Shown: one piece after another, positions 1 through 64,000 of the stretch
Layout of the letters: every line of letters begins with the position of its first letter
How positions within the stretch are numbered: position 1 is the first letter of the stretch
NCBI GenBank assembly: GCA_019828595.1
Contig: JAHQRK010000002.1
Coordinates: 3,100,001-3,164,000, forward strand
Reading direction: 5' to 3'
Length of the DNA stretch: 64,000 bases
Source of the DNA: Aphanomyces cochlioides
Lineage: Eukaryota > Oomycota > Saprolegniomycetes > Saprolegniales > Verrucalvaceae
Program-made: the position numbers and the translations under genes
Notes under the pieces: generated by a model
The model's database searches: none
What the model was told of the DNA's origin: nothing
What the model saw: only the letters and a program-made list of their open reading frames with translations

Positions 1-1287
1 GTCACGGTGGTGCCGGTGGCGATGTCATTATTCGTGTCGACCCTCGCTTACAGAACTTGTACAAACCAACCCATCACTTCAATGGTGAAGACGGCTGGAA
101 CGGCATGCGTACGTCAACTTTAGCCACTCAGCACATCTTAATGCTCTTTTTGTAGCCAACGACCGCGCCGGTCGACGCGGCAAAAATGTCATCGTGACTG
201 TTCCACCAGGCACGATCGTCAAGCAAGTTGAGCGGGTAGTTCTGGTTCTTGAATGAGTAGGTGCTCACAAAATGCTTAGGTGGAACGATGGAACGACGAA
301 CTGGAAGACTTTGAAATCGTTGATCGTCTAGAACCGATCGTGGACTTGGACAAGCCAGATGCAACGTTCTTGGCAGCTAAAGGCGGCAAGCCAGGTCTAG
401 GAAGCCGCATTCTCACTGGCAAGACAACAAAGTACGGCGGCCTTCGCAAGACCATGGTAGGCTCTGTTGATATTGACGGCACAGCGTGACTTGTCTTATA
501 GCCTGAAGGACGCAGCTTGGGTGTTCCAGGAACATCGGACTACTTGGAACTCGAGCTCAAGACCATCGCCGATGTCGGTCTCGTGGGCTATCCAAACGCA
601 GGCAAATCCACGTTGCTGCGAACGTTGTCCAAGGCAACGCCTGAAGTGGCTCCATATCCCTTCACGACGCTCCACCCTAACGTTGGCATCGTGGAATTCC
701 CAGTAAGCTCATCCTTTGCTACATTGTTTCTCACGACAATCGCCATCGACAGGATACCTTTCGATACAGCGTGGCCGACTTGCCAGGGTTGATCGAAGGT
801 GCCCATCGCAACGTTGGTCTTGGCCACTCGTTTTTACGACATATTGAACGCACCAAGGCATGCTAGCCATCTACGTCATTCCATGGCTAATCATCTCGTA
901 GATTCTGCTATACGTCCTTGACACTGCGGGAACGGAAGGCCGTGATCCCGTCGACGACTTCTACCACTTGCAAAACGAACTTGAATTGTACGCGCCAAAC
1001 ATTACGTCGCGACCGTCGTTGATTGCCGCCAACAAGATGGACGCTCCTGGTACTCAACTTCTGCTTGTGTATTTGTTACTGAATGTATGACAACATAGGC
1101 GCCGATGTCAACCTTGGGCGGCTCAAGAAAGCAACGCAGCTACCGCTTGTACCATTGAGGTAAGACGGCTCGCATTTCATTCTGGAATCTTGATTGATGT
1201 CGTAGCGCACTGCACAAGGTCGACATTAAAATTCTTGCGTCGTCCATTCGATGGATGATTGAAAACTACAAAGCAATCGAGGAATAG
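1..1287 (+). CDS. obg: Obg-family GTPase, 3' part (5' end outside window)
   Basis: This is a ribosome-assembly GTPase of the Obg/CgtA family. With no plastid expected in this kind of organism, a mitochondrial (GTPBP5/MTG2-like) role is the likely one (inference). The window opens inside the Gly-rich Obg fold (HGGAGGDV). Next come the P-loop GYPNAGKST, a switch I-like FTTLHPNVG, the switch II motif DLPGLIEGA and NKMD. I read eight exons: 1-108, 156-235, 280-456, 502-702, 753-857, 902-1049, 1099-1159 and 1206-1287. The exon phases are mutually consistent and the last exon ends in TAG. The intron at 858-901 begins with GC rather than GT; no GT donor is available there, and the joined protein (HIERTK then ILLYVLD) matches the family. 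The start codon and any targeting peptide lie upstream of the window. Confidence 0.93.
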
Positions 1288-1623
1288 ACCCGTATTTTAA
1301 CACACAACGAGAGATCTCCACTACCAATCTCTCTCACTTGCTCATCATTCTTGCTGCTAAAGTCAGTAGTTGCCTCATTCCATCCCTCTGGTGTACATCA
1401 ATAGACTTCGTAGACTTCAGGATGTACTGCTCCACCTACCAGATGGATAAAACAGACAACGAAGGATGATCCATCTCGATCCCTCTCGAGTTGGATGTCA
1501 ATCATACGTGGCTTCGTGTGTGGTGCGGTGCCAACGTCCTCGGACATCTATATCACTGGACGAAAGTATGGATCGAATGGCATTGGATGCTCACCACATG
1601 GCAAAGGACAGTCATTTTGAAAG
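1288..1623. other. intergenic, no gene seen
   Basis: This 336-base gap lies between the Obg stop and the first LtrA-like start. Both neighbours point right, so it must hold the 3' end of the first transcript and the promoter of the second. I see no RNA gene, repeat or convincing reading frame. Confidence 0.6.
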
Positions 1624-2940
1624 ATGCTGCGATCTGTGTGGAGCCAGCCATCGCTGAGTGCTGACTGGAGTGGGGACTATGAAGAGAAGTCTGCCGAGTG
1701 GTTTGAGCTCTTCCTTGACTTGCTCATGGTGACTGCATGTTCCAGCGTCGCGGAGACCCTCAAGGAAGACTTGACATTGCATGGCTTGATCTACTTTGTC
1801 TTCCTCACGTCTGCGTACACAGTGAGCTGGACACTCTACACGGGCTTTCATACCCGGTTCAACGAGAAGTCGCTCCTCCATTACTTGTTCCTCTACGTTT
1901 GGCTTGTGGGACTTGGTGGCATGGTGCTCGCTGGTGAACCTGGCGTCACCTTCACGATTGGACTTATCCTCATTCGAGCTGCTCAGTTAATGATGTACTC
2001 TGCCGTCTATTTTCACCTGTGCCGAGCACGACCTCAAGCTTTCATCGATATCGTATTCATTAGCGTCAACCTTGGCATCCTCTTCATCTCGCTGCTGTTG
2101 CCCAGTTCATGGACGATTCCATGCTACGTTGTCGTTCTCCTTCTCGAGGCGTTTGGTCGACTCATCTTTGCCGAGAGACAGTGGTTCTTGAAGCCTGGCC
2201 ACAGCCTTCCAGCCAACATTGACCACATGGACGAGCGGTATGGCTGCCTTGTCATGGTGGTCTTGGGCGAATCTGTCGTGAGTATCATCATCAACTTTCA
2301 CGACCCAGCATTGCTCACGCTCCGCGTTTTCTTCATGATGCACTTGGCCCTGCTTGTGATCTTCTCCATGGCTTTGTTCTACTTTACGATTCAACCACCG
2401 CGGGAATTTCATGCCATGCGGCGGTCCCGATACACTGGTATTGCGTTTGCATGGATGCATCTCCCTCTCTTTCCATCGTTGCTTGCTATCGGCGTCAGTC
2501 TCAAGCTCGTGACGGCCGCCGTGCTTGCTGATAAGCCATTGCTGGCTAGTCATACGTGGTGGCTCTTCAGCTCGATAGCTGCGTCCATGGCAATCATGGT
2601 CATCATTCGACTGCTTCATTTTGGTGGTCGTCATCCTTCACCGTTCGATCCAATTCATATCAAGCGGATCAAATATGTCTGGTGGGCGGTCATCTGCGCG
2701 TCGCCATTGTTTCCTTTGATTTGCGCTGCGTCCTTGGTCTCAGCTTCGGGGGATTCCATTGATCCCATCCATGCCCTTGTCGTGGCCACCGCATTCAACG
2801 TCGCGTGGATCCTGGCAGAGTCAGCGATGATGCACCAACTTTTAAAGCTCGGTTATGGCCACTTGTCGGTTGAAGAGCCAAAAGAATCGTCGCAACCAAA
2901 GGAAACGTCGCATCTTCTCGCTCCCCAGTCTCAAGAGTAG
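1624..2940 (+). CDS. LtrA-family multi-pass membrane protein, copy 1
   Basis: This is an intronless 438-residue polytopic membrane protein of the low-temperature-requirement A (LtrA) family. The name comes from Listeria; the molecular activity is not established. The N-terminal signature is EEKSAEWFELFLDLLMV, the typical LtrA acidic/aromatic entry into the first helix. Many hydrophobic helices follow, with charged loops such as DHMDERYGCLVMVVLGESV, again characteristic of the family. The last 25 residues are hydrophilic (EEPKESSQPKETS) and probably cytosolic. The start at 1624 is supported by residue-by-residue alignment with the neighbouring paralogue, whose matching Met aligns exactly. The two copies are tandem and share the motif PSLSAD[WR]SG[DE]YEEKSAEWFE. 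Confidence 0.85.
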   Translation: MLRSVWSQPSLSADWSGDYEEKSAEWFELFLDLLMVTACSSVAETLKEDLTLHGLIYFVFLTSAYTVSWTLYTGFHTRFNEKSLLHYLFLYVWLVGLGGMVLAGEPGVTFTIGLILIRAAQLMMYSAVYFHLCRARPQAFIDIVFISVNLGILFISLLLPSSWTIPCYVVVLLLEAFGRLIFAERQWFLKPGHSLPANIDHMDERYGCLVMVVLGESVVSIIINFHDPALLTLRVFFMMHLALLVIFSMALFYFTIQPPREFHAMRRSRYTGIAFAWMHLPLFPSLLAIGVSLKLVTAAVLADKPLLASHTWWLFSSIAASMAIMVIIRLLHFGGRHPSPFDPIHIKRIKYVWWAVICASPLFPLICAASLVSASGDSIDPIHALVVATAFNVAWILAESAMMHQLLKLGYGHLSVEEPKESSQPKETSHLLAPQSQE

Positions 2941-3261
2941 TCGATTGTTTGTGTCCCAAAATGCATTTCGCTTTGTTTCCCTGTCCCCCTTGCGTCCAAC
3001 ATGTTATAGTCTCCTCACTTCCACTGCTGTTTGACGGCTCTCGTCGTCAATATTGTCATTCGCCCTCATTCAATCATCATGGCCATGGAATTCCTTCGGC
3101 TTGATTTGACGGTCAGGCTGTCAGCATTGTCGTGGCTGACAGAAGCCCCCCACAGCAAACTCCAGCGCTTCTATCAACTTTGATGAAAGCTATCGAAGTG
3201 TTCTGCGAAGGTTTTTCATCATTTGTCGATCCCTTTCCCACATTTGAGGCTCGCTATCAAG

Positions 3262-4563
3262 ATGATGCGCACGTTTATGAGTCATCCCTCGCTGAGTGCC
3301 GACAGGAGCGGCGAGTACGAGGAAAAATCCGCCGAGTGGTTTGAGCTTTTCCTCGACTTGATCATGGTCGCGGCATGTTCAAGCATCTCTGAAAAACTCC
3401 GAGACGACCTGTCGTTCCAAGGCTTTTTGTATTTTTCGCTCCTCGCCACGCTCTTCACCATGACATGGATGCTCTACACGAGCTTCCACGCACGATTCAA
3501 TGAGAAATCTCTGCTCCATTACCTCTTCCTCTACATTTGGCTCGTTGGTCTTGGCGGCATGGTCCTTGCTGGAAAGCCTGGCCCAACGTTCACGTTTGGC
3601 CTCCTCCTCGTTCGCATCGCGCAATTGTTTATGCGTGCAACGATGTACATCATGCTCCCTCGAACCCGCCACAAGATTTGCGTCCACATCTTGGTCGGCC
3701 TCGTCAGCGTTGCTACCTTGTACTTGTCGCTCTACTTGCCATCGTCGTGGACAATCACGTGTTACTTGATCGCCATCGTCGTTGAAGCAGTCGGTCCACT
3801 TGCGATTCCGCCGTGGGTGCGATGGTACAGAGCGACGTACTTTGAACGGATTCCCATGAACATTGATCACTACAAAGAGCGCATGGGCAGCCTCGTCATG
3901 TTAACGCTAGGCGAAGCCATCCTGAGCGCGATCATTGATTTCAAAGACCCAAGTCTATTGACTGTCCGCTATTTCATCATGATGCAGCTCGCTCTCCTCG
4001 TACTCTTTTCGATGGCGATGTTTTACTTTGCGATGCAGCCATCGAGGGAGTTTCACGCCCTGCGCCGATCTCTTGCGCTCGGCACTGCCTTCACCTACCT
4101 TCATATTGTGCTCTTCCCAGCACTGCTAGCCATGGGTGTGAGCCTCAAGTTTATCACCAACTCCGTATTGAAGAATGCGTCGCTGGATTCAAATCATGTT
4201 GCTTGGCTCTTTGGGTCGATTTCAGCGTCGATGTTCATCATGCTCCTGATCCGTCTGACTCACTTTGGAGGGCGAAGACCCGCCCCATCGGACCCGGATC
4301 ATATGAAGCGCATTACGAACGCCAATGTTTGGTGGACCCTCGTCGGGTTTGCGCCCTTGGTTCCGATTGTCTGTGCGTGGTTGCTACACAAATATTCAGG
4401 CGACTCGATCAACCCGATCACTGCACTCGTCCTTGCTGCTGGTTTCAACTTGGTCTTTACAATTGTTGAAACACTTATCATGAGTCTACTCGTGGACAGC
4501 GAACCTCGAGTAAGTGAAAACGAAAGCGCCAGTCTACTCGACGAAATACCCGACTACTCATGA
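3262..4563 (+). CDS. LtrA-family multi-pass membrane protein, copy 2
   Basis: This is the tandem paralogue of the preceding gene. An upstream in-frame ATG exists at 3223, but the ATG at 3262 (MMRTFMSHPSLSA) aligns exactly with the first residues of copy 1 (MLRSVWSQPSLSA), so 3262 is preferred, giving 433 residues. It has the same acidic/aromatic signature (EYEEKSAEWFELFLDLIMV), the same loop motif (NIDHYKERMGSLVMLTLGEA) and similar helix spacing. The tails differ: this one ends in SENESASLLDEIPDYS, an acidic sequence with dileucine-type and tyrosine motifs that could sort it to a different membrane (inference). The 321-base gap 2941-3261 between the copies shows nothing else. Confidence 0.83.
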   Translation: MMRTFMSHPSLSADRSGEYEEKSAEWFELFLDLIMVAACSSISEKLRDDLSFQGFLYFSLLATLFTMTWMLYTSFHARFNEKSLLHYLFLYIWLVGLGGMVLAGKPGPTFTFGLLLVRIAQLFMRATMYIMLPRTRHKICVHILVGLVSVATLYLSLYLPSSWTITCYLIAIVVEAVGPLAIPPWVRWYRATYFERIPMNIDHYKERMGSLVMLTLGEAILSAIIDFKDPSLLTVRYFIMMQLALLVLFSMAMFYFAMQPSREFHALRRSLALGTAFTYLHIVLFPALLAMGVSLKFITNSVLKNASLDSNHVAWLFGSISASMFIMLLIRLTHFGGRRPAPSDPDHMKRITNANVWWTLVGFAPLVPIVCAWLLHKYSGDSINPITALVLAAGFNLVFTIVETLIMSLLVDSEPRVSENESASLLDEIPDYS

Positions 4564-4915
4564 AGATCCTCTCGATGATAGTCTTGATATGGGGCAGATA
4601 ATGCATCCAAATCAACAGCGATAACCACCATGACACTAATGATGGCATATGAATTCCGTGTTGATGATGCCCTTGGTCACTTCTCTGCTCACTGCCATGT
4701 GCTCCGACAACAGATCTACTACGGAGAGGAGTGCAAGCTTATAAAGTTCGCACCAGCAGTGACGAGAAAAACATGGCCGAGCTCTCCATCTTCATAAAAG
4801 GTTTCCATCAGACTTTGGGATGAACTCCCAAGAGCGAGCCAAAGTGCAGTGGAGACAGCTGAGAAGTGTGAAATAATAGTGGCATGGTATCAACCAATCT
4901 GAATTTGAGTGGTGG
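4564..4915. other. intergenic, no gene seen
   Basis: These 352 bases lie between LtrA copy 2 and the methyltransferase-like gene, both on the plus strand. No convincing frame, repeat or RNA gene was found. Confidence 0.6.
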
Positions 4916-5881
4916 ATGATGTCGGTCGGCAACTTGACCAACTTGGGTCTGGTCGACACGACAGCCAAGGCGTCCGTCCTGATCGTTGGAGATGGCAACT
5001 TCTCCTACACGTGTGCCTTCGTACGGCATATCGTTGCTCAAGATGACACGGTGCTCCAGCGTATTCACATCGTCGCGACGTCGTTGGACACATACGACGA
5101 GCTTGTCTCCATGTATCCTGGAGCTGCAGTGCATGTACAAGAGCTCGAGTCACACAACGTGCGTGTCCTGCATGGCGTCAACGCGACAAAGCTTGAAATG
5201 CACAAGGACGCTATTCAAGTCGAGCGCGTTGACCGGATTGTATTCAACTTTCCTCACTATGCCGAAGGCGGCAACAAGCGCAACAAGATCAACAAACACA
5301 GACAGCTCATTAGCCAGTTTTTCCAAAGCGCCAAGTCAGTTCTAGCTCACGATGGTCAAGTTTGGGTCACGCTCTGTGCTGGTCAAGGCGGCACGCCCGA
5401 AGAAACGATCGTCCGTCCTGTTGGCGACACTTGGCAAGTCGCTCAATGCGCCGCCTCTGCTGGGCTCATCCTCATGCATGTACATGCTGCTCCCACCGAT
5501 GCACTCTCCAAACTCGGATACAACAGTGTTGGCCATCGGCTGCAGGAAAAAGCATTTCGAACCCAAGAATGCCTCACGCATGTTTTCTGCCTGGAAGCGC
5601 TTGGACTGGAGGCATACCATGCGCTCTCATGGTCACGGGACATTAGCTTTTGGATAGACGATCAATTCATGGAAGACAAGCTCATGGACGTGCTCGAGTC
5701 GGTGTATGGACCCAACGTGACCATCAAATTCGACAAGATCGACGAATACACGAGCGACGACGGACGACACGCACGCGGCTATCGACTCCAACTATCGTCC
5801 AAGACCATGGCTCTCTCCAAGGAATACGTGAACGCCAAGACTGATGAAGTTGTCGACGTCTTGGATAACCACGCGTGGTAA
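4916..5881 (+). CDS. DUF2431 (BMT5-like) rRNA methyltransferase domain fused to FDX-ACB domain, copy 1
   Basis: This intronless protein of 321 residues has an N-terminal DUF2431 Rossmann-type methyltransferase domain. The SAM-binding motif is VGDGNFSYT at residues 24-32, followed by ATSLDTYDEL and FNFPHYAEGGNKRNKINKHR. Yeast Bmt5, which methylates uridine N3 in 25S rRNA, has this domain. The last roughly 85 residues begin WSRDISFWI and contain KIDEYTSDDGRHARGYRLQL. They match the ferredoxin-fold anticodon-binding (FDX-ACB) domain found at the end of phenylalanyl-tRNA synthetases and in vertebrate FDXACB1, which has the same two-domain order. The role is therefore probably RNA uridine methylation, with the exact target unknown. 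A diverged paralogue lies at 45974-47095. The start is one of two consecutive ATGs. Confidence 0.85.
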   Translation: MMSVGNLTNLGLVDTTAKASVLIVGDGNFSYTCAFVRHIVAQDDTVLQRIHIVATSLDTYDELVSMYPGAAVHVQELESHNVRVLHGVNATKLEMHKDAIQVERVDRIVFNFPHYAEGGNKRNKINKHRQLISQFFQSAKSVLAHDGQVWVTLCAGQGGTPEETIVRPVGDTWQVAQCAASAGLILMHVHAAPTDALSKLGYNSVGHRLQEKAFRTQECLTHVFCLEALGLEAYHALSWSRDISFWIDDQFMEDKLMDVLESVYGPNVTIKFDKIDEYTSDDGRHARGYRLQLSSKTMALSKEYVNAKTDEVVDVLDNHAW

Positions 5882-6083
5882 TCAAAACGTCGTCGGCAGT
5901 TCCGTGTTGCGACAATCGAGACAGGAGAACCCAGATGTGAAACAACAAACTTCACCATGGGAGGAGCTTGCAAGCTCGTGATCGACAGACGGTAGCAGTG
6001 TCTTGGAGAGACGGAGACCGTAGGGGAGACCAAAACACGATGACGACAGCTCACCTGTCCACATTCACGTTCTTTCATCGTCG

Positions 6084-6934
6084 ATGCGGACGACATGCTT
6101 GCGCTGCTTCATCATGCTCAGTTATGTCCTCGGTCTAATTGCCGCACGACAGGCTTTACAGGTTCCTCCGCAGGTGGCTGTGCCCAGTATGACCCCGACT
6201 GAAGATCCTCATCATGCCATCCCGACAACAACTTCTGAGCTGCTGCTACAAAGGGAGACAAGATCCACTTGCTACGGCGAAGATCGTGGCCAGCCATGCC
6301 GAGAAAGACAAGCAGATCTCCGACTTTCTCCCATGCGCCGCTAAACACAATTGAGGCAGAAAAGAGTCATGGTACACGAAACTTGGCTTCAGCAACACCA
6401 GTGGCAACTCGCGTCGCAACCCCAGCAGTAACGACAGCAACAGCACCAGCAACAACACTAGGAACTACCCAAGCAACTAACTCAGGTGGACTCGATGCCA
6501 AAATCTTTGGGGCAACTGCGACTACATTTCAACACTTGGCTGTGTTTGCACTTGCTGTCAAATCTGTCAGAACTCTGAAAGCGATTGTGCTTGCCGTGGC
6601 TTGTATCTGGGTCGTGGTGCTCCTCTTGCTCGTAGTCTGGATGTGTCGAAGGAAGAAACAATATCCCGAGACCAATCTTGACTTGGTTGAATACACCGAA
6701 GTGTTTCCATGGCTATTCACGTCGCGCAAAGCTCCACCTGGTAGACTGCATCAAACGTCGGTTCAGCGCAACAACAGCATCGTCTCCTTGGTTGGTCTCT
6801 CGACGTCGCGATTACTCGCGTCGCTTCCACGCCATGCCGACAATTACCACTCGACGAGAGAGACGGAAGAGACCCATCTTCGCTCCTTTGCTCGAAAGAT
6901 AGTGATGTATCCCAAGCGATTGAATCGTCGGTAG
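6084..6934 (+). CDS. small type I membrane protein with Thr/Ala-rich ectodomain (member 1 of 4)
   Basis: Exon 1 (6084-6186) encodes a signal peptide (LRCFIMLSYVLGLIAA). It joins across a 53-nt intron at 6187-6239 (donor GTATGA, acceptor TCTGAG) to exon 2 at 6240-6934, giving 265 residues in one frame; the splice is predicted. The ectodomain is rich in Thr, Ala and Val (TPVATRVATPAVTTATAPATT), so O-glycosylation is likely. One transmembrane helix (IVLAVACIWVVVLLLLVVWM) is followed by a basic stop-transfer CRRKK and a tail of about 90 residues with VGLSTSRLLASL. The next gene has the same layout and the related tail VSYAGLSTARLL, so the two are probably tandem duplicates. No enzymatic domain is visible. 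A surface receptor or adhesin role is inference. Confidence 0.62.
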
Positions 6935-7136
6935 CAGAGATTTTATCATACTTTCATCGCGGATTCCCAAAGTGCACTGTGACTTTGAAGACGCCGTCTA
7001 CGACTGCAATGTGACACAGACAAGTGCAACTTCAATGCCTCGACTTTGACTATGCCAAACATGTATGTACGCAGAGACGTTGGCGTTCATGTTGAGCTCA
7101 TATCGCCATTTTAGGAACGAGCGACGCGAGCTAACC

Positions 7137-8015
7137 ATGATGCTCAACCTCCGAGTTGTAGCTTTGCTCCTCCTCGTCTTGGCCAGCGGCTCCAATGGCT
7201 ATGGCCGTCGACTATTCAGGAGCGAGGAAATCGAGACGTTAAGTCCAGCCCCGCGTGCGTCTGGTGCATTGAATTTGTCGCCGACGACTACTGTGGCTCC
7301 AGTCGAGAGTCCTAAACCAGAGCCGGCGCCATCGACTCCTGCACCGTTGCCAAGCTTGCAAACCCCAAGCCCAGCTGTGAATGTAACAACGTCGTCGCCC
7401 TTACCGGTGGTGTCTGCACCTCCTCAGCCTACCATGACAGCCACAGTGACCCAATTGCCAAACACTTCTCTTCCTCCTACGCTCTCTTCGGCCATCGTGC
7501 TGGTGTTCAACTTGACAAATGCGTCGGCCACGATGGTCGTTACATCGAATCCGAGCATACAAGCGACCGTCCCGATGCATGATGCGACCAGCACGGCTGT
7601 GCCTCAAGCCCGACAGAGCCAAACAATTAGCGCCCCACAGATTGCTGGCATCGCTCTCGGTTGCTTTGCCGTTGGCTTGCTAGTCGCATATCTCGTGTAC
7701 TTCCTGTGCACACGAAGGCTCAAAGATCGCGAATGTGGTGATACCGACGTGTCGCCATGGATCGACTCCCCTTGGGATACACTTGTTACGCGAACGAAAC
7801 ATTCAAACCGAGAAGTGAGTGTGAGCTACGCTGGTCTTTCAACAGCGCGCCTGCTTCAGACGATTGGGACTGCTCAACAGAGCGAGCATTCATCGCGAGG
7901 AAGCGTTGGCATCGACTCAACACGCTATGGAGACTTGGTTCGTGCCGTGTCCATGATCAACCTGAGCGGATCCAACATCCTACGCGAAGGCTCTCATCCC
8001 GACTGCCACATTTGA
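7137..8015 (+). CDS. small type I mucin-like membrane protein (member 2 of 4)
   Basis: The predicted protein has 292 residues. The start is one of two consecutive ATGs (7137, 7140), chosen because a signal peptide follows at once (LRVVALLLLVLASGSNG); an upstream in-frame ATG at 7065 would bury it. The ectodomain of about 150 residues is rich in Pro, Thr and Ser, with N-glycosylation sequons. A single transmembrane helix (IAGIALGCFAVGLLVAYLVYFL) ends in CTRRLKDR. The tail contains DVSPWIDSPWDTLV and VSYAGLSTARLLQTIG, the latter shared with the upstream gene. No catalytic domain is seen. It is probably a cell-surface glycoprotein with an intracellular docking motif (inference). Confidence 0.7.
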   Translation: MMLNLRVVALLLLVLASGSNGYGRRLFRSEEIETLSPAPRASGALNLSPTTTVAPVESPKPEPAPSTPAPLPSLQTPSPAVNVTTSSPLPVVSAPPQPTMTATVTQLPNTSLPPTLSSAIVLVFNLTNASATMVVTSNPSIQATVPMHDATSTAVPQARQSQTISAPQIAGIALGCFAVGLLVAYLVYFLCTRRLKDRECGDTDVSPWIDSPWDTLVTRTKHSNREVSVSYAGLSTARLLQTIGTAQQSEHSSRGSVGIDSTRYGDLVRAVSMINLSGSNILREGSHPDCHI

Positions 8016-9973
8016 GTGACGTAGAAAAAGTTTTAGATTCATGCCTCAATTCAATGTGATTTTGACCAGGATGGATGGCGCTATGGAGCACTTCGCTACA
8101 AAAGGGCTTTGTCGCGTTGATCGGAGGATTTCCACCGAAAATGAGGATGAAGGCAATGGCCGGTCGTGACAGTCTTCCAGACAGAACAGCTTACATCAGT
8201 GCGTACTATGGTCTTTTCACCATTCAGGACACCATCTCTACGACCGTCGCACGAAAATTTGATCCAGAATAAGCCAACGAAGAAGGGAAGCCGCCCCCAG
8301 AGCCTGTTGAGAAAATATCATCAAGGACACCACTCTATCGAACTGATTCGTAGCTGTCGTCGCGTTTGAGGGCGAGTGGCTGCGTCGTGAACTGCCACCG
8401 AGATACTGGCAAATCTTGCCCCGTTCTGTCTTTGTACAGGATCTTGGAATTTTAGATTGCTGTCGATCATGTGCACATCGTGTTTGACGTCGGTCGCCTT
8501 ATTCCTTGTGATCAAATCTGAAGCACCAGTCGGTGGATAGATCTGGTTTTTGTAGCTCCCATGTTCGCCCTCGTTTGTAGTGGAGACAATTTGGCCCTCC
8601 TACACCCTCAGTCGTGCTTTAGCCCCGCTTGGCTTACTCGAACCATCAGAGTTTTGAGCCAATGTGTCGGTGGAATGAGCCCCCCCCACTATAGCTCGGA
8701 AAGATGAGTTCAACGACTAAGTTTGGGTGCCAGCCATATCAACAATTCAACTCCTCTCTTTGTGTTGGCTCTTCACGATAAATCTCGATACGATTGTCGA
8801 GCGCCCTGTTATCAGCTTTCCTGTCAAGATCTCGTCGACGACTCGTGATATGGCTGTACGCGTTGAGGCTTGAGCACAAGTTTGAGACGGTCAAGTCTAT
8901 CTGTAGAAGAGGGCGAATTTTCAGATACCTGGAGGCAATGTCGAGTGGAATAAGGTCCCAATGTAACCCAAGTATGCATCACGGTACCCTTCTCTGTTAT
9001 AGCTCCGATGGCTCATGCTAGCTCCGTCTTCCACAGCTTGAAGATTTGCGTATAGCTCTGTCCAAGGACGTCATTGAAAGTGTGCGTCTATGTCACTGAT
9101 AGGCGTCATTGAAGTGTGGGTTTGACGCGATTTCAACTTTAAAAGTTGACTTATCCTGCGCTACAAAACGGGATCTTGTTGAAGTCCATTTTCCACATAT
9201 GCTTTCCAAGATCTCCTCACAAAAGATCAGTCTGCATACGAGAAAGGCCTTGTTGGATCGTGCTTGAAAGTATACTTGACTTCACTTCGCCGACAAGTTG
9301 ACAAGACAGCGTCGCTCTCAAATTTTCTCGGCTTAGGTGCTGACGCCGTGTTAGATGGTGCTTTCAACCTTGTTGATCGAGGATCAAAAGATACAAAGTG
9401 TAACAATCTAATCTCTTCCTTGCGCGAATACAGCGCTTCCTCTTTTTTACGCTCGTGGTTGGTCGAGCCGTCGGCGTTCCACAAAACATGTTGGAAAAAG
9501 TGCAACGCTCTCGACCGACCACGCTTGCATGCCAAGACACACGTGGACACCGTGCGGACCGCTGTGAGATACTTTATCTCTTTGGTGCAGGTCCAACAAC
9601 TCGGCGTACCCAAGGGAATGTCAAAGTTAGCTTTATCCTGGCTGGCAATGTCTGAGCCTGAGTACGAGCCATCGTTTAGTTAGACGCTGGGTTCAAACGA
9701 ATGGTCTTGAATTTCAGTCGAAATAAGGCGGTGGGTGGTGAAAACGATCATCTTTCTGGAACTAGAATGTGGGGGTTCTGTTGTAACGCCTTACAACTTA
9801 CTGCAAGTCGTGGATATGGATGAATATCATCAAAACTCCGACCAGTTATTCTTTCATTATGATACATTTTGTCCAATCAACTTCGTCATATGTCTAGTAC
9901 ACCAATGAGAATTTGAATGATAACACTATTTGCCCAATAGAACTTATTAGGGTTAGGTAAGTAGGGTGAGTTG
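8016..9973. other. gene-poor stretch, no supported gene
   Basis: About 2 kb with only short overlapping frames. A frame at 9264-9683 (about 139 codons, non-ATG opening) overlaps open frames on both strands and shows no recognisable domain, so I do not call it. An 11-base telomere-like TTAGGGTTAGG lies at 9947-9957, just before the inverted-repeat element. AT content rises sharply from about 9.9 kb. Confidence 0.5.
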
Positions 9974-10559
9974 GGAGATGCGGGAAATCAACAATTTAAA
10001 AAAATACGTCTTTATTTTTAAAAAAAATATTGCTCAAAACTTTTTTTAAATTACATGATTGTTGGTGTATACAACATTTACAAAAGTTTCTTTAAGTTCC
10101 AAAATCTCTGACTTGTCGCTTAAAAAACTAACCAAAGACATTTCCCATTGCGATTACTTTTCGTTGAAACTTATTGCTATAAGTACAGTCTACAGCTGAG
10201 AACAATGAAATCCAGGATTGAAATGGTTTGAATATGGTTTTTTTTAATGTAAAGTTAAAATAAACTTCTAAAAACTCCGACTTTGACGTTGAAAAAACCA
10301 AACAAGACATGACAAAAGTTGATGTTTCTCGACTGATATCCTCATGAAGTATTCCTAAGCACCTTGTCCTAAAATATCAAACTTTGAATCGTTTGGGAAG
10401 TGAGGGTTTTTTTAGGTCGTTTTGCAAGTTTCTTTTTAGATTATATAATCCTAAAAGAATCCTCTAAAAGAATCTCGAAGAAACTTTTTTTAAATTTTGG
10501 GAATATTTTTTTAAAATTATTGACAGTTTTTATTAAAAGTCGTGATTTCCCGCATCTCC
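9974..10559. mobile_element. AT-rich element bounded by 17-bp terminal inverted repeats (MITE-like)
   Basis: A perfect 17-base inverted pair, GGAGATGCGGGAAATCA at 9974-9990 and its reverse complement at 10543-10559, encloses 586 bases of strongly AT-rich, non-coding DNA. Both ends continue inward with related A/T-rich blocks (TTTTAAAAAAATATT-like). Both outer flanks carry the trinucleotide TTG (9971-9973 and 10560-10562), which could be a 3-bp target duplication, though three bases can match by chance. Within it, two imperfect copies of a CTCYGACTT...AAAAAACCAAACAAGACAT-like block lie near 10100 and 10270. This fits a non-autonomous foldback or MITE-type DNA transposon; no transposase is present. 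Confidence 0.5.
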
Positions 10560-11706
10560 TTGGGGCTTCCGACCTTCAAAGTCGGAGGTTTTGAAAAAAT
10601 ATGTGTATGTCTATACAAAATACAAGTCTAATAGATATCAAAGAAATATTTCGACATCGTCCGACGATGGCGTTATCCGGACATACCAGCCTTTTACCGA
10701 GTAGTATATCTTCCTACAGATGGAAACTTTTTATCCTTTGCGTCATAATAAACTTGACTTGATGTTGTCCTTAATGAATGGTTTCCCTTCAGCTACCGTT
10801 CTGCCCTGTCTTAACAGCTAACGAATATAAAACGTGTATGCATTTTAAGTCAGTCGTGGTGCCCAGTAATAAAAGAAGCATGGGCGACGTCAGTTGCCTT
10901 TTTAATTACATATGATATTTCTAAGAGGTACTTCGAAGTATATAGATGTAGGCCTTCGGTGTTGGCAGTTTAAAGTTCAAAGAGAAGATATAATGGAAAT
11001 TCCAAATTGATTGAAACTTTGACTGAAAAGTTCAAACTCGGATGAAACGCTCTAGATTTACCACAGCTTGAAAATAGGGAGGATACTCTGTTGTAGAATG
11101 ATTTAAAATTTAACAAAGAAGTGTAGTTATCCATTACAACAAAAAGCCGTCCTTTGGGTTCACTGTGGAACAATTGTCCTACACAAGAGCTCGTACAGCA
11201 TTTTCTTCTCAACATTCCACATATTCAACAAAGATATAACCTCCATGAACTACATTTAACTACGTAAATAATTTTGGATCCATCGATTATTCTTGTCAGA
11301 GGCGAATACGGCGAGAAGATCAGAAAAAACTTACTATTGATATCACTTCAATCCTATTCTTAGCTAAATAGTAGCATAAACATGATTATTGGCACACGTA
11401 GTATTGTTTGTTTCGACCTTACGTCGACTCACTACCGTCGACCCACTACCGGCGCAAGCTGGTTTTCATGGTTCGAGTCTATAAACATTCACTGGTTCAG
11501 AATCGTTATACGATGCTTTATAGATTGTGACAAGATTTCTTGTCATATTTTATTGACGCAGATTGCTTGAATTTATTTAAATATCCTATCGAAAATATAC
11601 TGGCTGTATAGATTGTAATTATTTGACGCGAGTATATAGACTGCAAGATATTTTGATTTCTATTGATCAGGGGGGTACAGGCATTCTTCTTGCACTGCAC
11701 ACCTCA
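10560..11706. other. AT-rich non-coding stretch
   Basis: About 1.1 kb of low-GC DNA between the inverted-repeat element and the recombinase gene. No gene, tRNA or clear repeat is supported. It may include the 5' part of the Crypton-like insertion. Confidence 0.5.
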
Positions 11707-13137
11707 ATGGGTTTGGACGATTTGCAATCTGGGAATACAAAGCGAGCAAGAAAGACGGCAGTCAACGCTTTCGCCAGGTTCCTCAAAGCGGAAAATGTTA
11801 TGCTTGATTATGTCAAGCAATGTATTCAAAAAGACGCCACTGGAAAATGTTTTGTATCCGTCATGGACAAATTTGGCATGTTCCTTGCGTTCAGCGAAGG
11901 CTCTGCTGGCCAGCCATTGGCAAGACATTCATGTATGCAGTACTACAGACAAGTGAAACACTGGCTTTTAGACCAGTTCCCTTTGCTACGACATGTATTG
12001 GAAACTCGACTTCTCAAAATGGGTAGAACCTTAGAGAACTTTTGTCTCAAAAGAGAGGAAGGTGGGTTTGTGAAAAAGGCACCTGCGTGCTCCAAGTATG
12101 ACTTATGTTGTATGGTACGTCATCTGTACAAGAATGCAACCACTTTCAGTGACTACCAAGATGCGTCGCTTTTGTGTTTGATGTGGTACATGTTTGGACG
12201 TGCGTCAGATTTATCCTTTGTTCGAAAAGGAAATGTTTCGATTGACGCAGGCGGAGTGTTCTTTGTGCGCCTCATTCGTCTAAAAACGAGCGAGGAGCAA
12301 GGCTTGTCTCTGTTTCCCGATTCTGAACCCTTGACATGCCCTCTGTTTACTATGGCCGTAGCATTGTCAACCCAAATTGCTCCATGTGCCGATCTGCTCG
12401 ACAACTTGCCACCCGCTGTGTCACGAACGAATGCTGATCTCAACAATGATTCCCCTTTGATTGATTTGTTGGATGCACCTGACATGGATGTTCAACCCAA
12501 ATTACCCGACACATCCTCTTGCAACTCTAAAATCACGCTCCACTCTACACTACACTATCATGTAAATCGTTTACTCAATCGCGTTGCGAAGCCAGCTGGT
12601 GTTGAAGTCCATTTGTCGTCACATTCGTTTCGACGCGGTGGAGCCCAGTTTGCGAATGGCTCGGAGCATTTGACGGCTCGGTGGATCTTTGATCGCGGGG
12701 CGTGGAACGTCAGCACCACAAACAAAGGGTTTGGATATGTCTTCAATACCCTCAAAGAAGATCATAAGGTGGCGAAAGTCCTTAGCGGCCAATCTCCATT
12801 TCATCGTGTCCGCTTAGCAGACTTGTCGTCATTTGACACTTCGACAAGACTGAAAATTCAACAAGTGCAAAGGCTTGTCTTTGCGTCCTGCTCTGGGCTC
12901 GAGTCAAGAAAATACAACATCGACGGAAATGTGCTGGACATATTGATAGCTTACTTGATCCTACAATTTCCACTGTTTAAAGAATTGAGCCCCAACAGCC
13001 CAGCGGTGGTGCGCCTCGAATCGTGCTTGGAACAGGCGGGATGTACCATACCGCAGCTGCTCTCATGGTCAGTTCATTTGGCTGCGGCAATGATCGATCC
13101 TGTTGAAAGCGTTCAATGCGAGCAAGCCAATGAGTAA
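11707..13137 (+). CDS. Crypton-like tyrosine recombinase
   Basis: This 476-codon frame from ATG 11707 (also open from an ATG at 11623) looks like the tyrosine recombinase of a Crypton DNA transposon. Visible catalytic-type residues, numbered from 11707: Arg165 in MFGRASDL, the HxxR pair His306/Arg309 in SSHSFRRGG, Trp333 in DRGAWNVS and the candidate nucleophile Tyr344 in KGFGYVF. Their order and spacing suit the family, which integrates through a circular intermediate and is known in oomycetes. Terminal inverted repeats are not expected for Cryptons. The frame ends at a TAA (13135-13137), but the same frame stays open beyond it (next entry), so the original protein was probably longer. GC content is higher than in the flanks, which supports an inserted unit. 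Confidence 0.72.
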   Translation: MGLDDLQSGNTKRARKTAVNAFARFLKAENVMLDYVKQCIQKDATGKCFVSVMDKFGMFLAFSEGSAGQPLARHSCMQYYRQVKHWLLDQFPLLRHVLETRLLKMGRTLENFCLKREEGGFVKKAPACSKYDLCCMVRHLYKNATTFSDYQDASLLCLMWYMFGRASDLSFVRKGNVSIDAGGVFFVRLIRLKTSEEQGLSLFPDSEPLTCPLFTMAVALSTQIAPCADLLDNLPPAVSRTNADLNNDSPLIDLLDAPDMDVQPKLPDTSSCNSKITLHSTLHYHVNRLLNRVAKPAGVEVHLSSHSFRRGGAQFANGSEHLTARWIFDRGAWNVSTTNKGFGYVFNTLKEDHKVAKVLSGQSPFHRVRLADLSSFDTSTRLKIQQVQRLVFASCSGLESRKYNIDGNVLDILIAYLILQFPLFKELSPNSPAVVRLESCLEQAGCTIPQLLSWSVHLAAAMIDPVESVQCEQANE

Positions 13138-13746
13138 GATGAGCGCAAGATGATTAGACACCAAGCATCTGTCATTAACGACTTTATTGAGCAAGCCAAG
13201 CGCCAGGACGAGCGTTTGGATGCGATGGAAGCAAAGCTTGATGCGCAAAAGTCGACAACTGAGCAAATTGCTGAGTGCCAGGCAAGACCTGTTGTTGCAA
13301 CAATTCCTGCAAGTGATCAACAGTTTCCCCCCAAATGCCGACGAAAAGCCTCTAATGTTCCTCTCAGAGCAATCTGGTATGAATGGTACACGTCAGAGCC
13401 ACGATTGTGGGTCAAATGCGTCAACAAGCAGAAACGATCGGATTCAAAGTTGCTTGTTGCGTATTTGAAGTTGTTTCTTGACAGTGGATTTAAGCTCGAT
13501 GACAAAGCCTCCGCATATTGAGACGACGTTATGACGTTGGGTTTGCTTGTCGAGGTGGCGTTTTTGAGTCAACATAGATCGAACTCGAAAGGAGCAAACG
13601 CTGTTCTCAAGATGATGCGATTGCTTCATCGAACAGGAAAGCTCAATGGTAAAATTGTCACGCATCGACGGCTTCTTGCTGCAAGAGCCATCCTTGACCC
13701 CTCGCCTGCCTATACTCAAGATGTCCTTGACACACGAAGTGAGTAA
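13138..13746 (+). pseudogene. in-frame continuation of the Crypton-like gene beyond two stop codons
   Basis: Directly after the TAA at 13135 the same frame encodes a coiled-coil-like segment (FIEQAKRQDERLDAMEAKLDAQ) and then a Trp-rich basic block (LRAIWYEWYTSEPRLWVKC). It stops at TGA 13519 and resumes through KMMRLLHRTGKLNGK to TAA 13744-13746. The Trp/basic block is reminiscent of the GCR1_C-type DNA-binding domain that follows the recombinase in many Cryptons (tentative). No 38-60 nt intron that keeps the frame fits over the first stop. The simplest reading is a recombinase gene decayed by two point mutations. Confidence 0.5.
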
Positions 13747-13893
13747 GATGAAGCAAATCAAACAAGTTGTGAGATTATACCTAAATATCCGACTATCAGG
13801 TGCTATCGCACATGCCAGAGTGTCTTCTGTTGTATCTTGCGGTCTCTCATGGTAGTTGACTTGTTTCCGCAGCAAGCAAATTCAATGTTCCTT

Positions 13894-13962
13894 GGTCGCG
13901 ACTGGAATAGAACCAGTTTCTCAGGGTAACATGCCATGCGCTCTACGATGAGCTACACGATC
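13894..13962 (-). pseudogene. degenerate tRNA-like unit A
   Basis: This is the first of three tandem units on the minus strand. It keeps the A-box-like TAGCTC and a T-arm, but has a shortened D-loop, a mismatched anticodon stem (CATGG against CCCTG), A at position 33 and TTCTATT in the T-loop. Probably a tRNA pseudogene. Confidence 0.5.
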
Positions 13963-14129
13963 TACTTTGTGTCTTGTGTGTCGTATATATTGCTCATACT
14001 GATCTTCATCAAGGGATTGAAGCCAAGTCGCACATGCTAACTCTTCGTCTTCTTTTCATCCTTGTACGTCGATTGTGCAAGCCAAACGGTTGTCTGAAAT
14101 GCTTGAGAGTTCGTAAATCCAACATAATG

Positions 14130-14200
14130 TGATCGAGACTGGAATCGAACCAGTTTCTCAGGGTAACAATCCCTGTGCTTTGCCAATGAGCTACACGATC
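14130..14200 (-). tRNA. tRNA-like gene, anticodon reads TGT (Thr) if functional
   Basis: Read on the minus strand it folds as a cloverleaf: acceptor GATCGTG/CTCGATC (6 of 7 pairs), D-arm starting GCTC, anticodon stem CAGGG/CCCTG around the loop ATTGTTA, T-arm ACTGG-TTCGATT-CCAGT, discriminator A. The A box (TAGCTCATTGG) and B box (GGTTCGATTCC) are near consensus. Position 37 is T, unusual because nearly all tRNAs carry a purine there, and the D-stem has one mismatch. No clean T4 terminator follows. It may be a tRNA pseudogene or a tRNA-derived repeat. Confidence 0.45.
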
Positions 14201-14361
14201 AGGTTTGTGTCTTGCGCGCTGAATATATTGGTCATATTGGTGGCACCAAAGGGTTGAAGCCAAGTCGCAGGTGTTAACGCTAAGTCTTGTTCACAATACT
14301 GCTTGCTGATTGTGCAAGGTGGTTGGTTATCTTGAATGTATGAGAGTTCGAAAACACACCA

Positions 14362-14432
14362 TGATCTCGACTGGAATCGAACCAGTTTCTCAGGGCAATG
14401 AGCCCTGCGCTCTACCAATGAGCTACACGATC
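14362..14432 (-). tRNA. tRNA-like gene, anticodon reads CAT (Met) if functional
   Basis: This is the best preserved of the three. Minus-strand cloverleaf: acceptor GATCGTG/CGAGATC (one mismatch, one G-T), D-arm GCTC-ATTGGTA-GAGC, anticodon stem CAGGG/CCCTG with loop CTCATTG, T-arm ACTGG-TTCGATT-CCAGT. Both internal promoter boxes match consensus, and four T residues follow the 3' end on this strand within about 12 bases, a minimal Pol III terminator. As in unit B, position 37 is T. The shared backbone with a different anticodon loop shows that the units are recent duplicates. Confidence 0.5.
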
Positions 14433-15419
14433 GCTCTGTCCTTGAGCTTGGTTGATCTTGATTTCATTCACAGTGAGCCGCAACTTTATGTCTTCATCGT
14501 TGACAATGATGGGTCCTTCACATACGACACATGACACTCCGCTTGAGGACTTGCGTGAAAAATCGAGAATGATCTCTTCGGTTGTGCCGGAACTCTGCAA
14601 AGCGATATCGATTTTGAGAGGCATATGTTCTATCCTTGCCCTCATTTCTGAATTTTCCATGAAGCTGTCAGGTCGAATTACTTCGAGCGGACACGCTAAC
14701 TTCGATATCCTCAATCTCAGCCTACAGGCACTTTCAGACAATTCTGTGTGCAAGGATAAAGGCGTCTTTCACCGAGTCTTTTAGTTCGAAATTCGTTTTC
14801 AAACATTCCTCACAAGCGTGTCACAGATATTACTCCTGCACGCTCATTGGTCGGATTTCATTAGATACCTGACCTCTGAAGTCGGATTTTTTATGATATG
14901 GAAGGTGTGGAAAGCCCCCCCCAGAGTCTATTGTACAAGTCGTGCATATTTAAGGCATGGTGTGCCCCCAGAGTGTAGCGTACCTCGGGGGGGGGCCTGG
15001 GGCACAACGGAGTCGCACTACAAGGTTGGCTGTGGAATCGCAAGTCTTCAGGTTGGACCATGTGTATGCATGGACGTCCGTTCTGAATCATTATGGAGTG
15101 TTCAAGAAGAGTATTCCAAAGTCCATCGTGAGTGGTAGCGTCCGAATATTCTGCTTGGGCTACTCTAGAAGGGCTCTTGAAGTCTGTGTTTCCTCGTTGC
15201 GTTTCTCGATTGCGTATTTATTTAGCATGCACTTCATAGGGCTTCCAGTATTTGTGTTGGAAGCTCAATCTGCTCTCCTCTTTCTCTTATCAGACTCATT
15301 CGCACGGCGAGTGTGGGAGTTTGCAATGGGTCACTGTATGGGCGATCCAAGGGGGCAGTCCAAGAGCCGTACATGCCATTTCCTGAAAACGTTTTCAGCC
15401 TTAAAAACAAAAGACACGT
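14433..15419. other. no supported gene; homopolymer tracts
   Basis: About 1 kb with short overlapping frames on both strands and no recognised domain. It contains an uninterrupted C8 run near 14915 and a G9 run near 14987, each beside a C4-5AGAGT phrase, which suggests a degenerate repeat element. Nothing else is supported. Confidence 0.45.
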
Positions 15420-16249
15420 ATGCGTCGATTCTGCCTCCTCCTTGTGTGCATGTTCATAGTCGCTCAAGGGCAAAACACGATCTTCGATCTCCAAAACGAA
15501 ACCACAGCGCCTACAACCACCTTCAGCACCGAACCATCAACTTCGCCGCCGACTACGTTCACCCCACCGCCGATCGTTCCTACGGCATCCTTCGTTATGA
15601 CCACAAGTTCGCCGCCAGCACCACCGCCTCCGGTTACACAGCCTCCGCCCACACCAAGTTTTACCCCTCTTCCTTCAAGGTCATCTCCATCGACCACAAA
15701 GCTGACTCCTCCGCCGTCAGAGTCCACAACTCCACGCCCCCAGCGTTTCGTCCGACAACGACGACACCGACCGTCACACCAACACCACCAACAACAATGC
15801 AGCGTCCGATTTACATGCTTCCGTTTACTCTGCCGCCCTCAAACGAACCAGACATAAACGCGAGCAACTTTACCCAATCTCCTCCGTCTGTCAATCCAAC
15901 AACCCAACCCACGTTGGACGACATTGATATCGCACACTTCGGACACTTCACCACAAGAGCTCCAGACCCTCATCCCTCACATGACTGGACCCCTTTTGTA
16001 GTCCTTATTGGGGCCTGTGTGATTATCATTATTCTGATTGTTCATGTCGGGATGCGTCGAAGGCGACGCTCGCAACTCAAGCAGATTACCCCCCCGGAGC
16101 CGTCACCGCACGTCTCGGCAATCTCACCAAGTACAGACTACCTCTTGTTCCTTCGAATGAGCAACCCTTCCTGGGACAACTATATAACGCTAGATAGTGA
16201 GGCATTACGAGACCTGGCATGTACACGCGGGAACTATCCTCAATTGTAG
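15420..16249 (+). CDS. small type I mucin-like membrane protein (member 3 of 4), frame broken
   Basis: An ATG at 15420 opens a signal peptide (FCLLLVCMFIVAQG) and a Thr/Ser/Pro-rich ectodomain. The coding sense then moves to another frame near the C5 run at 15737-15741 and continues as PTTTTPTVTPTPPTT. It goes through a transmembrane helix (PFVVLIGACVIIIILIVHVG) and a basic MRRRRRS to a tail with ISPSTDYLLFLRMSNPSWDNY. One missing C in the run would explain this (sequencing error or real mutation). A 41-nt GT-AG excision (15685-15725 region) also restores the frame, but it would remove residues that still read as Ser/Thr/Pro mucin, so an indel is more likely. The tail motif is shared with the gene at 18705. 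Confidence 0.6.
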
Positions 16250-18704
16250 CCATAAGATAATTTATCAATCACCACCGCTTGATCCTACGCGCGAATTGAA
16301 CACGATTCAATCTCGCACTGCAATTTGGTTCTTTAAAAGGCAGGTTGCCGTGAGAAGCAACGCAGGTGGAGTACAATTCCAAGATAGATTTCGCAGTGCG
16401 GGGTTGATCGTCACATTCGTCCGATATTCAAACCAGCTGGGGGCATAATGAAAACAGCGGAAAGTGTCGTAGCACGATGTAGAGCCCAGAATGAATGGCA
16501 TGACGAGCAAATATCGTCAATAGCAGTCACACATGAAATGAGAATTTTGGGCTGACATGGGAGATTGCAACTGTTGAACTTCATTATCGATTCGACATGA
16601 CTATTGTGGTTGAAATAACGTGGTTGAGATGGCAATGATATGTTTCTTGCACCCCGCTTGCTCGGCCACTATGAATAGAAAGTTTCACGTTGTCCCCGGG
16701 CATCGTTCCCCTAATACTTTCAATGCATCGACATGTCCACCTTGGCAATTGAAGGATATTCCCCTCAAACAACCTGAGAGCTGTACGTGTTTCAGATCTC
16801 ATGGCTTGTCAGAACACAAAGTAATGCATATCTTGTGCAGCTTTTGTCGGAAATTGATCTCTCACTCTTAACTTTTCTCTTGAGCTCGTTTTGAGGTTGA
16901 TTTCCAAAAATGCACTGGCCGCCCCCATCGCTGTGACCCGCCTTCCTGGCTGAAACGACAACATCATAAGTATTTCCATGCAGCAAAGTGTGTGCTGTTA
17001 GTGCTGCTCCAAAGGGTCGCACTAGAATGATTTTGAAGGGGGAACGGTCAATCATATAACATCATGGAGGAATGCTCCCAAGTTATAAAATATAAAAAAT
17101 TAAAATCTATAACTTTATAGCGGGATTTGTTCTTACAGGTCATCATTACTGTAATATTTGATACAATATAGAGAACAATGAATTATGCAAGTATACAGAA
17201 TATAATTTTTCAGGTAGTACAAACAAATGATTTGCCTTGCATCGTCCAAAGCCTCCAAGCGATTGAAATGATGGCCGTGATCTAGAAACGCCGCAATGAC
17301 ATCGTCTTTCCCAGTTCAATTTCATGGGCAATGTCGGACAAGTTTATGCGCCCATGAATCTCGACAAGCTGGGTTCAAATTGAGATGGGGAGGATCTTCA
17401 ACCGATGGCAATACAGTACTAGTAATCAACAGACCGATACCATGTACTTGTCCGACCCTGTTGTTTGGGTTCCTCGTTGAAAATGCACCGCAATGCGATG
17501 TTTTTAAATGCGTAATGGACTTCGGGCAAACTTCATAGTGCCCTTTACAGTCTTACATACAAAGACTGCGTTGTCTCAATTGTTGGTCGCATTTCATTTT
17601 TCCAAATAAAGGGAAAAGCCTGGCGAGGACTGCAAGACAAGGGGGCGAGCGAGCGATTCTGACAATGTTCTGGAAAGCGGCCGAATCTTGTGGATACCTC
17701 GCTGCAATGCTAGTCAACATGGTTGGCTGTGATCGGAGAGATATGCGCGTTGGCGATTGCGCTTTCTTCACGTTTCGTGACAAAAAGTCATGATCAGCGA
17801 CTTGCGAGGTCAACCATAACCACTCACTAACACACTACGAAAATCGAAGTTTTCATCCACAGTGGTCAACGGAAGTGAACTTCAACTGAGGTGAGCAAGG
17901 TACTAGTACAGCTGTAGACTACATTACGGTCAATGGGTACAGTAGATATTGTCGAGATCATACGTGCCGAGTAGAAGATTGGCTTGCAGTTAGGCCGGGA
18001 GACCAAGTCGCATCCAACTAGCATTGTAAAATCAAAACGCTTTCGCCCACCACAATTGCCGACAACACGTTCCAAAAATTGAGCGTCCAACTCAGCAACG
18101 CGTGCATGTAACCAGAAACCTGCTGTCGCGTTTTCACCAGGATCCGTCCGTCCGTGGAGCAACACTTTTCTCTCTGTGATATTTTCTTGATGGTTCACTT
18201 TTCCTAAGGTCGAGAAGTGGTGGTTCCTTACAGAATGTCAAGTTCCGTCACAGTCCACTCTCTGGCAACTCGACAAGGACGAGGCGCTTACAACGAGCTA
18301 CGTGTTTGTAGCTCGCTGTGTGAGTCTCTGTGTGAGTCCAAGCACAGCGGCACTATTGACGACAATGAGGAAGTCACGCAGGTTCAATCTCACTTGCTGA
18401 TCGTGGAGAAAGCTCCATAAAACCATTTGGTGAACTAAGACGCCATGATGCAACGTCAAAGCGCACTTTGAAACCTTCCGTCGTGCTCGTGCATACATTG
18501 ATCAAATGAGTTTGTTCATCAAAGAACGTCGGCGGCTTGTGAACTTCGTTCCTTCGAAGCCCACTCTGTGTCCTCGTATCAGACGCAATTTGTCACATCG
18601 TGCGTGGGAGGTGCGAAGAGCATCTGCGTGGTTGCTCGAGTTGGCGAGAGGGCTTTTCCCACAGCCACTTTCACTTCTTCAAAGGACGAACATCTGAGAG
18701 TACA
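16250..18704. other. 2.4-kb stretch without a supported gene
   Basis: Only short frames (up to about 110 codons, such as 17866-18198 on the minus strand) without recognisable domains. There is an AT-rich pocket at about 17060-17220. I find no tRNA, tandem repeat or terminal inverted repeat. Decayed coding DNA is possible but unproven. Confidence 0.45.
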
Positions 18705-19433
18705 ATGTTCATGCGCCGGTCGCAGGTCCTCGTGTTGTGTATGGCCTTTGTCGCCTATGGTCAAACCTCAAGCCCTGCACCCCAAGGCGAAACTCCTCAG
18801 CCTGTAGTCACCCCAACCGCAGCGACGCCTACTGCAGCAACCACCACGCTCCCACCGACAACCACAGTGCTGCCCACTACAACATTAGAACCAACAACTA
18901 CTCCTTCTCCAACAACCACAGTGACCGCGGCGCCTGTCACGACAACAACGACTGTGCTTCCGACGACGACGCCCAAGCCAACAACGACCAAGCCAAGGAC
19001 ACCAGCCCCAACACCGCTGCCGACAACGACGACATTGGAGCCAACAGAAATTCCCACAACTGCTGCACCAACGACAGTGCAACCAAGTCCAACAACTTCG
19101 CCTGCATTGAATCGCTTGGCTTCCAGTGCGGATGCCGTCGCACCCACAACGACGCCAAGTTCAAAATCCTCGCCAGATATGACCGTCATGGTTGCGCTGG
19201 CCGCTGCATGTGTTGTCCTTGCAGTATTAGCAGTCGCACTTGTCCACCGAAGATGGCGGTCAAAGAGGAAGAAGCAAATGGCTTCGCCTTCGCCATTATT
19301 CTCAATCATGTCGCCAAGCACCGACTACGTCTTGTCCATCCGACCAAGTAATGCATCGTCCGAGGACTACATGGAATCGGAGCGATTTCGGGAAATGGTA
19401 CAGACGCGCGTTCATTTGTATCAATCATCGTAA
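18705..19433 (+). CDS. small type I mucin-like membrane protein (member 4 of 4)
   Basis: The predicted protein has 242 residues. The ATG at 18705 begins a signal peptide (RRSQVLVLCMAFVAYGQ); upstream in-frame codons are hydrophilic and are not used here. About 130 residues of Thr/Pro/Ser/Ala-rich ectodomain with TTT runs are followed by a transmembrane helix (VMVALAAACVVLAVLAVALV), basic HRRWRSKRKK and a tail containing IMSPSTDYVLSIRPSNASSEDY. The tail aligns with that of the gene at 15420 (SPSTDY.L..R.SN.S..[ND]Y), although the ectodomains differ. The protein is intact and probably heavily O-glycosylated. The conserved tail suggests an intracellular partner (inference). Confidence 0.75.
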   Translation: MFMRRSQVLVLCMAFVAYGQTSSPAPQGETPQPVVTPTAATPTAATTTLPPTTTVLPTTTLEPTTTPSPTTTVTAAPVTTTTTVLPTTTPKPTTTKPRTPAPTPLPTTTTLEPTEIPTTAAPTTVQPSPTTSPALNRLASSADAVAPTTTPSSKSSPDMTVMVALAAACVVLAVLAVALVHRRWRSKRKKQMASPSPLFSIMSPSTDYVLSIRPSNASSEDYMESERFREMVQTRVHLYQSS

Positions 19434-19469
19434 TCTCATAAATTGTTATTAACTCCACAAACAAGTCCT

Positions 19470-20528
19470 TCATCGATGGAGCAACAAGTTATTTGCTATG
19501 ATCTTCCTGGCAATGAATTGATTCAGCGGTCTGCCATGGTCCGAGTCCGTCTCGTACGCATTCAGGAGGATTTCAAAGCCGCTCGATCCAAATCGCTCGA
19601 GAAGCTCGTCGTGCTGGAGAATATCACTCGGTTTGGATGGATGCTGCCACCTCCACTCGCCGTCCGTTGGGTAGGAAAAATGCGACCAAGCAAACAAACT
19701 TCCGACCGGCAGTGCAGTTTGCACAACATCAAGAAGATCGCGATTCAAATAGCGACAACCATAGACGCAAACGATGGAGTGGTTTGTCTGCTCAAGCAAC
19801 GCTCGCACGAGATCTTGCTTCCGCAGGTCCAGAAGCTTGTACGTAAATGCGTCAGCCACACCACGGCGCTCAGCAAATGTAGGAGTATTGCGTGCACCAG
19901 TCTTGTTGTAATCGACACCGCAAAATGATACATTGGAGCCACGCATTTCTTCGGCGAGAAACATGATATCTCGACCGGAGCCACAACCAAGATCATACAC
20001 AACTGACCCCGATGGGAAGGGAGTGCTCGCCTTCAGCATCGATAGCAAAGGGATCATGAGAGAATTTGGTGCCCATAGTCTTGGATAGGGGTATATACTT
20101 GGCACCATCGAGCTAGCCAACAGAGACAGCCTTTCGGCTGTCTCCCGTGTTTGGTCCGAGTCAACCACGAAGAACTGCACGAGCCATGGCTGCTTAGTCG
20201 GATGCAAGTCGGCATTCATGAACCATTGCACTTGCTCGTCGGCCTTGTCTTCGGGACACAGGAGCGCAAACTTGGTCGCACGCGATGGATATTCTATGTG
20301 CATAATATGAGCTAACGCAGGCTACATCTTGACACTGACCATTCGACCGGTTCTTTTGTTCAGACCATGGAATGTTGACCTACGAGCAGGAACTTCGAAC
20401 GACGACAAGAGTTGGATTACGAGAGGAGACTCGAAAGTGTACGTTTGCTCGGAGAGTTCGCGAAGGTCCAGCAAGTGGATGGCCTTTTCATGCCACTCAG
20501 CTAACGACCGCTGTGCCAACCAGTCCAT
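19470..20528 (-). CDS. rhodanese-like domain plus SAM-dependent methyltransferase
   Basis: I read two exons, 20336-20528 and 19470-20293, joined across a predicted 42-nt intron (338 residues). The N-terminal half resembles a rhodanese/Cdc25-type fold: HLLDLRELSEQ, then ATKFALLCPEDKADEQV, where a Cys is kept but the usual CRxGxR active loop is not. The C-terminal half is a class I methyltransferase with motif I VVYDLGCGSGRDIMFLA, then FCGVDYNKTG, and a late YGCRYLNRDLLDVV segment like TehB-type enzymes. The substrate is unknown; sulfur or metalloid detoxification is only a guess. The ATG at 20528 (MDWLAQRSLAEW) is the only good start. The gene converges on the mucin-like gene ending at 19433, 36 bases away. 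Confidence 0.7.
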
Positions 20529-20758
20529 GGTTAACAAGCGCCAAGCATGAGAATAGGGTTGCGTGGCCAATCAACATCGCATGGCATGAGCTTGGGCGAA
20601 ACAATCCATGGAGCAAGCCCGTTCTTTCATAGAATTCCGAGTTGAGCCGCTTAAGCAATGGCAACATGGTACTGAAAGCATCAGCACAAAGCAGCGTGTG
20701 TACAGCCAGGAGAAGTGACGTCAAACGAATGAAATGACGAAATTGCTGGACGTAGTTA

Positions 20759-22387
20759 TTATTCTGACCGATAATGTTGAAGCATTTGAGCCATGAGCTT
20801 TTGTTTGACTTCATCGCGGCTCCATGAAACTTGTGGAATATCATCTTCTTCTTCATCCGCAGCATCATCAGACGCTGGTCGTTTAAGCGATACTTTGGTC
20901 GTCAACGCAAGGTGGCCAGCCTTTTCCTTTGCCAAAGTTCCTTTGAGTGAAGCTAGACATGCCGTGTATCGCGACACAATTGTCTTCATGTGCTCTGTGT
21001 CAATTGGAAAAGTTGGTAGTTCCGTCTTGTTGGCCTTGGCCAGCATACGGTAGAGACCTTTCGTCTGGCCTCTCTTGACAAGCGTGACAGCTCGACCGGA
21101 TCGACCTGCACGAGCTGTTCGCCCCACACGATGGATGTATGTTTTCAGGTACGGCGGAACGTCGTAGTTGATCACATTGACAACGTGGGCAATATCCATA
21201 CCACGAGCCATGGCGTCCGAGCACACGACAATCTTGATGGCACCTTTCTTGCATTGCTGGACAAGCTGAGATCGCTGTTTCTGCGTGAGACTACTTGAAT
21301 ACTCCCGCACGCCTACAACCACCTCAAATTTCGATAAAGTTAGCGAGTCATACTTTCAGGAGCCGTCGAGTACAATTGGAGCAGTCGACAGAGACGATGT
21401 GTCGCGTTAATCGACGCCGTAAAGACAATTGTCAGTTGGTTTTCAAACTGATGGAGAAGTTCGAGCAGCACAAGAGGCTTTTCAGTACTCTCGCACTCGA
21501 TCATCGCTTCCTCCAAGTTTGCCGGAGTTGTGAAAAGTTGGTCATCCATCGCATCATTGACAGTGATGAGTTCAGCATGAGGCATTCCAATCGCTGCAAG
21601 CTTGCGTGGATTTCGCGTCAATGTAGCTGACAGCAATATGCGAATGAGAGGAATACGAATGCGGTAGGGATTCTTTCCGTCCGCGCGGCGAATGGTGGCT
21701 GGATGGTTGATTGTCGTGGTCAAATCTACATCACAATGAATCTACGATAAGGTTGTGATGCACGAACGTACTTTCGATCGACGTTTCCGAGACGTAGATG
21801 CTGTTGTACAGCTTAGTAATCCAGTCTTGGTATGATTGATTGAGAAGACGATCCGCTTCGTCGACAACGACAAACTGGACGTGTTGGAGGGTGAATCCTG
21901 GAGTTTGTTCCAAATGGTCAACGAGACGCCCTGGAGTCGCGACCAAGATGTCAATGAGACTGTTGCCCTGAGCATCCACGAGATGTTTCTGCTCGGACGT
22001 AAAGTTGGACTGGCCCATTGCGACACCACACGACAGCGGTGTGCCAGCAATGAGGCTATCAAACACTTTTTTCACTTGAACGACCAGATCACGAGAAGGA
22101 ACGATGACTACAGCACGAAGTCGTCGCACGACACGAGCCACGAGACGCTGGACAATTGGCAGCACATACACCATGGTCTTCCCGCTACCTGTTGGAGCAT
22201 TGATGCACAGATCTTTGGTGTACCCGGTGGCCAAGATTTTCGGAATCGTCACATGCTGGATTGGAAAAAACGAGTGAATACCGCAAGCTTCGAGATTCCG
22301 GCAGACTTGAGGATCGAGATCTACATTGTATTCTGTCTTGGACCAGTGGACTTCAGGTTCTTCCGTCGCCAAGGCTTCGCTGGTCAT
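20759..22387 (-). CDS. DDX51: DEAD-box ATP-dependent RNA helicase, DDX51/Dbp6 type
   Basis: Three exons (21772-22387, 21354-21725, 20759-21312) separated by introns of 46 and 41 nt give 513 residues. The motifs appear in order: Q-motif region FFPIQHVTIP, Walker A APTGSGKT (residues 64-71), PSRDL, TPGRLVDHL, VDEADRLL, SATLT, a long linker with DDQLFTTPANLEE, SDAMARGMD, and HRVGRTARAGR. The spacing and the VDEADRLLNQSYQDW context match the Dbp6/DDX51 group. That group remodels pre-60S ribosomal particles in the nucleolus. The C-terminus carries an acidic patch (DDAADEEEDD). The gene diverges from MFSD5 with 85 bases between start codons. Confidence 0.92.
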
Positions 22388-22472
22388 GTTGGGGACCCCT
22401 GTACTTCAAAACGGTTGGTGCCTTTGACCATTCGGATAAAAATCCGGATAAATTACAACTTGGCGATCCATC
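22388..22472. promoter_or_regulatory. 85-bp divergent promoter (DDX51 / MFSD5) with CGGATAA repeats
   Basis: Start codons of the two divergent genes are 85 bases apart. The gap contains TCGGATAAAAATCCGGATAA (22432-22451): two CGGATAA copies 13 bases apart, the second inside the palindrome ATCCGGAT (22442-22449). The same palindrome lies upstream of other genes in this window, so it is a candidate shared promoter element. Confidence 0.5.
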
Positions 22473-24022
22473 ATGACACAGTGGCCGACATGGGCGACAT
22501 CAACCTGCGGAGGTCTCTCGCTTATCCTTCTTACGCTTCATGCAATTTCTTGGAAGAAACCATCTGCCCATCATAATAAGGCAGTGCCTGCAGACTTTGC
22601 TGCATTTCAGCGCGAGTATTTGTATGTCTACCTCATGGTTATGTTTGCCGACTGGTTGCAAGGACCAAATATGTACACGCTCTATCAGGTAACACCTCTG
22701 ACAAATCACAATCGAGGTTTTAACTTCCAACGTAGAGCTATGGAGTTGACGTTGGGACCTTGTTTATGATTGGATTCATGTCGTCTGCATTGTCGAGTGG
22801 TTTTGTTGGTCATTTCGTTGATGCTTTTGGTCGCAAGAACGCGTGTTTGGTGTTTTGCCTCTTGGAGGTTATCCTAAATGTGTTGTTGAGCTCACGTCGC
22901 TACAGATACTCATCAACTTAATTGAACACGTACCCAGCTTTACGGTGCTCGCTGTCGGTCGAATTCTTGGGGGCATATCGACATCGCTTTTGTTTTCTGC
23001 ATTTGAAAGCTGGATGGTGACTGAGCATCGGCGCCGCAGTAAGTGCATTAACAAAATATGTACTAAGGACTCTTAGAATTCCATGAATCTTTGCTCCCGT
23101 CCACGTTTGCTCTGGCATCGGAAGGCAATGGACTCGTCGCAATCTTAGCCGGTCTGGTAGCCCAAGTTGCTGCCGATGCCTTCGGCGACATTGCTCCATT
23201 TCAACTTGCCGTCGTTGCAACAATTGTCGCCGCGATTTGGATTTTACAATGGCCCTCTGACGAACCGCCTAGCCACTCTGCAGCACCAAGTTCTTCGTCT
23301 TCCAGCAGCCCCACTTCATATCGTATTGAATGGTCGTGGCGAATTGTGCATGTCGGTTTGGCGTACAGCCTTTTTGAAGGTGCCATGTACATTTTTGGTA
23401 ATAAGCTTGGAGATGCCATGGCTCAAACTACCTTAGTCTTTCTCTGGGTCCCTGCATTGCAGAGCTACAGCCAGGAAGTGCCAGTCGGACTTGTGTTCTC
23501 GTCATTTATGCTTTGCATTGCTATCGGCGGCAAACTCTTTCCCCTCGCACCACAATCTATGTCCTCGTACATTCTCGCCTTATCATGTGCATTAGCCTCG
23601 CTTTGCATGCTTCCCCCAGCAGTACGAAATACTCCAACTGTCCGTTATGTACTGAATCTTTGCAGATGGAGTTTGGCTTCACTTGGATATTTGCTTCATT
23701 TCTACTCTTTGAGGTGCTGCTAAGTAGTTACCATCGATCGCTCATTGAACTCTAGGTGTGCGTTGGTGTATATTTTCCAGTGAGCGCGACACTGCGAGCA
23801 GACAGCTTTCCTGAAGCCACTATGGGCACGATATTGACACTTTTCCGCCTCCCAACGAATTTTCTTGTCCTCGTCGGGACGCAGATGGACTCGTGGGCCG
23901 TGCCGCCTAGCCTCATTTTTGGTGTTTGCGTTGTGATTCATGCGACAGCAAGCCTGTTCGCGAGTCTGACACAGTCCAACAAGGAGGGACAGGACGATCA
24001 ATTACGTCCTTCTCAGGATTAA
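22473..24022 (+). CDS. MFSD5: molybdate-anion transporter family MFS protein (MFSD5-like)
   Basis: Seven exons (22473-22688, 22736-22867, 22906-23038, 23077-23397, 23437-23621, 23666-23713, 23756-24022) splice to 433 residues in one continuous frame. The family signatures are FADWLQGPNMYTLYQ, VDAFGRKNACLVF, VGRILGGISTSLLFSAFESWMV, LFEGAMYIFVFLWVPAL and PVGLVFSSFM. MFSD5 (MOT2) mediates high-affinity molybdate uptake. The intron at 23398-23436 is 39 nt, a multiple of three, so without splicing it would insert 13 residues (GNKLGDAMAQTTL) in the middle of EGAMYIF-VFLW. The gene ends 21 bases inside the 3' coding end of the opposite-strand SNARE gene. Confidence 0.9.
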
Positions 24023-24818
24023 GAGTGCAGGAGCTGACGCCTTGGGTGTGTCGCCGCGCTTTCGAAAATATAAGTATGCCAGGATGATGAGAATCTAAGC
24101 ACGGAGGTTAAAAATATTCCAAATGAGAGCTTACCAATGCGACGATAACACCGAGGATGTACATCTTCACATTTTGGAGCCACAAAGTGCGTCGAAGACT
24201 ACGGCTCGATTTGGCAAAGGCTTCAGCCGACGAGCTACAGTCAAATACAATGTTAATGAACGCTAGAGAGGAAGATCAGAACTTGAGCGATTCAGACTTG
24301 TCGACGAGTAAATCAATTTTGTCTCCGCGCTCCAATACTTTTCCAATATTTTGCTGCATCGAGTCCTTGACATTATCGAGATCCTTTCGCAGGGCTTCCA
24401 GTTTTTGCATTCCGCCTTGAGATGACAGCATTTCCATATGCGTCTTCAAAATGGGACCAAAGTCACGTTGCATGTCGAGTTTGAGCTTTGTCATTTTGCC
24501 ACGTACACCGAATTGTTCTTCAAATTGCGCCTTAATGTGCTTCAAAAAGGCTGTCACTGCACCACGACCAACTGATGCATCGGCTACACAAATGTACACA
24601 ACTTCACTTTCGACAAGGTAGCTGTACGTCTTTCCTTCGCAGTCAATCGCTTCCATCTCCAGTTCAATTTTCTCGAAGTTGAGTTTCTTTGTCAATTGAT
24701 AGGCGATCTCCTTGACTTTCTTGCCGCTATTCGTTGGGCTCGTTGGAGCATTTCCATTATATTCACACTCTGCTAGAGCACAGTGCTTGTTGGCGACCAA
24801 ACAGTACGAGATCGGCAT
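24002..24818 (-). CDS. VAMP7: longin-domain R-SNARE, VAMP7-like
   Basis: Three exons (24283-24818, 24135-24234, 24002-24094; introns 48 and 40 nt) give 242 residues. The ATG at 24818 (MPISYCLVANKHCALAE) is the natural longin start; the in-frame codons upstream lack an ATG. The longin domain (about residues 1-120) is followed by an R-SNARE helix with the central arginine in IGKVLERGDKIDLLVDK. Then come a juxtamembrane SSRSLRRTLWLQNVK and a C-terminal transmembrane anchor (MYILGVIVALILIILAYLYF) with a short lumenal tail. VAMP7-type proteins drive endosome/lysosome and exocytic fusion. The last 21 coding bases overlap the MFSD5 coding end, so the two 3' UTRs must overlap. Confidence 0.9.
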
Positions 24819-25024
24819 CGGCAGCTTGAGAGGGTAACGTAGACGATTTCGACTTCCAACGGCTGTTTCCTCCAGACTTAAAATGACTTGGTGCAGGAAT
24901 GTAGTTCGAATTGACACTTTATGGTCAAATTCTTGAGAAATTTAGTTTCATTGATACTTTTTCTTAAATGTCAAATTTTATTGATACTTTTAAATAAATT
25001 GATACTTTTGCAAAATTGTGCTTG
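24819..25024. other. AT-rich spacer with three TTGATACTTTT repeats
   Basis: The 206 bases between the VAMP7-like start and the giant mucin stop contain TTGATACTTTT at 24951-24961, 24981-24991 and 24999-25009. The function is unknown. They lie where the VAMP7 promoter and the mucin 3' region meet. Confidence 0.6.
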
Positions 25025-28000
25025 TCAACAGCAAACAGCAAGAAGTTGTCCAATGCCAAGAGCTGTGGAGCAGTAGGTTCCAGTGGCAGTCAGAGTGTAT
25101 GGAACTGATGTTCTTCCTGGAGCGCAGCCTGTAGATACATGGCAGACATTGTTAACGATGTCCCACGATGTCTCGCCAGGTTGAACAACATACCCAACGC
25201 ATGTAGACGGCAAGGGCAAGAACGATGTGAATGCAGTGTTGTTGATGGCACTCAAGATCAATTGCATGATTGCTGTGAGGACGTTAGTTGGAGTTGACGT
25301 CGGTTTTGGTGCAGGAATAATCGTCGTAGTGGTCGCGGCTACCATCACTGGTGTGGTCGTTGGAGCTGTTGTTGTCGATTGTGCTTTGGTCGTTGGAGCT
25401 GATGTTGTCGTTGGTGTTTTGGTTGTAATCGAGATCGTAGACGTTGTTGCAGGTGCTACAGGTGTCGTGAGAGGCGGTGTTGTTGACGGTGTTTGAATTG
25501 TCGTTGATGCTGGAGACATCGAGGTTGCTTGTGTTGCTGGCTGAAGTGTCGTGACTGATACTGTGGAGATTGAGGGAATCGCAGTTGTTGTGTTAACAAA
25601 CAAAGTTGAGGGCACCGTTGTCACGGGTAATGACGTCGTTGGAGAAGTGGTCGATGTCGACGGGACAGAAGCAGTCACGTTCTGCTGCTGTGTTGTTGTC
25701 GGCGCGATGGGAGCTATGGAGGTTGAAAGTGGCGGAGGTAAGTATATCGATGGGGGGTACTTGCACTGCCACATATTTGCCACATATGTGCATGTTGAAT
25801 CTGCTGGGGCAAAACATGAGAGCGTTGTTGCATTCCATGAAGGAAGTGAAGAGTTGCAAGCCGCCGTAGGAGTAGAACGAGAGTTTTTTGTTGGACAAAG
25901 CGTGCCTTGCGGCGCGCATAAACCAGAACCACCGCATGGAACTGTATCAGATGAAGCCGACACGGAATAGTTGGTATCACCAAACACAGGGACGATGTAT
26001 GTGGCAAGTGTGGTTTGTGATGTCGTGGACGGAACTGTGGCGCATCCCTGAGATGGGAATACGCATCCCCATGTGCCACCGGATTGATTTGTTCCTTGGA
26101 CAAGTGAGCAGATCGCATCTTCAGGTGCAACACAAGATTGCGTCTTAGAATTCCAAGAGGGAATACCAGGGTTACAGCCAGCAAACGGAACATCGCCAGC
26201 TCGGGGACAACGCGATCCAACTGGAGCACAACCTTGCCCGCCACACACTTCAGACGGCAGTACAGAGAAAAGTCCATAGGTTGCATCCTTGCAAACACTA
26301 ACAAAAGCCAAAGGTGCCAGCGTTCCAACCAGCGACGAGCTTGGAGACAAAGTAACATTAGAAGCAAGGGTGGTCAGGGGTGCGGGAGTCACTGTGGTCG
26401 TTGTAGGAGCCTTCGTCGTAGAGGGAGACGTAGTGGTGTTGGAGGCGACGGTGGTCTGAGGTGTCATCGTGGTGGTAGGAGTTGGCATGTTTGTGGTGGG
26501 ACTTGCAGTCGTTGTGATGTTGGATGGCACGGACGTGGTTGGAGCCACGGTGGTGTTCGTGGTTGTATTATTGGAGCCGATGGTGGTGGTGGGAGGTGGT
26601 GTGTTGGTGGTTGGACTTGTAGTCGTTGTGGTGTTGGAGGGGACGGTGGTGGTGGGAGGTGGTGTGCTGGTGGGACTCGTAGTCGTTGTGGTGTTGGAGG
26701 GGACGGACGTAGTTGGCGACACGGTGGTGTTTGTGCCGGAGCTATTGGAAGCGACGGTGGTCTGAGGTGCAGGTGTCACTGTGGTCGTTGTAGGAGCCTT
26801 CGTCGTAGAGGGAGACGTAGTGGTGTTGGAGGCGACGGTGGTCTGAGGTGTCATCGTGGTGGTAGGAGTTGGCGTGTTTGTGGTGGGACTTGCAGTCGTT
26901 GTGATGTTGGATGGCACGGACGTGGTTGGAGCCACGGTGGTGTTCGTGGCTGTATTATTGGAGCCGATGGTGGTGGTGGGAGGTGGTGTGTTGGTGGTTG
27001 GACTTGTAGTCGTTGTGGTGTTGGAGGGGACGGTGGTAGTGGGAGGTGGTGTGTTGGTGGTTGGACTTGTAGTCGTTGTGGTGTTGGAGGGGACGGACGT
27101 AGTTGGCGACACGGTGGTGTTTGTGCCGGAGCTATTGGAAGCGACGGTGGTCTGAGGTGCAGGTGTCACTGTGGTCGTTGTAGGAGCCTTCGTCGTAGAG
27201 GGAGACGTAGTGGTGTTGGAGGCGACGGTGGTCTGAGGTGTCATCGTGGTGGTAGGAGTTGGCGTGTTTGTGGTGGGACTTGCAGTCGTTGTGATGTTGG
27301 ATGGCACGGACGTGGTTGGAGCCACGGTGGTGTTCGTGGCTGTATTATTGGAGCCGATGGTGGTGGTGGGAGGTGGTGTGTTGGTGGTTGGACTTGTAGT
27401 CGTTGTGGTGTTGGAGGGGACGGTGGTAGCGGGAGGTGGTGTGTTGGTGGTTGGACTTGTAGTTGTTGTGGTGTTGGAGGGGACGGTGGTAGTGGGAGGT
27501 GGTGTGCTGGTGGGACTCGTAGTCGTTGTGATGTTGGATGGCACGGACGTAGTTGGCGACACGGTGGTGTTTGTGCCGGAGCTATTTGAAGCGACGGTGG
27601 TCTGAGGTGCAGGTGTCACTGTGGTCGTTGTAGGAGCCTTCGTCGTAGAGGGAGACGTAGTGGTGTTGGAGGCGACGGTGGTCTGAGGTGTCATCGTGGT
27701 GGTAGGAGTTGGCGTGTTTGTGGTGGGACTTGCAGTCGTTGTGATGTTGGATGGCACGGACGTGGTTGGAGCCACGGTGGTGTTCGTGGCTGTATTATTG
27801 GAGCCGATGGTGGTGGTGGGAGGTGGTGTGTTGGTGGTTGGACTTGTAGTCGTTGTGGTGTTGGAGGGGACGGTGGTAGCGGGAGGTGGTGTGTTGGTGG
27901 TTGGACTTGTAGTTGTTGTGGTGTTGGAGGGGACGGTGGTAGTGGGAGGTGGTGTGCTGGTGGGACTCGTAGTCGTTGTGATGTTGGATGGCACGGACGT

Positions 28001-31000
28001 AGTTGGCGACACGGTGGTGTTTGTGCCGGAGCTATTGGAAGCGACGGTGGTCTGAGGTGCAGGTGTCACTGTGGTCGTTGTAGGAGCCTTCGTCGTAGAG
28101 GGAGACGTAGTGGTGTTGGAGGCGACGGTGGTCTGAGGTGTCATCGTGGTGGTAGGAGTTGGCGTGTTTGTGGTGGGACTTGCAGTCGTTGTGATGTTGG
28201 ATGGCACGGACGTGGTTGGAGCCACGGTGGTGTTCGTGGCTGTATTATTGGAGCCGATGGTGGTGGTAGGAGGTGGTGTGTTGGTGGTTGGACTTGTAGT
28301 TGTTGTGGTGTTGGAGGGGACGGTGGTGGTGGGAGGTGGTGTGTTGGTGGTTGGACTTGTAGTCGTTGTGGTGTTGGAGGGGACGGACGTAGTTGGCGAC
28401 ACGGTGGTGTTTGTGCCGGAGCTATTTGAAGCGACGGTGGTCTGAGGTGCAGGTGTCACTGTGGTCGTTGTAGGAGCCTTCGTCGTAGAGGGAGACGTAG
28501 TGGTGTTGGAGGCGACGGTGGTCTGAGGTGTCATCGTGGTGGTAGGAGTTGGCGTGTTTGTGGTGGGACTTGCAGTCGTTGTGATGTTGGATGGCACGGA
28601 CGTGGTTGGAGCCACGGTGGTGTTCGTGGCTGTATTATTGGAGCCGATGGTGGTGGTGGGAGGTGGTGTGTTGGTGGTTGGACTTGTAGTCGTTGTGGTG
28701 TTGGAGGGGACGGTGGTAGTGGGAGGTGGTGTGTTGGTGGTTGGACTTGTAGTTGTTGTGGTGTTGGAGGGGACGGTGGTAGTGGGAGGTGGTGTGCTGG
28801 TGGGACTCGTAGTCGTTGTGATGTTGGAGGGGACGGACGTAGTTGGCGACACGGTGGTGTTTGTGCCGGAGCTATTTGAAGCGACGGTGGTCTGAGGTGC
28901 AGGTGTCACTGTGGTCGTTGTAGGAGCCTTCGTCGTAGAGGGAGACGTAGTGGTGTTGGAGGCGACGGTGGTCTGAGGTGTCATCGTGGTGGTAGGAGTT
29001 GGCGTGTTTGTGGTGGGACTTGCAGTCGTTGTGATGTTGGATGGCACGGACGTGGTTGGAGCCACGGTGGTGTTCGTGGCTGTATTATTGGAGCCGATGG
29101 TGGTGGTGGGAGGTGGTGTGTTGGTGGTTGGACTTGTAGTCGTTGTGGTGTTGGAGGGGACGGTGGTAGCGGGAGGTGGTGTGTTGGTGGTTGAACTTGT
29201 AGTTGTTGTGGTGTTGGAGGGGACGGTGGTAGTGGGAGGTGGTGTGCTGGTGGGACTCGTAGTCGTTGTGATGTTGGATGGCACGGACGTAGTTGGCGAC
29301 ACGGTGGTGTTTGTGCCGGAGCTATTGGAAGCGACGGTGGTCTGAGGTGCAGGTGTCACTGTGGTCGTTGTAGGAGCCTTCGTCGTAGAGGGAGACGTAG
29401 TGGTGTTGGAGGCGACGGTGGTCTGAGGTGTCATCGTGGTGGTAGGAGTTGGCGTGTTTGTGGTGGGACTTGCAGTCGTTGTGATGTTGGATGGCACGGA
29501 CGTGGTTGGAGCCACGGTGGTGTTCGTGGCTGTATTATTGGAGCCGATGGTGGTGGTGGGAGGTGGTGTGTTGGTGGTTGGACTTGTAGTCGTTGTGGTG
29601 TTGGAGGGGACGGTGGTGGTGGGAGGTGGTGTGTTGGTGGTTGGACTTGTAGTTGTTGTGGTGTTGGAGGGGACGGTGGTAGTGGGAGGTGGTGTGCTGG
29701 TGGGACTCGTAGTCGTTGTGATGTTGGATGGCACGGACGTAGTTGGCGACACGGTGGTGTTTGTGCCGGAGCTATTGGAAGCGACGGTGGTCTGAGGTGC
29801 AGGTGTCACTGTGGTCGTTGTAGGAGCCTTCGTCGTAGAGGGAGACGTAGTGGTGTTGGAGGCGACGGTGGTCTGAGGTGTCATCGTGGTGGTAGGAGTT
29901 GGCGTGTTTGTGGTGGGACTTGCAGTCGTTGTGATGTTGGATGGCACGGACGTGGTTGGAGCCACGGTGGTGTTCGTGGCTGTATTATTGGAGCCGATGG
30001 TGGTGGTAGGAGGTGGTGTGTTGGTGGTTGGACTTGTAGTCGTTGTGGTGTTGGAGGGGACGGTGGTGGTGGGAGGTGGTGTGCTGGTGGGACTCGTAGT
30101 CGTTGTGGTGTTGGAGGGGACGGACGTAGTTGGCGACACGGTGGTGTTTGTGCCGGAGCTATTTGAAGCGACGGTGGTCTGAGGTGCAGGTGTCACTGTG
30201 GTCGTTGTAGGAGCCTTCGTCGTAGAGGGAGACGTAGTGGTGTTGGAGGCGACGGTGGTCTGAGGTGTCATCGTGGTGGTAGGAGTTGGCGTGTTTGTGG
30301 TGGGACTTGCAGTCGTTGTGATGTTGGATGGCACGGACGTGGTTGGAGCCACGGTGGTGTTCGTGGCTGTATTATTGGAGCCGATGGTGGTGGTGGGAGG
30401 TGGTGTGTTGGTGGTTGGACTTGTAGTCGTTGTGGTGTTGGAGGGGACGGTGGTAGCGGGAGGGGTGTGTTGGTGGTTGGACTTGTAGTTGTTGTGGTGT
30501 TGGAGGGGACGGTGGTAGTGGGAGGTGGTGTGCTGGTGGGACTCGTAGTCGTTGTGATGTTGGATGGCACGGACGTAGTTGGCGACACGGTGGTGTTTGT
30601 GCCGGAGCTATTGGAAGCGACGGTGGTCTGAGGTGCAGGTGTCACTGTGGTCGTTGTAGGAGCCTTCGTCGTAGAGGGAGACGTAGTGGTGTTGGAGGCG
30701 ACGGTGGTCTGAGGTGTCATCGTGGTGGTAGGAGTTGGCGTGTTTGTGGTGGGACTTGCAGTCGTTGTGATGTTGGATGGCACGGACGTGGTTGGAGCCA
30801 CGGTGGTGTTCGTGGTTGTATTATTGGAGCCGATGGTGGTGGTAGGAGGTGGTGTGTTGGTGGTTGGACTTGTAGTCGTTGTGGTGTTGGAGGGGACGGT
30901 GGTGGTGGGAGGTGGTGTGCTGGTGGGACTCGTAGTCGTTGTGGTGTTGGAGGGGACGGACGTAGTTGGCGACACGGTGGTGTTTGTGCCGGAGCTATTG

Positions 31001-34000
31001 GAAGCGACGGTGGTCTGAGGTGCAGGTGTCACTGTGGTCGTTGTAGGAGCCTTCGTCGTAGAGGGAGACGTAGTGGTGTTGGAGGCGACGGTGGTCTGAG
31101 GTGTCATCGTGGTGGTAGGAGTTGGCGTGTTTGTGGTGGGACTTGCAGTCGTTGTGATGTTGGATGGCACGGACGTGGTTGGAGCCACGGTGGTGTTCGT
31201 GGCTGTATTATTGGAGCCGATGGTGGTGGTGGGAGGTGGTGTGTTGGTGGTTGGACTTGTAGTCGTTGTGGTGTTGGAGGGGACGGTGGTAGCGGGAGGT
31301 GGTGTGTTGGTGGTTGGACTTGTAGTTGTTGTGGTGTTGGAGGGGACGGTGGTAGTGGGAGGTGGTGTGCTGGTGGGACTCGTTGTCGTTGTGATGTTGG
31401 AGGGGACGGACGTAGTTGGCGACACGGTGGTGTTTGTGCCGGAGCTATTGGAAGCGACGGTGGTCTGAGGTGCAGGTGTCACTGTGGTCGTTGTAGGAGC
31501 CTTCGTCGTAGAGGGAGACGTAGTGGTGTTGGAGGCGACGGTGGTCTGAGGTGTCATCGTGGTGGTAGGAGTTGGCGTGTTTGTGGTGGGACTTGCAGTC
31601 GTTGTGATGTTGGATGGCACGGACGTGGTTGGAGCCACGGTGGTGTTCGTGGCTGTATTATTGGAGCCGATGGTGGTGGTGGGAGGTGGTGTGTTGGTGG
31701 TTGGACTTGTAGTCGTTGTGGTGTTGGAGGGGACGGTGGTAGTGGGAGGTGGTGTGTTGGTGGTTGGACTTGTAGTTGTTGTGGTGTTGGAGGGGACGGT
31801 GGTAGTGGGAGGTGGTGTGTTGGTGGTTGGACTTGTAGTCGTTGTGATGTTGGAGGGGACGGACGTAGTTGGCGAAACGGTGGTGTTTGTGCCGGAGCTA
31901 TTGGAAGCGACGGTGGTCTGAGGTGCAGGTGTCACTGTGGTCGTTGTAGGAGCCTTCGTCGTAGAGGGAGACGTAGTGGTGTTGGAGGCGACGGTGGTCT
32001 GAGGTGTCATCGTGGTGGTAGGAGTTGGCGTGTTTGTGGTGGGACTTGCAGTCGTTGTGATGTTGGATGGCACGGACGTGGTTGGAGCCACGGTGGTGTT
32101 CGTGGCTGTATTATTGGAGCCGATGGTGGTGGTGGGAGGTGGTGTGTTGGTGGTTGGACTTGTATTCGTTGTGGTGTTGGAGGGGACGGTGGTAGCGGGA
32201 GGTGGTGTGCTGGTGGGACTCGTAGTCGTTGTGGTGTTGGAGGGGACGGTGGTAGTGGGAGGTGGTGTGTTGGTGGTTGGACTTGTAGTCGTTGTGATGT
32301 TGGAGGGGACGGACGTAGTTGGCGAAACGGTGGTGTTTGTGCCGGAGCTATTGGAAGCGACGGTGGTCTGAGGTGCAGGTGTCACTGTGGTCGTTGTAGG
32401 AGCCTTCGTCGTAGAGGGAGACGTAGTGGTGTTGGAGGCGACGGTGGTCTGAGGTGTCATCGTGGTGGTAGGAGTTGGCGTGTTTGTGGTGGGACTTGCA
32501 GTCGTTGTGATGTTGGATGGCACGGACGTGGTTGGAGCCACGGTGGTGTTCGTGGCTGTATTATTGGAGCCGATGGTGGTGGTGGGAGGTGGTGTGTTGG
32601 TGGTTGGACTTGTATTCGTTGTGGTGTTGGAGGGGACGGTGGTAGCGGGAGGTGGTGTGTTGGTGGTTGGACTTGTAGTTGTTGTGGTGTTGGAGGGGAC
32701 GGTGGTAGTGGGAGGTGGTGTGCTGGTGGGACTCGTAGTCGTTGTGATGTTGGATGGCACGGACGTAGTTGGCGACACGGTGGTGTTTGTGCCGGAGCTA
32801 TTGGAAGCGACGGTGGTCTGAGGTGCAGGTGTCACTGTGGTCGTTGTAGGAGCCTTCGTCGTAGAGGGAGACGTAGTGGTGTTGGAGGCGACGGTGGTCT
32901 GAGGTGTCATCGTGGTGGTAGGAGTTGGCGTGTTTGTGGTGGGACTTGCAGTCGTTGTGATGTTGGATGGCACGGACGTGGTTGGAGCCACGGTGGTGTT
33001 CGTGGCTGTATTATTGGAGCCGATGGTGGTGGTGGGAGGTGGTGTGTTGGTGGTTGGACTTGTAGTCGTTGTGGTGTTGGAGGGGACGGTGGTAGTGGGA
33101 GGTGGTGTGTTGGTGGTTGGACTTGTAGTTGTTGTGGTGTTGGAGGGGACGGTGGTAGTGGGAGGTGGTGTGTTGGTGGTTGGACTTGTAGTCGTTGTGG
33201 TGTTGGATGGCACGGACGTAGTTGGCGACACGGTGGTGTTTGTGCCGGAGCTATTTGAAGCGACGGTGGTCCGAGGTGCAGGTGTCACTGTGGCCGTTGT
33301 AGGAGCCTTCGTCGTAGAGGGAGACGTAGTGGTGTTGGAGGCGACGGTGGTCTGAGGTGTCATCGTGGTGGTAGGAGTTGGCGTGTTTGTGGTGGGACTT
33401 GCAGTCGTTGTGATGTTGGATGGCACGGACGTGGTTGGAGCCACGGTGGTGTTCGTGGCTGTATTATTGGAGCCGATGGTGGTGGTGGGAGGTGGTGTGT
33501 TGGTGGTTGGACTTGTAGTCGTTGTGGTGTTGGAGGGGACGGTGGTAGTGGGAGGTGGTGTGTTGGTGGTTGGACTTGTAGTTGTTGTGGTGTTGGAGGG
33601 GACGGTGGTAGTGGGAGGTGGTGTGTTGGTGGTTGGACTTGTAGTCGTTGTGGTGTTGGAGGGGACGGACGTAGTTGGCGACACGGTGGTGTTTGTGCCG
33701 GAGCTATTTGAAGCGACGGTGGTCCGAGGTGCAGGTGTCACTGTGGCCGTTGTAGGAGCCTTCGTCGTAGAGGGAGACGTAGTGGTGTTGGAGGCGACGG
33801 TGGTCTGAGGTGTCATCGTGGTGGTAGGAGTTGGCGTGTTTGTGGTGGGACTTGCAGTCGTTGTGATGTTGGATGGCACGGACGTGGTTGGAGCCACGGT
33901 GGTGTTCGTGGCTGTATTATTGGAGCCGATGGTGGTGGTGGGAGGTGGTGTGTTGGTGGTTGGACTTGTATTCGTTGTGGTGTTGGAGGGGACGGTGGTA

Positions 34001-37000
34001 GTGGGAGGTGGTGTGTTTGTGGTTGGACTTGTAGTTGTTGTGGTGTTGGACGGGACGGTGGTAGTGGGAGGTGGTGTGCTGGTGGGACTCGTAGTCGTTG
34101 TGATGTTGGATGGCACGGACGTAGTTGGCGACACGGTGGTGTTTGTGCCGGAGCTATTTGAAGCGACGGTGGTCTGAGGTGCAGGTGTCACTGTGGTCGT
34201 TGTAGGAGCCTTCGTCGTAGAGGGAGACGTAGTGGTGTTGGAGGCGACGGTGGTCTGAGGTGTCATCGTGGTGGTAGGAGTTGGCGTGTTTGTGGTGGGA
34301 CTTGCAGTCGTTGTGATGTTGGATGGCACGGACGTGGTTGGAGCCACGGTGGTGTTCGTGGCTGTATTATTGGAGCCGATGGTGGTGGTGGGAGGTGGTG
34401 TGTTGGTGGTTGGACTTGTAGTCGTTGTGGTGTTGGAGGGGACGGTGGTAGCGGGAGGTGGTGTGTTGGTGGTTGGACTTGTAGTTGTTGTGGTGTTGGA
34501 GGGGACGGTGGTAGTGGGAGGTGGTGTGCTGGTGGGACTCGTAGTCGTTGTGATGTTGGATGGCACGGACGTAGTTGGCGACACGGTGGTGTTTGTGCCG
34601 GAGCTATTGGAAGCGACGGTGGTCTGAGGTGCAGGTGTCACTGTGGTCGTTGTAGGAGCCTTCGTCGTAGAGGGAGACGTAGTGGTGTTGGAGGCGACGG
34701 TGGTCTGAGGTGTCATCGTGGTGGTAGGAGTTGGCGTGTTTGTGGTGGGACTTGCAGTCGTTGTGATGTTGGATGGCACGGACGTGGTTGGAGCCACGGT
34801 GGTGTTCGTGGTTGTATTATTGGAGCCGATGGTGGTGGTAGGAGGTGGTGTGTTGGTGGTTGGACTTGTAGTCGTTGTGGTGTTGGAGGGGACGGTGGTA
34901 GTGGGAGGTGGTGTGTTGGTGGTTGGACTTGTAGTTGTTGTGGTGTTGGAGGGGACGGTGGTAGTGGGAGGTGGTGTGCTGGTGGGACTCGTAGTCGTTG
35001 TGATGTTGGAGGGGACGGACGTAGTTGGCGACACGGTGGTGTTTGTGCCGGAGCTATTGGAAGCGACGGTGGTCTGAGGTGCAGGTGTCACTGTGGTCGT
35101 TGTAGGAGCCTTCGTCGTAGAGGGAGACGTAGTGGTGTTGGAGGCGACGGTGGTCTGAGGTGTCATCGTGGTGGTAGGAGTTGGCGTGTTTGTGGTGGGA
35201 CTTGCAGTCGTTGTGATGTTGGATGGCACGGACGTGGTTGGAGCCACGGTGGTGTTCGTGGCTGTATTATTGGAGCCGATGGTGGTGGTGGGAGGTGGTG
35301 TGTTGGTGGTTGGACTTGTAGTCGTTGTGGTGTTGGAGGGGACGGTGGTGGTGGGAGGTGGTGTGTTGGTGGTTGGACTTGTAGTCGTTGTGGTGTTGGA
35401 GGGGACGGACGTAGTTGGCGACACGGTGGTGTTTGTGCCGGAGCTATTTGAAGCGACGGTGGTCTGAGGTGCAGGTGTCACTGTGGTCGTTGTAGGAGCC
35501 TTCGTCGTAGAGGGAGACGTAGTGGTGTTGGAGGCGACGGTGGTCTGAGGTATCATCGTGGTGGTAGGAGTTGGCGTGTTTGTGGTGGGACTTGCAGTCG
35601 TTGTGATGTTGGATGGCACGGACGTGGTTGGAGCCACGGTGGTGTTGGTGGCGTTAGTGCCATTGGTGTTGGAGGCGACGGAGGTCTGAGGTGTGGGTGT
35701 CGTGGTGGGAGCCGGCGTGTTGATGGTGGGGATTGTCGTCGTGTTGGATGGCACGGACGTGGTTGGAGCCACGGTGGTGTTGGTGGCGTTAGTGCCATTG
35801 GTGTTGGAGGCGACGGAGGTCTGAGGTGTGGGTGTCGTGGTGGGAGCCGGCGTGTTGATGGTGGGGATTGTCGTCGTGTTGGATGGCACGGACGTGGTTG
35901 GAGCCACGGTGGTGTTGGTGGCGTTAGTGCCATTGGTGTTGGAGGCGACGGAGGTCTGAGGTGTGGGTGTCGTGGTGGGAGCCGGCGTGTTGATGGTGGG
36001 GATTGTCGTCGTGTTGGATGGCACGGACGTGGTTGGAGCCACGGTGGTGTTGGTGGCGTTAGTGCCATTGGTGTTGGAGGCGACGGAGGTCTGAGGTGTG
36101 GGTGTCGTGGTGGGAGCCGGCGTGTTGATGGTGGGGATTGTCGTCGTGTTGGATGGCACGGACGTGGTTGGAGCCACGGTGGTGTTGGTGGCGTTAGTGC
36201 CATTGGTGTTGGAGGCGACGGAGGTCTGAGGTGTGGGTGTCGTGGTGGGAGCCGGCGTGTTGATGGTGGGGATTGTCGTCGTGTTGGATGGCACGGACGT
36301 GGTTGGAGCCACGGTGGTGTTGGTGGCGTTAGTGCCATTGGTGTTGGAGGCGACGGAGGTCTGAGGTGTGGGTGTCGTGGTGGGAGCCGGCGTGTTGATG
36401 GTGGGGATTGTCGTCGTGTTGGATGGCACGGACGTGGTTGGAGCCACGGTGGTGTGGTGGTGGCGTTAGTGCCATTGGTGTTGGAGGCGACGGAGGTCTG
36501 AGGTGTGGGTGTCGTGGTGGGAGCCGGCGTGTTGATGGTGGGGATTGTCGTCGTGTTGGATGGCACGGACGTGGTTGGAGCCACGGTGGTGTTGGTGGCG
36601 TTAGTGCCATTGGTGTTGGAGGCGACGGAGGTCTGAGGTGTGGGTGTCGTGGTGGGAGCCGGCGTGTTGATGGTGGGGATTGTCGTCGTGTTGGATGGCA
36701 CGGACGTGGTTGGAGCCACGGTGGTGTTGGTGGCGTTAGTGCCATTGGTGTTGGAGGCGACGGAGGTCTGAGGTGTGGGTGTCGTGGTGGGAGCCGGCGT
36801 GTTGATGGTGGGGATTGTCGTCGTGTTGGATGGCACGGACGTGGTTGGAGCCACGGTGGTGTTGGTGGCGTTAGTGCCATTGGTGTTGGAGGCGACGGAG
36901 GTCTGAGGTGTGGGTGTCGTGGTGGGAGCCGGCGTGTTGATGGTGGGGATTGTCGTCGTGTTGGATGGCACGGACGTGGTTGGAGCCACGGTGGTGTTGG

Positions 37001-40000
37001 TGGCGTTAGTGCCATTGGTGTTGGAGGCGACGGAGGTCTGAGGTGTGGGTGTCGTGGTGGGAGCCGGCGTGTTGATGGTGGGGATTGTCGTCGTGTTGGA
37101 TGGCACGGACGTGGTTGGAGCCACGGTGGTGTTGGTGGCGTTAGTGCCATTGGTGTTGGAGGCGACGGAGGTCTGAGGTGTGGGTGTCGTGGTGGGAGCC
37201 GGCGTGTTGATGGTGGGGATTGTCGTCGTGTTGGATGGCACGGACGTGGTTGGAGCCACGGTGGTGTTGGTGGCGTTAGTGCCATTGGTGTTGGAGGCGA
37301 CGGAGGTCTGAGGTGTGGGTGTCGTGGTGGGAGCCGGCGTGTTGATGGTGGGGATTGTCGTCGTGTTGGATGGCACGGACGTGGTTGGAGCCACGGTGGT
37401 GTTGGTGGCGTTAGTGCCATTGGTGTTGGAGGCGACGGAGGTCTGAGGTGTGGGTGTCGTGGTGGGAGCCGGCGTGTTGATGGTGGGGATTGTCGTCGTG
37501 TTGGATGGCACGGACGTGGTTGGAGCCACGGTGGTGTTGGTGGCGTTAGTGCCATTGGTGTTGGAGGCGACGGAGGTCTGAGGTGTGGGTGTCGTGGTGG
37601 GAGCCGGCGTGTTGATGGTGGGGATTGTCGTCGTGTTGGATGGCACGGACGTGGTTGGAGCCACGGTGGTGTTGGTGGCGTTAGTGCCATTGGTGTTGGA
37701 GGCGACGGAGGTCTGAGGTGTGGGTGTCGTGGTGGGAGCCGGCGTGTTGATGGTGGGGATTGTCGTCGTGTTGGATGGCACGGACGTGGTTGGAGCCACG
37801 GTGGTGTTGGTGGCGTTAGTGCCATTGGTGTTGGAGGCGACGGAGGTCTGAGGTGTGGGTGTCGTGGTGGGAGCCGGCGTGTTGATGGTGGGGATTGTCG
37901 TCGTGTTGGATGGCACGGACGTGGTTGGAGCCACGGTGGTGTTGGTGGCGTTAGTGCCATTGGTGTTGGAGGCGACGGAGGTCTGAGGTGTGGGTGTCGT
38001 GGTGGGAGCCGGCGTGTTGATGGTGGGGATTGTCGTCGTGTTGGATGGCACGGACGTGGTTGGAGCCACGGTGGTGTTGGTGGCGTTAGTGCCATTGGTG
38101 TTGGAGGCGACGGAGGTCTGAGGTGTGGGTGTCGTGGTGGGAGCCGGCGTGTTGATGGTGGGGATTGTCGTCGTGTTGGATGGCACGGACGTGGTTGGAG
38201 CCACGGTGGTGTTGGTGGCGTTAGTGCCATTGGTGTTGGAGGCGACGGAGGTCTGAGGTGTGGGTGTCGTGGTGGGAGCCGGCGTGTTGATGGTGGGGAT
38301 TGTCGTCGTGTTGGATGGCACGGACGTGGTTGGAGCCACGGTGGTGTTGGTGGCGTTAGTGCCATTGGTGTTGGAGGCGACGGAGGTCTGAGGTGTGGGT
38401 GTCGTGGTGGGAGCCGGCGTGTTGATGGTGGGGATTGTCGTCGTGTTGGATGGCACGGACGTGGTTGGAGCCACGGTGGTGTTGGTGGCGTTAGTGCCAT
38501 TGGTGTTGGAGGCGACGGAGGTCTGAGGTGTGGGTGTCGTGGTGGGAGCCGGCGTGTTGATGGTGGGGATTGTCGTCGTGTTGGATGGCACGGACGTGGT
38601 TGGAGCCACGGTGGTGTTGGTGGCGTTAGTGCCATTGGTGTTGGAGGCGACGGAGGTCTGAGGTGTGGGTGTCGTGGTGGGAGCCGGCGTGTTGATGGTG
38701 GGGATTGTCGTCGTGTTGGATGGCACGGACGTGGTTGGAGCCACGGTGGTGTTGGTGGCGTTAGTGCCATTGGTGTTGGAGGCGACGGAGGTCTGAGGTG
38801 TGGGTGTCGTGGTGGGAGCCGGCGTGTTGATGGTGGGGATTGTCGTCGTGTTGGATGGCACGGACGTGGTTGGAGCCACGGTGGTGTTGGTGGCGTTAGT
38901 GCCATTGGTGTTGGAGGCGACGGAGGTCTGAGGTGTGGGTGTCGTGGTGGGAGCCGGCGTGTTGATGGTGGGGATTGTCGTCGTGTTGGATGGCACGGAC
39001 GTGGTTGGAGCCACGGTGGTGTTGGTGGCGTTAGTGCCATTGGTGTTGGAGGCGACGGAGGTCTGAGGTGTGGGTGTCGTGGTGGGAGCCGGCGTGTTGA
39101 TGGTGGGGATTGTCGTCGTGTTGGATGGCACGGACGTGGTTGGAGCCACGGTGGTGTTGGTGGCGTTAGTGCCATTGGTGTTGGAGGCGACGGAGGTCTG
39201 AGGTGTGGGTGTCGTGGTGGGAGCCGGCGTGTTGATGGTGGGGATTGTCGTCGTGTTGGATGGCACGGACGTGGTTGGAGCCACGGTGGTGTTGGTGGCG
39301 TTAGTGCCATTGGTGTTGGAGGCGACGGAGGTCTGAGGTGTGGGTGTCGTGGTGGGAGCCGGCGTGTTGATGGTGGGGATTGTCGTCGTGTTGGATGGCA
39401 CGGACGTGGTTGGAGCCACGGTGGTGTTGGTGGCGTTAGTGCCATTGGTGTTGGAGGCGACGGAGGTCTGAGGTGTGGGTGTCGTGGTGGGAGCCGGCGT
39501 GTTGATGGTGGGGATTGTCGTCGTGTTGGATGGCACGGACGTGGTTGGAGCCACGGTGGTGTTGGTGGCGTTAGTGCCATTGGTGTTGGAGGCGACGGAG
39601 GTCTGAGGTGTGGGTGTCGTGGTGGGAGCCGGCGTGTTGATGGTGGGGATTGTCGTCGTGTTGGATGGCACGGACGTGGTTGGAGCCACGGTGGTGTTGG
39701 TGGCGTTAGTGCCATTGGTGTTGGAGGCGACGGAGGTCTGAGGTGTGGGTGTCGTGGTGGGAGCCGGCGTGTTGATGGTGGGGATTGTCGTCGTGTTGGA
39801 TGGCACGGACGTGGTTGGAGCCACGGTGGTGTTGGTGGCGTTAGTGCCATTGGTGTTGGAGGCGACGGAGGTCTGAGGTGTGGGTGTCGTGGTGGGAGCC
39901 GGCGTGTTGATGGTGGGGATTGTCGTCGTGTTGGATGACACAGACGTGCTTGGTGCTGTTGTTGATCTAACTATTTCCGTCGTGTTGGATGTTATGGTAT

Positions 40001-40718
40001 CTTCAGTATACTGAGGATTTGTTGCTTGTCTTGGATGGAGATAATTGAGGGGATATTCGCATTGCCAGTTGTTCACTTGCTCAGATGATGAAGTTTGAAT
40101 TGTGCGAAAATTGCATTCTGTGTCCACGGGCAATATGCAAGTTAGTTGAGTTGAATTCCATGAGTGCATGGAGCTGTTGCATGGGCTACTGGGATCGGCT
40201 TTTGAGCCTTTTGTTGGGCAAAGTGTTCCCCGTGGGCGACAAAGGCCCTGGCCAGAGCAAATTTCATTTGGATTGTTTGCTCTCACCGGAAATCTTGTAT
40301 CTCCATCCACTTGAACAATCCACTCGCCGGGGGTTTGAGCAGCTTCAACTGGAATCGCAGAATGGCAGCCTAACGATGGCAACACGCAGCCCCAAGTTCC
40401 GCCCCATTCCATGGTGCCTTCAATCAACGCACAGACTGCGTCTTCCTTCAGAGTGCACGACTGGGACGTGGCATTCCAGGTGGGTAAACTTGAGTTACAG
40501 TCGCCGGTGGGCATGTCGCCAGCCCTAGGACATCGTGTTCCTCGTGGAGCGCAGCCTTGGCCACCACACACATATCCAAATTCTGGAGTCCATCCTTGTA
40601 GTTCATATGTTGAATCGCCGCACAGAGGAACTAGCTCTACTCGCGGAGGGTAACAAATATCTGCAACCAGGAGATAGCACCCGTGCAGAAGCAGCACGAT
40701 CAATGGAAGATAGCGCAT
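25025..40718 (-). CDS. giant secreted mucin-like protein with paired cysteine-rich domains and C-terminal LysM
   Basis: This 15.7-kb minus-strand gene starts at ATG 40718 with a signal peptide (RYLPLIVLLLHGCYLLVA). Two Cys-rich domains follow (CGGQGCAPRGTRCPRAGD... and CSGQGLCRPRGTLCPT...), then about 4,500 residues of Thr/Ser/Pro/Asn repeats. A second pair of the same domains (CGGQGCAPVGSRCPRAGD, CGGSGLCAPQGTLCPT), another Thr-rich stretch and a LysM-like module (CVGYVVQPGETSWDIVNNVC) near the end complete it. Each 45-residue unit carries four N-glycosylation sequons, and O-glycosylation must be extensive. No transmembrane helix or GPI-type tail is seen. The frame changes twice inside the repeats: +2 nt near 36450-36462 and -1 nt near 30461-30466. 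Taken literally the product stops at 35553 (about 1,720 residues). Without those indels it would be about 5,230 residues. A cell-wall or cyst-coat matrix role is inference. Confidence 0.75.
26361..35640 (-). repeat. higher-order tandem repeat, about 22 units of 387-453 bp (array II)
   Basis: Unit starts recur at 26469, 26856, 27246, 27696, 28146, 28536 and onward to 35168 and about 35555, giving steps of 387, 390, 450 or 453 bp (one of 449). The differences are whole modules of 60 or 63 bp, encoding about VPSNTTTTTSPT[TN/S]TPPPTTT and present two or three times per unit. All steps but one are multiples of three; the 449-bp unit (30273-30722) has lost one base. Unit sequences are nearly identical, with scattered substitutions. 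Confidence 0.9.
35641..39940 (-). repeat. 32-copy tandem array of a 135-bp unit (array I)
   Basis: The marker TTAGTGCCAT recurs every 135 bp from 35654 to 39841 (32 copies), with a single 2-base insertion between copies near 36455. The unit encodes 45 residues beginning TVAPTTSVPSNTTTIP. By eye the copies are virtually identical. The segment coding TTVAPTTSVPSN is shared with array II, so both arrays descend from one ancestral unit. Confidence 0.93.
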
Positions 40719-41378
40719 GTGCAATTGCTATAATATTTGAAAAGTGGCTTTTCGGGGAGGAAATCTTGTAACTGAACGTTGTCCCGCATAAACGAAGGCC
40801 GGCGTAGTAAAGTCAATTGACACAATTGCGGGACGATGTCTTCTTACAGGGGCGAACTTCGACTGCCTGAGCACCAATGATTTAGGTTGTGAGATTGAAA
40901 TCGATTCACACAACACACAAGTTCAACCCGATCTTCTTGAGAAATAATGTGAACAGGATCAATATGCCAGAGCAGAGGGATTTCTACCCCATGACAATGA
41001 AGGGATGGGCTCTCTCTTGTCAGCAAATTCGTCTCAGGCAAGTTAAGCGTGAATTGACGACAACCCAGTCACCCCTTCAAGTTTTTCAATGATATATTGG
41101 GGCTAAAACTTTTGTCTTGTTATCGAGTCACTTGGAGTACAGTAGCCGATGCAAATTTACAGTGGCTAGAAAGGGCTGTTGAGTCTACTCGTTGTTCACA
41201 AACGTCGCATGGAAGCACAGATTTTGTCAGCGCGACCCACCAGTGAACCCAATAGACGTCTTCCAGTTACGGGACTTCCCGTAACTGTTCGAAACAGTTT
41301 CGTAAACAGGCAATGACTATTTCATGAATATAGGAAAATAGAGTGAGTTGTGGTGCATTTGAACGCAAGCCAATTGAA
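40719..41378. other. divergent intergenic region, no gene seen
   Basis: These 660 bases lie between the starts of the giant mucin gene (minus) and the Aven-like gene (plus). Short frames only. It should hold both promoters; no shared motif with other promoters was recognised. Confidence 0.5.
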
Positions 41379-42144
41379 ATGGGTCGGTCGCAACTGCAGT
41401 TCCGTCGAGGTCGAGGAAGAGGTGGCGAAGGCCGAGGTGGACGAGGTCGTGGAAGTAGACAACCTGACAAGCCTCTCGAAAGCAATGTGTTTCGTTTCAA
41501 GGAAGAGGAAGATGACAATGAGGAGGAGGATGAATACTTGGAGGACGACATCATCGAGAGCAACACGACAAGGCGTGATCTGCGATTCAACCCTGACATT
41601 CAGCACATGCCAACATCTATTAGCACCGGAGGGGCTGGCCATTTTCAAACCAAGACTATGCGAGAATGGGAAAGTGAAAACCAAGCGCAAGGGTCTATGG
41701 GATTGGTACTTTGTGACACTCTAAGATGTGCATGACTTCATGTAGGACTTCCAAGCAATTGGGCGACACTTGAAATCGATTGCACCCGAAAAGCGTTTCC
41801 TGATCGATGCCAAATATTGTATAGATTTGACTTTCAATCCAACCCCACCCTCTTCGTCCGAAGATGCTTCACCATCCCAGCCTCGATCTGTGGAGCTAGC
41901 ATCACCACTATCTTCTGCAATCCATGATGCAGGAACTTCCCTCCAGAAAGCTCCAATCCCGACAAATGGGTCGTCTGCATCTGCGCAGCCCAAGCAGTCC
42001 TCCCTTCCTCCAGCTGAAGAAGCCCCATCAGCTACCCTTGCAGCAGTTACTTCAGTATCACCTGCGACACCTGCCACTGCCCCCAAACCCCCCACATCGT
42101 CGTGCAAGTACGATGACGAGCTGGACGAATTGCTGAACATGTAG
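41379..42144 (+). CDS. Aven-like protein (RGG N-terminus)
   Basis: Two exons (41379-41705, 41746-42144; 40-nt intron) give 241 residues. The ATG at 41379 leads directly into an Arg/Gly-rich tract (RRGRGRGGEGRGGRGRG), typical of RNA- or nucleic-acid-binding RGG regions. An acidic stretch (KEEEDDNEEEDEYLEDD), a TKTMREWESE motif, a helix-like IGRHLKSIAPEKRFLIDAKY, a low-complexity Ser/Pro/Ala region and a terminal DDELDELLNM follow. The order (RGG, EEKEW-type motif, conserved helix, E/DELDxLLN end) matches animal Aven, an inhibitor of apoptosis and a translation factor for G-quadruplex mRNAs. Similarity is in architecture and short motifs, so the assignment is moderate. Confidence 0.58.
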
Positions 42145-42273
42145 AATGACAGTGTGAAAAACATTTCTTATGGCAACGTATATGCTTCGATCGCAGACAC
42201 CGCCATTACATTTCTTGCTTGATTCATAGCCGTTTAAACAAACATCTATTCTACCCCTATTGGAATCTGCCAT

Positions 42274-43586
42274 CTACAGTGCAGTGGACGCGACTGCTTG
42301 AATTATCTCAGACATCTTGCTTGGGTCGCGCTGCTTCTCCATAACCACAGCGACCAACTTGGCAACATCGACAAATCGCACTTCTTCAGCGATCTTGTCT
42401 CCACTGAAAGTGACGTGGGAGACCATGTGGAACGGAAACATTTCGTTGTTGAAATGAGGTGCCAATTGGTGAAATGGCGAGCTTAGAATGATGCTGCTAG
42501 GAGCATTGGGGCGTAACGAGGCTTCGATGTCCCACTTAATCATAGCCTTGTCGTGGGCTTGCCAGTCGACAGAAAAGTTCTTGATCTTGTAGTTGGAGAA
42601 GACGCTGGCAGAGATACGCTTGTTCTCAACAATATTGTCGATGTTGGTCAACTTTTCACCAGTAACACCATCCATAATGGTAGCGTTGGGGGTCCACACA
42701 GACTTGGCGGAGGCTTCGAAGGACATCATACCTTCGTTGATAATTGCTTGCACGAGTTGCAACGTGTTCGTTTGTTTCGCTCGCAATTCAAGCAAAGCTT
42801 CTTCCGTCATGGCTTTGTTGATGGGGCTTCCGTCACCACGACGCATGATCTTCGTCTTGAGTTCGCTGTTTTCTTTTTCCAGCTCGTTGTTGCGATCTTC
42901 CAGAAAGTTCAGACGGTCTTGCTTACGCTTACGGCACTTGCGAACACGTTCGCGATTCTTCATGCGACGACGGGCATCCAACTCGTCCTGCTTTTCCATG
43001 TTGTCAGAAGCACGGGGGGAGCTGCCTTCGCCGTTCACATTGGAAGACATGTTTTGGTTGTTCACAGACAACATAGGGGCGCCACCATTGTGGACCATGC
43101 CAGAGCCATGGGGACCGCCGTTGTGTTGGCCTTGTTGATTCCTGTTCAAGTACTCATACATGAGTGGGTGCATCATTTCAGGCTTGATGTATCCCGGGTG
43201 GCCAGAGTTGCCCATGGAATCTAAGGGGAGATATGTGAGTTTCATGTGCGTCGGATTTTCAGTGTACCATCAAATCGACCTTTCAGGGGAAGGGATTGCC
43301 CTTGGCCCTTTGGGGAGTAGCTTCCCATGTGGGGGTGTCCACCGACGCCCCCAAAGCCGCTGCTTCGGGGCGAAAGTGGAAATCCACCGTGTCGGCTCAT
43401 ATAATCGCGTGGGGTAAATCCAGTTCGTGGGGTGAATCCCGTTCGAGGGGTCAATCCGGTTGAGAATCGCGGCGTCAAGCCCGTCTTGAATGCGCCGAGT
43501 GGGCCACAGAAGTCTCGTAGGTCGTCCATGCCCAAATTACGCGGCGAAAGCGAAAGTGCTGGTTGGTGCTTGTGGTCTTGGTTCAT
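42274..43586 (-). CDS. bZIP transcription factor with C-terminal NTF2-like region
   Basis: Exon 1 (43268-43586) and exon 2 (42274-43220), joined across a 47-nt intron, give 421 residues. The N-terminal region has TPR repeats (LTPRFSTGLTPRTGFTPRTG) that look like proline-directed kinase sites (inference), then a Gln/Asn/Gly-rich stretch. The bZIP basic region is RRRMKNRERVRKCRKRKQ, with the invariant N-x7-R and Cys at the usual Ala/Ser/Cys position. It is followed by leucine heptads (LNFLEDRNNELEKENSELK). The last 150 residues (SVWTPNATIMDGVTGEKL ... FPFHMVSHVTFSGDKI ... EEVRFVDVAKL) look like a SnoaL/NTF2-type alpha+beta fold, unusual behind a bZIP. The gene converges on the Aven-like gene, 129 bases apart. 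Confidence 0.85.
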
Positions 43587-45973
43587 TTACGTCGGGACAG
43601 GGTCGAGAGAGCGAAAGACTAGAGAATACCATGTGTCATAAGCACCTCTATCAAGCAAGACGACGGCCGTACCTGCCTCACACCTGTGAAATTGCGGAAT
43701 GGGAGGCAGTAACTTGTAACGCGCGTGAGTGCTTCTCGACACTGACTTACACACGCAATTACTTTCGCCATTAGCTATCGCTGTCCATTGATTGGCTGAT
43801 ATCTTGACCCCTACCCCTCTTGGACCAGATTCAATCGCCGTTATCCTGATGAACATACAAACACCAAGTCAAGTTGCGAGAGGGGCGCGGTAGAAGCCAG
43901 CGGGAATCCGGATAAGATGAGGGGAGAGAAGCCGACGGTTCAAGAACCAGGTGAGGCGCAAGTACATATAGAATTAGTATACTGCACGACGCAACGCCGC
44001 AGGGGAGGATGGAAGACATGGGAGGGGAGCGAATGATGGCGACCAGTAATGGGCAACCGAGTATTGATTGGCCTCCAGACAGTTCGTGTGACGTCAGGAG
44101 AGATTTGAAACCTTCCAACGACAGATATCGAATCGGATGTGCAACGATTTGCAATGCTCCAACACCAGAAAACATCCGCGGACGAGATACATGAGATCTT
44201 GTCTCCGTGACAAGAAGGCTTCTTCGTACAGTCGAGCTGTCCAAGCATGGAAGATATGCAAGCCAGGCAGCTCGTTGCATTGACGACGAAAATTTCGCGT
44301 GGGCCATTCGCTCGTGGGACAAAAGAAGCCACGGGTTGTGTGTGGAATGTTGAATGTTGTGTGGGTGGAAAGACGACGGGCGGTCGTCAGCCTTGGTGTT
44401 GCTGCGATGGGAACATTTTTGCACGTGGGGCAAACGTTGGTATTGCCCCCCCCTGTGAAGCACCCTGATAGATGCAACCATGTGGTGGAACTTGTAGCGT
44501 TTTGCACACACACTGGCGGTCAGATTTGGATGACGTGCTTGCAAACAACGACCCAAAGGTCAGAGGCATCTCGAAGCTATACAAAATGCAGCATTTACGC
44601 AGAATGTCTAAGTGTCAACATCGGACAAAAAATTACACTCGAGAGAACGGCTCACGCTGAAGTTCCAAAGACTATGACAGACATGGTAGTGCATGTCGGA
44701 ACAAGCCTTGCTTATTGTTTGTTGTGGACAGTTGCGTGAAATTGGATTGCAACACCGACTGCATCTTCTTTCTTCCGACGGATGCCCCGTGGGGCGAACC
44801 TATTTGGGACAAACAGTCGCCAGATTGATTTGACAGTGGTGGAAAGAATCGAGGGGACTTTTTATGTTTTGACCCAATAAATTACACTCTGGAACAAATA
44901 AAAACAGTTTTCCTATGCAGTTTATTCTGGTGATAACGACTGTATGAATACAATCCTTTAAAACCACATAGTTTACAAGAAACGATGCAATGAATTCGAT
45001 AGTGATATTCATTTTTCATCCTTATATTCTATTACCTGTTTAATTGAAATTATTCGACAAAACTGATCACATAATTTTTCAAGAGGTTCAAGAAAAATTA
45101 GTTGGATGATCGAAGTCTCTCATATTCGATTATTTTGATTTTGCAAATGATGGACTAATTGAGAGAACGAATATGCAAAAATATACGTTTATTCAATTCC
45201 ATATCTATGAATTAAAAAGACTGATAATGCATTTATCCGATAAACAACGATATTCATGTGCCTTTTGACCGCTTAAGTGGTTAAGAAGGGCTTGGGACTA
45301 TCGTTTGAACCTTCAAATATGAATAACATTCGAATATTTATATTTAACTACGTATACTCTGTCACAGGTACGTCAGAACTGGATATTTTGGTTCAAAGTT
45401 GCACCTTACCTAAAATATGATATTTTTTGTTCCCTGTTTCCCTGTGAGTCAACTTGGTCGACGCACGTTTCCTCTGAGGAGTACGTGTAAGTTCATCCTT
45501 TGTTTCCCGCCGTGTCGCTTTCTCTCTGTCGTGCAGTCAGCTGCTTGATTGTAGTTCTGCAAACGAATTCTTTGCCGGCCTCCCAATTTCGAGGCACTCA
45601 CGTAGTGTTCGAGCTGTCTTTTTGGCATGCATGTGTTGTTAAATTGATATTACGACATGGAAAAAGTGGGCATCAACCTGGTTGGCAAGCGAGAATCACT
45701 CCATTCCAGTCGTGTTGCTCACGATTGAAGAACGAAAGAAGTTTTCTTACACTCGTCGTTCTCCGTCAGCAATTCCTCGAGAAAACCTCCGTCCCCCGTC
45801 GTTTATATCAGCCTGATTAGCTCGTTTTGAACGGCGAAAGAGCATCCCATGAGCTTGAGATCTTTCCCCATGGCCCCTATGCGTTTCCCCTTCCATATTC
45901 ATGCGCAATGCTGTGAAAGAGTTTGCCTCAGTGGATGCATTGGATAACCCGTCTTGCAACACTTTGACGTTGC
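43587..45973. other. 2.4-kb gene-poor stretch with AT-rich core
   Basis: A minus-strand frame at 43831-44556 (about 240 codons, non-ATG opening) overlaps other open frames and shows no domain, so it is not called. The palindrome ATCCGGAT lies at 43906-43913, about 320 bases upstream of the bZIP start. From 44870 to 45440 the DNA is very AT-rich and apparently non-coding. No tRNA is supported. Confidence 0.5.
43906..43913. promoter_or_regulatory. ATCCGGAT palindrome upstream of bZIP gene
   Basis: An exact copy of the 8-bp palindrome, continuing as AAG. It lies 320 bases upstream of the bZIP start codon, further away than the other copies, so its role here is the least certain. Confidence 0.3.
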
Positions 45974-47095
45974 ATGCTGCCAATCAAATCTCTCCATCAT
46001 AAAGGCGTTCAAATGCTTCAAGCCATTCGTCGTGGATGGTATCATGCTTCGACGCATCGCTTTTCACTGGTCCGTGGAAAGTGCACGACGCCTCGTGGGT
46101 GTGATCGTGTTCTCTTGGATCTTCCTACAAGTCATATCACGACTGCACCACGAATTTTGATTGTTGGTGACGGTAACTTTTCATACTCGCGAGCCGTCAC
46201 GACAGCACTGCAACGAGCTGGCTTCGAAGCAAAGTTTGTGATCTCGACGTCGCTTGATACGCGAGATGAGCTAGAGAGAATGTACCCTGGCGCATCAGCC
46301 TCTATTGAACACCTTGAGTCCATTGGTGTTCAGGTACATCATGGCATCAATGCCACCACTCTGGCTGCATATGCCCATGTATTTGGAATCGATGCGTTTG
46401 ACCGCATCGTGTTCAACTTTCCCCATTTTGCCGAGGGTGGAAACGTCCGCAACAAGATCAGCAAGCACCGAGAACTCTTGGCTAAATTCTTCGAAAGCTC
46501 TCGATCGGTGCTAGCTCACGATGGACAAGTCTGGCTGTCGCTCTGTGCGGGGCAAGGAGGCACGCCGGCCGACACGATTACCCGAAGTTACGGTGATACT
46601 TGGCAAGTTATAGAATGCGCCGCTGCTGGACAAATGCTCTTGTTGGATGTCAAACCTTTCCCATATTCTGAGTTGGCGGCTTTGGGCTATGGTAGCGTGG
46701 GTTACCGCCTCGAAGAACGTGCTTTCCACTCCGAGAATGGCCTTGTCCACGTATTTGTCCCAGAATCCAAGACTGTGCGCTCTCGCTTCCCTCAAACCTG
46801 GTCCCGCGATGTAAGTCTTTGGCTTGGGCCCAACTTTTCCGTTGGCGCCGTGGAGTCAATCTTTCGAGAGATCATGGGCGATGGCTTCGATTTGAAGCTG
46901 GAAAAACGGGACGAATATCAATGCCCCAAGTCACAGCGTCAATCGTACATGTTCCATGTCGTCTTCACGTCCAACGTGTACAATTTGACGAGGCAGCGAT
47001 TGAACGGCTACATCCAGTCATTTGCAGCCCGTTTGGACCACGATGGCGTCGGTCAAGTGCGAGGTGGTTTCGATGTCAATCGCTCCAACAAATAG
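45974..47095 (+). CDS. DUF2431 (BMT5-like) rRNA methyltransferase domain fused to FDX-ACB domain, copy 2
   Basis: This intronless paralogue of the gene at 4916 has 373 residues. A 60-residue basic, His/Arg-rich N-terminal extension (ending PTSHITTAPR) precedes the SAM motif VGDGNFSYS (64-72), then STSLDTRDELERMYPG, FNFPHFAEGGNVRNKISKHR and SLCAGQGGTP. The C-terminal FDX-ACB domain begins TWSRDVSLWLGPNFSV and contains EKRDEYQCPKSQRQSYMFHVVF, closer to the family consensus than copy 1. The extension could be a mitochondrial presequence, which would make this the organellar form; a start at the internal Met14 is also possible. It converges on the small membrane protein gene, with 48 bases between stops. 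Confidence 0.87.
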   Translation: MLPIKSLHHKGVQMLQAIRRGWYHASTHRFSLVRGKCTTPRGCDRVLLDLPTSHITTAPRILIVGDGNFSYSRAVTTALQRAGFEAKFVISTSLDTRDELERMYPGASASIEHLESIGVQVHHGINATTLAAYAHVFGIDAFDRIVFNFPHFAEGGNVRNKISKHRELLAKFFESSRSVLAHDGQVWLSLCAGQGGTPADTITRSYGDTWQVIECAAAGQMLLLDVKPFPYSELAALGYGSVGYRLEERAFHSENGLVHVFVPESKTVRSRFPQTWSRDVSLWLGPNFSVGAVESIFREIMGDGFDLKLEKRDEYQCPKSQRQSYMFHVVFTSNVYNLTRQRLNGYIQSFAARLDHDGVGQVRGGFDVNRSNK

Positions 47096-47143
47096 CAAGA
47101 CCACAATCAAACATTTGTACTTTAGATTTACTTCTTACGTTAA

Positions 47144-47572
47144 TTAAATGCCACCGGCGTACAATATAAGGTTGCCAACGTTTCCAACCAAATGCATGGT
47201 CATGTGCCACCGCGACGAGACGTCTTTATTCGGCGCTGCTCGCGCTTGTGAGTAGCAGTAGGCAGTCTTGACCACAAACGCGTAGTAGAAGAGTTGATGG
47301 TACGACGAGGCGCAAAAGAGCGAGCTGTAAATATGGTAGGCAAAGCCCAAGAAGACGGCAGACATGTCGAGGTTTCGTCGCCAGCCGTGGACGGGATGCC
47401 GCCAGTAGTTAAGCGACGTGAGAAGAACGAGGAGGGTCATGCCAAAGCAAATCCAGTTGTCATGGTGAGCAGCCGAGTAGACAGATGCAGCAGTAAGCCA
47501 CGACGATCGAAACAAGCGGGACGAGTACTGCGGGGGAAGCACAAGCGCGGCGCCAGTCTTGTTGTCCTTCAT
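47144..47572 (-). CDS. small multi-pass membrane protein, unknown function
   Basis: The predicted protein has 142 residues from the ATG at 47572 (MKDNKTGAALVLPPQYSS). The frame is open to an ATG at 47752, but that extension crosses AT-rich DNA with a perfect hairpin, so it may be untranslated. Hydrophobic segments (ICFGMTLLVLLTSLNYW, MSAVFLGFAYHIYSSLF, YHQLFYYAFVVKTAYC, MTMHLVGNVGNLILYAGG) suggest four membrane spans, with the basic loop RHPVHGWRRNLD between the first two. I do not recognise the family. Confidence 0.55.
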   Translation of the reverse strand: MKDNKTGAALVLPPQYSSRLFRSSWLTAASVYSAAHHDNWICFGMTLLVLLTSLNYWRHPVHGWRRNLDMSAVFLGFAYHIYSSLFCASSYHQLFYYAFVVKTAYCYSQARAAPNKDVSSRWHMTMHLVGNVGNLILYAGGI

Positions 47573-47693
47573 CTCTCGGCTTGCCAGATCGAAAATGGCC
47601 GCCCATGATCTGATCGTAACGTCACAAACCAACAACGCCACCGAAATGTTTGTGACGGTTTGTAGAATGAACTTTAACGTATTGGGTTTTATT

Positions 47694-47727
47694 ATTTGAG
47701 TTATATATGAGCTTATATAACTCAAAT
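47694..47727. repeat. perfect 13-bp inverted repeat (hairpin)
   Basis: ATTTGAGTTATAT (47694-47706) and its exact reverse complement (47715-47727) are separated by 8 bases. It sits in the AT-rich region upstream of the small membrane protein gene, between it and TRIT1. Confidence 0.8.
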
Positions 47728-47968
47728 CAACAGAAGGTAAAATATATGACATAAAGTATTTATATTTGTTATTATGAAATATATACTCATATATAAAATA
47801 TAAAATAAATATATACTATTAAAACGCCCTACTGAATTTCCAGGATAAACGTGTTTAACCCATCACGTCTTTCATTGTCAAACAGTTACAGATGGTGTCG
47901 AGATTACGACGACTTGGGGCGGCCACACTGTTGACGCAACAAGATCAAGTTGTATGCATTTGAAGTTT

Positions 47969-49481
47969 TCATTCCGCTGCAGGGACGCTATCGATGCCTT
48001 CATTGTCGGGGGTTTTGGGCTCTTTGGGCTTTTTAGGCGGGCCGCGCTCAAATCGCTGGCCGCTTTCCAGTAGTCGAATGCGCTTCAAGTGATATCTGTG
48101 TCCTTTGGATCGCAAGTGCTCATTCCACTGCGCGAGTCCGACAAACTCTCGGTTCCCACACGGCTCGCAAATGTTCTTGACCTTTTTCGAGTCGTTGTCT
48201 CGAGTTTCAGCTGTACAAGCTTCAAACGGAATGGGCTCGTTTTTGAGGAATGCGGATGCAATCGCGAGAGCTGGCGTCGATACATTGGTTGTCCATGCAT
48301 TGACGTTTGTTGTGTCTAGTTTGTACACTGGAATGTTTCGTGGCACGATCCGATTGCGGATCCAAGTAATCTGCCTCTTGGCATATTGACGTGTGCCGGT
48401 TTTGAGGTTAACGATGCATTCTTCGAGAACTTTTGCAACGTCAGGGTTCGTTGTGTCTTCCTTGGCTGCCAAGTATGGCTGGAATTCCTTGAATCCGATG
48501 GCTTGGGATATGCCTTTCAGACCAAGTGAAATTGGAGATGCTGCAAGGTGATCCTTCATATGTGCCATGAAACTTTCAATCTCAGGCACGAGACCATCTT
48601 CGACCATTTTGTCCACACGTGAATCCAATCGCTGGTGGAGAACAGACCGATCGCAGTCGACCCAAAGCATGCAGGCATCAAAGAGTGTTTCATTCGAGTC
48701 ATCTTCTTTCTTTGCGATCAGTTCACTGTGCTTAGTCCCTGCGTAACAAGCTTGAGTAACTTGACAAGCTCAAAGTCGTGTACCTGTCTGGTAAAACACT
48801 TCCAAACTCCGCTGGACCTACTGAGTTGATCAACAAAGGCAGCCACAGCATAACCTACTCGACGAACGTCCTTTGAGTGCAATCGCTGGGCCATTTCAGG
48901 GTCGACCTCTACAAGCTTTTGGTACGCTTCATCGGCATCAGAAGGGATATCAAGATGAGCCTAAAGATCCACATGACGACGAGATCACCCACGTCGATTC
49001 ATACGTCTTCGCCATTGGAGCCTGAAGCGTCTTCGATCAATTGAGCTTTCCATAGAATTGACTGAGTATAATACATGGTGCCGCCGACGACAACAGGCAC
49101 TTTGCCTCGAGAAAGAATGTCGTGAATCTAAATCGGCTTCAATCTCGGCGCAAGATCAAGATAGCGTACCGCATTCATAGCCATTGTTTTGTACTCGACC
49201 ACAGTGCAATCGTCCACTGGGTCAATGCAGCTTAGGAGATGATGCGGTACTCCTTGCATTTCCTCTTGCGTTACTTTAGCAGTCGCAATGTCAAGACCTT
49301 TGTACATCTACACTTTTCATCGAAAACTCGTTCATAAAAGAGCTCGATCGTGGCTTACTTGCATGGCATCTGAATTGACAATCTCTCCATTTAATGCTTT
49401 TGCCAGCTCGACTGAGAGCTTTGTCTTGCCTGCGCCAGTTGTGCCCACAACGACGAGGATTTTGTTCAACACCTTGTTCAT
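47969..49481 (-). CDS. TRIT1: tRNA dimethylallyltransferase (MiaA/MOD5/TRIT1 type)
   Basis: The enzyme adds an isopentenyl group to A37 of tRNAs that read UNN codons. Six exons (49359-49481, 49170-49307, 49005-49127, 48859-48960, 48784-48817, 47969-48738) give 429 residues in one frame. P-loop [11 protein letters not shown] is followed by [52 protein letters not shown] and [13 protein letters not shown]. Near the C-terminus is a matrin-type C2H2 zinc finger ([24 protein letters not shown]), as in eukaryotic MOD5/TRIT1. The 34-nt exon 5 is fixed by the perfect family match across both its junctions. The gene is head-to-head with ALKBH8, and the start codons are 128 bases apart. An in-frame ATG further upstream (49538) would leave only 71 bases. 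Confidence 0.93.
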
Positions 49482-49609
49482 CGTTTTTTGGCTGGACTCG
49501 AATATTGGTTGATTTTGATGAAAATGTAGAAAATTCACAAAAAATTAGATGATTTTCGTTTATTTTTGGAATTTCCTGCCATTTGATTGGATGTTGTAGC
49601 GCCATCAAC
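49482..49609. promoter_or_regulatory. 128-bp shared divergent promoter (TRIT1 / ALKBH8)
   Basis: The starts of two tRNA anticodon-loop modification genes face away from each other across 128 bases, an AT-rich spacer with AAAATTAGATGATTTTCG-like sequence. Coordinated expression is the natural inference. No ATCCGGAT is present here. Confidence 0.6.
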
Positions 49610-51457
49610 ATGGACAAGCCGGCAATCAAGAAGCCCAAGGTACTCGAGCATGAATGGCAACCTCTAAGGCTGTATGTGTAGAACCCAGACGTACCAACGA
49701 AGTACCTGTATGTGGCCAATTGCACAGTTGGTGGTGAGCATGGAGTCGGCGAAGAAGCAATACTTGACACCTTTGGCCAGTTTGGCGCGGTGTGCGGACT
49801 CTATTCTGCAGACGAGCGGGTATTGCATGAGTGTGCTCCTTTTGGATCACAATGTCGCATGTAGGGCTACATCTTGGTCACGTTTAATGATGCTGCAACA
49901 GCTGCACGGGCTCGGAGTGCCTTGAACGGCACTTCGCCCGACACTTTGGGCAATCGCAAAGTGTTCATTCAGTTCTCCGGCAACGCACCGCAGCCGACGT
50001 CATTGGAGTCTTCACTTTCATGCACCTCTGCAACAGCACAACTTGTGATTCCAGGTCTCTCGATCATCGACGGGTTTCTCTCTCCAGAGAACGAAGCGGC
50101 GATGATCGACTCCATTGATGCCCTTCCTTGGCAAGATTCGATCCAGCGTCGCGTGCAGCACTACGGCTTTGCATTCCGCTACGACACACGCGATGTTGAT
50201 GTCAATGCACCACTAGGACCAATGCCATCTTTCTGCAATACTGTATTGACAACTCTCGGCGACATCCGCCCAGATATTGAAAGACCGGACCAAATTACGA
50301 TCAACGAATACATGCCTGGTCAAGGCATAGCCCCACACGTAGATACACCTGGCGTCTTTACCGACTACATTGCGTCGGTCTCCTTGGGAAGCGATATCGT
50401 AATGGATTTCCGCCTTGTGTCCGACCCATCCATTATCAAGCATGTCCATCTCAAGCGAGGCTCACTATGTCTTATGGTTGGCGAAGCGAGATATCTCTGG
50501 AAGCACGGTATTGCCTATCGGAAGCACGATTTAGTCCAAGGCCGTCTCGTCAAGCGTGATCGAAGACTTTCGCTCACATTACGCAAGGTGCGCAAATGCA
50601 GAAGACATTTGAGGAGCTTATTTGTCATGGTAGGTTGTAGTGGATGGCAACCTACAATCGACGATGCAGAGTGTTCAAAAGCCGACAAACGTTGAGTTGG
50701 AGCATGTCCATGGAGTCTACGACAGTATTGCATCGCATTTTAGTCACACGAGACATCACCCTTGGCCTCTTGTTGCTGACTTTTTGAACTCGCTCGAGCC
50801 TGGTTCACTTGTCGCCGATATTGGTTGTGGCAATGGCAAATATCTTGGCGTGAACAAGGGCATACTGACCATTGGCTCTGATCGGAGCATCCCGTTGTTA
50901 AGAGTTTGCGCTGAACGGTTAGACACGTGATGTAAATCTCAGCATGTTACAATGATTTCTAGAGCTCACGAAGTATTTGGTTGCGATGGACTTGCAGTGC
51001 CACTACGATCAGGCGCATTTGATGCCGCGATATGTATTGCTGTGCTTCATCACATGTCGACCATTGAGCACCGACTTCAAATTTTAAGGTTAGCAGGCGA
51101 GAAACGCACTTCGAGACTTGATCATGATGTAGAGAATTAGCTCGCATCGTTCGCGTTGGTGGGCAGATTTACGTTGTCGCGTGGGCATTTGAGCAAGACG
51201 AGCTGTCGAAGCGCAAATTCGAATCGCAAGATGTCATGGTCGAGTGGAAACTTCAGCACAAGTATATTGATCGAAACGAACCGTTACCTGAGCATGTCCA
51301 GCTGGACAATGAAAAGAAATGGGCTGTGTACCAGCGATATTGCCACGTTTACAAGGACATGGAGCTCGAGCAGCTCGTGACGCAAGTCCCTGGGCTTGTT
51401 GTTGAGAATGTCGAAGTGATGCGATCCAACTGGTGCTTGAAGATCCAACGAATATAG
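49610..51457 (+). CDS. ALKBH8: ALKBH8: RRM, AlkB oxygenase and Trm9-type methyltransferase
   Basis: Six exons (49610-49639, 49682-49819, 49865-50629, 50670-50917, 50963-51088, 51133-51457) give 543 residues. Domain order: RRM (YLYVANC ... GYILVTFNDAATAARA), Fe(II)/2-oxoglutarate AlkB domain with iron ligands H-x-D in GIAPHVDTPG and the distal His in WKHGIAYRKH plus RRLSLTLRKVR, then a methyltransferase with VADIGCGNGKYLGVN, CDGLAVPLRSGAFDAAI and VLHHMSTIEHR. In animals ALKBH8 methylates cm5U34 to mcm5U and then hydroxylates it at the wobble position of certain tRNAs. All key residues are present, so the enzyme is probably bifunctional. The intron at 50630-50669 (40 nt) is preferred to an 82-nt alternative from 50588. 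Confidence 0.93.
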
Positions 51458-51551
51458 TCATTGTCAGTTACTTGTAACTGCTAACCCCTTCAACCCCTGT
51501 ACGTTCTATAGTCGTTGGATTTCCCTTTTATTCCATAACCCCTCCACCCCC

Positions 51552-51577
51552 TCCGGATAATTTTTACATCCGGATAA
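51552..51577. promoter_or_regulatory. paired TCCGGATAA elements upstream of TBC1D23
   Basis: TCCGGATAA occurs at 51552-51560 and again at 51569-51577, the second within the palindrome ATCCGGAT (51568-51575). They lie 66-91 bases before the start codon, in the 185-base gap after ALKBH8. The arrangement resembles the pair between DDX51 and MFSD5. Confidence 0.5.
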
Positions 51578-51642
51578 CGACCGTTTCTTGACGATGAGTT
51601 GGATTTTCAGAGCGACGAAAGATTTCCAAGTGCGTGGCCCGT

Positions 51643-54600
51643 ATGTCGACCTTTGACGACATCTTTGGCGATACGAGCGACTTGATGGGGTCAAGTACTC
51701 CATCAAACGATCCTACACCGTCTACAAATATCTCAATGTCAATTGAGGGCTTAGGTCTCGACGATTTAAACCTCGGCGACATCAAACCGTTGACGGATGC
51801 AAGTGCTTCAATTGGAGCAGGAGCCGCCGACCCGTCCGACTTCTTGGATTGGCTGGACCAAAAACCTAGCACTGCATCGATCGCCAAAGTAGATATCGGG
51901 GAAGAGAAACATGAGCCGTCAATTTCAGAAGCGGACATGTTTACGCTTGACGACACTCCAGTATCTCCGTCCAGCAATCCATTCGCAGCACCCCCGTCGA
52001 ATCCAGTGACGACACCTGCACCAGTGGCTCCAGTTCCACCGGCTATCTTAAAAGCAGATACGAATGTATTCTCTGCTCCCCCTCCTATGCCTGCCTCGAC
52101 GAAGCAGCCAACTCCACAGCATTCGAACACTCAATCGGAACTGAAGGCCCCATCACCTCCTACGACAAGTCATCGATCTCAAGGAACTGGATCTATTCCA
52201 CAGCAAGCAAACTTTAGCTCGAATAAAGCACCTACGCCAACTCATACGTCCAGCTTTTCATCTCAAGGAAATTCATCATCCTCGGTTCAACTGCAAGGAA
52301 ATTTTAGCTCTAATAAAGCACCCCCACCGCCGGTATTGAGCAGCCCTTCACCACCGCATACAAATGAGCCAATCCAATCAACTCCACCAAAAGAAATCGT
52401 CGGTGGCTCTCGTGTGAGCTCGTTTGAAGCATTTACGACATCACCACGGACATGTACCTGTTTATTCCTTTTCTCGTTTCTCACAGATGCTTTAGACTCT
52501 GGTGCTTCCCTTCCTTCGACTGAAGCTGCCAAGGCCAATGGTAAATATATAGAACTTGCTCCTCCTTAAGTTTTCTGCTCAGACAACATGCGTGCAGCGT
52601 ACCGAGGCACCAACAAAATTCCAGCTCCAGAGAGACTCAATGCCTGGACCGTTCTATTGGAGGTAGGTTGCCCTTTGCCTTCACGGAAACTGACATACGA
52701 ACTAGGCCAAACCATTGGATCCTGTCGCAATTGTCGCTCATGCAGCAGCTGCATCAGACGACATGAAGAAAGATGCCCAAGCAATCTGCTCTATTCTTTT
52801 TAATGACGCTACTTTTTGCAATCTACTCAAGCAAGAAGGCGTTCCTGTCGATGCTGCACGGTTGTCCATGACAGATGGAGTTGAGCAGGTTCTTCGAGCC
52901 TTTTGTGCCCACCACAAATTGACGCATGCGCCGAAACTTGGCACGATTTATACCCCTCTCTTGGCTCTCAGCAGTGCTGATCCTCTACGATCCGATATTT
53001 TTGGTCTGCTGGATGCTGTGACTTTGCGACTTATCCCAGCAGTGGTGGCTCATATCCCCCACCAAATTGTGGCTGATGCCCGCCGTCCCCTTCTAAAGTT
53101 GCTACTATTGTATCACGACCCTGTTATTGCCTTGCATCTGGACCACACGTTGCCTCAATGGAGCGAAGGTTCGTTTTTGAAGTATTCTTGATTTCATTTT
53201 TCTTGTTCCAGGCACATCGGGTATCGTGCCAGACTCGTGGGTGAGCTCCTTGTTTGAAGGAAGCGATCACACCAACACAATGCCCTTACCAGCGCTGAGT
53301 AATATCTGGGACTGCTGCATTGTGAACGCGAATTCGACGTATCCATCCATTATTGGCCTTTTTATCGTCTTACATGCGATTCTGCAGTCGAAGAAACGAT
53401 TGCTGAGTCTCACCAATGCCACAACCTTGCGCACTGTTATGATGCAATTACTCGTTGAAACTCTGAGTCAATCACCTCAGCTCATGGAGCAAGTACACCA
53501 ACTAATTGAGAAGACGCCGTTCTCGTTTTGCACCAAGTTGTGTGACGCTGGGATGGACTCGCCAAGTGAAAAACCATCAAGTCGAACGAATTCGTCGTCC
53601 AACATGGCCTCGCCTCGAATATCGTCGAAAGAACGTCTTGAAAATGCTAATCCAAGCATGGCCAAGCTTGGTGCCAGCCTCAGCTCAATCAATTCAAAAT
53701 TCTTTGCTGGTGCATCTAAATTGACGGCAAGCATCATGCCTGGAAAGCATGAACACGATAAACCATCTAGTCGCAGCGAGAGTTTCCATTTGGAGACAAC
53801 AGCAGTCTACTTCAGCATGACAATCTCAGCATGCGAAGTCATTCCTTCCGTGTTTCGTGGATTTCGTTCCACCTCTGCTGAAAAGGTAAAAGCAATGGCC
53901 CATCACGGTCCATGTTTAAGCATTGAATGTGTAGATCCGATACTTCATCGTCGACTGCCGTCCTGAAGAATATTTGAGTCGTGGACGTATTCCGACATCA
54001 TTTGCATTCAATTCGGAGTCGCTCATGGACCCGTCAGCATTTGACGCTGTCATGGCGACTCTGCAGCCCATGAAGTCCTCGGTTCATATTTGTATCTTGG
54101 GTCACGGCTACGCCCGCCATGCCAATCATTTGATCAAAGATCTCAACATTCCCAAGAGTCTGGTGGCTGATATGCTGGCCAAAGACGCCGCCCAGGTTAA
54201 CGACGCAGTTATGTTCCTCACCAAGCGTGGATTTCCATACGTGAGCGTTGTTGAGGTAGACAAATGTGACCTCGCGCTTTAAATATGTGGTTTTCTAGGG
54301 AGGGTACGCATCAGCCCATCGATTTCTGTCGAAATCGCGCTTATTTTCCTTGTCGGATTTGACAGACCATGATCCTAAACAATGCGATTTATGCCAACAA
54401 GACATCGCCTTGAAGAATAAAGGACGAACGTCTTCAAGCCACTCGGATGAAGAAGACGAGTACATTCAACGTACTGAAGGTGGTGTTTGCTTGGGAAGAT
54501 TTGGTCCCGATGGTAGAAAACGTGCTCCAACTCCGTCTACCCCACGTCCGTCAACTACGTCGCCTTCCACAGCGTCGTCGTATTTCAGCAGCATGACAAA

Positions 54601-55606
54601 TGCATTGAAAGATTCGACAAAGACAATGGCTGCCGTGAGTAGCAAGACTCTCAAAGCAGTCCCCGGTTCAGAAAAAATGTCGGATGCGCTAAAGAGTTCA
54701 GGCACGTGGATGATGAAAAAGACAGAGTCTATGAGCTTGAATGACGTGTCAACTTCGATGACTTCAGGTACATCATCCATATACACTTGTTTTGACGGTA
54801 CATTCAACTCTCCAGGCATGAAATCAGTTGTGGATGTTGCTGCAAATCCAGCCACTATGCTGAAGAAAGCTGCGAATTCATTTGCATCCAGCTTGGGCAA
54901 CGCTGATGTTCCCATGATGTACGTGAGCAAACTTATTAGGTTGTCTCATAGCTTTTTGTGATATAGACCTCCAACAAGTCCTCAAGCAGCCGCTGCGGCT
55001 GTGGTGGCAAATCCGAGCGTTGCCGCAAAGAAACCAAGCGCCAAAGAAGCTGTGTTCTCCATTGACGATGACGAAGAAGAGGAAGCTGACAGTTTTATCG
55101 GTGGTTCAGAGCCATCCGACGATCCAGATTCCCATCCTGCGGCACCAGTTATCGTTCCGCACTCTATTCAAGCTGGCAGCATCCATGAACTGAAGAAAGG
55201 TATGCAGATCCGCATGCCAGAACTCCTTCCACTGGTATCGTCACCGCTGTTTTCGTGCTACAAGAAAAAGGCTCGCGGTTCAGACACACTCATGTTGCCA
55301 AGGTATAGAGGGCGGGGAAATCATGTTATCGATTTTGCGAGTAGATATGTTTTGATTGCTGAAGGCCACATCATTGTCCTCAAGGCTGACAAGGTGCAGG
55401 AGGACGTGAGCTATGTCCGATCGTGCCATCACTTGAGCCACATTGCGCGCATGACTTGCATGAAGAAGAACGCTCTCATGGTCACGTTGTACCTGAGCTT
55501 TGACTCCAAGCAAAAGCAGAAGTCGTACGAAGTCCAGCAGCGCGATGCCTTTATCAAGGTCGTGCGGACGTCCATGGAGGCGCTTGTCAAAGACGACGAG
55601 GTCTAA
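51643..55606 (+). CDS. TBC1D23: TBC1D23-like Golgi tether with disordered N-terminal extension
   Basis: TBC1D23 links endosome-derived carriers to golgins at the trans-Golgi. I read eight exons: 51643-52453, 52487-52540, 52583-52662, 52706-53168, 53212-53885, 53935-54255, 54299-54918, 54967-55606 (1220 residues). The first 300 residues are Ser/Pro/Thr-rich with acidic-aromatic motifs (FDDIFGD, SDFLDWLDQ) and two NFSSNKAP copies. A diverged TBC domain lacking visible IxxDxxR and YxQ catalytic motifs follows, then a rhodanese domain (YFIVDCRPEEYLSRG) whose active-site loop ILGHGYAR has no Cys. The conserved C-terminal domain (GMQIRMPELLPLV ... ADKVQEDVSYVRSCHHL) is the part that binds FAM21 in animals. 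The 33-nt intron 52454-52486 is multiple-of-three and less certain than the others. Confidence 0.87.
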
Positions 55607-55643
55607 CTCTACATTGCGTTCCACAAACAAAAGACATTAACAT

Positions 55644-58600
55644 TTATGCAGCTCTGACAGTCGATCGATTGCCTTTGGCTCGCCGTTTCTGCTGTCGCTT
55701 GGCGCGTTCAAATTCTTCCGCTTGCAATTTCTTGGCTAGCTCGTTATCTTGGCGGATTAATTCCTCCATTTCTTGCTTTTCACGCATCTCGATCGACTGG
55801 ATGTCAGCCAAGTTGACATTTTCGCTTTGGCAGAGCCCCCACTTGTTCTCCCTGAGATTCCACGTCTGTTTGACTTGTACGGCTTCCGCCGCTTGGATAG
55901 CAGTGAGCGAGTGGGCCGCAGCAGGGGCAACCACATTCCAGCTCTTCTTTTCCTCCACAACAGGCATCGCCTTGGACTTACGCGATGGCTTCATGAAGCA
56001 CTCCAAACTGAAGCTCTGACCGCTTCCTGCCAATGGCGCAAACGCTGGAGCCATTGATGGGCTCTGGCTTAGTTTCATCGGAGGTGGCATTTGTGGCTTT
56101 AAGCTTGGTGACGCCCAAGAGAGCGGTGGCGTACTTGGGACAACAGGCTTCGTCAGAGGCGTTGTTGGCTTCAGCAAAGGAGTTGGTGGCTTGGATTGCG
56201 CCAGGAAAGAGTCCAATGGAACAAATTTGGCCTTGCCTTTTGGTGCCTTTGGCTCTGGGGCTGGTTTTGCCGTCATTCCTGGGTTTTGAGATGGAGGTGG
56301 TGATGGCTTGACCTCCTCCACTTCGTTCTTCGGAGGTTCATTTCGTTTGACTTCCACTTTGCTCTTCTTTTCTGCGTTGGATGCACGCCTCGACGCCTTC
56401 GGTTGTGACGTCTCGGGCGTTCGAGTCTTGGCTTGATTGGGCTTTTCTGCTGCTGCTGGTGCAGCAGGAGGAGGTGGTAATTGCGCCGAAAGCTCTTGAA
56501 TTTGCCGTAGAAGATCTGGCTTGCGCTTTAGCTTTGCCTTCTGCGAGTCATTCAATGACACGAGCAGTTCGAGGTCGTTCAGTTGATCCACGCGTTTGCG
56601 CAAGGAGCGCAATTTCTTCTCGATGTCCTTCTTGATAGGGATCTCCGTCACAGCAGTCGATGCTTTCACAACTGGTGCTGCTTCTTCCTGGGCTTGGAGC
56701 AGCAATTGTCGCTCCGTACCAACTTCATCCAGTTCAATTGGCCATTCTTCCACATTCTTGGTCATTTCCAGCACGGCGTCGAGGTTCTGCGCGACGAATT
56801 GGCGACACATTTCCTGGAGAGGAATCATATCCAGCATGTCTGCTTTTGCAAACAGTTTGATCACGCTCTGAAGGGTCACTTGCTCACGTAGGACGTGCTG
56901 GCATTGATCAATGAGAGTATCGTGACCACATTCAACCGACGGTCGGCGAGGAGCTACGAGTACTGCAGTGTGCTGAGGTCCAGCTACAATCCCTGTAGCT
57001 TGTTTCACACGGGCAACACGTTTCGGAATCGGTTGCCAGTTGCGACCCTCATGTCCTAGAAAAGAATCGGTCATTGTCAAAGTTCTACACGATGGTAGCC
57101 ATACCGAGCGTGCCGCAACCCCACGTGTAAACATCCCCAGACTGCAAGACGACAGCGCAGTGTTCCTTGGCAGCAGCTACGGACGTCGCGCGGTCGTGGA
57201 GAGGTACATAATTGAGTCCTCCGAGCGGATTAGGACCGTGACCCCACGTGTAAACATTGCCAAGGGAGCTGAGACCAATAGAATGGAGAGGCGCACACGA
57301 AATGTCGACGATACTGATGGGGTATTGCTGGGCACGGGATAGCCAAATATTTTGATGCTGTTGGCGCAGTTTTTCTTCGCGGGAATGATGGCGCAAGATG
57401 ACTTGCGATGGGAAGTAAGCACCCCAGCCCCATTGCCAGACTTGGCCTTGATCGCACAAGTCGCGTTGGACGCGCAAAATCACACAGGTGTGGTGGCAAG
57501 ACACGGCAATCTACTCAATCTCATCACAGTTGCTAAGCTTGATCAAACCTTTGTGGCAACGACCGATGTGTATTCACCCGTCACGGCTGGATTAGCATTA
57601 TGCAGGAGCAAGGAATCGACACGCTTGGGTGTAGGAAGTGCTTGGTCGGTCCCAAAGCCCTCCTACAATTATTCAGGTTACAACTGAGCTCAAAGAGGAA
57701 TAGATGTCGTCACCTTGCGGCCTAACTGACCCTTCTTGTTACTTCCCCAAGTAAAGACATGACCAGAGGACGTGATTGCGGCCGAGTGACTGCTCGCAGC
57801 GGCAATGTCGACAATCACGACGCCCTTGAAGGCATCGATGCGTTTCGGAGACAAGCGGCTAGATGCGTTAGTTGTCTTGACAGGAAATCCGAGCTACATA
57901 GTTGATGAATATCCAAACGGTTAATGCACACCAACCTGGCCAAAACTATTGGAGCCCCACGAGTAGACGTGCCCATTGCTCGTCAAGGCTAAGGAATGGT
58001 TCTCCCCCGCAGACGCCTTGACGACGACACGCAGCGGGAAATGCAATTGCACGGGGTGGATACAACTACGCACTCAATCAGGCGAGGAGTAAGGGAAGCA
58101 GCGCCCACTTGAACTCGGAGCCCGTGCCAAGTCGTCCGCCCTTGCCAAATCCCCAAGAATAGCACTGCCCCGTTGATGAGACCGCTAGCGTGTGGTACAT
58201 CGCCGCAGACACTCCGACCAAGTCCACACCCGGTGGAAACTTGACTCGGCGGGGAATATACTGCTCGTCACCGTGGGGTAAATGATACCCAAGCTAACAA
58301 GAACGAGCTGTCACGGCAACGAACAGGACAAAGTGCAGACCTGGAAGTCAACTTTGCCAAATGTGTAGATTTCACCGCCAGTGGCAGACGCGGTTGAGGA
58401 TTTGTCGCGTTCCAGTCGTGTCGAGAGCAAGTCCAGGGGAGAGAGTCCATCGTTGTCCAAGACACATTGCGGCGATTCATCCGCGCTCAACATGGCTCCA
58501 CCGTTCAAAAGCAGTAGCGACGCTAATGGTCGTTTAAGACGAATAGAGACGATGAACAAATCTACCATTGAGGTGACCATGCAAAAAGCTGCGATGCAGT

Positions 58601-58932
58601 GGCGTATATCCCGACTCCTACATTGCCAGCAGTCAGCTCAACCTGAGAGATAGCACCGCGAATATGTACCTTGTCCTGAGCGTTCGGGTCGGTACCGTGG
58701 CGCAAGAGTAAGTCCACCACATTATCAAAGCCTCGACTTGCTACGTTTCCAACATTACAAGACGGTATGTTGTCGTTGATCTACCCGCCACGTGGAGCGC
58801 AGTCTCGCCGATGCTATTTCGTTCGTCAACTGGAACTTCTCCATCTTTGAGAAGATATTCGACGGCGCCAAAGTCGTTGTCGTGCGCTGCTTTCCATATA
58901 TCCATGCCTTGAAATGCCGCCGTCGAATGCAT
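55644..58932 (-). CDS. IBTK-like protein: ankyrin repeats, RCC1 repeats, BACK-like region
   Basis: This many-exon gene has first exons at 58785-58932, 58670-58740 and 58566-58617, and the last long exon runs from about 57060 to 55644. N-terminal ankyrin repeats ([52 protein letters not shown]) match the start of animal IBTK. A run of RCC1 repeats follows ([63 protein letters not shown]). The C-terminal exon holds a short BACK-like helix set ([18 protein letters not shown]), a Pro/Lys-rich linker and a terminal [19 protein letters not shown] helix. No clear BTB core is visible, although animal IBTK has two. IBTK is a CUL3 adaptor. The middle exons are inferred and not all placed. It converges on TBC1D23 (37 bases apart). 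Confidence 0.75.
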
Positions 58933-59416
58933 CGTTCCTTCCTTTTATTCCATTTGGAGATGCCGACAACCTCGCCCTCGGTTTGAATCATATGTAACAA
59001 AAACGCATCGAATCTCACATATCCATCCGGATACGACCTTTTACGCACCATATTTTAGGTGCTTAAAATCGCAAACTTGGTGCGCTTAAGACCATCAGAC
59101 TTCGTGCAAGTTCTCAAGCAACAAAGATGCAATATACGCGCAAGGCAAGGATCATAGCAGTTGCGACTTGTATCGGAGCATACATCAAGCTAGTTCAGTC
59201 GACGTTAGATCTCAAGAAAGGTCATCTTGCGGTCATTGTTGTGAATATTTTGAAAATAGCCAATCATTTTTCACTATTTGCATGCATTTTGACCAATGAC
59301 AGCGAAGTATCAAAATACATGGACTTTCCAGTTACTATCGTAACGGACGTGACAGTTTCACGTCGGGGCTGCTCTTGGAAATTGGACGACGCTGTTGGAT
59401 GCCAACGCCGAGATTC
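58933..59416. other. divergent intergenic region between IBTK-like and RSP3
   Basis: These 484 bases lie between divergent start codons. ATCCGGAT lies at 59025-59032, 93 bases upstream of the IBTK-like start. Short frames here are not convincing; an ATG at 59147 is followed by mixed-frame sequence with no domain. Confidence 0.5.
59025..59032. promoter_or_regulatory. ATCCGGAT palindrome upstream of IBTK-like gene
   Basis: An exact copy of the palindrome, 93 bases before the start codon of the minus-strand gene, in a region shared with the divergent RSP3 gene. The distance is similar to that of the copy before TBC1D23. Confidence 0.4.
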
Positions 59417-60848
59417 ATGGACGATTTGCAGTATTCCTTTGCCGCCAAGCCTCGTGCGGTGCAAACTGTACGAGGAAAGCATCGCGACAAGAAGAAATAT
59501 ACCAAGTATGATGTCAACGTGGCGAAATGAGCTCAAGCTGACGGTCGCTTGTAGCACTACATTCAACATTATGAACGATCCACGCGTCGCCCGAGGTAGC
59601 GTCTACGCCGCAGCGGTACTCAAGTGTGATTGTTGTGTCTATCTCATTTGACCTAGAATTCAATACATCACAAGCGCGAGACTGTACCCCAAGTAAACCA
59701 ACAACCAGCTCCAACCAAACCCAAGAAACCAACAATCTACGAACCAGCCGTGACGCTCCAGACATGTTGGCTTCTTTACTATCTTGCATCTTTAAAGAGC
59801 TGTGTTTAGACTTTCCCGTCGACTTGGAGAAAAACTTGATTGAGCAGGCACCACACATTGACGAGATGGACGCGATGACTCAAACGGATGCGTTCTTACC
59901 CAACGACAAACACAAAAAGCCATTCGTGCTCAAGAAAATAGGCATTGATGCGGCGACCGAGGCAAGATGGACGTTGTTTTTGCTTGTGCTCACGCATGAC
60001 GCGATAGATCACTGAGGAGGACGCACTCTTTGACTTTGACATGGAAGTGCAGCCGATGCTAGAAGTACTCGTCCAAAAGACAATCAAACAAGCTCTTTGT
60101 GAAGTCGAGCGAGAAGACGAGCTCAAGAACATTGCAACCTATTTGGTACTGCAGTAGTCGCTCAGGCAATCACGTTGTTTGGATTGTAGGAGGAGCTCCA
60201 CACAAACAAAGCGCTTGGAGCTGCCAAGGTGCGAGAGCTCGTGGCAGCAGCAAAGGAGGCGTATGCTGTCAAGTCACGCAAGAAGGAAGAGCAGAAGCAA
60301 CTCCTGGCCGAGTTGGACCAAGTCAACGAAAAGGTCGCGGCGGTGAGTCTAGGACGCACACTAGCTGCCCAAGTCATGGCCGACACGATGCTATCTTTGA
60401 CAACCAAAGGCGTATTCAACGATCCCCTGCACAAGCAAGTCGAAGGCCACTTTATGAAATGGATGTACGAGACCGCCGACAGCCATGTTCGTTCAAGGAA
60501 GATCGGGCAGACATTGCTAGAAGGTAGCACCGTCCTTACGAAGTCGTATTGACGTGGGCGCCGCGTCTAGATGTCGTTGGTGAAAGCTTGAGGCATCAGA
60601 CAATTCTACAGCACGTTGCGTCGTTACGAGACGGCGCGACTGGCATGATAACTCTCAACTACAGTCACAAGAACTACGGCATTGACCAGATCGGGCCCTT
60701 GGTACTTCCAGCTCAAAATCTTTCTAGCGTACGTGAAGTCGAAGCCCACCTTCAGGTTGGTTTGTTGCATGACGTGGCCTCACGATCTGCTAGAGATGGA
60801 TCGACGCAAATGCACCGTCCGTCGTGCGACCGCCAGGCGGATTTCTAG
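59417..60848 (+). CDS. RSPH3: radial spoke protein 3 (RSPH3/RSP3)
   Basis: RSP3 anchors the radial spoke to axonemal doublet microtubules, so a motile flagellate stage is implied. Seven exons (59417-59505, 59555-59615, 59657-59765, 59810-59961, 60008-60145, 60190-60523, 60571-60848) stay in one frame for 386 residues. Signatures: LQYSFAAKPRAVQTVRGKHRDKK at the N-terminus, FNIMNDPRVARGSVYAA, MDAMTQTDAFLP, GIDAATEITEEDALFDFDMEV, VLVQKTIKQALCEV and a charged coiled coil. The intron at 59962-60007 starts with GC (GAG|GCAAGATGG). The final exon (after IGQTLLED) is less conserved, so the exact C-terminus is uncertain. It converges on the TauE-like gene, 54 bases apart. Confidence 0.88.
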
Positions 60849-60902
60849 CCAATTTAATTCCTCGCTTGAATCCATAATCGTGTTAAATATAGTTCAGAGT
60901 TC

Positions 60903-62856
60903 TTAGACGGCAATGCAGAGCGAGCGAAAGCCGCGAAAGCCATTGTTCATGATGTCGAGGAGGCCGAGGACGCCCATGACGACGCCGCTAGTGCATACGA
61001 CGACGGCAATTAAAAACATCACGAGCGCCGTCTTGCGGTACTTGCGGATCAAATATCTCACGCCCACTTGACCAACAAACCCGCCCACAAAGCCAACGAG
61101 ACCATACCATACTGCATAATCGTACGGCAGCATGCCAAACACGATAAACTAGACAAGAGAACCTTCACCTTCATGCTGCTATCCTTCTCCAGTACCTGGA
61201 AAGTTGTCGCCGAAGATGTGAACAATATCATCGCGGTCGATGTAGCCGAGGCCACGAGGGGATGCAAGCCTATCTCAAGGAGCAGCGGGCCTTTCACCAT
61301 ACCGCCGCCAATGCCTACATCACAGTAAGGCGCATCCAACTACGTAGCTTAGATCTTACCGAGTAATCCAGCTGCAATGCCAGCGATCGTACACAGAGCT
61401 GGGTACAAGATCGTCGTGCGACGGTTCCACTGAATGTCGCCAGGCAAATAAGTCATCCTGGACGATGGAAGGTCAACATCCAACAAGTGTGGATGAATTA
61501 CCCGCAAGATTGCATGAGTTCGTGGCGATGAATGATACGAAAGCCAAAGTAACTCGTCACGCACGCAAAGAAAGGAAATGCGAGGACCGTCAAGCCCCAG
61601 TACGCAACACTACAAGCCAGCAATCAAAGTACAGACTCAAGGGAGACTTTGGAACCTGCCGCAGGTGAGTCCGATGATGCTCGGAGTGCCATGACCACCA
61701 CGAACCATCGAGTAAAGCAAGAGTCCAATCCATGCAACAAAGAGCACCGACATGTCGCCCCATGGAATCGATTGCTTGTACGCTTTGAGCTCATCCAAGT
61801 CGGCAAGAGCGCGGCCGCGTTGAGTGTCAAAAGCCTTGGCGCCAGGTTGGATCAAGCAGTCGTCGTCGCTGAAGTCTGTATCTTCCGTGTCGGTCTCGTG
61901 GAAACTTGTCATCTTGATCACAGCTTGGGGTGGTTCACTCTTGAGCGGCTGGACTTTCACGGCAGCTCGCCATTTCTTGGCGCATGCAACAACAGCCGGC
62001 GAGTACTTGCTTGCATGAACGACATCCATCCATTGCTGGACGACGCTGAGCATAATCGCGCGATCTTTGGCCTCTTCTTGCTTCCAGGTTGAACGACCTT
62101 TAGAAATCATCCGCTGGCTAGTCTTGGACAGGAGAAGAACAAGCAAGACGGTGATGATCCACTCGGGACACATCTACATGCCAAGATGTCGATCAAAAGC
62201 GATGCCGACGTCATTTTTACCTTGTTGAGATTGACGCCGATGATTGTTCCAGCGAGAGTCATAGGCTCCATCATGACCATCACCTCGTAGTCAATGAGTT
62301 GTCTAGAAGGTCAGCGTCAGGAGCAGATTGCTGGCAAGAGCTGTACCGATCCGCGACAAGAGGATGCTTTCTCCTCACAGTGAGCAGGCAGCTGGCTAAA
62401 ACACTACCAAAGATCGTCGCCTTGGAGAGCGGGATTGCGTCGTGTGATCTGAGACCGAGGACAATAATGTAGAGCGGGACAAGCAAACCACCTCCGCCAA
62501 GTCCGCCGCCTAGACGAGCCTCAACTCCATTGTCATGTTGATTGAGGGTTCGTACCAGACGAGATGACGACGCACAGGAAAGCGCTGACGGTACCGACGA
62601 TATCATAGCCGTCGATTGGAAACAGTGGTTGCGGTTTGCAGGCATTCTCCAAGCACACATGAGGCCGACGCTTGGATCCATACACTTCGCAATCGGCATC
62701 CGTCGTGCACGCGATGGAAGACGTCAAATGTCGAAGTGGCAGGCCATGGGTTGTATGTGCCAAGATGGCTAGTATAGCTACAGAGGAGAGAGCCAGGATC
62801 AAGCCAACGTGCATGCTCTGGCGCTTGAATCGAGTCAGCAACGCGACGCTGGGCAT
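60903..62856 (-). CDS. TauE/SafE-family anion exporter (plant/protist type)
   Basis: Eight exons (62556-62856, 62347-62509, 62221-62302, 61656-62173, 61502-61609, 61360-61457, 61196-61314, 60903-61148) give 544 residues in one frame. The duplicated TauE signatures are [19 protein letters not shown] with [12 protein letters not shown] and [17 protein letters not shown], then [17 protein letters not shown] with [22 protein letters not shown]. About eight or more helices flank a long acidic cytosolic loop ([11 protein letters not shown]). The N-terminus is a signal anchor followed by a Cys motif ([19 protein letters not shown]) probably facing the lumen or exterior. The bacterial relatives export sulfite or sulfoacetate; in eukaryotes the substrate is not settled. 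ATG 62856 is the first in-frame Met. Confidence 0.87.
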
Positions 62857-63770
62857 GGCTCTCGACGTTGAATGACTCGACTGGTCCAAGTTTTGACACT
62901 TTTGACTTGATATTTGTATACTGTGGAAAAACTCGAACAAAATTTACAGTTTCAACTGATGCCGCTTCGTGCTGGACGACATCCCAACGACTCCAGAGCC
63001 TCGACATCATCAGCACGCATTCGATAGACTATCCGAAACTAAGAATCGCTCCATCCCATCTTTGCTGCTGTTGCTCCAAGCCTCTGAAGCTGTTGAGGCT
63101 TCACACCGCTCGGCATACCGCTCGGCATACCGCTATGAATTGTGCGCAACGAACTTTATCTTGCAGGTCTTGATGTCATTCAATCTCAATGCATCCTGTT
63201 GGATCTCGCTACGTCAGTCATCGGGGTTTCATTGACACAATCGACATGTGTCATCGTTGTTGCATCCATTGGCAATGGTTTAAATAATGGGCAGAGTTTC
63301 AAGCCACCGCACTATTGTATCGCATCAATGGCTGTGACTCTTGGTCGCTTCCATTGAGTGGCATTGTCTTCTTGAGCGGGATAGCTGTACACTTTTGGCC
63401 CGCATGGGAGCTTCCTTCGAAACCTTCACGACAGCGCAGTCGCTCTAATGCGGCCCAAACATTGATTTCCATGAACAAGGAGCGAGCGCAATGCGACGGC
63501 TCCAAAGCAACGCTGAACGGAAATGAGCGGCTCAACGTGCCCATCTCAAGTCTGTTCGCATCAGATACAGCGTGCACTCGGGACAACATGCCAAGCCAAG
63601 ATCCATCGTTAATGGAGATCTATGAACGATGGAGGAATCCCATAGTCGTGAGGCCTTCTTACTTGCTGTTGTCTGGCACAGATTCAATTTACAACTTTCT
63701 CTCATGATGGAAACTGACGATCGCAGACTTCCGGAAAACATATCTATGGGATCTTTGAATTGGAAATAAA
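62857..63770. other. about 0.9 kb without a supported gene
   Basis: Short overlapping frames on both strands and a small direct duplication of CTCGGCATACCG near 63107-63131. A plus frame at 63315-63707 (non-ATG opening) and a minus frame at 63299-63589 overlap, and neither shows a domain. Nothing can be called. Confidence 0.45.
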
Positions 63771-64000
63771 ATGTGGCCGTGGATCTGGGCCGCGCTCTGC
63801 GTCGGTCTCGCCTTGCTCCTTCAAACGGCACTGCATGAACAACATCCGCACCCTGGACAGACGATGTGTGACGCTCGCTCCGTAGGACTTGTCGTCGTTG
63901 GCGACGGTAGTCTCAGTCAGCAGCTGCTCACAGCGCTGGAAGCTCTCAACGAAACGATCCGAGCAGTGGACTTTTGCGGTGCGTCTTTCCATGTGGCTGC
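63771..64000 (+). CDS. 5' part of an unrecognised gene with N-terminal membrane segment
   Basis: ATG at 63771 (context AAATAAAATGTGG) opens a frame that stays open to the window edge (76 complete codons). It begins with a signal peptide or anchor (WPWIWAALCVGLALLLQT), then EQHPHPGQTMCDARSVGLVVVGDGSLSQQLL and a helix-like segment with an N-glycosylation sequon (NET). A GTGCGT near 63979 could be an intron donor. The DARSVGLVVVGDGS piece is reminiscent of a Rossmann-like or glycosyltransferase start, but this is too short to assign. Confidence 0.5.
   Translation, partial: MWPWIWAALCVGLALLLQTALHEQHPHPGQTMCDARSVGLVVVGDGSLSQQLLTALEALNETIRAVDFCGASFHVA

What the first reader, a model, noticed from the sequence alone, without database searches (positions are those of the whole stretch)
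25025..40718. Giant mucin built as Cys-pair / repeats / Cys-pair / LysM
Both ends carry the same ordered pair of cysteine-rich domains (CGGQGCAP..GxRCPRAGD then C.G.GLC.P.GTLCPT), which align residue by residue. About 13.5 kb of Thr/Ser/Pro/Asn repeats lies between them, and a LysM-like module closes the protein. The mirrored ends suggest fusion or internal duplication of an ancestral Cys-pair plus mucin gene. Full length would be about 5,230 residues with hundreds of glycosylation sites. I know of no described protein with this exact layout. A cyst-coat or wall-anchored matrix protein is the inferred role.
Basis: partly seen in the sequence, partly recalled or inferred. Interest (0 to 1): 0.8.

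Follow-up and report, generated by a model that had tools for sequence, protein, structure and literature searches.

The report
Two-ended giant water-mould mucin
A likely Aphanomyces water-mould genome carries a 15.7-kb mucin-like gene whose two ends hold the same pair of cysteine-rich modules and whose tail holds a module also found at the end of a predicted chitinase, so its product would likely be a sugar-coated brush tethered to the cell wall, but as assembled its reading frame is interrupted twice.

Summary
The layout is real. On the minus strand lie a signal-peptide-like start, a pair of Cys modules, 13.6 kb of Thr/Ser/Pro/Asn repeats, a second Cys pair in the same order (51% identical), a linker and a 6-Cys C-terminal module. 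The claim of one 5,230-residue frame fails: three open frames in three registers meet inside the repeats, although 50 of 52 measured unit spacings are multiples of three.

The 'pair' is two copies of one 6-Cys module. No Pfam model matched it; it has at least 78 matches in this genome, beside cellulose-binding domains, an alkaline phosphatase and other mucins, and is probably the domain that print calls CAR-like. N-type and C-type pairs occur in other Aphanomyces, so the pair duplication is probably older than those species.

The tail fails Pfam's LysM model. It belongs to a five-copy family here, one copy ending a GH18 chitinase; its profile's only PDB matches (weak) are chitinase LysM domains.

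Best reading: a secreted, heavily glycosylated surface mucin, probably anchored by its tail to wall chitosaccharides; an odd N-terminal cysteine, also in A. stellatus, may link molecules. A new variant of known oomycete CAR/mucin adhesins. Expression and function are untested; the frame breaks may be assembly errors or real.

The parts
25025..40718 (-). whole mucin-like gene as assembled (start codon to stop codon; frame interrupted twice inside the repeats)
40662..40718 (-). signal-peptide-like leader (MRYLPLIVLLLHGCYLLVA); strongest 12-residue hydrophobic stretch of frame A
   Evidence: Kyte-Doolittle 2.46 at residue 7; no signal-peptide predictor available
40365..40637 (-). N-terminal Cys module 1
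40050..40325 (-). N-terminal Cys module 2
35523..39953 (-). array of 135-bp (45-codon) repeats, about 32.8 copies, 99% matches
36441..36578 (-). repeat unit whose length is not a multiple of 3 (137 nt against 135): register changes between frames A and B
26357..35652 (-). array of 387-453-bp repeats; 21 unit spacings measured
30388..30837 (-). repeat unit whose length is not a multiple of 3 (449 nt): register changes between frames B and C
26042..26308 (-). C-terminal Cys module 1
25754..26002 (-). C-terminal Cys module 2
25217..25753 (-). Thr/Ser/Pro linker with a hydrophobic stretch (VLTAIMQLILSAI) before the tail; the stretch is conserved in part in A. astaci P0008
25028..25216 (-). 6-Cys C-terminal module, remotely LysM-like; one of five matches in this genome

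Best explanation
This gene likely encodes a giant secreted surface mucin of an Aphanomyces water mould, whose Thr/Ser/Pro/Asn repeats would form a glycosylated brush, whose tail would likely hold it to chitosaccharides in the cell wall, and whose odd cysteine at the head may join molecules by disulfides. Shown: the order leader, Cys pair, repeats, Cys pair, linker, 6-Cys tail; all four Cys modules are copies of one type; the repeats (4,438 residues in three frame pieces) have no Cys and no aromatic residues; the head has 17 Cys after the leader here and 17 in the A. stellatus N-terminal fragment, the C-pair 16, the tail 6. Inferred: secretion, glycosylation, sugar binding by the tail, disulfide linking, the order of duplications, and that the two frame breaks are assembly or strain-level accidents in an otherwise functional gene. 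The Cys modules probably act as stable end caps or adhesion modules, a role that print proposes for proteins with CAR-like domains.
For: Coding: codon-position identity of the two pairs 62/66/34%; variable codons among the 11 units of 450 bp: 15 synonymous and 16 non-synonymous in the Thr frame, against 4/27 and 0/30 in the other two registers, with 21 of 41 variable columns at third positions; 50 of 52 unit spacings are multiples of 3. Conservation: N-type pair in A. euteiches (P0004, its first part missing) and A. stellatus (P0005); C-type pair in A. stellatus (P0007, P0009) and A. astaci (P0008), the last followed by the same kind of linker and VCC-ending tail. Tree of 25 modules: the six module-2 rows together (100/100), the three N-type module-2 rows together (96/91). 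Tail: 5 matches in this genome, the query included; one ends a GH18 chitinase (PF00704, E 4.1e-66) and one lies in a ricin-B lectin protein with a GH17 match below Pfam's cut-off; an HMM of the 4 relatives scores the window tail 37.9 bits against at most 7.3 among the 493 of 500 shuffles that were reported; its profile gave 3 PDB hits at E<=10, all chitinase LysM domains, best E 0.093. Ligand plausibility: chitin or chitosaccharides play an essential structural role in A. euteiches (passage in PMC3532174). Cysteine counts.
Against: Two frame breaks in the assembled gene; if real, only a product of about 1,720 residues with one Cys pair and no tail would be made. Pfam LysM does not match the tail; profile comparison with this genome's true LysM domains gave only 9.8% probability over 13 columns; A. 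astaci's copy has lost part of the LysM-like start. The C-type module-2 rows do not form a clade and module-2 identities do not separate N- from C-type (49 against 50%), so the age of the pair duplication rests mainly on module 1, one starred branch and domain order. A. astaci P0008 has a further Cys ahead of its pair. AlphaFold models were poor (mean pLDDT 49.3 and 53.7) and Foldseek found nothing significant. No expression or stage data.
Confidence: 0.57

Rival explanations
1. The frame breaks are real: the locus is a decaying or truncated mucin gene that makes only the first part (leader, one Cys pair, about 1,100 residues of Thr-rich repeats and an out-of-frame end), without the tail module.
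For: Three open frames in three registers; each register change lies in one repeat unit of odd length.
Against: 50 of 52 unit spacings are multiples of 3; both ends keep their cysteines and protein-like codon-position conservation; no in-frame stop in the three pieces up to the odd units. Long near-identical repeats are where consensus errors are expected (general knowledge).
Confidence: 0.22
2. Two adjacent genes: a secreted N-terminal mucin and a separate C-terminal mucin with the tail, the middle being shared repeats.
For: Register changes; relatives in the database are separate fragments for the two ends, though four of the five are labelled partial; A. astaci P0008 is annotated as a 465-residue protein with the C-terminal part only.
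Against: No leader was seen ahead of the C-terminal pair: the strongest 12-residue hydropathy in frame B is 0.36; in frame C the strong stretches lie just ahead of the Cys pair (residue 1340, nearest Met about 45 residues before it) and before the tail. Repeats run without a gap between the ends.
Confidence: 0.12
3. The tail module is not a sugar-binding module but a disulfide knot used for assembly or sorting, and the mucin is shed rather than wall-anchored.
For: Six cysteines, no Pfam LysM match, divergence of the LysM-like start in A. astaci.
Against: Same module at the end of a GH18 chitinase and in a lectin/GH17-like protein; the only PDB profile matches are chitinase LysM domains.
Confidence: 0.25
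4. Ordinary CAR-type mucin adhesin: same kind as Phytophthora Car and the A. euteiches CBM1/CAR proteins, its size and two-ended layout being incidental repeat expansion.
For: At least 78 module matches in this genome; CBM1 neighbours as described for Ae_10AL7886; another mucin with a 10,082-codon open frame on C3.
Against: Only the two window places match the pair over its whole length; two other places (C21:397366, C12:3292347) match residues 5-165 and 9-176 of 198 at 34 and 37% identity. A pair at both ends plus the tail was not seen in the other ORFs that I read.
Confidence: 0.35

Closest known systems
[quoted passage not shown] 2000, not seen; known to me through passages of PMC2654667 and PMC2248709)
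   Same: Oomycete surface mucin-like protein with a Cys-conserved region next to repeats; inferred cover and adhesion role
   Different: Car has an N-terminal Cys region and TTYAPTEE octapeptide repeats; here there are paired modules at both ends, 45- and about 130-150-residue repeats and a LysM-like tail.
A. euteiches CBM1 + CAR-like proteins (Ae_10AL7886; PMC2248709, section 12 read)
   Same: Same module type by architecture: paralogues in this genome have CBM1 domains beside one or more copies of the module
   Different: The paralogues read have open frames of about 400-800 residues with short T/S linkers; the window protein has no CBM1 match
LysM (CBM50) domains of chitinases (PDB 5yz6, 5k2l, 4pxv)
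   Same: Similar start (C-x-YT..GD) and end (VGQ...V.C); here too the module ends a GH18 chitinase
   Different: Longer middle, six cysteines, below Pfam's LysM threshold
PPMUCL1/2/3 mucin-like proteins of Phytophthora parasitica biofilm (Larousse et al. 2014, not seen; cited in a passage of PMC10351607)
   Same: Oomycete mucin-like family
   Different: Sequences not available here; not compared

Membership tests
Oomycete CAR/mucin-like adhesins | Secretion signal at the N-terminus | tested here: inconclusive
   Hydrophobic leader by hydropathy only; no signal-peptide predictor
Oomycete CAR/mucin-like adhesins | Long Thr/Ser/Pro-rich tandem repeats | tested here: met
   62-74% T+S+P in the three repeat pieces; arrays
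Oomycete CAR/mucin-like adhesins | Cys-conserved module homologous to the Car N-terminal region | tested here: inconclusive
   Module homologous to those in CBM1 proteins whose architecture resembles the printed CAR-like protein; no Car sequence at hand
Oomycete CAR/mucin-like adhesins | TTYAPTEE-type octapeptide repeat | tested here: not met
   Repeat units are 45 and about 130-150 residues; the peptide was not seen on reading the translations (by eye)
LysM (PF01476/CBM50) | Match to the Pfam LysM model | tested here: not met
   0 families for the tail at E<=10; relative L039 scores 13.1 bits, cut-off 20.9
LysM (PF01476/CBM50) | Remote profile similarity to LysM domains | tested here: inconclusive
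   Only 3 PDB hits at E<=10, all chitinase LysM, best E 0.093; hhalign 9.8% against the genome's own LysM
LysM (PF01476/CBM50) | Beta-alpha-alpha-beta fold | tested here: inconclusive
   Model mean pLDDT 53.7, no significant Foldseek match
LysM (PF01476/CBM50) | Binding to GlcNAc polymers | not testable with these tools
   Needs a binding assay
Gel-forming animal mucins | VWD/C8 and cystine-knot domains (recalled definition) | tested here: not met
   No Pfam family at E<=1 on either end

The most novel reading that the evidence does not exclude
A new architecture of surface polymer: a roughly 5,000-residue mucin brush with matched Cys-module caps at both ends, disulfide-joined head to head by a conserved odd cysteine and pinned to wall chitosaccharides by a fast-diverging LysM-like tail. 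It would be one of a set of giant Aphanomyces mucins, with another of 10,082 codons on contig C3, built from a 6-Cys module that has no Pfam model.
Probability: 0.35. Interest if true: 0.68.

Novelty: new variant of a known kind. Interest (0 to 1): 0.5.

Why it matters
It puts a domain grammar on oomycete surface mucins: one 6-Cys module without a Pfam model is reused at least 78 times in this genome, with cellulose-binding domains, an enzyme and giant repeat arrays, and a LysM-like module is shared by a mucin and a chitinase. If the tail binds chitosaccharides, it suggests how a water mould fastens a mucin coat to its wall, which is directly testable. The relatives that my length-limited searches reached are fragments of 297-783 residues, four of five labelled partial, so the full layout could hardly be seen from them.

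Tried and rejected
One continuous frame: rejected. Two different Cys domains per pair: rejected, all four modules share six invariant cysteines with eight paralogous modules. Homologue search with the C-terminal end of a long query: of 7,964 scored candidates none reached E 0.001, perhaps because low-complexity words crowded out others; repeated on the pair region alone (3 proteins of 919 candidates). The searches admit only proteins of 0.55-1.75 times the query length, so longer or shorter relatives may be missed. First motif scripts printed no match because of too strict a pattern, and read the minus-strand loci on the wrong strand; searches replaced them. PDB by sequence for the C-terminal end: only a phycobilisome linker at E 0.37; for the Cys-module profile nothing at E<=1. 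Pfam on 12 single modules: two families, one member each, E 0.11 (DUF7395) and 0.16 (Carb_bind), taken as chance; NCBIfam: one chance hit. AlphaFold and Foldseek: low-confidence models, no usable match; the intimin LysM at rank 3, E 7.1, is not evidence. Rfam: only tRNAs at gathering threshold. DNA search with two 135-bp repeat units was not scored by the tool, so repeat relatives elsewhere in the genome are unknown. Tree: 25 rows, namely 11 pair modules, 10 of the 31 genome modules extracted and 4 others; P0009, the second copy in P0007 and the cut module 1 of P0004 were left out. Papers: searches (listings), passages and section 12 of PMC2248709; none of what I saw describes this layout; the original papers on Car and PPMUCL were not seen.
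Full report
What the window is. The window is G000:C12:3100001-3164000, from a 76.2-Mb genome in 94 contigs. Its closest protein relatives are Aphanomyces: A. euteiches P0004 at 91-92% identity, with a mucin repeat unit that reads the same by eye. Four A. euteiches assemblies are 52-60 Mb (Table 3 of PMC8780586, passage), so a sister species is likely; the size fits the A. cochlioides assembly as I recall it, which no call confirms.

Anatomy. On the minus strand, an ATG at 40718 starts a hydrophobic leader, then a pair of Cys modules (40637-40050), a 135-bp repeat array (35523-39953), a 387-453-bp repeat array (26357-35652), a second Cys pair (26308-25754), a Thr/Ser/Pro linker and a 6-Cys tail (25216-25028), with the stop at 25025-25027. 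Counted in three frame pieces, the repeats make 4,438 residues with 2,383 Thr/Ser, 312 N-X-S/T sequons, no Cys, no aromatic residue and 24 charged residues.

The frame. Three frames in three registers cover the locus. Measuring distances between anchor words, 50 of 52 unit spacings (31 in the first array, 21 in the second) are multiples of three; one unit in the first array is 137 nt and one in the second is 449 nt. Other evidence says that the Thr reading is the coding one. Between the two Cys pairs, codon positions 1, 2 and 3 agree at 62, 66 and 34% of 185 codons. Among the 11 units of 450 bp, the 31 variable codons are 15 synonymous and 16 not, against 4/27 and 0/30 in the other registers. 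That long frames stay open in the repeats carries no weight by itself, since a 1,176-codon antisense frame is open there too. Whether the two breaks are consensus errors, an allele or decay cannot be told here.

One module, used four times. The four modules share six invariant cysteines with eight paralogous modules. In a tree of 25 modules all six module-2 rows group at 100/100, and the three N-type module-2 rows at 96/91. For module 1, the window N copy is closer to A. stellatus N (63%) than to the window C copy (56%), and the window C copy closer to A. stellatus C (69%) and A. astaci C (67%). Against this, module-2 identities do not separate the types (window N to A. stellatus N 49%, window N to window C 50%), the C-type module-2 rows are not a clade, and the module-1 forks are below the starred level. 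With the order of domains in A. stellatus P0005 (leader-like start, then pair) and A. astaci P0008 (pair, linker, tail), the simplest reading is that one module was duplicated into a pair and the pair was duplicated before these species parted. P0008 has a T/P-rich stretch ahead of its pair, not the window's repeat units, and no leader by eye.

The wider family. The N-terminal piece finds 28 places at E<=0.01 in this genome, the two window pairs included, and a CBM1-type composite module finds 78 at E<=0.001 (both counts are lower bounds), 28 of them in a tandem array at C1:3.73-3.77 Mb. Neighbours include CBM1 domains (PF00734) and an alkaline phosphatase (PF00245), and by eye transmembrane and other T/S-rich proteins. 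Only the two window places match the pair over its whole length; two others match residues 5-165 and 9-176 of 198 at 34 and 37% identity. No Pfam model matched at E<=1 on either end of the protein, and the best match on 12 single modules was E 0.11. Gaulin et al. 2008 (PMC2248709, section 12) described an A. euteiches protein with four cellulose-binding domains at its ends and a centre like the Phytophthora cyst-germination (CAR) proteins; a C21 protein here has three CBM1 stretches and two modules, so the module is probably what print calls CAR-like. I could not compare it with a Car sequence.

The tail. It has five matches in this genome at E<=1, the query included. One ends a GH18 chitinase (PF00704, E 4.1e-66); a copy that is near-identical over the part read lies 6 kb away; one is in a protein with ricin-B lectin and glutaredoxin domains and a GH17 match below Pfam's cut-off; one is in a 345-residue ORF with no Pfam hit. 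An HMM of the four relatives gives the window tail 37.9 bits and A. astaci's 34.1, against maxima of 7.3 and 10.0 among the 493 of 500 shuffles reported for each. A profile of all six rows finds three PDB sequences at E<=10, all chitinase LysM domains, best E 0.093; they look related to one another, so this is one weak observation. Against LysM: no Pfam match for the window tail, 9.8% probability against this genome's own LysM domains, and an uninformative model. I call it LysM-like and probably chitosaccharide-binding, not a LysM member.

Mechanism. The leader would send the protein out; the repeats would be O- and N-glycosylated into a stiff brush; the tail would hold it to wall chitosaccharides, which a passage in PMC3532174 says play an essential structural role in A. 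euteiches. After the leader the head has 17 cysteines here, and the A. stellatus N-terminal fragment has 17, while the window's C-terminal pair has 16 and the tail 6; the spare head cysteine may join molecules. A. astaci P0008 has one more Cys ahead of its 16-Cys pair, so its count is odd too if that stretch is real. [quoted passage not shown]

Verdict. Real layout, its parts conserved in related species; frame claim wrong as stated; domain identity partly wrong; role plausible and testable. New variant of a known kind.

Noticed in passing
G000:C3:1555648-1585893 (L011, L043): A second giant mucin: one open frame of 10,082 codons with T/P-rich repeats and a Cys module at its C-terminal end; only the two ends were read.
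   Followed up: partly
G000:C1:3729948-3772740: Tandem array with 28 of the 78 CAR-like module matches, each 70-71% identical to the query.
   Followed up: no
G000:C12:526111 and 532381 (L027, L028): Two mucin ORFs with identical Cys modules and open frames of 2,080 and 1,612 codons, about 6 kb apart.
   Followed up: partly
L052, L051 (G000:C6:230790 and 224637): GH18 chitinase (L052) with the same 6-Cys LysM-like tail, and a copy near-identical over the part read about 6 kb away.
   Followed up: partly
L039:3605-7750: 1,382-residue ORF combining ricin-B lectin and glutaredoxin domains, a GH17 match below cut-off, the LysM-like module and, by eye, a CBM1-like stretch.
   Followed up: partly
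P0008 (A. astaci H257_18703): UniRef names it 'CBM1 domain-containing protein', but Pfam finds no family in it.
   Followed up: no
P0007 (A. stellatus): The fragment begins and ends with the same Cys-pair sequence around about 430 residues of T/S/P-rich sequence on a 2.4-kb contig: either a repeated pair-mucin unit or a contig-end artefact.
   Followed up: no
window 36408-39938 +: 1,176-codon open frame antisense to the 135-bp array, a by-product of the repeat; not evidence of a gene.
   Followed up: no
window 13893-14432: Three tRNA genes (two Thr-TGT, one Met-CAT) within a 237-bp tandem repeat.
   Followed up: no
window 1624-2940 and 3223-4563: Two adjacent ORFs, both with Pfam LtrA domains.
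   Followed up: no
window 4916-5881 and 45974-47095: Two BMT5-like methyltransferase ORFs 40 kb apart, one on each side of the mucin gene.
   Followed up: no
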